Program-made: the position numbers and the translations under genes
Part shown: positions 1-23,127 of the stretch, one piece after another
Layout: the number at the start of each line of letters is the position of its first letter
Position numbering within the stretch: the stretch's first letter is position 1
DNA from: a virus
DNA: 23,127 nucleotides
Direction: 5' to 3' (one strand)
IMG/VR virus record: IMGVR_UViG_3300025781_000082
Coordinates: 1-23,127 of that record
The notes under the pieces: model-generated
The model's database searches: none
Seen by the model: only the letters and a program-made list of their open reading frames with translations
What the model was told of the DNA's origin: nothing

Positions 1-20
1 ACACAGTAGCGTCGAGAACC

Positions 21-755
21 GTGCCGCATGACATCTTTTTCATCAGCTATCAAGAACCCTATGCACAGGAAAACTTCAATCGCTTGCAGTCTCGCTTCCC
101 GCGAGCTCAACATGTGAGCGGTATCAAAGGCATACATAAAGCTCATTTGCGCTGCGCTGAGCTGAGCAGCACACCCATGTTCTGGACGGTTGATGCTGAT
201 ACCATTGCAGACAACAGCTTTGGTTTTGATTACCATCCGCCAGATTATGACAAGCAATATCTCCATCTATGGCACAGCCGCAATCCTGTGAACGGTCTGG
301 AATACGGTTGGGGCGCAATCAAGCTCTGGCCCACGAGGTTGGTGCGAGAGTTCAAATCCAACTGGTTAGATTTTACTACGACGGTTGGCAACATCAAGAT
401 CATTCCAGATGTGGTAGCTACTACCAAATATAACTGCGATGAGCTGGGCTCATGGCGTAGCGGCTTCAGAGAAGCTGTGAAACTCTGCGTAAACGTGCAG
501 AACGGCGATCATCTAGAAAGCATGGAACGACTGATGGTCTGGTGCACTGTAGATAACGGTGCAGAATATGCAGAAGCCAGCATGCAGGGTGCTAGAGCAG
601 GAATAGCATACTATCTGGATTGGCGTGAATCGTTCAGCGCAGGTTCATTGAAAAACATAAACGATTTTGATTGGCTCATGGAAATGTTTAATAATCGTGA
701 ACGCCATCTGGAACCGCCAACGCGATCTAACCTGCTGTCTGCACTGAGAGGATGA
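21..755 (+). CDS. GT-A-like putative glycosyltransferase, paralog 1 of 3 (possibly 5' truncated)
   Basis: A 244-aa protein that resembles a nucleotide-sugar glycosyltransferase of GT-A type. It opens with a short beta strand (DIFFISYQEP), followed by an acidic VDADT motif at about residues 57-61 that could be the metal-binding DxD. The C-terminal half carries W-R-S-G-F-R-E and W-C-T-V motifs shared with the next two genes, so the three are tandem paralogs. The GTG at 21 fits the length of paralog 2, but the frame is open to the window edge, so the true start may lie upstream. The stop is followed one base later by the ATG of the next gene. Family membership is inferred from the overall pattern; donor, acceptor and activity are unknown. 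Confidence 0.7.
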   Translation: MPHDIFFISYQEPYAQENFNRLQSRFPRAQHVSGIKGIHKAHLRCAELSSTPMFWTVDADTIADNSFGFDYHPPDYDKQYLHLWHSRNPVNGLEYGWGAIKLWPTRLVREFKSNWLDFTTTVGNIKIIPDVVATTKYNCDELGSWRSGFREAVKLCVNVQNGDHLESMERLMVWCTVDNGAEYAEASMQGARAGIAYYLDWRESFSAGSLKNINDFDWLMEMFNNRERHLEPPTRSNLLSALRG

Positions 756-756
756 T

Positions 757-1446
757 ATGTACGATATCGTATTCATCAGCTATGAGGAATCAAATGCTGA
801 GGAAAATTGGAAGCGACTGAAATCGCGATTTCCCATAGCCAAGCGGCTGCATGGTATCACCGGAATACACATGGCTCACATCGTGGCCGCTACCATGGTC
901 AGTACAGACATGTTCTACTGCGTAGACGGTGACGCTGTGATAGATGACGCGTTTGCTTTTGATCACGTGGTACCTGACCATCAGCTTGATCATGTGCATG
1001 TGTTCAGAGCTAGGAATCCAATCAACGATTTGGTATATGGATATGGTGCGGTCAAGCTGCTGCCAACGCTAGATGTTCGTCGCTTGGTTGACCGAGATTT
1101 CAAACCGGACATGACCAGCAGCATCAATAGAAAATACAAGGTGGTGCATCAGCTTTCCAACCTCACTGCATTCAACACTGATCCATATAACACGTGGCGC
1201 AGTGCCTTCCGTGAATGTGCAAAGCTGGCCAGCGGTGTGATAGATGGTCAAGTGAATTCCGAGACACAGCAGCGTTTGGAAACATGGTGCACCGTGGGAC
1301 AAGGCAGAGAGTACGGACATTGGTGCCTGCTTGGTGCACAAGCTGGCAGGCAATTTGGGTTGGACAGCAGAGGCACTGATCAATTGATGAAGATCAACGA
1401 TTGGTCTTGGCTAAGACAACGTTATGAGATGGATGGTCTGGCATGA
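757..1446 (+). CDS. GT-A-like putative glycosyltransferase, paralog 2 of 3
   Basis: A 229-aa paralog of its two neighbours, starting almost directly with the first beta strand (DIVFISYEES). A purine-rich GAGAGG lies 5-6 bases before the ATG. The VDGDA motif at about residues 56-60 is the candidate DxD. Downstream it keeps the W-R-S-A-F-R-E and W-C-T-V-G motifs and the final I-N-D-W-S-W-L segment found in the other copies. It overlaps the next gene by 4 nt (ATGA). No signal peptide or membrane segment is visible, so it should act in the cytoplasm. The assignment to glycosyltransferases comes from fold-like pattern and context with methyltransferases; it could be another GT-A-fold nucleotidyltransferase. 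Confidence 0.75.
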   Translation: MYDIVFISYEESNAEENWKRLKSRFPIAKRLHGITGIHMAHIVAATMVSTDMFYCVDGDAVIDDAFAFDHVVPDHQLDHVHVFRARNPINDLVYGYGAVKLLPTLDVRRLVDRDFKPDMTSSINRKYKVVHQLSNLTAFNTDPYNTWRSAFRECAKLASGVIDGQVNSETQQRLETWCTVGQGREYGHWCLLGAQAGRQFGLDSRGTDQLMKINDWSWLRQRYEMDGLA

Positions 1447-2312
1447 GCGAGTTTTGGTTTCGCGATCTAGAGATTTTCTATATCAGTTACGATGAACCCA
1501 ACTGTGAAGAAAACTGGAGGAACGTCACTTCTGTGTTGCCTCATGCGCGACGCGTGCATGGCGTAAAGGGATTTGAAACAGCACACAAAACCTGCGCCAT
1601 GCAGTCTCTGACCGAGCGCTTTGTTACGATCGATGGAGACAATTGGCTGTTACCAGAAGCTGCTGACACGCTGCTGAATGACACTGGCATGGAAGATGTG
1701 GTTTTCAGCTTCAAGAGCAAGAATGCCATCAATGGATTGGAATACGGCAACGGTGGTCTCAAGTGCTGGAACAGAAACATATTGTTGAATAGCAGCACAC
1801 ACGAGAGCAGCAACACTACCGATTTCTGCTGGGCCTTGCGCTACTATCAGATAGATGTGTTGGGCAGCATCAACGTCAACAACGCTACGCCGTACCAAGC
1901 CTGGCGAGCAGGTTACCGAGAAGGCATCAAGATGAGCTATCTCGACGGCGTGCCTATGAAAAATCCAATAACAGAAATCACATTGCTGCACAAGGGCAAT
2001 GCCAGCAAGCTAAACCTATGGATGACGGTAGGTAGAGACGTTGAAAACGGTGCATGGGCCATGCTGGGAGCGAGACAGGGATTCCACGAACTGTATTCAG
2101 GTGTGGTTGAAAACACAGTCATCAATGATTATGATTGGTTTGATCGGCATTGGACCAAATCATCTCGGGTAAACCTTGAGCCTGCACTAGAAAGATACAG
2201 CAGTCTGTTGCAAGACCAGTTCAATCTTTTCGTTCCTGAGCTAGACAGCAGCACCAGCAAGTGGATCAAGGCCAACTATATGCACCCGCCTAGAAAAGGC
2301 CTGATGTTATGA
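1443..2312 (+). CDS. GT-A-like putative glycosyltransferase, paralog 3 of 3
   Basis: A 289-aa protein, the longest and most diverged of the three paralogs. It has about ten extra N-terminal residues before the IFYISYDEP strand, an IDGDN candidate DxD at about residues 63-67, and an extra C-terminal tail of about 50 residues after the shared I-N-D-Y-D-W-F segment. The W-R-A-G-Y-R-E and W-M-T-V-G motifs and the L-G-A-R-Q-G segment match the other copies. It overlaps both neighbours by 4 nt, so translation is coupled. The different tail suggests a different acceptor or partner. The function is inferred only to the level of a putative sugar transferase. Confidence 0.72.
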   Translation: MSEFWFRDLEIFYISYDEPNCEENWRNVTSVLPHARRVHGVKGFETAHKTCAMQSLTERFVTIDGDNWLLPEAADTLLNDTGMEDVVFSFKSKNAINGLEYGNGGLKCWNRNILLNSSTHESSNTTDFCWALRYYQIDVLGSINVNNATPYQAWRAGYREGIKMSYLDGVPMKNPITEITLLHKGNASKLNLWMTVGRDVENGAWAMLGARQGFHELYSGVVENTVINDYDWFDRHWTKSSRVNLEPALERYSSLLQDQFNLFVPELDSSTSKWIKANYMHPPRKGLML

Positions 2313-3166
2313 TAAGCGATCTCAAGAACAAGGATGTTCTGCAGAAGCTGGCTAACGACGTTGATGTGCTTGAGTTCGTCATCAAGCTATCTCCTGATGA
2401 ACTAGAATCATTCGTCGCTATCACATCGTGGTCGCCTGCCATACTGGTCAAGCTGCGCAATCAACCAGCGCATCTCAGAGTCTTGCATCACATGTGGAAC
2501 TTGGTACCCATGCGCGATGAGACTTTCATACGCAATTTCTTCGAGATATACGAGTACCCCGGTGCCAACAAAGAAAGCATACTGGATGCTTTTAGCCGAG
2601 GCCAGATAGACAGCAAGATGTGGTTGATCAACACGCTGATAAGGCTTGACATGGACCTAGGGCGCATTTGGATCATGTGCGGATGGATAGGGTCTCTGGC
2701 TTATCTCATGTTCAAGAAGAAGACTTATCTTAACTTTGATTCCATACGTAGCTTTGATATAGATCCAATCTGCACGGATCTAGCAGACATGCTGAATAAA
2801 CAAGAAGTCAAACAGGATTGGTTGTTCAAAGCCAGCACGGCTGATGTCATGCAGCTGCAGTATGATGACCATTTTTGGTACACAAAGAAATCAGACGGAT
2901 CTCTTGAACGAGATTTTGGATCAGCTGATACCATCATCAATACCAGCTGTGAACACTTGGTGGATTTTGATTCATGGTATGCCAACATTCCTCAGGGCAA
3001 GCTGTTGGTATTGCAATGCAGCAGCCATGATAGCTACGAGGGACATGTCAACAACATGGACAGCGTCTATGAACTGGCGTCTCGAGCAAGCATGAAGCGA
3101 GTCCTATATAAAGGTACGCTGGACTGTGGTACATACCAACGACACATGCTCATAGGTAGGAAGTGA
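2309..3166 (+). CDS. Class I methyltransferase-like protein, paralog 1 of 2
   Basis: A 285-aa protein whose C-terminal half looks like a Rossmann-fold SAM-dependent methyltransferase. Residues about 119-133 hold a motif-I-like strand and turn (G-R-I-W-I-M-C-G-W-I-G). S-F-D-I-D-P at about 148-153 supplies the acidic residue expected to bind the SAM ribose, and A-D-T-I-I-N-T-S-C-E-H at about 206-216 fits motif IV. The first 110 residues are helical and of unknown role. It is about half identical by eye to the next gene, so the pair arose by tandem duplication. The ATG overlaps the upstream stop (ATGA). The substrate is unknown; the preceding glycosyltransferase-like genes suggest the same product. 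Confidence 0.68.
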   Translation: MISDLKNKDVLQKLANDVDVLEFVIKLSPDELESFVAITSWSPAILVKLRNQPAHLRVLHHMWNLVPMRDETFIRNFFEIYEYPGANKESILDAFSRGQIDSKMWLINTLIRLDMDLGRIWIMCGWIGSLAYLMFKKKTYLNFDSIRSFDIDPICTDLADMLNKQEVKQDWLFKASTADVMQLQYDDHFWYTKKSDGSLERDFGSADTIINTSCEHLVDFDSWYANIPQGKLLVLQCSSHDSYEGHVNNMDSVYELASRASMKRVLYKGTLDCGTYQRHMLIGRK

Positions 3167-4020
3167 TCATGGATCTAGGTGATAAAGACGTGCTGCTGAG
3201 GTTGCAGGCTCATCCAGAGACGCTGCAGTTCGTGATGAAACTGACTGATACTGAACTGAAGAGCTTTGCACAGATATTGGATTGGCCAGCACCTAGATTG
3301 GCTAGATTGCGCGATCAACCGTGGCATGCTGGTATATTGCACAAGATGTGGGACTTGGCTGCAGACAGAGAATCATTCTTCAAGACCTATCTCAGCATCT
3401 ACGATACAGCTGCAGACAGCGTGAACGTGTTGGATGCCTTCAGCCAAGGGCAACTGGACAGCAAGCGCTGGCTCATTGACACTGCGATCGGCTTGGGTAT
3501 ACCACTTGGCAGGACTTGGGTGTTGTGTGGATGGATAGGCACGCTGTCTTATCTCATGTTCACTAGATCAGATGATCTCAAATTGACATCTGTGAGGAGC
3601 TTTGACATAGATCCAAACTGTGAGGAGCTGGCAGAAAAGCTCAACAAGGAAAACGTCAAGGCAGGATGGCAATTCAAAGCGTTTACCAAAGACGTGAACC
3701 TGCTGGACTATGATTGCTTTGAATGGAGCGTTTGGAGCACAGTCAACAATCGCATGAGCCATCCCATACAGGATGCTGCGGATACGATCATAAACACCAG
3801 CTGCGATCACATGGGTTCTGACAGATCTTGGTGGGATCGCATACCAGCTGGCAAGTTGGTGATACTGCAGAACAACAACTGGCATGAAAATGACCAACAT
3901 GACAACAGCACCACTGATCTTGACAGTTTCAAGGCCATGTATCCTTTTGGTGAATTGCTGTATGCTGGACAGTTAGACTGTACACTGTATCAGCGTTTCA
4001 TGCTGATAGGACGTAAATGA
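3163..4020 (+). CDS. Class I methyltransferase-like protein, paralog 2 of 2
   Basis: A 285-aa tandem paralog of the preceding gene, matching it from the first residues (a D-L-x-x-K-D-V start) to the terminal L-I-G-R-K. It keeps the motif-I-like V-L-C-G-W-I-G-T-L-S-Y at about 120-130, S-F-D-I-D-P at about 146-151 and A-D-T-I-I-N-T-S-C-D-H at about 206-216. The GTG at 3163 is chosen over the ATG at 3169 because it gives a 4-nt GTGA overlap and aligns with the start of paralog 1. Differences cluster in the region between motif IV and the C-terminus, which may set substrate choice. A methyltransferase is the best reading, but the glycine-poor motif I is unusual. Confidence 0.68.
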   Translation: MIMDLGDKDVLLRLQAHPETLQFVMKLTDTELKSFAQILDWPAPRLARLRDQPWHAGILHKMWDLAADRESFFKTYLSIYDTAADSVNVLDAFSQGQLDSKRWLIDTAIGLGIPLGRTWVLCGWIGTLSYLMFTRSDDLKLTSVRSFDIDPNCEELAEKLNKENVKAGWQFKAFTKDVNLLDYDCFEWSVWSTVNNRMSHPIQDAADTIINTSCDHMGSDRSWWDRIPAGKLVILQNNNWHENDQHDNSTTDLDSFKAMYPFGELLYAGQLDCTLYQRFMLIGRK

Positions 4021-4262
4021 CCTCTGTGATTGATTCATTGACTGTTAGGCAGCTGCAGACAGAAGCCGCACGAGTCCTAGCCAGTGGACAGGGATTCGGC
4101 AACCATGAATTGGTGCAGTTCAATCAAGCAGCACATCATGACAGCCATGCATGGTATTGCAGTGTGATAGCTTGGTATGTAAGTAAATATGGCGACCTAC
4201 CAAGCAGGACGGGACCTGGGACTGCTGTCAAGCTGTTGTTGGATGCAAATCATGATCTATGA
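4017..4262 (+). CDS. Small protein of unknown function, coupled to radical SAM gene
   Basis: An 81-aa protein, not recognised. Its ATG overlaps the previous stop by 4 nt and its 3' end overlaps the radical SAM gene by 11 nt, so it is a coupled member of the cassette. It contains a helix-like N-terminal half (T-V-R-Q-L-Q-T-E-A-A-R-V-L-A-S-G), a His-rich H-H-D-S-H-A-W segment and a single Cys. There is no signal peptide, membrane segment or double-glycine leader. A small protein directly upstream of a radical SAM/SPASM enzyme is reminiscent of peptide-modification clusters, but the composition is that of a small folded domain rather than a clear precursor peptide. Confidence 0.6.
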   Translation: MTSVIDSLTVRQLQTEAARVLASGQGFGNHELVQFNQAAHHDSHAWYCSVIAWYVSKYGDLPSRTGPGTAVKLLLDANHDL

Positions 4263-5352
4263 TTATCAGGATATCAACACCGTTCATCTCGAGATAACGG
4301 ACAAGTGCAATGCCAGCTGTCCCATGTGTGGTCGCAACAAGTTTGGTGGGCCAGAGAACGAACACTTGCCACAGACAGAACTGAGCCTCGCTGATATACA
4401 GCAGATCATGCCTGAGGATTTCGTGCGCAGGCTCAACAGGCTTTACATGTGCGGCAACTATGGCGATCCTATCGTGGCAAATGATACATTGGAAGTTTTT
4501 GCTTGGCTGCGGGAGATAAATCCCAACATCAAGCTGGGCATACATACCAATGCCAGCGCACGCACTCCTGCGTGGTGGACTAACCTTGGCAAGCTGCTCA
4601 GTCGCAAGGGCGATTATGCCAAGTTTGGACTAGACGGTCTGGCTGATACCAACCACATCTATAGGCGCGGTACCAACTGGCAAAAGATCATGGATAATGC
4701 GCAGGCATTCATAGATGCTGGTGGCATAGCTCAATGGGAGTTCATAGTGTTCAAGCACAACGAGCATCAGATAGAAGATGCTCGCAGGCTCAGTGAACAG
4801 ATGGGATTCCAGCAGTTCCGTACCAAGAAGACCGGGCGCTTCTTCAGCAACACCAAGCTGCAGGGCAAGGACAGCCAGCCAGTTTGGAGCCGCAATGGCA
4901 TGGTTGAATACCACATAGAAAAACCAGACAACGCAGAATATCACAATGACAGCTTGGTCAATGAGCAGTCGCTGGTTGATCAGTTTGGCAGCATGCAGGG
5001 ATACCTCGATCAGACCTGTGTCAAGTGCAAGGTATCAGAGGACAAGAGCCTTTATATCAGCGCGGAAGGACTAGCCATGCCCTGCTGTTGGACAGCTAAC
5101 CAGCTTTATGTGTGGTATTGGCCCTACAAGCAAAGCGAGATCTGGAAGCTGCTAGACTATGACACTGATCACGTAAATGCTATCAAAAACCCGCTGGAAT
5201 CTATTGTAAATGGTAGTTATTTCAATAAGATAGCTGACAGCTGGTCGCAGCCAAGCATCACTGATGGCAAGCTGCGAGTATGCGCTAAAACATGCGGTTC
5301 TGGCTTCGATCAATTTGGCAGCCAGTTCAAGCAGAACGAGAGAGTAGCATGA
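4252..5352 (+). CDS. Radical SAM protein with SPASM-like C-terminal cysteines
   Basis: A 366-aa radical SAM enzyme. C-x3-C-x2-C (C19, C23, C26) would hold the [4Fe-4S] cluster that cleaves S-adenosylmethionine to a 5'-deoxyadenosyl radical. M-C-G-N-Y-G-D-P at about 66-73 takes the place of the GGE segment. The C-terminus has further cysteines in SPASM/twitch style (C256, C259, C278-C279, C344, C348) that may bind an auxiliary cluster. The ATG at 4252 is preferred to one at 4189 because the latter adds 21 residues that overlap the upstream gene and look non-coding. It is coupled 4 nt to the second radical SAM gene. SPASM proteins usually modify peptides or carbohydrates; the substrate is unknown. 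Confidence 0.85.
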   Translation: MIYDYQDINTVHLEITDKCNASCPMCGRNKFGGPENEHLPQTELSLADIQQIMPEDFVRRLNRLYMCGNYGDPIVANDTLEVFAWLREINPNIKLGIHTNASARTPAWWTNLGKLLSRKGDYAKFGLDGLADTNHIYRRGTNWQKIMDNAQAFIDAGGIAQWEFIVFKHNEHQIEDARRLSEQMGFQQFRTKKTGRFFSNTKLQGKDSQPVWSRNGMVEYHIEKPDNAEYHNDSLVNEQSLVDQFGSMQGYLDQTCVKCKVSEDKSLYISAEGLAMPCCWTANQLYVWYWPYKQSEIWKLLDYDTDHVNAIKNPLESIVNGSYFNKIADSWSQPSITDGKLRVCAKTCGSGFDQFGSQFKQNERVA

Positions 5353-6746
5353 CAGAATTACCAAGCAAAACCTTCTGTGCGTTGCCCTGGGTGCATCTCA
5401 GCAGCCGTCCAGATGGAGCCATGCGAGTGTGCTGCACAGCCAATGCCAGCAGCGTTCAAGATCCAGACAGCACCAAGAAGAGCGGCGGTGGTCAGATAGG
5501 AGTGCTGCGCACAGCTGATGGCACACCTGCCAATCTCAACAACAGCACGCTGATGGAAGCATGGAACAATGACTACATGCGCAATGTGCGCAAGATGATG
5601 CTGCGAGGAGAGAAGCCTCCCAGCTGTCTCAAGTGCTACAAGGAAGAAGAAGCCGGCGTCCAGAGCAAGCGCAACTGGGAAACAGCCTATTGGATTGATG
5701 AGCTGGGCCTGGATGACATCATAAGCGATACAACTGAAGACGGTGCTGTCAGTCCGCGGATACGCTATCTTGATCTGCGCCTGGGCAGCAAGTGCCAGCT
5801 GGCCTGCGTGATGTGCAGCCCGCACGACAGCAGCGGATGGGTCAAAGAATGGAACGAGATGTATCCTCAGATCCAAAACAACAGGCTTAAAGAAAGCTGG
5901 AACTGGGCAGACAAGGGCAAGCAGCATGGTGCCAGCTACAACTGGCACATGAATAATCCAGAGTTTTGGTCGCAGCTTTACGATCAGATACCTCACATGA
6001 AGCAGCTGTACTTTGCTGGCGGTGAGAGCACTATCATTGAAGAACATTACACGCTGTTGGAAGAAGTGATCAAGCGAGGTCATGCCAAGGACATAGAGCT
6101 GCGCTACAACAGCAATGCTGTGGAACTACCGCAGAGGCTGTTTGATTGTTGGAGCCACTTCCGCAGAGTCAAGTTCCATTTCAGCATGGACAGCTTTGGT
6201 GACAAGAACGATTACATACGTTATCCCAGCAACTGGGATCAGCTGGTTGCCAACATGCACAAGCTGGACAACACGCCTGACAACGTGATGGTAACCACGG
6301 CTGTCACGGTCATGGCGCTGAACATCTACTACATCCCAGACATGATCAAGTGGAAGCTGAGCCAAAACTTCAAGAAATTCAACTCCTGGCCAAACGGTGC
6401 TGGCATGATCAATTGGCATCTGGCCTATTGGCCTCCACAGCTAAACGTCAAGGTGCTGCCCAAGTGGGCCAAGCAGATGGTGCGAGAAAAGTTCGAGGAA
6501 TTCTTTTTGTGGCTTGAAGATAATTGGCAAAACACCACTGGTGCTGCACAATCGGGTATAAGCAAGGAAGACTTCTTCAAAGCTGGTTATGGTATAAAGA
6601 GATTGCGCGGTCTTTTAGATTTCATGGACAAAGAAGATTGGAGCGAACGCATGCCAGAGCTGCAGGAGTGGATCAAGCTGTTGGATCGCCAGCGTGGCTT
6701 GAGCTTTGTGGATACCTTTCCAGAGATATCTGGTTTGTTAGATTAG
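5349..6746 (+). CDS. Twitch/SPASM-type radical SAM protein
   Basis: A 465-aa radical SAM protein with an unusual order of domains. The N-terminus carries SPASM/twitch-like cysteines (C10 in a C-A-L-P-W context, C28-C29, C93, C96). The radical SAM core follows, with C-x3-C-x2-C at C149, C153 and C156, preceded by an L-D-L-R-L strand, and A-G-G-E-S at about 222-226. The ATG at 5349 overlaps the previous stop (ATGA); an upstream ATG at 5292 is rejected because it would overlap by about 60 nt. Proteins of this N-terminal-CxxPW type are known from phages and sugar or peptide clusters, mostly without assigned reactions. As last gene of the cassette it probably works with the preceding radical SAM enzyme. 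Confidence 0.85.
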   Translation: MTELPSKTFCALPWVHLSSRPDGAMRVCCTANASSVQDPDSTKKSGGGQIGVLRTADGTPANLNNSTLMEAWNNDYMRNVRKMMLRGEKPPSCLKCYKEEEAGVQSKRNWETAYWIDELGLDDIISDTTEDGAVSPRIRYLDLRLGSKCQLACVMCSPHDSSGWVKEWNEMYPQIQNNRLKESWNWADKGKQHGASYNWHMNNPEFWSQLYDQIPHMKQLYFAGGESTIIEEHYTLLEEVIKRGHAKDIELRYNSNAVELPQRLFDCWSHFRRVKFHFSMDSFGDKNDYIRYPSNWDQLVANMHKLDNTPDNVMVTTAVTVMALNIYYIPDMIKWKLSQNFKKFNSWPNGAGMINWHLAYWPPQLNVKVLPKWAKQMVREKFEEFFLWLEDNWQNTTGAAQSGISKEDFFKAGYGIKRLRGLLDFMDKEDWSERMPELQEWIKLLDRQRGLSFVDTFPEISGLLD

Positions 6747-6756
6747 GAGTAAAAGG

Positions 6757-7182
6757 ATGCAATGGGGAATGCCCGGTACCATAAATAGTAGTGTAAGTTC
6801 AACAGGGATCACCGTAATGGCACCTTCCCCCAAGAAGATAGTTGACAAGGCAGCTGATGCTGCCTGGGACGAGATTTTTGATAGTCTAAGCATAGAAAAC
6901 GAACCACCAACACGATACATACGCAGCGTGATCATACAGACCAAAGATGGCAGCACCATCAAGGTAAGTGGCAAGCATTTTGCAGAGATAATAGAGCAAG
7001 AACGAGAGCTCAGTCCTGAAGAAAGCGAGATACGCAGCTGCAGGATGAGCATCAATTTCCCCAAGTTGCGTTCCGACATTGATAGCTGGGCTGCTGATCT
7101 ATTGGGCAAGCTTAACACAGCTGATGCATTCAAGGTCACTGTAAAGCCAAAGAGCAAACGTACCGCAAAACGTAAAAATTAG
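6757..7182 (+). CDS. Hypothetical protein, basic C-terminus
   Basis: A 141-aa protein, not recognised. The ATG at 6757 has a good AGGAG 6 bases upstream. An in-frame ATG at 6817 (giving 121 aa, beginning M-A-P-S-P-K-K) also has an AGGGA at a spacing of 8 and lies about 30 nt downstream of an ATAAATA late-promoter-like sequence, so it may be the start from a second transcript. The protein has a helical acidic stretch (about 30-45), a beta-rich segment (about 50-65) and a lysine-rich end (K-P-K-S-K-R-T-A-K-R-K-N). It is not overlapped with the cassette before it (10-nt gap), so it may be an independent gene. Confidence 0.65.
   Translation: MQWGMPGTINSSVSSTGITVMAPSPKKIVDKAADAAWDEIFDSLSIENEPPTRYIRSVIIQTKDGSTIKVSGKHFAEIIEQERELSPEESEIRSCRMSINFPKLRSDIDSWAADLLGKLNTADAFKVTVKPKSKRTAKRKN
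6781..6787 (+). promoter_or_regulatory. ATAAATA, candidate T4-type late promoter
   Basis: ATAAATA matches seven of eight bases of the T4 late promoter core TATAAATA. It lies inside the N-terminal codons of the 6757 reading frame and about 30 bases before an in-frame ATG at 6817 that has its own Shine-Dalgarno sequence. A chance match is possible. Confidence 0.3.
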
Positions 7183-7184
7183 AA

Positions 7185-7214
7185 TTGACTGTGTGGTGAC
7201 ATACAGTCAATAAT
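7185..7214 (+). promoter_or_regulatory. Candidate sigma70-type promoter and hairpin before thyX
   Basis: TTGACT (7185-7190) and AATAAT (7209-7214) are separated by 18 bases and end only five bases before the thyX ATG. A transcript started here would be leaderless or nearly so, which fits the absence of a Shine-Dalgarno sequence. The same stretch contains a perfect 8-bp inverted repeat, TTGACTGT (7185-7192) and ACAGTCAA (7203-7210), with a 10-nt loop. This could be an operator covering the promoter, or an RNA hairpin on read-through transcripts. Confidence 0.4.
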
Positions 7215-7219
7215 TTGCT

Positions 7220-7876
7220 ATGACAGTAAAACTCGTAGCTATATCCAAACCAACCATCGACGAATGCTCCACCGCAGAAGAGCTGGTGGCATATTGCGCT
7301 AGGGTATCTAACCCAGCCAACCAAAACAATCACGGTACCAGCTCAAAGCTGATACGGTATCTAATAAAAAATGCGCACTGGTCTCCGCTAGAGATGGTGC
7401 ACATGACAATGGAAATCAATACAACACGCGACATAGCAAGGCAGATACTGCGACATCGCAGCTTCAGCTTCCAAGAGTTTAGCCAGCGCTATGCTGATCC
7501 AACCAAGTCACTGGGATTCGTTACCAGAGAAGCACGCCTGCAGGATGCCAAGAATCGTCAGAACAGCATTGAAGCAGATGATGATGAACTGCAGGAACTG
7601 TGGGCTAGCATGCAAGAGCTGGCCATAGAAGATGCCAAGCGTCAGTATACCAAAGCCATCAACATGGGTATTGCCAAGGAGCAGGCTCGTGCGCTGTTGC
7701 CAGAAGGTCTCACTGAAAGCAGGATCTACATGGCAGGCAGCTTGCGCAGCTGGGTACACTATTGCGACCTTCGCCGTGCTAATGGAACGCAGAAAGAACA
7801 TCGTGAGATAGCAGATGCATGCTGGGACATCGTCACTGAACAGTTCCCAATGCTAGGAGAACACAATGAAGCCTAA
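7220..7876 (+). CDS. thyX: Flavin-dependent thymidylate synthase ThyX
   Basis: A 218-aa ThyX, which methylates dUMP to dTMP using methylenetetrahydrofolate, FAD and NADPH. The ThyX signature RHRSFSFQEFSQRY is complete at about 78-91. The N-terminal strand and Y-C-A-R-V-S-N-P segment (25-32) and the late R-S-W-x-H-Y segment are also typical. Length is normal for the family. Phages carry thyX to supply dTTP for replication, either boosting or replacing host ThyA. No Shine-Dalgarno is seen before the ATG, which is fixed by family alignment; a promoter-like element ends five bases upstream. The stop overlaps the next gene by 11 nt. Confidence 0.96.
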   Translation: MTVKLVAISKPTIDECSTAEELVAYCARVSNPANQNNHGTSSKLIRYLIKNAHWSPLEMVHMTMEINTTRDIARQILRHRSFSFQEFSQRYADPTKSLGFVTREARLQDAKNRQNSIEADDDELQELWASMQELAIEDAKRQYTKAINMGIAKEQARALLPEGLTESRIYMAGSLRSWVHYCDLRRANGTQKEHREIADACWDIVTEQFPMLGEHNEA

Positions 7877-8345
7877 CAAGAAGATACTGATAATGGGATT
7901 ACCTGGTGCCGGCAAGACCATGTTGGCCAAGGAACTCAAGAAAAAGCTCGAGGCAGTGCATTGGAATGCAGATGATGTGCGTGCTCAGATCAATAAGGAT
8001 CTCGGCTTCAGCGAAGCCGACAGGATAGAACAGGCGCGGCGCATGGGCTGGTTGTGCGACAAGGTTGTTGAATCAGGCAACTGGGCCATAGCAGATTTCA
8101 TCTGCCCTACGCCGGCGACCAGATCTGCTTTTGGACCTGCTACGGTGATCTGGGTAGATACTATCAAAGAAGGACGCTTCGCAGATACCAACAAGATCTT
8201 CGTACCTTTGGAACCAAGCCAATATGCTTTTAGGGTTGATACTCAAGACTGCGAATTTTGGTCTAAGTACATACACGAAGTCTTGGACATTGAAGAAAAC
8301 CCTAGCTGGATAAAGGCCATGTTCTTTGGTATGAGGAACGGCTGA
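7866..8345 (+). CDS. Adenylylsulfate-kinase-like P-loop kinase
   Basis: A 159-aa small P-loop kinase. The Walker A motif GLPGAGKT is at 11-18. It is followed by H-W-N-A-D-D-V-R (32-39) and L-G-F-S-x-x-D-R-I-E-Q-A-R-R (46-59), which match the APS-kinase (CysC) pattern of Asn-Ala-Asp-x-Val-Arg and phosphosulfate-site Arg residues. APS kinase makes PAPS from adenylylsulfate; the phage version is shorter than typical CysC (about 200 aa) and its C-terminal half is not typical, so the substrate may differ. AGGAG sits 6 bases before the ATG, which overlaps thyX. No sulfotransferase or ATP sulfurylase is nearby, although the next intact gene is a nucleotidyltransferase of the HxGH superfamily to which sulfurylases also belong. 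Confidence 0.8.
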   Translation: MKPNKKILIMGLPGAGKTMLAKELKKKLEAVHWNADDVRAQINKDLGFSEADRIEQARRMGWLCDKVVESGNWAIADFICPTPATRSAFGPATVIWVDTIKEGRFADTNKIFVPLEPSQYAFRVDTQDCEFWSKYIHEVLDIEENPSWIKAMFFGMRNG

Positions 8346-8502
8346 TGAGAAAGAATATGTAAAGGAATCAATAACAGCAGCAAGGAAAAACGCTCCGACT
8401 GTAGTCTGCCCGCATTGTGGTACAGTTGGTAAATTTGGTGGATCTATGAGTCGATGGCATTTCACAAACTGTAAGAAATTAGGAGACACACTTGAGACAT
8501 AA
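8335..8502 (+). pseudogene. C-terminal remnant of a homing endonuclease (NUMOD3/zinc-finger tail)
   Basis: Frame 8335-8502 encodes a segment with no usable start: a helix K-E-S-I-T-A-A-R-K followed by C-P-H-C-G, then S-R-W-H-F-T-N-C-K-K and a stop. This C-x2-C...H-x3-C tail, led by a NUMOD3-like S-I-x-x-A-R-K helix, is the usual ending of phage GIY-YIG and HNH homing endonucleases. The frame is closed by a TGA at 8332-8334 and its only ATG (8446) lies after the first Cys pair. A separate ATG at 8345 gives only five codons. I read it as the residue of an endonuclease gene deleted between the kinase and the nucleotidyltransferase. Its last bases provide the ribosome site of the next gene. Confidence 0.6.
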
Positions 8503-8875
8503 ATGGAATAATTCGGCACCAACTGTAGTGTTAATAGGCAGATATCAACCTTGGCACGATGGGCATTTTGCTCTGTTTGAGAGAGCAGTGGCCAAGACAG
8601 GACAAGTATGTATAATGGTCAGAGACACTGGTGGCACGGACGAGAAGAATCCCTTCTATTATGACGTAGTGCGTGATCGCATTATCAGAGAGTTAGGCAA
8701 GAAAGGTTACATGCACGGCGACGAGTATGTGGTACAGTTGGTACCAAACATCGTTAATATCACCTATGGTCGAGACGTTGGTTATGTTATTGAGCAAGAA
8801 GTCTTTGATGCAGACATCCATAGCATTTCTGCTACTGCAGTGCGCGAGCAAATGAAAAAGGACGGATTGTTATAA
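8492..8875 (+). CDS. HxGH nucleotidyltransferase (NMNAT/cytidylyltransferase-like)
   Basis: A 127-aa protein of the nucleotidyltransferase alpha/beta-phosphodiesterase superfamily. G-R-Y-Q-P-W-H-D-G-H (16-25) contains the HxGH motif and I-S-A-T-A-V-R-E (112-119) is the second signature, matching ISSTxxR; both bind the nucleotide triphosphate. Members transfer AMP or CMP onto NMN, pantetheine phosphate, glycerol phosphate or similar acceptors. At 127 aa it is shorter than NadD/NadM enzymes (about 170-200 aa). The TTG start at 8492 is supported by AGGAG (8481-8485) at a spacing of 6. An NAD-related role is plausible, but the acceptor cannot be told from sequence. Confidence 0.82.
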   Translation: MRHKWNNSAPTVVLIGRYQPWHDGHFALFERAVAKTGQVCIMVRDTGGTDEKNPFYYDVVRDRIIRELGKKGYMHGDEYVVQLVPNIVNITYGRDVGYVIEQEVFDADIHSISATAVREQMKKDGLL

Positions 8876-8882
8876 TCCGTCC
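8855..8882 (-). terminator. Rho-independent terminator of the minus-strand genes
   Basis: GGACGGATT (8860-8868) and AATCCGTCC (8874-8882) form a perfect 9-bp stem with a 5-nt loop. Read on the minus strand the hairpin is followed directly by TTTTT (8859-8855), the classic intrinsic terminator. It ends the leftward transcription unit 29 bases after the stop at 8911. It lies inside the last codons of the convergent nucleotidyltransferase gene, whose TAA is in the loop and right arm. Confidence 0.75.
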
Positions 8883-8910
8883 TCGTATCTCATATCAATT
8901 TTAAGTGATA

Positions 8911-9633
8911 TTATTTCTTAGCAGCTGGCTTCTTGGCTGCTGGTTTCTTAGCTGCGGCCTTAGGCGCAGTTTTCTTAGCAGCAGGCGCTGCTGTGTCTTC
9001 CAACCATGAACCAGTCTTGGCCTTGGCTTTGTGACCAGGGTTCAGAGTAGGATCAATCGCGTAAGCCTGTGCACGACGAGCAGTAGCGTCAGCTTCCAAC
9101 ATCTCAGCCATGCGGATCAAGTCTCGTGCTTCTTGTGCACGACCATCAGCAGTAGTGCCTTCCATGTTGCTCTGATGCACGTTGAATTTGCCCATCTCGG
9201 CAATGACCTGTGCACGAGTCACTGGATCCAGATCATTGAGGTCTGGTGGAGTAGAATCGTCAACCTGCTTCATGGCTTCCAGGATCTGTCGCAGCGGGAA
9301 CTTCATGCCGCGAGCAGGAGTCATGTGAACCAAGTCCACTGGCACCTTGTCTAGTCGCTGTGCCTGGTGCAGCTTCTGCAGCATTGTTGCACCAGTGCCA
9401 TCTGGAGCAGGACGGCGGCCAAGCAGCTCGCCTAGATCCTTGCTCTGCTGACCTTCAACGCTCTCTACGATCTTGCGCAGCGCTTCGTTGTATTGATCGG
9501 GCAGCGCATCAGTGTCAATGACCAATGCGTGTTCATCATCGCCTGGTAGGCTCATGAATACTACCACGACCTGCTTGCCAGTGTTTTCCATCTGGCCTAT
9601 GTGTTTCATCATCTCAGCCATTGGCAGCACCAT
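8911..9633 (-). CDS. Hypothetical protein with histone H1-like Lys/Ala tail
   Basis: A 240-aa protein, family not recognised. It has a compact N-terminal part with a strongly hydrophobic strand Q-V-V-V-V-F-M-S-L-P (21-30), a middle helical part, and a tail at about 214-240 made of A-P-A-A-K-K, A-P-K-A-A-A-K-K and two P-A-A-K-K repeats. That tail is like histone H1 or the basic tails of some bacterial nucleoid proteins, suggesting contact with DNA or RNA. The ATG at 9633 overlaps the previous gene by 20 nt; an ATG at 9621 (beginning M-A-E-M-M) would reduce this to 8 nt and is equally likely. It is the last gene before the terminator at 8855-8882. Confidence 0.75.
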   Translation of the reverse strand: MVLPMAEMMKHIGQMENTGKQVVVVFMSLPGDDEHALVIDTDALPDQYNEALRKIVESVEGQQSKDLGELLGRRPAPDGTGATMLQKLHQAQRLDKVPVDLVHMTPARGMKFPLRQILEAMKQVDDSTPPDLNDLDPVTRAQVIAEMGKFNVHQSNMEGTTADGRAQEARDLIRMAEMLEADATARRAQAYAIDPTLNPGHKAKAKTGSWLEDTAAPAAKKTAPKAAAKKPAAKKPAAKK

Positions 9634-9829
9634 CGCCGTTCTGCTGTTGTTGAGCAGCAGCGCTGTCTACGAATTTCTTGAATTTGTTATAGAGCTGACC
9701 AACTGGCTCCAGCTCTGCGCCGCGGAACGCACCGCGGCTGCTAGCCAGATCTAACACAGTGAGAATGTTCTGTAGATCTGCTAGATTGATGACTGAATCG
9801 GCCTGCGGCTGTACAGTTTGATCGTTCAT
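9614..9829 (-). CDS. Hypothetical small protein
   Basis: A 71-aa protein, not recognised. The ATG at 9829 has AGGAG six bases upstream; a TTG two codons earlier is too close to that site. A central helical part (N-I-L-T-V-L-D-L-A-S-S-R-G-A-F-R-G-A-E-L) is followed by a segment ending in F-K-K-F-V-D-S and a low-complexity Ala/Gln end (A-A-A-Q-Q-Q-Q). It overlaps the next gene, with the H1-like tail, suggesting co-translation. The start region is preceded by an inverted repeat that overlaps the Shine-Dalgarno sequence. Confidence 0.68.
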   Translation of the reverse strand: MNDQTVQPQADSVINLADLQNILTVLDLASSRGAFRGAELEPVGQLYNKFKKFVDSAAAQQQQNGDGAANG

Positions 9830-9838
9830 TTTCAACTC

Positions 9839-9867
9839 CTTAATACGAGATTGCTTACAGTATTAAG
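9839..9867 (-). promoter_or_regulatory. Inverted repeat overlapping a ribosome binding site
   Basis: CTTAATAC (9839-9846) and GTATTAAG (9860-9867) form an 8-bp perfect inverted repeat with a 13-nt loop. On the minus-strand transcript its 3' arm runs into the AAGGAG that serves the gene starting at 9829. It could control access to that ribosome site or bind a repressor. No clear -35/-10 pair was found here. Confidence 0.35.
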
Positions 9868-9895
9868 CAGTTTAATGTCCAGAACCAAATTATTT

Positions 9896-10081
9896 TTAAG
9901 ATAGGGCGTAGTATATCCTAAAAGCCACGCCTGTCATGCTGCCAAAGCTAGTTAGGAACGCAGTTGTGCTAAATGCAAGATCGTTGTGCCATTGTTCGCA
10001 GGTCAATCCGACCATGCCAGCCAAGAAGAATATCATGAACATTGCCAACGGCATGCAGATCTTTTTGACTACGATCTTCAT
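9896..10081 (-). CDS. Small membrane protein of unknown function
   Basis: A 61-aa protein, not recognised. After a basic start (M-K-I-V-V-K-K-I) there is a hydrophobic segment at about 10-26 (P-L-A-M-F-M-I-F-F-L-A-G-M-V-G-L) and a second weaker one at about 38-55, so it is probably an inner-membrane protein with one or two spans. AAGGGA lies six bases before the ATG. An ATAAATA on the same strand about 40 bases upstream may be its late promoter. Phages use such small membrane proteins for lysis timing, superinfection exclusion and other host-envelope tasks; nothing here selects one. Confidence 0.6.
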   Translation of the reverse strand: MKIVVKKICMPLAMFMIFFLAGMVGLTCEQWHNDLAFSTTAFLTSFGSMTGVAFRIYYALS

Positions 10082-10120
10082 AACTAATCCCTTGTGCTAG
10101 TTCAACAGCAACTGTGGAAT

Positions 10121-10127
10121 TATTTAT
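10121..10127 (-). promoter_or_regulatory. ATAAATA, candidate T4-type late promoter
   Basis: ATAAATA on the minus strand, preceded by C, lies in the 88-base gap between the genes ending at 10170 and starting at 10081. The expected start of transcription would leave a leader of about 30 bases with a good Shine-Dalgarno sequence. The intergenic place and correct orientation make this the best of the three such matches in the window. Confidence 0.45.
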
Positions 10128-10169
10128 GATACCTGCAAAAAATCCTAGGCTGATATGCGTTTATAACAC

Positions 10170-10379
10170 TCAACCAGATAAACGTGCGTTGAGAGTTCTG
10201 ATCGCGTCGGCTATGATGGTCTTGTCAGCTGTCTTGAGCTCGCGGATGGTCTTTGGCATCTTTGGTGTGCCAAGCATGGTCAAGATCTGACCAATGCGTG
10301 CCCAATCGCAGCTCTGTCGATCATCCTTGAGATCGCCGCTGCGGTGCATCATCTCTCTGCCGAGTTCTTGTGCGTTCAT
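10170..10379 (-). CDS. Hypothetical small protein
   Basis: A 69-aa protein, not recognised. A strong AGGAGG lies just upstream of the ATG at 10379. It is mostly helical and charged (E-L-G-R-E-M-M-H-R-S-G-D-L-K-D-D), with a C-terminal helix ending A-I-R-T-L-N-A-R-L-S-G. It has no cysteine pairs, membrane segment or recognisable motif apart from its length and amphipathic helices. It follows closely after the gene ending at 10389 (9-base gap). Confidence 0.62.
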   Translation of the reverse strand: MNAQELGREMMHRSGDLKDDRQSCDWARIGQILTMLGTPKMPKTIRELKTADKTIIADAIRTLNARLSG

Positions 10380-10388
10380 CTGTGCCTC

Positions 10389-10613
10389 CTAATCGTTGTG
10401 CCTGAGATGGAAATGTATTGCGTCTTCTTGGTTCTCGAATGAGATCTTTAGCTTGACTGAACTGGCTTTCCATTGCATCTGGTAAGCCAAGTCATGTATG
10501 TATGCCAGCGGATAGTTCAGCTGCAGATGCTGTTCTAGCATGCTCACGGCAAAGCTGTCCTGTGGTATTTCCACGATGACATTGCTGCCGTTGAGCTGGC
10601 TGTGCTGTATCAA
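10389..10613 (-). CDS. Hypothetical small protein
   Basis: A 74-aa protein, not recognised. The TTG at 10613 is chosen because it overlaps the upstream TGA by 4 nt (TTGA), the style used across this genome, and the residues that follow (I-Q-H-S-Q-L-N-G-S-N-V-I-V-E-I-P) read as protein. An ATG at 10652 would add 13 residues inside the upstream gene and has no good ribosome site. The sequence alternates strands and helices (S-S-V-K-L-K-I-S-F near the end) and ends in a His-rich H-F-H-L-R-H-N-D. Confidence 0.55.
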   Translation of the reverse strand: MIQHSQLNGSNVIVEIPQDSFAVSMLEQHLQLNYPLAYIHDLAYQMQWKASSVKLKISFENQEDAIHFHLRHND

Positions 10614-10888
10614 TCCTTGCCTATGAATTTCTTGGCCCATGTGTCGGCCCAATCTTCCAAGTGCTCTTCTAGATATGCAACACCTGCAGCGCTGTGCAGG
10701 CTAGCAGTCTTTTCAATGCTGTTGGTCACTACCACTGGCAGTTTTTCCTCGATCATGTCTATGATCTTCTGGCGTTCCTGTGGCGGCATGTCTCTGGTCC
10801 ACATGGCCAAGCGTTCTGCTACCATGGCACACAGCTGGGCACTGAGCTGTGCCAGCTGTGGTCGGAATTCTCCTGGTGTACCTTCCAT
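10610..10888 (-). CDS. Hypothetical helical protein
   Basis: A 92-aa all-helical protein, not recognised. The ATG overlaps the stop of the previous gene by one base (TAATG), showing translational coupling. Features are P-Q-L-A-Q-L-S-A-Q-L-C-A-M-V-A-E-R near the start, a charged M-P-P-Q-E-R-Q-K-I-I-D-M-I-E-E-K segment at about 34-49, and a final E-D-W-A-D-T-W-A-K-K-F. No catalytic motif is visible. Confidence 0.65.
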   Translation of the reverse strand: MEGTPGEFRPQLAQLSAQLCAMVAERLAMWTRDMPPQERQKIIDMIEEKLPVVVTNSIEKTASLHSAAGVAYLEEHLEDWADTWAKKFIGKD

Positions 10889-11076
10889 TATTCTTTCGCT
10901 TTCGTGTTGTTGGCTGTTGATAGTTTAGCTATCTCATCCTTTAGAGCCAACTTCTTCTTTTTGAGTTGATGCAGGGCATCGTCGTCGTAGCGACCTGTGC
11001 GCTCCATGCGATCGATCTCATCGTCGAGGGCTTGGTGTTCTGTACGCAACTTGTTGATATGATTATCCATGCTCAT
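10888..11076 (-). CDS. YdcH/DUF465-like small coiled-coil protein
   Basis: A 62-aa protein resembling the YdcH (DUF465) family of short helical hairpins. The diagnostic pattern is H-x-x-L-D-D-E-I-D-R-M-E (residues 14-25), a short turn, then L-x-x-L-K-K-K-K-L-A-L-K-D-E-I (about 35-50), two antiparallel helices with heptad spacing. Family members are of unknown function but common in bacteria and phages. A GGGAGG lies six bases before the ATG at 11076. It is coupled to the next gene by a one-base overlap. Confidence 0.75.
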   Translation of the reverse strand: MSMDNHINKLRTEHQALDDEIDRMERTGRYDDDALHQLKKKKLALKDEIAKLSTANNTKAKE

Positions 11077-11096
11077 TTCATACCTCCCTGGAGAAT

Positions 11097-11119
11097 ACAG
11101 GCTGCATTAAGCAGCCTGT
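11097..11119 (-). other. Perfect stem-loop at the end of the VWA gene
   Basis: ACAGGCTGC (11097-11105) and GCAGCCTGT (11111-11119) form a perfect 9-bp, GC-rich stem with a 5-nt loop that contains the TAA of the VWA gene. No U-run follows, so it is not a standard terminator. It separates the VWA gene from the ribosome site of the next gene and could mark an mRNA processing or stability point. Confidence 0.5.
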
Positions 11120-12378
11120 CCGATCTCTTCAACACCTGTGTCGTGGTCATAGTACGCATACTGACCAAACGGTGGCTTCACGCGAGTCTTGTGTCCCTCT
11201 GTGATGATCCACAGCGTGTCACAGTAGCTTTCTGGGCCCCAACTACCAAATGGATAACCGTCAGTGAAGATCACTGCTTTCTTGGGCTCAATCTGTTCCT
11301 CCATCCAGTACTTCCAGAATGCCATGAACTCAGTACCACCACCACCCTTGCACTCGTAGGTCAGCAAGTCATCTGCGCTGTCCTTGGTGAACTTTTGGAA
11401 GTTGTAGACCTGCGTGTCAAAGCAAAGCACGCTGATGGTGAAGTCATTGTACATCTGCATGATGCCATAGACCTCGCTGAGGAAGTCCTTGGCCATGTCA
11501 TCGCTGATTGAACCTGACATGTCAATGGCGATAGCGATGTCAATGGTATCATCCTTGTCCAGAGTTGGAAGGAAGATGCCACCATACATGTGCTTGCGGT
11601 TAGGACGCATCCAAGTAAAGTCATCAGTGATGCAGCTCTGGATGTTCTGTTGCAAGAGATCGCGCCAATTGATCTTTGGTTCGATGAGATCGTCTACGAG
11701 ACGTTGCAAGCTGGCTGGCATCTTGCCTGCCGCTGCCTGCGCAGCCTGCAGCACCTTGTTCTTCATCTCTTCGCGGATCTTCTTGAGCTCTTCCTCGCTT
11801 ACCTTGATGGGATTGCCATCCTTGTCCACAGCCTGGCGACCCTTGCCTTTGCCATTGCCGTCTGCACCAAGCTCGAGATGCACGTCTAACGTCATCTGCT
11901 TCTTGACCTTGCGCTTCTCGAGGTCATCATACACTGCCTCAGAAGTCCAACCCAGATACTTGTTATCGTAGAGGCCCACACGCTGGTTGGTCTCGCCCTT
12001 CTCGTCAACGTCGGCGACCTTCTTGGTAGGCATCTTACCGATCTTATCTGTTACCAGCATGCCGTTGATCACGTAGTCGTTGGCCATGTTCCACCAGCTG
12101 GGATCGCGGTGCGTGCGGCGACCAAAGTGGTCAAGTGCAACGTGCAGCACCTCGTGGCACAGCACGAACTTGACCTCGTCTACGTCGAGGTCCTTGAAGA
12201 AGTCACGGTTGTAATAGATGTTGCGGCCGTCCACAGCAGCTGTGGTGCACCATCCTGCATCAGTGGCATCTACCAGCGGCAGCTGCATGGTGAGCGTGCC
12301 AAAGAACGGTGTTTTGAACAGCAGTTCTAAGCGTGCCTGGCTGATCTTCTTGGCGATTGGATCTCGTTGAAATGACAT
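11107..12378 (-). CDS. VWA-domain protein with metallopeptidase-like N-terminus (MoxR partner)
   Basis: A 423-aa two-domain protein of the DUF2201 type. The N-terminal domain has H-E-V-L-H (75-79) as an HExxH zinc motif plus D-H-F-G-R-R, so it may be a metallopeptidase. A charged linker (about 150-215) leads to a C-terminal von Willebrand A domain with a complete MIDAS: D-M-S-G-S (286-290), Thr in G-G-G-G-T-E (349) and F-T-D-G (371-374). VWA proteins of this kind work with MoxR AAA+ ATPases, here the next gene upstream at 13361-14548, as a chaperone-like machine for assembly or metal insertion. AGGAGC lies before the ATG and an extended -10 promoter is at 12411-12438. The protease activity is inferred, not proven. 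Confidence 0.85.
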   Translation of the reverse strand: MSFQRDPIAKKISQARLELLFKTPFFGTLTMQLPLVDATDAGWCTTAAVDGRNIYYNRDFFKDLDVDEVKFVLCHEVLHVALDHFGRRTHRDPSWWNMANDYVINGMLVTDKIGKMPTKKVADVDEKGETNQRVGLYDNKYLGWTSEAVYDDLEKRKVKKQMTLDVHLELGADGNGKGKGRQAVDKDGNPIKVSEEELKKIREEMKNKVLQAAQAAAGKMPASLQRLVDDLIEPKINWRDLLQQNIQSCITDDFTWMRPNRKHMYGGIFLPTLDKDDTIDIAIAIDMSGSISDDMAKDFLSEVYGIMQMYNDFTISVLCFDTQVYNFQKFTKDSADDLLTYECKGGGGTEFMAFWKYWMEEQIEPKKAVIFTDGYPFGSWGPESYCDTLWIITEGHKTRVKPPFGQYAYYDHDTGVEEIGQAA

Positions 12379-12410
12379 GTGTGAGCTCCTGTGACATATC
12401 TGTTACCGTT

Positions 12411-12438
12411 ACAATAGCATGTCTATATGATCTGTCAA
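12411..12438 (-). promoter_or_regulatory. Extended -10 sigma70-type promoter of the VWA gene
   Basis: On the minus strand TTGACA (12438-12433) is followed by a 16-base spacer ending in TGC and then TATTGT (12416-12411). A start about 7 bases further gives a leader of about 26 bases with AGGAGC. Four other promoters in the window share this exact layout. Confidence 0.75.
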
Positions 12439-12445
12439 CCGCTAA

Positions 12446-12468
12446 GATCGGTAAATACTGTGCCGATC
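12446..12468. promoter_or_regulatory. Inverted repeat between divergent genes
   Basis: GATCGG (12446-12451) and CCGATC (12463-12468) form a 6-bp inverted repeat with 11 bases between, 8 bases upstream of the VWA -35 and 48 bases before the homing endonuclease ATG. It may be an operator for either gene or part of the old homing site. Confidence 0.3.
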
Positions 12469-12515
12469 GCGACCCTGCCAGGTCCACCGGCTCTATAACC
12501 TAAGGGAGTTACAGC

Positions 12516-13343
12516 ATGTATTGCGTGTATTTTACTATTTACAAGGGCAGTCGTCTACCACCATTTTACGTGGGCAGCACCAAGATAGCCAAGATTGCGC
12601 GGGGTTATCACGGCAGTGTTAGCAGTGCCCTGTGGGGCTCAATCTGGAAGCAAGAGATCCGAGAAAATCCCCACCTATTCATGACCTTGATCATACCAGG
12701 CCAGATCAGACACACAGCTGCTGAGATCTTGGATCTTGAACTGGCATGGCAGCAGGCATTTGATGTTGTTGAAGATATTTGCTTTATCAACCAAGCTTTT
12801 GCCAAAGCAGGGTTCTGCTCAACCCCAGAGTCTGCTCGCAAGGCTGCGGCCACTAGAAAACGCAAAGGTACAGGGGTATGTAAACCAGAAACGAAGCAAA
12901 AGATACGCGAAGCCAAACAAGGTAAGCAGACAACAGTGCTCTCAGCCGAATCAAGAAAGAAATTGAGCATATCGCTGACTGGGATTGCTCGCACACCCGA
13001 GTGGTTGGATAAGATGAGTAAATCACAGATGGGTAAGAAACACAGCGAAGAGACTAGAGCTAAGATACGAGATTCCCATACAGGACTTTCTCCTACACCA
13101 AAATCCATAGCCAAGAGGCTAGCTACCATACAGGCCAACGGTGGTTATCAGCACAGCGCCGAGACCAAGCGCAAGATAGGCGAGGCCAACAAAGGCCAAG
13201 TGCGTGCTCCGCAATCAGCGGAGTCTAACGAGAAGCGCCGACAAAAGCTCGCAGGTAAGATTAGGTCTCCTGAGGCCATGGCCAAATACCATGCTACAAT
13301 AGCAGCAAAGAAGGCGGGCACATCCGCACCCGCCTCCCAATAA
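12516..13343 (+). CDS. GIY-YIG homing endonuclease with NUMOD3 repeats
   Basis: A 275-aa free-standing homing endonuclease. The N-terminal GIY-YIG nuclease domain shows C-V-Y-F (3-6) and F-Y-V-G-S-T (17-22) as the two signature strands, R29-G-Y-H-G, and E75 in L-D-L-E-L-A-W as the probable metal-binding Glu. From about 100 on there are seven or eight NUMOD3-type DNA-binding repeats of the form S-x-E-x-x-x-K-x-x-x-x-x-G-K, such as S-E-E-T-R-A-K-I-R-D-S. GGGAG sits 7 bases before the ATG. It is the only plus-strand gene among minus-strand genes, inserted between MoxR and VWA. It should cut an allele lacking the insertion and spread by repair. It lacks the C-x2-C zinc tail often found in relatives. 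Confidence 0.9.
   Translation: MYCVYFTIYKGSRLPPFYVGSTKIAKIARGYHGSVSSALWGSIWKQEIRENPHLFMTLIIPGQIRHTAAEILDLELAWQQAFDVVEDICFINQAFAKAGFCSTPESARKAAATRKRKGTGVCKPETKQKIREAKQGKQTTVLSAESRKKLSISLTGIARTPEWLDKMSKSQMGKKHSEETRAKIRDSHTGLSPTPKSIAKRLATIQANGGYQHSAETKRKIGEANKGQVRAPQSAESNEKRRQKLAGKIRSPEAMAKYHATIAAKKAGTSAPASQ
13313..13334. terminator. Weak hairpin at the end of the homing endonuclease
   Basis: GGCGGG (13313-13318) and CCCGCC (13329-13334) form a 6-bp GC-only stem with a 10-nt loop within the last codons of the homing endonuclease, between it and the convergent MoxR gene. There is no clear U-run on either strand, so termination is only a possibility. Confidence 0.3.
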
Positions 13344-13360
13344 CCCGTTGATATCACTGA

Positions 13361-14548
13361 TTAAATTGAGGGAATTAAATCAGAATATCTGCGACAAAAT
13401 TCCACCCAGTTCTTGAGCTTAGGTGCCTTGATAGGCAGCTTGTAGGTACCCAAGATGGTCTTGGCACCCATCACAGCCAGCTCGTCCTCGAAGTTGTCCA
13501 TGATGAAGCGGAAGAACACGTCTACCTTGCTCTGGAATGCATCGTCTGCCTTAGAATCTGTCTTGGCATTCTTAGCAGCATCGTTGAGCTCATAGCACAG
13601 CGCGGTGGTCAGCGCATACATCACGTCGATCTGCTTGCTGGTCAGCTTGGTGACCTTGCCTTCCAAGATGTCCTTGGCGTTGGGCAAGTTGGCTGCCTGC
13701 TTGCGATAGGTCATGAACTTGATGCCTGGACCTTCGCCAACTGTACCCTTGATGAGATCGCCCAAGACTTCGTCAGGCAAGCGCACGTCTACCATGTCGC
13801 CGTCCTTGTTAGGCTCCTGCAGCAACTCTGACGCAAAGTACCACGAACGAGGCGTAGCGAACGCATAGCTGTCTGTGCTGGGCTGGAAGTTCATCAAGTC
13901 GTTGGGTTGGAAGCTGAGATAACCCACCACGTCCTTGTGCACGCGGTTAAGCAGTGCCCATTCTTTCCAGTCGTCGATGCTGACGTCCAGCGTGACGTGC
14001 GAGAAGCGATTGGCCAACGGCATGGGCATGTTATATGCAACACCCTTGTCTTTCACGCGGTTACCAGCAGCAACGATCACCACGTCCTTGGGCAGCTCGT
14101 AAGTGCCAATCTTGCGATTGAGGATCACCTGGTAGGTAGCTGCTTGAACGCTGGGCGGTGCTGCGCTCATCTCGTCAAAGAACACCAATGCACGGCTGTT
14201 GGGGTCAGTGGGCAAGTCCGACGGATTGGACCACTTGAACACTTTCTCGGTCAGCGGCACATTCTGTTCATCGCGCACCAAGTTGCCTTCTGCGTCATAG
14301 ACCTTGACCTCAGCGAGATAAGGGATACCGCGCACGTCCGTTGGCTCCATCAGCGGCAAGCGGATGTCGATCAACGGGCGATTCTGTTCGCGTGCAACCT
14401 CAGCAACGATATCAGATTTACCAATGCCCGGAGGGCCCCAAACGAAGATTGGACGCTTGCGGTTGATGCTGTGTTGCAACGCCATCTTAAGGCGGGACGG
14501 AGAGATACCCGTGTTCTCGAGAACGCGGTTCTTAGTAGCTGTAGCCAT
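13361..14548 (-). CDS. MoxR-type AAA+ ATPase
   Basis: A 395-aa AAA+ ATPase of the MoxR group. The Walker A GPPGIGKS is at 38-45, Walker B L-V-F-F-D-E at 121-126, and the sensor 1 segment V-A-A-G-N-R at 159-164. After Walker A the P-L-M-E-P-T-D-V-R-G-I-P motif (65-76) is typical of MoxR. MoxR ATPases act with VWA proteins in maturation of metal enzymes, membrane complexes or stress functions; the VWA partner is the next gene on the same strand, separated by the inverted homing endonuclease. CobS-like cobaltochelatase subunits of cyanophages are related, but no cob gene is here. AGGAGT precedes the ATG and an extended -10 promoter lies at 14575-14602. Confidence 0.9.
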   Translation of the reverse strand: MATATKNRVLENTGISPSRLKMALQHSINRKRPIFVWGPPGIGKSDIVAEVAREQNRPLIDIRLPLMEPTDVRGIPYLAEVKVYDAEGNLVRDEQNVPLTEKVFKWSNPSDLPTDPNSRALVFFDEMSAAPPSVQAATYQVILNRKIGTYELPKDVVIVAAGNRVKDKGVAYNMPMPLANRFSHVTLDVSIDDWKEWALLNRVHKDVVGYLSFQPNDLMNFQPSTDSYAFATPRSWYFASELLQEPNKDGDMVDVRLPDEVLGDLIKGTVGEGPGIKFMTYRKQAANLPNAKDILEGKVTKLTSKQIDVMYALTTALCYELNDAAKNAKTDSKADDAFQSKVDVFFRFIMDNFEDELAVMGAKTILGTYKLPIKAPKLKNWVEFCRRYSDLIPSI

Positions 14549-14574
14549 TGGCTTACTCCTCTGTTTGATGTGCT

Positions 14575-14602
14575 ACAATAGCACGTTTATAGGGTGTGTC
14601 AA
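14575..14602 (-). promoter_or_regulatory. Extended -10 sigma70-type promoter of the MoxR gene
   Basis: TTGACA (14602-14597), 16-base spacer ending in GTGC, then TATTGT (14580-14575), on the minus strand. Transcription would start about 20 bases before the MoxR ATG, with AGGAGT in the leader. Confidence 0.75.
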
Positions 14603-14611
14603 TAGGAAAAA

Positions 14612-14887
14612 TCAGGCGCTCCAGTAGCTTTCGCTAGCCGGACTGCAGTGATATGGGCGGTCGTATCGCTCTTGGAACTCCTGTCCGGTGAGCAGATTCT
14701 TGCGAGTAACCAAGGTCTCGCGGATCTGAAAACGATAACCCTGCGCAGCAGGATACAACGATCCCAGCTCACGGACCTCGCGCTGCATGGCATCGAGATC
14801 TGGGCGATCATATTCGTACTTGCCGCAGAGGCGCTCGCCAGCTTTGAGGCGTCTGTCCGTTTTGTAGATTTCCATGGTGTACAGCAT
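14612..14887 (-). CDS. Hypothetical protein
   Basis: A 91-aa protein, not recognised. The ATG at 14887 is preferred to the one at 14893 because AGGGAG lies 8 bases from the former and only 2 from the latter. The sequence is rich in Arg, Tyr and Glu (for example Y-E-Y-D-R-P-D-L-D-A-M-Q-R-E-V-R-E-L), with helical character in the middle and no known motif. Its own extended -10 promoter lies just upstream, so it can be expressed independently. Its stop lies 10 bases before the -35 element of the MoxR promoter. Confidence 0.68.
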   Translation of the reverse strand: MLYTMEIYKTDRRLKAGERLCGKYEYDRPDLDAMQREVRELGSLYPAAQGYRFQIRETLVTRKNLLTGQEFQERYDRPYHCSPASESYWSA

Positions 14888-14911
14888 AGGCATACTCCCT
14901 GTTGTTCACAC

Positions 14912-14939
14912 ACAATAGCATGGATCTATAGGCTGTCAA
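14912..14939 (-). promoter_or_regulatory. Extended -10 sigma70-type promoter of the 91-aa gene
   Basis: TTGACA (14939-14934), 16-base spacer ending in ATGC, then TATTGT (14917-14912). The -35 overlaps the last codons of the upstream gene that ends at 14926. A start of transcription about 18 bases before the ATG at 14887 is expected. Confidence 0.75.
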
Positions 14940-15258
14940 CCGTTATTTTTTCCATTGTTTTCAAGTAACTAAGCACCAAACTAACCCCAAAAGCAGGCAT
15001 AAATGGGCGTTTTCCTGTGGCCATAGCCCAGCCCTCGCTGGTATATTTGTCAGCTGTGTCAGCTAGGATCTCGTCCAATTTCATGGCCCAATGCTTGCGA
15101 GCAGCGCAGCCTACAGCAGTGTCATCTGCCGTGACCATGCTGTAGTCGTGCTTAGCTATGAAACGTCTGAGCACGTTGCCGTGATCTGATAAATCTGGTA
15201 CATCTATCACGGTCCTGTAGAGATAGGCTGCCCAGCCCCAGTCTCGATCACTGCTCAA
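14926..15258 (-). CDS. Hypothetical protein
   Basis: A 110-aa protein, not recognised. The TTG at 15258 is preferred: it overlaps the stop of the upstream gene by 11 nt, has GAGG six bases before it, and the sequence from there (S-S-D-R-D-W-G-W-A-A-Y-L-Y) reads as a protein. An ATG at 15399 would lie across most of the upstream gene and adds a low-quality basic segment. Visible elements are V-P-D-L-S-D-H-G-N-V-L-R-R-F, a charged middle and a C-terminal hydrophobic F-G-V-S-L-V-L-S-Y-L. No catalytic motif stands out. Confidence 0.55.
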   Translation of the reverse strand: MSSDRDWGWAAYLYRTVIDVPDLSDHGNVLRRFIAKHDYSMVTADDTAVGCAARKHWAMKLDEILADTADKYTSEGWAMATGKRPFMPAFGVSLVLSYLKTMEKITVDSL

Positions 15259-15439
15259 CTGGAACCTCGTGATCCATCCATTGTGCGCAGAACGCTTCTG
15301 TGTAGATCGGTTTCTCTGCTGGTCCAAACCCAAACCTGTCTCGGAAGCTGTCGCGGAACGCTGACCACAGCTCTGTATTGACCTCGTAGCAGGGGTCATC
15401 GCTAGGCAGTGCAGGGCTTTGTGAATGTTTCCATTTCAT
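15248..15439 (-). CDS. Hypothetical small protein, probably leaderless
   Basis: A 63-aa protein, not recognised. The ATG at 15439 lies 6 bases after a good -10 (TAACAT) and has no Shine-Dalgarno sequence; another ATG at 15445 is directly next to the -10 and cannot be inside the transcript. The mRNA should therefore start at or next to the ATG. The product is rich in aromatic and charged residues (W-S-A-F-R-D-S-F-R-D-R-F-G-F-G-P, then a C-A-Q-W-M-D-H end). It overlaps the next gene by 11 nt. Confidence 0.6.
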   Translation of the reverse strand: MKWKHSQSPALPSDDPCYEVNTELWSAFRDSFRDRFGFGPAEKPIYTEAFCAQWMDHEVPVEQ

Positions 15440-15445
15440 ACACAC

Positions 15446-15473
15446 ATGTTAGCATATCTCGCTAGGCTGTCAA
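15446..15473 (-). promoter_or_regulatory. Extended -10 sigma70-type promoter of the 63-aa gene
   Basis: TTGACA (15473-15468), 16-base spacer ending in ATGC, then TAACAT (15451-15446). The TGA inside TTGACA is at the same time the stop codon of the upstream gene. Only six bases separate the -10 from the ATG. Confidence 0.7.
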
Positions 15474-15886
15474 GCGTTTTTGAATTCCACGAATGCTCTG
15501 GCACTACCACCAACCATCTGCAGCTCAAAGTGAACTGCTGCATCAAAAGTGATGATGGTCTTGCCTCGATAGGCCCAAGGACCTCTCACAGCCCTATCCA
15601 TGCCTATCAGTACCCGACCTGTTATGATCTCGTTCTCGTCACTCAGCGCTTTATAGTGATTGTAGCAGTCCATGAACAGCTTGGTACCAGTTGGTGTCAA
15701 TCGCCAACCTTGGTTCACGAACAGGCTTTTGCGAGTTGCCAGCAGATCCTGTTCAGTTACTGGACCTTGTTCGTCTAGTAGATTGGTTACAATAGCACTG
15801 GCCATGCCATGCTCTTGGATCCATTTGAGAGGACCATAGGGTCCGTGATCCCAGAGATCTTGATGAGGCCAATCTGTCTTGTTCAC
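15470..15886 (-). CDS. Hypothetical protein
   Basis: A 138-aa protein, not recognised. It opens W-P-H-Q-D-L-W-D-H-G-P-Y-G, has a part that could be a winged-helix-like fold (L-L-A-T-R-K-S-L-F...W-R-L-T-P-T-G-T-K-L at about 48-69), and ends in beta strands (G-K-T-I-I-T-F-D-A-A-V-H-F-E-L). The GTG at 15886 is the only start that keeps the well-formed N-terminus, though no Shine-Dalgarno is seen. A 6-bp inverted repeat (TCACTC/GAGTGA, 15883-15903) covers the start. The stop lies within the promoter of the next gene. Confidence 0.62.
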   Translation of the reverse strand: MNKTDWPHQDLWDHGPYGPLKWIQEHGMASAIVTNLLDEQGPVTEQDLLATRKSLFVNQGWRLTPTGTKLFMDCYNHYKALSDENEIITGRVLIGMDRAVRGPWAYRGKTIITFDAAVHFELQMVGGSARAFVEFKNA

Positions 15887-15903
15887 TCATTATTTAAGAG
15901 TGA

Positions 15904-16125
15904 TCAGAAGCTGCCGCCGTCCTGCTTGATCTCTGCGCTCATGATCTGAGATTGCAGATCTATCACCTTGTCTGCCAGTTCTGATTGCCTTGCCAGCAGC
16001 ACAGAGATGCTGGATGCCAGCATGTCTGCTTCGTGCATGTTGAGGCGTATTTCCTTGCTGTTGGAAATCTTAGCTATGCGATGCTTTTCCAAGAAGCTGC
16101 GTACCTGATTGATCTCGTCGCTCAT
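15904..16125 (-). CDS. Hypothetical coiled-coil protein
   Basis: A 73-aa protein, not recognised. The ATG at 16125 overlaps the previous stop (ATGA), so longer versions from 16245 are rejected. It is helical almost throughout, with heptad-like leucines in M-L-A-S-S-I-S-V-L-L-A-R-Q-S-E-L-A-D-K-V, and ends I-K-Q-D-G-G-S-F. A small oligomeric helical protein is the best description. Confidence 0.65.
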   Translation of the reverse strand: MSDEINQVRSFLEKHRIAKISNSKEIRLNMHEADMLASSISVLLARQSELADKVIDLQSQIMSAEIKQDGGSF

Positions 16126-16601
16126 GCTTTTGACATCCTCTTTTTCTGTGCCATGGCATTCTGCATCTCCAGCTTGGTCCTGAACGGTCCTATGAACGCA
16201 TTCTCTTCCAATGTTTGCGTGCGTGGGCAGTAGCTGCCAGTCCAACCGTGTTCAAAGTCCAGAGCATAGTAGCCTGCAGCAAAGCGTGCCTTGCCCTTGG
16301 CTGTCTTGGCATAGGTAACTATGTCACCTTCTTCAACGTCAAACACTGCCTTGTGCTTGATCGGATAGCCGTTGATCTGGCCTATCTCATCTTCCTTGTC
16401 GTCGTCTGATTCGCGAGGCTCTATGGTCAGCATGCCACCTAGATATTTGGTAAGCTCGTCGGCATTTGCAAACAGCTTGCGATCAAAGGGACCAATGACC
16501 TTGAAACCATCCACGGTTACGGTTACCAAACCAGTGTTGCTGCCGTCTTTTTCCAAAAGATAGCTGGTTTCCGTGATCTCTTTTAGCTTGAAGCTGCTCA
16601 T
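16122..16601 (-). CDS. Hypothetical protein, beta-rich N- and C-halves
   Basis: A 159-aa protein, not recognised. The N-terminal 60 residues form a beta-rich unit (S-Y-L-L-E-K-D-G-S-N-T-G-L-V-T-V-T-V), followed by an acidic linker at about 64-73 (R-E-S-D-D-D-K-E-D-E) and a second unit starting G-Q-I-N-G-Y-P-I-K-H-K-A-V. The second half includes Y-A-L-D-F-E-H-G-W-T-G-S-Y-C-P-R, which looks conserved in character. Start and stop overlap neighbours by 4 nt. The two units could bind each other or a partner; no enzyme motif is visible. Confidence 0.68.
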   Translation of the reverse strand: MSSFKLKEITETSYLLEKDGSNTGLVTVTVDGFKVIGPFDRKLFANADELTKYLGGMLTIEPRESDDDKEDEIGQINGYPIKHKAVFDVEEGDIVTYAKTAKGKARFAAGYYALDFEHGWTGSYCPRTQTLEENAFIGPFRTKLEMQNAMAQKKRMSKA

Positions 16602-17587
16602 GCCGTCTCCATCTTGAGCTGTCCCTCATATAATGCGCTCAGAGTAGGGCTGAAGTCATTCACGTTCTTTTCAATGCGTACCAAACCATTGATGTTGCAG
16701 AAACGCATGAGCGCTAGGCCCACTTGCTTCTTGGGTGGTTGGTTGACCTCGTCAATGATGGTACGATCAAACTTGTCTATGAGGTCCGGAGGCTGCTGCG
16801 TGAGGTCGATCAGCATGCGATTTCGCTCGTAATCGTCCCGCACTCTATGTTCTACGTTCTCGTGATCTAACCACTTGCTAAGCATGAGATTATTCCACGT
16901 ATATCCGCGATTATGCCGGTCTTCAAAGGCTGCTTCCAGCTTGGTCTTGCGCACGCCAGGGAAGGCGCTCATGATGTTGTCACTGTCGTCGCCACGCATG
17001 CACTTTTCAAACAGCAGCCATTCGGGATTTGGCACGCTCATGGGCTTTCCCTGCTTGTTGACTGCTATCTTACCATCCTGATCATATATGCCTGTGTGAG
17101 TATAGAGCAAGCTGGCTATGCCATTGTAGAGTATGACGTTTTCTGCTATCAGCTGTTGGAAATCACTGTCACTAGAGATGATCACATGCTTGTCATCTGG
17201 ATGCAGCTGTATCCAACGGGCGATCATGTCATCAGCTTCGCCGTTTGGATGGCGCAGCACCGTGCAGTTGGTCTTGGTCTTGATGAATTCGATGAACCCA
17301 TCCATGCTCTCAAAGAAAACTTGATCTTCTTCAACTTCTCGCTGAGTGCGCTGCGCGGCTGCTACCTTGCGGTTGGCCTTGTATGGTGCATACACATCCT
17401 TGCGCCAGCTGCGACCTTCCAAACAAAACACCGTATGGCTACCGCCAAAATCAGTCCATACCTTCTTGATGCTGTTGAATATAATGTGCAGAGCCATGCC
17501 AAGCTGCAGCTCTGTGCTGGGCGCCTTGATGCCATGGCGCACTCTCATGAATAGGTTCTGAGTATCAATTATTAGATAAGTTGCCAT
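16598..17587 (-). CDS. rnh: T4 Rnh-type RNase H / 5'-3' exonuclease (FEN family)
   Basis: A 329-aa nuclease of the PIN/FEN family, like T4 Rnh, which removes RNA primers and flaps from lagging-strand fragments. The acidic metal-site residues are in order: D8 (Y-L-I-I-D-T-Q-N), E117 and D119-D120 (G-E-A-D-D-M-I), D140 and D142 (S-S-D-S-D-F), and D200-D201/D203 (M-R-G-D-D-S-D-N-I). R59/K63 and the Y-K-A-N-R-K segment fit the phosphate-binding part. The ATG at 17587 has GGAGG 5 bases upstream; a longer frame from 17656 would start upstream of the promoter and is rejected. Length fits T4 Rnh (about 305 aa). It acts in replication and should be early. Confidence 0.9.
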   Translation of the reverse strand: MATYLIIDTQNLFMRVRHGIKAPSTELQLGMALHIIFNSIKKVWTDFGGSHTVFCLEGRSWRKDVYAPYKANRKVAAAQRTQREVEEDQVFFESMDGFIEFIKTKTNCTVLRHPNGEADDMIARWIQLHPDDKHVIISSDSDFQQLIAENVILYNGIASLLYTHTGIYDQDGKIAVNKQGKPMSVPNPEWLLFEKCMRGDDSDNIMSAFPGVRKTKLEAAFEDRHNRGYTWNNLMLSKWLDHENVEHRVRDDYERNRMLIDLTQQPPDLIDKFDRTIIDEVNQPPKKQVGLALMRFCNINGLVRIEKNVNDFSPTLSALYEGQLKMETA

Positions 17588-17603
17588 GCTCGCCTCCATT
17601 TTG

Positions 17604-17631
17604 AGTATAGCATAGCTGCTGCCTGTGTCAA
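17604..17631 (-). promoter_or_regulatory. Extended -10 sigma70-type promoter of rnh
   Basis: TTGACA (17631-17626), 16-base spacer ending in ATGC, then TATACT (17609-17604). It lies directly after the stop of the upstream methyltransferase. Transcription would start about 10 bases before the ATG, just ahead of GGAGG. Confidence 0.75.
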
Positions 17632-17634
17632 CTG

Positions 17635-18216
17635 TTAAGATTTGCGCCAGTACCAACCGTCGTTGGCAACCATGCGCACCTGCTTGGCTGGGATGTCGTG
17701 TGCCTTGGCCCAGCTGGTTACTGCGAAGTTAACAGAGAATAGGTTGGCATCATGTCCAGCAACCAAGCCACCTGGACGCACTTTTGGAACCCAACTGTCT
17801 AGATCTGCCAATACCTGTTTCATGCTGTGACCACCATCTATGAACACGAAATCGTAAGCTTCGTCTTCCAGCATTGCTGCGGCTTTCTGGCTGTCTTCGC
17901 GTATGAAGTTAAACCTATCACCCATGAGTGGCATGTTGGCCTGCAGTATGGCGTAGTTGGCCTCTGCTTCTATGCGAGTGACCGGTTTATCCCAGTCGTG
18001 GTATGGTGCATAGTGATCCACGCCGGTGATGGTGGCGATGTTAGGACATTCAGTCAGCATGTACCAGCTGTTCATGCCAAGTCCTACTCCTATCTCGATA
18101 CCAATGGCAGGATAGGGCAAGCTCTTGAGCTCGTCAAGCATGCCACGGCTGGCCTGTTGCCTGTATATCAAAGGCCATTCCGGGCTGTCAAAAAGTGTGG
18201 TAAGTGTCTGGTTCAC
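17635..18216 (-). CDS. Class I SAM-dependent methyltransferase
   Basis: A 193-aa methyltransferase of the Methyltransf_24-like type. Motif I is I-G-I-E-I-G-V-G-L-G (38-47), the acidic loop V-D-H-Y-A-P (66-71), motif IV Y-D-F-V-F-I-D-G-G-H (121-130), followed by V-R-P-G-G-L-V-A-G-H-D (146-156), where H130 and D156 are often metal or substrate residues in O-methyltransferase-like enzymes. The substrate is unknown; sugars and small molecules are usual for this group. The GTG at 18216 has no Shine-Dalgarno sequence and lies 4 bases after an ATAAATA. It is unrelated by sequence to the two methyltransferase-like proteins of the left cassette. Confidence 0.83.
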   Translation of the reverse strand: MNQTLTTLFDSPEWPLIYRQQASRGMLDELKSLPYPAIGIEIGVGLGMNSWYMLTECPNIATITGVDHYAPYHDWDKPVTRIEAEANYAILQANMPLMGDRFNFIREDSQKAAAMLEDEAYDFVFIDGGHSMKQVLADLDSWVPKVRPGGLVAGHDANLFSVNFAVTSWAKAHDIPAKQVRMVANDGWYWRKS

Positions 18217-18220
18217 ACAG

Positions 18221-18227
18221 TATTTAT
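18221..18227 (-). promoter_or_regulatory. ATAAATA before the methyltransferase gene
   Basis: ATAAATA on the minus strand, in the 15-base gap between two genes, 4 bases from the GTG at 18216. As a T4-type late promoter it would give an almost leaderless transcript, so either the start is further in or this is a chance match. Confidence 0.3.
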
Positions 18228-18231
18228 GGTG

Positions 18232-18825
18232 TTAGCTGTGCTCAGTCTTGCCATCATCTCTGCGAATCCGCCGCACGTTGCTAACGAATTCTGGATCGGT
18301 TGGAGCCATCTCTGACAGGATGCTGTTGCACACATCGTTGAGCCAGCGATTGATCACGTCCTCATCTGTGCCCTGGTAGCTGTTGGATCGCAGCGATTGC
18401 ACGAACGCATCATTGTAATCCAGCTCAAAGAAAGTCTTGCTGGGATCAACTGGGTCCCAGCTGATTTTGGGCATGGCCATGTATGGTTCATTCTTGAGGT
18501 CAGCGACCTTGCGTTCATGTTCTTGTGCGCTGATCTTATTGTGCTTGAGGTCTACATCCAGCTTGGCCAGTGCCAACGCAGTCTCGTCGGTGTTGCCTAT
18601 CTCTGCCAATCTGGTATCGTGATCATATGCGCTGATCTTGCCATAGGCTAGATCGATATCTAGCACGCTCTTGGTGAACTCTGGGCTTGCTAGCCCATGC
18701 TCGATACGTGCCTTGGCCACGTCTAAGTCATAGCCGGTTAGGTAATATTCTGCTTCTGCTAGCTCTCGGCTCTTGCCCTTGAGCCCCCAGCTAGCTGGCA
18801 ACCAAGAGAATGGAATCTTGCTCAT
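18232..18825 (-). CDS. Hypothetical protein with SHOCT-like repeats
   Basis: A 197-aa protein. The central part carries at least two and probably three copies of a short unit of the form L-D-x-D-L-x-x-x-K-I-S-A-x-x-H-x-x-x-x-A: clear copies begin at about residue 55 (D-I-D-L-A-Y-G-K-I-S-A-Y-D-H) and about 90 (D-V-D-L-K-H-N-K-I-S-A-Q-E-H), with a degenerate one at about 33 (L-D-V-A-K-A-R-I-E-H-G). This resembles the SHOCT helix-turn-helix unit (leucine-rich helix, G-x-I-x-x-x-E/D-Y/H). The N-terminus is hydrophobic-aromatic (I-P-F-S-W-L-P-A-S-W-G-L). AGGA lies 7 bases before the ATG. The function is unknown. Confidence 0.68.
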   Translation of the reverse strand: MSKIPFSWLPASWGLKGKSRELAEAEYYLTGYDLDVAKARIEHGLASPEFTKSVLDIDLAYGKISAYDHDTRLAEIGNTDETALALAKLDVDLKHNKISAQEHERKVADLKNEPYMAMPKISWDPVDPSKTFFELDYNDAFVQSLRSNSYQGTDEDVINRWLNDVCNSILSEMAPTDPEFVSNVRRIRRDDGKTEHS

Positions 18826-18826
18826 G

Positions 18827-19738
18827 TTATCGTCCTATCACGTTGCTGAAGATCCAGCAGTGTATGCGAGCTGCTACATTGTAGCCGCGCTTGAGCGCTT
18901 CTTCTGTGACCCACATCTGCACGTCTTCTTGTTCTTCTCTGGTGGCACCAACTGGCATGATCCACACTGGCCAGTTCACATCTACAGCGCGGAACGCATC
19001 AACTGCACGTTCAAGCTCGTCCCAGGTCAAGGGATTCTTGTCAAGCACGAACTTGAGCTGACCAACGTTGCTGATCAAGCGATATTCTCGCACGATGGCT
19101 GGCATGATAGCATCGTCCCACTTTTCACCACTGGTACCCAGCTTGGGGCTGCAACTCCAGAACAGTTCGCCGTTGTACATGCCTTTGTTGGTGAAGAAAT
19201 CTGTGAATGCCTTGCGAGGTGCTTGGGTGCCGTTGGTCTCGATGGTGATGTGTCGAGGACTGTCGTTCTGCATGCGCAGAGTCTGCATGATGTCCACGAT
19301 GCCAGTCTGGCTCATCATGGGTTCACCGCCAGTGAATGCCAAATGCACGTCTTGTCCGCTGCGAGGATGTATGAAGCTGCTGCCCTGCAACCTGCTGCGG
19401 AAATCAGCGCAGATCTCTTCTGCTGTGCTCTGATGCGCTAGATGCCCATAGCGAGTGCTCCAGCTGTAGCTGCTGTCACAGCCAGTTGTCCACACAGGTA
19501 AGTCATCCATCTTGCTGATGTTGTTGGCCTTGGGATCATAGTCCAAGTAGTCCAGCTTGTAGGTGCTGGGATCTCTGGGATTGGCTTGTCCGAAGCCATT
19601 GCAGTTGAGATTGCAACCCCAGAAACGGATCCATACTGTTGGATGTCCGCCATAGCGACCTTCGCCCTGTATGGTTGGAGTGGGGCCTGCGTTGCCACCA
19701 AATATCTCGCTGTAACGGTACTTCTTGGCAGTGCTCAT
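18827..19738 (-). CDS. queE: QueE-like 7-carboxy-7-deazaguanine synthase
   Basis: A 303-aa radical SAM enzyme of the QueE type, which converts 6-carboxy-tetrahydropterin to 7-carboxy-7-deazaguanine. T-I-Q-G-E-G (22-27) and R-F-W-G-C-N-L-N-C (38-46) are typical QueE motifs; T-G-G-E-P (136-140) is the radical SAM GGE motif, and E-T-N-G-T follows. The cluster cysteines appear to be C42, C46 and C87, because about 40 residues are inserted before T-T-G-C-D-S-S-Y. The protein is longer than bacterial QueE (about 210-250 aa). AAGGAG sits 5 bases before the ATG, which overlaps the upstream stop (ATGA). With folE and queD in the window it points to 7-deazaguanine synthesis. Confidence 0.88.
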   Translation of the reverse strand: MSTAKKYRYSEIFGGNAGPTPTIQGEGRYGGHPTVWIRFWGCNLNCNGFGQANPRDPSTYKLDYLDYDPKANNISKMDDLPVWTTGCDSSYSWSTRYGHLAHQSTAEEICADFRSRLQGSSFIHPRSGQDVHLAFTGGEPMMSQTGIVDIMQTLRMQNDSPRHITIETNGTQAPRKAFTDFFTNKGMYNGELFWSCSPKLGTSGEKWDDAIMPAIVREYRLISNVGQLKFVLDKNPLTWDELERAVDAFRAVDVNWPVWIMPVGATREEQEDVQMWVTEEALKRGYNVAARIHCWIFSNVIGR

Positions 19739-19953
19739 GGTTGCTCCTTGCTCAGCTTATAGATCATTATAGCTTGATCCAGCACTTCGCGCAAGGCTGG
19801 ATTGGTTTCACTGGCAGCGACGATGTCATGCCACAGATAGAGATGCTCGTAGGGATCTGTTGGGTTGCCCTTTACCAGATGGCGATCCATGTGTCCTAGC
19901 TCTCTGCCATAGACTGTGACGCCTTTGTCTGGGCTTTCGTATATCAATGGCAT
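19735..19953 (-). CDS. Hypothetical small protein
   Basis: A 72-aa protein, not recognised. It lies between an AbrB-like gene and queE, with one-base (TGATG) and 4-nt overlaps, so it is co-translated with both. The first half has H-M-D-R-H-L-V-K-G-N-P and Y-E-H-L-Y-L-W-H-D; the second is one long helix ending A-I-M-I-Y-K-L-S-K-E-Q-P. The many His residues could bind metal, but nothing confirms this. Confidence 0.62.
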   Translation of the reverse strand: MPLIYESPDKGVTVYGRELGHMDRHLVKGNPTDPYEHLYLWHDIVAASETNPALREVLDQAIMIYKLSKEQP

Positions 19954-20150
19954 CAGGGACTAACAGGACCTTGTGGTTCAACCTTGCGCACTGTGATGTG
20001 CCCAGTGCTGTCGTCCACGTCCCAGTTGATGGTGTCGCCTTCTTGCCAACCAAGCTCTTCCATGAGATCATCGGGGAACTGCAGGAAAAGCTCGCCATTC
20101 TCGTCCTCTTGTATATCAACTACCATGGTGCGCTTGGTATCAGTCATCAT
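19953..20150 (-). CDS. AbrB/MazE-like (SpoVT-AbrB) small protein
   Basis: A 65-aa protein with the pattern of a swapped-hairpin AbrB DNA-binding domain: E-L-F-L-Q-F-P-D-D-L-M-E-E-L-G-W-Q-E-G-D-T-I-N-W (20-43), then D-D-S-T-G-H-I-T-V-R-K. The 'F-P-D-D-L-x-E-x-L-G-W-x-x-G-D' part is the AbrB signature. Family members are transcription regulators or antitoxins; no toxin gene is adjacent, so a regulator or a structural use of the fold is more likely. ATG at 20150 overlaps the previous stop by 11 nt. Confidence 0.72.
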   Translation of the reverse strand: MMTDTKRTMVVDIQEDENGELFLQFPDDLMEELGWQEGDTINWDVDDSTGHITVRKVEPQGPVSP

Positions 20151-20373
20151 TTACTCCGATGCCTAGTGTAGCTGGCGAATGATCCAAATATGGTTCGCCA
20201 GTCTTGCTGGTATAAAAATATGCGTCTTCATCGTTGATAGTGACCATGAGATCACTGTGATAGATGTCATAGTCAGTGAAGGTGCCGTCTGGTTGGTACA
20301 CTCTGAATACCATAGATCCGCCTATGGGCAACAACACACCTGACATGCCATCGGCACTCACTGGTTTCGTCAT
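20140..20373 (-). CDS. Hypothetical small beta-rich protein
   Basis: A 77-aa protein, not recognised. It reads as a beta sandwich or barrel: G-V-L-L-P-I-G-G-S-M-V-F-R-V-Y, D-Y-D-I-Y-H-S-D-L-M-V-T-I, and A-Y-F-Y-T-S-K-T-G. No cysteine and no catalytic motif. The ATG overlaps the preceding stop by one base (TGATG), and its own stop overlaps the AbrB-like gene. Confidence 0.6.
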   Translation of the reverse strand: MTKPVSADGMSGVLLPIGGSMVFRVYQPDGTFTDYDIYHSDLMVTINDEDAYFYTSKTGEPYLDHSPATLGIGVNDD

Positions 20374-20921
20374 CAGTCGTCATCCTTGCTCAGCGCACGC
20401 CAGACCTTGGCCTGCTCACGCATGTTCTCGTATTCTTGTTCCATGTGCCTCAGCTTGCCCAACGTGACTTCCATGATGGCTGAGATAGCAGCATCAACTG
20501 CGTCATCGTAGGCATCGCCAAGCTGGCGCATGGGTTCGTAATCGCTTTCTAGGCTGCGGTCTCGGCGCATGATACCCATGAGGCGTTCCAAGCGTTCAAG
20601 GCGTGCAAACACGCCGTCATCGGCATTACTACTGCCACCTTGGAAGATATCACCATCTGCGCTGATGCGCATGACTTCTTTACCGCCGATACCTGTCCAA
20701 CTAGTCGCACCACCTGTGTTGGTAGTGAGCACTTGATTGGCGTAGCCCGTTCCCCCGCCTGACACCGTTATGTATGGTGTAGTGGTGCTGGTATAACCAG
20801 CACCCGTTGATGTTAATGTGATTGCGCCAACCCCACCACCGCCACCTCCGCCGATGGTAGCGGTAGTGTAGCTTCCTGTGGTGATGTTTGTGAGTGGAGA
20901 AACTGTTCCTATCGCTGCCAT
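20373..20921 (-). CDS. Glycine-rich fibre-like protein with helical C-terminus
   Basis: A 182-aa protein in two parts. Residues 1-100 are Gly/Thr/Ser-rich with a run of seven glycines (24-30) and strand-like repeats ending in G-G-x-G-Y and G-G-A-T-S-W, as in phage tail-fibre or whisker proteins; V-M-R-I-S-A-D-G-D-I-F (83-93) is a common fibre segment. Residues about 105-178 are helical (E-R-L-E-R-L-M, then a long charged helix). This combination suggests a virion surface protein with a trimerising tail, or a fibre chaperone. One base separates its ATG from the stop of the gene before it. The exact role is unknown. Confidence 0.68.
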   Translation of the reverse strand: MAAIGTVSPLTNITTGSYTTATIGGGGGGGVGAITLTSTGAGYTSTTTPYITVSGGGTGYANQVLTTNTGGATSWTGIGGKEVMRISADGDIFQGGSSNADDGVFARLERLERLMGIMRRDRSLESDYEPMRQLGDAYDDAVDAAISAIMEVTLGKLRHMEQEYENMREQAKVWRALSKDDD

Positions 20922-20922
20922 G

Positions 20923-21222
20923 TTAATACCTCAGGCTGTGCTGCATGATGATGCTTGTAAGCTCTGGTCCAAGCTCAGCATCGTCGCGCACGATGTAGAG
21001 ATCGCGTTGGTGTTCACCGCGGCGCTCATCCCAGTTGCTGATCTCTATGACCTTGCCACCATGCGCAGCGTGAATGCGTAGAGTAGCTGCTCCTTGGCTG
21101 CTTAGCTCATGACCATTGCCTGCTGCGCTGCCTGCCACAGTCTTGATCAGCCTTGGATTGTCGTCGTAATTGTCCCAGGCTTTCTTGGCTTGCCGTTGGA
21201 ACCACTTGTCAAACCATTTCAT
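20923..21222 (-). CDS. Hypothetical protein
   Basis: A 99-aa protein, not recognised by function, though similar small proteins starting M-K-W-F-D-K-W-F are frequent in marine phages as far as I recall. The N-terminus is aromatic and basic (W-F-D-K-W-F-Q-R-Q-A-K-K-A-W), the middle is beta-rich (A-A-T-L-R-I-H-A-A-H-G-G-K-V-I-E-I-S) and a strand D-L-Y-I-V-R-D-D follows. AGGTGA sits before the ATG, with a 4-base gap from the upstream stop. Confidence 0.68.
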   Translation of the reverse strand: MKWFDKWFQRQAKKAWDNYDDNPRLIKTVAGSAAGNGHELSSQGAATLRIHAAHGGKVIEISNWDERRGEHQRDLYIVRDDAELGPELTSIIMQHSLRY

Positions 21223-21226
21223 TTTG

Positions 21227-21577
21227 TCACCTTTTGCTAGCCTCGTCTATAAAGACTTGGTTGAAGCTTGTACCTTTTATATCATTACCCCAAGGTTTCC
21301 AACTGTGTCTACCATCTGCAGGATAGGTCTTGAGCATGTCTACTTCTCGCACTAGCTTGTCAACCATGCGTTTCAGTTCCTGTGCCTCTTTGCGGCTGTC
21401 TTCAAAACTTAGCCACATGTGACGGAACGGTCCAGTGTTCTTGCCTTCTGGGTCGTTGGTCAGTGCCACCATCATCACTAGGCTGTTCAGTGCCTGCTTG
21501 ACCTGCGGATTGTCACTGCCCAGTGCCGCATCGAACACATTGATCATGTTTTGAAAATCTGTTTCAGCATGAGTCAT
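21227..21577 (-). CDS. Hypothetical protein
   Basis: A 116-aa protein, not recognised. The ATG at 21577 overlaps the queD stop (ATGA); an upstream ATG at 21661 would fall inside queD and is rejected. The N-terminal half is a helical bundle (M-I-N-V-F-D-A-A-L-G-S-D-N-P-Q-V-K-Q-A-L) and a second helix R-K-E-A-Q-E-L-K-R-M-V-D-K-L-V follows. The end is less ordered (P-A-D-G-R-H-S-W-K-P-W-G-N-D). Being coupled to queD it could share its expression, but a role in deazaguanine synthesis is not shown. Confidence 0.68.
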   Translation of the reverse strand: MTHAETDFQNMINVFDAALGSDNPQVKQALNSLVMMVALTNDPEGKNTGPFRHMWLSFEDSRKEAQELKRMVDKLVREVDMLKTYPADGRHSWKPWGNDIKGTSFNQVFIDEASKR

Positions 21578-22068
21578 ATCAGTTCCTCGTTCCACTCCCT
21601 GTGACCTTCGCGGAAAGCCATGTTGGCCTGTGTCTCGCGCACTTCCACGCGATAGCACCATAAGCGTGCTGCTTCTCCTGGTCCCCAGAGATCTGGGATG
21701 TACACGCCGTTCACGTACTTGTACAGCATGTCAGCCAGACCTTCGCAGCCTAACTTGGGCAGGATAGTCAGCTTGGCCAGTTTCTTTGATTGCAACAGCT
21801 TGAACGTATCCATCTCAGGATCATCTTCAGCCACCAACAGCGTGTGATCAAACTGGTCTTCTAGGATCTTCTTGAGCTCCTTGAGACCGCCGTAGTCTGC
21901 TGCCCAGTTGCGCACATCCAGGTTGTCAGTGCCGAAGTAGAACTTCATTGAGAAGCTGTAACCGTGTATCATGTTGCAGTGGCTATCTGCTCGCCACTGG
22001 CGATAAGCGCAGGGAAATGCGTCGTGGTATTCTTTAGTGCTGGTGTACTTGTAAGTTACTGGTGTCAT
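21574..22068 (-). CDS. queD: QueD-like 6-carboxy-tetrahydropterin synthase
   Basis: A 164-aa member of the 6-pyruvoyl-tetrahydropterin synthase (QueD) family, which turns dihydroneopterin triphosphate into 6-carboxy-tetrahydropterin. The key block is S-H-C-N-M-I-H-G-Y-S-F (29-39), where C31 is the likely catalytic Cys and H35 a metal ligand; D-H-T-L-L (74-78) supplies the second catalytic region and E near G-C-E-G the pterin-binding Glu. Two canonical metal ligands differ: the usual HGH reads HGY, and the N-terminal His region reads F-P-C-A-Y. AGGAGC lies 6 bases before the ATG. It is flanked by folE upstream and coupled to a 116-aa unknown. Confidence 0.85.
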   Translation of the reverse strand: MTPVTYKYTSTKEYHDAFPCAYRQWRADSHCNMIHGYSFSMKFYFGTDNLDVRNWAADYGGLKELKKILEDQFDHTLLVAEDDPEMDTFKLLQSKKLAKLTILPKLGCEGLADMLYKYVNGVYIPDLWGPGEAARLWCYRVEVRETQANMAFREGHREWNEELI

Positions 22069-22085
22069 GGTCGTGCTCCTATGTT

Positions 22086-22114
22086 AGTGTACCATAGGCT
22101 GCAGAATTTGTAAA
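22086..22114 (-). promoter_or_regulatory. Candidate sigma70-type promoter of queD
   Basis: TTTACA (22114-22109), 17-base spacer, then TACACT (22091-22086), in the 79-base gap between folE and queD. It lacks the TGC of the five strong promoters. The -35 overlaps the 5' arm of a possible hairpin (AAGCGG 22113-22118, CCGCTT 22135-22140) that might end the folE transcript. Confidence 0.5.
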
Positions 22115-22147
22115 GCGGGGTGAAGCCGTAAGCGCCGCTTGTCATAC

Positions 22148-22834
22148 TTATCTTGGTGCGAATTCCTGTTGCAGCTTGATGTTGTCAAAGAATTCTTTCT
22201 TGGTGCTCTGATCTGTAAAGAACGCACCGCGCAGCACAGTGGTCTGTGTCAAACTAGAATGTGCCATTAGGCCCCGATTTTCGCAGCATCCATGGGAAGC
22301 TTGGATGTACACTCCCACGTTCTCTGAGTCAGTGGCTCTCATGATCTCCTTGGCAATGTCGTTGCACAGCTCTTCCTGCAGCGTACCGCGACGTGCACAC
22401 CACTGTGCTATCCTGCTGTACTTGCTGAGACCGATCAGCTTCTGTGCTGCGATGATGCCAATGTAGGCCACGCCACTCACTGGCTGATGGTGATGGCTGC
22501 ACACGCTCTTGAGCTCGCTGCGAACCACCAACATGCCTTCGTAGCGTTCTGCGCTGTCATTGGGAAAGCTAGTTGCCTTTGGTGCAGCGAAATATCTGCC
22601 ACTCATCAGCTCTTTAACATACATCTTTGCCAACCGTCGACCAGTATCGTGGCTGTTGGGATCGTTCTCGCGATCAATGATCAAGCTGTCCAGCACTGCG
22701 TCAAAGCGTGCATTTAGCTCATCGATCAGTTGATCAGTTTCACCTGGTTCTATGTATGCGCTGATGTTGTCGTTAGCATTGAAGCTTGCACCAGCTGCTT
22801 TGATTCGCTGGCGTATCTTATCACTGATAGTCAA
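22148..22834 (-). CDS. folE: GTP cyclohydrolase I
   Basis: A 228-aa GTP cyclohydrolase I, which converts GTP to dihydroneopterin triphosphate, the first step of both folate and 7-deazaguanine synthesis. The zinc ligands are visible as C112 and H115 (S-V-C-S-H-H-H) and C183 (H-G-C-C-E-N-R-G); I-G-L-S-K-Y-S-R-I (134-142) is the diagnostic segment between them. Length agrees with E. coli FolE (222 aa). The TTG at 22834 has GGGAG 7 bases upstream. With QueD and QueE it most likely feeds 7-deazaguanine production, although a boost of folate for ThyX is an alternative. Confidence 0.93.
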   Translation of the reverse strand: MTISDKIRQRIKAAGASFNANDNISAYIEPGETDQLIDELNARFDAVLDSLIIDRENDPNSHDTGRRLAKMYVKELMSGRYFAAPKATSFPNDSAERYEGMLVVRSELKSVCSHHHQPVSGVAYIGIIAAQKLIGLSKYSRIAQWCARRGTLQEELCNDIAKEIMRATDSENVGVYIQASHGCCENRGLMAHSSLTQTTVLRGAFFTDQSTKKEFFDNIKLQQEFAPR

Positions 22835-22903
22835 TGTTTATCTCCCGATGTTGACGCAGTGGGTTGCGTATGTGATTGTAATCTATTTAGGCGGTATGCG
22901 CAA

Positions 22904-23119
22904 CTATAGTTCTGCTGTGCCTGTCCATGCATATTCATGATAGTCGCCATGGCCATCCACAAATCCACGCATGTCTGCCGTGACTCCTGGATGGTTAGAT
23001 ATAGGCGGAATCGCTCCATATCCTTGCTGATAGCCGCCATTGGGACCCATGCTGATTGATCCAGACGCTCCAATGGCACCAGTTGCACCTGTGGCTCCTG
23101 GCCAGCTCAGCTGACCCAT
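22904..23119 (-). CDS. Glycine-rich collagen-like protein, possibly 5' truncated
   Basis: At least 71 aa. The frame stays open to the window edge beyond the ATG at 23119, so the gene may begin outside. It has a Gly-x-y run (P-G-A-T-G-A-T-G-A-I-G-A-S-G, 7-20) like the collagen-like stretches of phage tail fibres, then G-P-N-G-G-Y-Q-Q-G-Y-G and a final part rich in His and aromatic residues (G-D-Y-H-E-Y-A-W-T-G-T). It could be the C-terminal part of a fibre-like protein. A competing frame at 22831-23088 lacks this pattern. Confidence 0.5.
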   Translation of the reverse strand: MGQLSWPGATGATGAIGASGSISMGPNGGYQQGYGAIPPISNHPGVTADMRGFVDGHGDYHEYAWTGTAEL

Positions 23120-23127
23120 GCTCAGAG

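Follow-up and report, generated by a model that had tools for sequence, protein, structure and literature searches.

A putative saccharide-tailoring gene chain joined to tail-fibre genes in relatives of a probable T4-like phage fragment

The overlapping gene chain and its surroundings

The window analysed here is the entire IMG/VR record IMGVR_UViG_3300025781_000082 (23,127 bases), probably a genome fragment. Between positions 3 and 6746, eight open reading frames lie on the plus strand in an overlapping chain, followed by a ninth gene:

3-755, plus strand: GT1, C-terminal part only, holding a full GT-A domain and running off the window's left edge (478-aa ortholog at L004:108-1541)
757-1446, plus strand: GT2, a single GT-A-type domain with its DxD at 925-933 (58 relatives all keep D57 and D59)
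1443-2312, plus strand: GT3, a GT-A-type paralog of 289 aa that shares GT2's invariant columns
2309-3166, plus strand: MT1, predicted class I SAM-dependent methyltransferase (39-member family A5)
3163-4020, plus strand: MT2, paralog of MT1 (46% identity)
4017-4262, plus strand: SM, conserved 81-aa protein (27 invariant columns in 16 relatives)
4252-5352, plus strand: RS1, radical SAM (rSAM) enzyme by profile PF04055, CX3CX2C at 4306-4329, with C-terminal SPASM-like cysteines
5349-6746, plus strand: RS2, N-terminal-twitch rSAM enzyme by profile NF033640 and alignment A9, CX3CX2C at 5793-5816
6757-7182, plus strand: U9, 141 aa, conserved in the close-relative group (cluster c13, 11 loci)

GT1 and GT2 are separated by a 1-bp gap, and 4-nt overlaps occur at five junctions (GT2/GT3, GT3/MT1, MT1/MT2, MT2/SM and RS1/RS2). 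SM and RS1 overlap by 11 nt, given an RS1 start at ATG 4252, a start consistent with the 366 aa of relatives. An earlier, sequence-only reading had described an eight-gene coupled cassette beginning at position 21. Its strand, reading frames and every one of its junctions are reproduced from the ORF coordinates, but its GT1 start and its gene number do not hold. The gene does not begin with the GTG at 21; no stop interrupts its frame up to the left window edge, and contigs with near-identical neighbouring genes (L004, L005 and L007) encode a protein of 478 aa. Nor is the chain limited to eight genes. In relatives it extends 5′ to tail-fibre genes, the order in close relatives being fibre-type c18, c9, c8, c4, c4, c10, a 301-aa GT, GT1 and onward, with no large gaps and mostly with overlaps; on the 3′ side, U9 follows RS2 after 10 bp. 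The upstream c4 proteins carry an invariant D-x-D, but a profile comparison did not relate them to the GT family, and they are left unassigned to any family.

Most cassette genes with estimable dS gave dN/dS values of 0.05-0.22 against relatives, figures that are rough, as many dS values lie at or near saturation. The genes are under purifying selection, and the coupled cassette is real. T4-type late promoters (TATAAATA) were not found upstream of it.

Two other gene groups in the window lie on the minus strand. At 11107-14548, an AAA ATPase gene is paired with a DUF2201 VWA/metallopeptidase-like one (a MoxR/VWA-like pair), the two being split by a plus-strand NUMOD3 protein (12516-13343) that is possibly a homing-endonuclease-type insertion. 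The group at 18827-22834 comprises genes for a FolE-type GTP cyclohydrolase I, a PTPS/QueD-type protein and a 4Fe-4S protein read as QueE-like; it suggests that 7-deazaguanine (preQ0) is made, possibly to modify DNA.

Glycosyltransferase, methyltransferase and radical SAM families

Enzyme classes occur in multiples, as had been noted from the letters, and sequence identity shows paralogy among the GTs and between the MTs: GT1 is about 43-44% and GT3 about 30-32% identical to GT2, and MT2 is likewise a paralog of MT1. In its complete form GT1 has a full GT-A domain preceded by two degenerate GT-A half-domains; in HMM comparisons of the ortholog the half-domains score 113 and 52 bits and the full domain 299 bits. 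An AF2 model of the ortholog (57 sequences) reached pLDDT 91, and Foldseek comparison with the PDB returned 63 matches at E<=1e-3; the 50 listed are nearly all GT-A enzymes, with VIA Z values up to 11.1. On the strength of this model, GT1 has a GT-A glycosyltransferase fold and is predicted to transfer sugar. The SunS/ThuS glycosin S-glycosyltransferases, the WrtF fucosyltransferase and K4CP share the fold, but GT1 is only about 5-15% identical to them in aligned parts, a likeness of fold class only. A sequence search of the PDB with GT found no relatives, and no GT2 relatives were found among annotated phages. None of the window's proteins matches PF00535 (the Pfam GT2 family), and one of 58 relatives does so weakly (E 6e-4).

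The half-domains, each about 105 aa long, lie N-terminal to the full GT domain and align to the GT profile over its first half. Estimated from length, GT1-type proteins carry between 0 and 8 of them, and in one locus (L062) the DNA itself shows the array as tandem repeats of 309-312 bases. Both DxD aspartates are kept in 166/166 full GT domains, whereas the first is kept in 2 of 118 half-domains. Because the metal-binding aspartate is lost, we infer that the half-domains are non-catalytic; perhaps they hold the acceptor or partner enzymes. As a protein architecture, such runs of degenerate half-domains are themselves unusual.

The AF2 model of MT1 (pLDDT 90) gave 384 PDB matches at E<=1e-3 in Foldseek; the 50 listed are nearly all class I methyltransferases, with NodS the top structural match among them. 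As modelled, MT1 has a class I methyltransferase fold, and methyl transfer is predicted. SM is conserved over its full length in 16 relatives, with no variable core, and the copy in the window has one cysteine. Of 25 loci with orthologs of both RS1 and RS2, counted without dereplication, 23 contain SM. PDB sequence searches with MT and SM found no relatives; the low-E matches of SM were discounted, being to designed repeat proteins over 18-21 residues.

Profiles and cysteine motifs place RS1 and RS2 in the radical SAM superfamily. RS1 scores 37.5 bits against PF04055 (cut-off 29.5), and its CX3CX2C and C-terminal cysteines are invariant across phage and Bdellovibrionota alignment rows; its match to the SPASM profile is weak and below cut-off. 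RS2 scores 428.8 bits against NF033640 (cut-off 170) over nearly the full model, with 21.4 bits against PF04055, below cut-off. Its invariant cysteines are 10, 28, 29, 93 and 96, and 149/153/156 (alignment A9). Its auxiliary-type cysteines are thus N-terminal, and its SPASM match is also N-terminal (residues 10-97). SPASM and twitch domains are described as C-terminal extensions (PMC9012708), in contrast to the extra cysteines of RS2. RS2 is a strong member of the N_Twi_rSAM family (NCBIfam NF033640), whose name assigns no function, whereas RS2 here has a conserved gene partnership. No PDB chain matched RS2 in sequence. Together with the rSAM profiles, the GT-A and methyltransferase folds found by structure prediction for GT1 and MT1 bear out the enzyme classes proposed earlier.

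From PHROGs came rSAM labels for RS1 and RS2 only, with no informative match for the GT, MT and SM genes. Among annotated phages, RS2 has three relatives, all distant, and MT1 has one (30%), in Pelagibacter phage Mosig EXVC030M (L087). The Mosig cassette that includes this distant MT1 relative lies between tail-fibre genes and is annotated with MoaA-like rSAM proteins, a carbamoyltransferase, nitroreductases and a dioxygenase. This isolated pelagiphage is a possible experimental system.

Co-occurrence in phages and Bdellovibrionota

Related loci were taken as the best 80 of 403 IMG/VR stretches with GT2 relatives, and were thus recruited through GT2 similarity and not through MT or rSAM. Among 37 dereplicated viral loci of at least 9 kb, an MT-family gene is present in 33, a main-cluster rSAM gene in 34 and both in 30; in the dereplicated loci, MT lies directly 3′ of GT in 28 of 46 cases. 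Across ten larger records, matches to the three families (rSAM, GT and MT) mostly share common stretches. A 382-kb record has 13 rSAM matches within 29 kb (uniform-placement probability ~5e-13), and a 330-kb record has 14 within 41 kb. In G001 a second rSAM group is located elsewhere, and G006 and G008, with the same spacing, are probably near-copies that count as non-independent. Co-occurrence, which the sequence-only reading had put forward as a check, was examined in both phages and bacterial chromosomes; the families were clustered and scattering was not seen.

In the fibre clusters, matches were to tail-fibre families of PHROG and to the Peptidase_G2 chaperone domain. These clusters were seen in 14 of the 37 loci, in part because many loci stop short of them. 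A T4-type portal is present in 5 of 7 large relatives, and the source phage was probably large, as these are. Nucleotide-sugar genes near the cassette encode a UDP-sugar dehydrogenase, an epimerase and a DegT aminotransferase. Loci of 9 kb or more, taken without dereplication, hold 838 genes of at least 100 aa; only 5 of these encode one or more strongly hydrophobic segments and none encodes three or more. Genes with hydrophobic segments being nearly absent, no flippase, polymerase or lipid-linked export machinery was seen in these loci, and the lack of membrane export genes near the cassettes favours a cytosolic acceptor. The rSAM clusters of phages and Bdellovibrionota alike contain genes for QueC-like ATP-pyrophosphatases and Asp/Arg hydroxylase-like proteins (L063, L066, L083 and L161).

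In Bdellovibrionota MAGs the GT family is accompanied by MT and rSAM genes. A survey of 192 Bdellovibrionota genomes found RS2 orthologs (53-61% identical) in 10, the GT family in 11 and both in 8, an overlap with a hypergeometric probability of 2e-10, which ignores phylogeny and MAG contamination. RS2 orthologs in bacterial MAGs are 57-63% identical. In a tree rooted on distant rSAM proteins, the core phage RS2 sequences group in a single clade (100/98) that falls among those of Bdellovibrionota; the three MAG rows inside the clade may be binned phage. Nearby genes in the Bdellovibrionota loci encode GT2-family enzymes, a weak TMEM260-like match and an FAD oxidoreductase.

One Bdellovibrionales contig (L094, 1368-5779, minus strand) has c9, c8, c4, c4, a protein at the c10 position and GT in the phage order, with genes read as housekeeping on one flank. 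Across the 192 genomes, c9 and c4 occur in one (G178), where they are taken to be an acquired island. Since the core GT, RS2, RS1 and MT genes lack them in all but this genome, the upstream c9 and c4 proteins are dispensable for the core in Bdellovibrionota. The idea that the virion-type protein c9 is a universal acceptor was dropped as unsupported for the same reason. The GT family is found in Streptomyces and other bacteria as well, and no rSAM or MT partner was seen within 8 kb of the Streptomyces relatives. Dozens of Streptomyces genomes (among the Streptomyces and related loci L106-L148) have a GT-domain relative, next to a gene that by eye is GT-B-type-like.

Proposed function and comparison with known systems

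The sequence-only reading had proposed synthesis or decoration of a glycan, peptide or small molecule, with virion, phage DNA or host surface as the acceptor. The glycan option fits best, and DNA finds no support in the neighbourhood. We tentatively propose, at a probability of about 0.42, that the region is the distal part of a T4-like phage's tail-fibre (host-recognition) operon, which makes and attaches a modified saccharide. The GT-A glycosyltransferases, class I methyltransferases, RS1, RS2 and their partner SM would build and tailor the saccharide in the cytosol of the infected cell, giving a methylated, radical-modified product. This would then be attached to an acceptor, most likely a virion protein and above all the tail fibre encoded upstream. 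Cytosolic synthesis and transfer are proposed because of the nucleotide-sugar genes, the GT-A enzymes and the lack of membrane machinery, and the virion is favoured because the chain is linked to tail fibres. The data show directly the coupled genes and their purifying selection, the folds and active-site motifs, the co-occurrence and, in relatives, the tie to tail-fibre genes; which acceptor is used, how the steps are ordered and whether rSAM and methyltransferase chemistry acts on sugar are matters of inference. In the butirosin pathway, the twitch rSAM dehydrogenase BtrN acts on a sugar-like ring (PMC9012708); BtrN combines rSAM chemistry with an auxiliary cluster, and RS2 likewise is a predicted rSAM enzyme with auxiliary-type cysteines. 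Against our proposal, SPASM/twitch rSAM enzymes use peptides as well as sugars, the core set does without c9 and c4 in Bdellovibrionota, and the locus set was recruited through GT2, with tail-fibre clusters in 14 of 37 loci.

We hold the proposal as tentative because the Bdellovibrionota relatives point to an envelope glycan or another surface structure. The operon might instead remodel a host surface glycan such as the LPS O-chain during infection, stopping superinfection or adsorption to debris, with tailored sugars and transferases feeding the host's export machinery. The pelagimyophage study proposed such remodelling for the glycosyltransferases of its host recognition cluster (PMC7029224), and the gene neighbours of the module in the virion-less Bdellovibrionota would suit an envelope glycan. 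Membrane export, flippase and polymerase genes were not seen near the phage cassettes, however, and the chain is joined to tail-fibre genes; we regard host-glycan remodelling as unlikely, if a serious contender.

A further alternative is that the rSAM enzymes and methyltransferases modify a RiPP-like ribosomal peptide, SM being the precursor or carrier that the GTs glycosylate. SPASM-type rSAM enzymes often modify peptides (PMC9012708), SM lies between MT2 and RS1 and tracks with RS1 and RS2, and small proteins with Tat-signal-like N-termini (by eye) lie near rSAM genes in Bdellovibrionota loci. A precursor would be expected to pair a conserved leader with a variable core, whereas SM is conserved throughout, has a single cysteine in the window and found no match in the Bdellovibrionota loci L161 and L163, which makes this reading improbable. 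The chances seem slim that the operon makes a free small molecule (aminocyclitol- or deoxysugar-like) acting on host or competitors: rSAM, methyltransferase and GT genes alongside those for an aminotransferase and a dehydrogenase recall natural-product clusters, but no transporter was seen near the cassettes, three to four GTs of one family suggest a glycan chain, and the operon is linked to tail fibres. Phage GTs can glycosylate DNA, and the window has FolE-, QueD- and QueE-like genes, but hypermodification of phage DNA bases with sugar and methyl groups against restriction is very improbable, as those genes lie on the opposite strand 12-16 kb off, the cassette lacks base-modifying genes, relatives occur on bacterial chromosomes and the tail-fibre linkage would go unexplained.

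The presence of the core enzymes in large T4-like aquatic phages, just 3′ of the tail-fibre genes, and on Bdellovibrio-type chromosomes suggests a real pathway that decorates a surface or virion molecule. Bdellovibrio-type predators recognise prey through phage-tail-fibre-like MAT proteins (PMC10769870). More speculatively, and with the odds well against it, one rSAM/GT/MT pathway common to T4-like phages and Bdellovibrionota predators might make a modified sugar on prey- or host-recognition structures, the tandem dead GT-A half-domains serving as an acceptor grip of variable length. If the main proposal is right, the many unexplained rSAM genes that T4-like phages carry in marine and fresh waters would belong to one chemical pathway, tied to tail fibres and hence to host recognition, which phages and predatory bacteria would be shown to have in common. 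GT, MT, SM, RS1 and RS2 offer a concrete five-gene core for expression and assay.

A literature search of incomplete coverage, which is not proof of novelty, found nothing on this GT family, the half-domain arrays or a joint phage/Bdellovibrionota module, and no paper linking Bdellovibrio, radical SAM enzymes and these GTs. Decoration of virion proteins by phage-encoded GTs, as proposed here for the tail fibre, is known from mycobacteriophages, in which capsid and tail proteins are glycosylated (PMC12619734, citing Freeman et al. 2023); unlike the present system, no rSAM or methyltransferase partnership is mentioned in that source.

The closest known counterpart is the host recognition cluster (HRC) of pelagimyophages and cyanomyophages, a hypervariable island placed between VrlC and gp14, in which tail-fibre genes are joined by glycosyltransferases, nucleotide-sugar genes and rSAM cassettes, for which O-chain modification was proposed and in which GT8 is the most represented GT family (PMC7029224). 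As judged from relatives, the present region shares with the HRC its T4-like phage setting and these same elements; fibres, GTs and rSAM genes occur together in relatives, while the window itself ends inside GT1. The claim of an undescribed system therefore stands in part. The type of region is known as the HRC, whereas this GT family, the half-domain arrays, the GT-MT-SM-RS1-RS2 core and the Bdellovibrionota relatives do not appear in the HRC description as far as the accessible text goes (PMC7029224).
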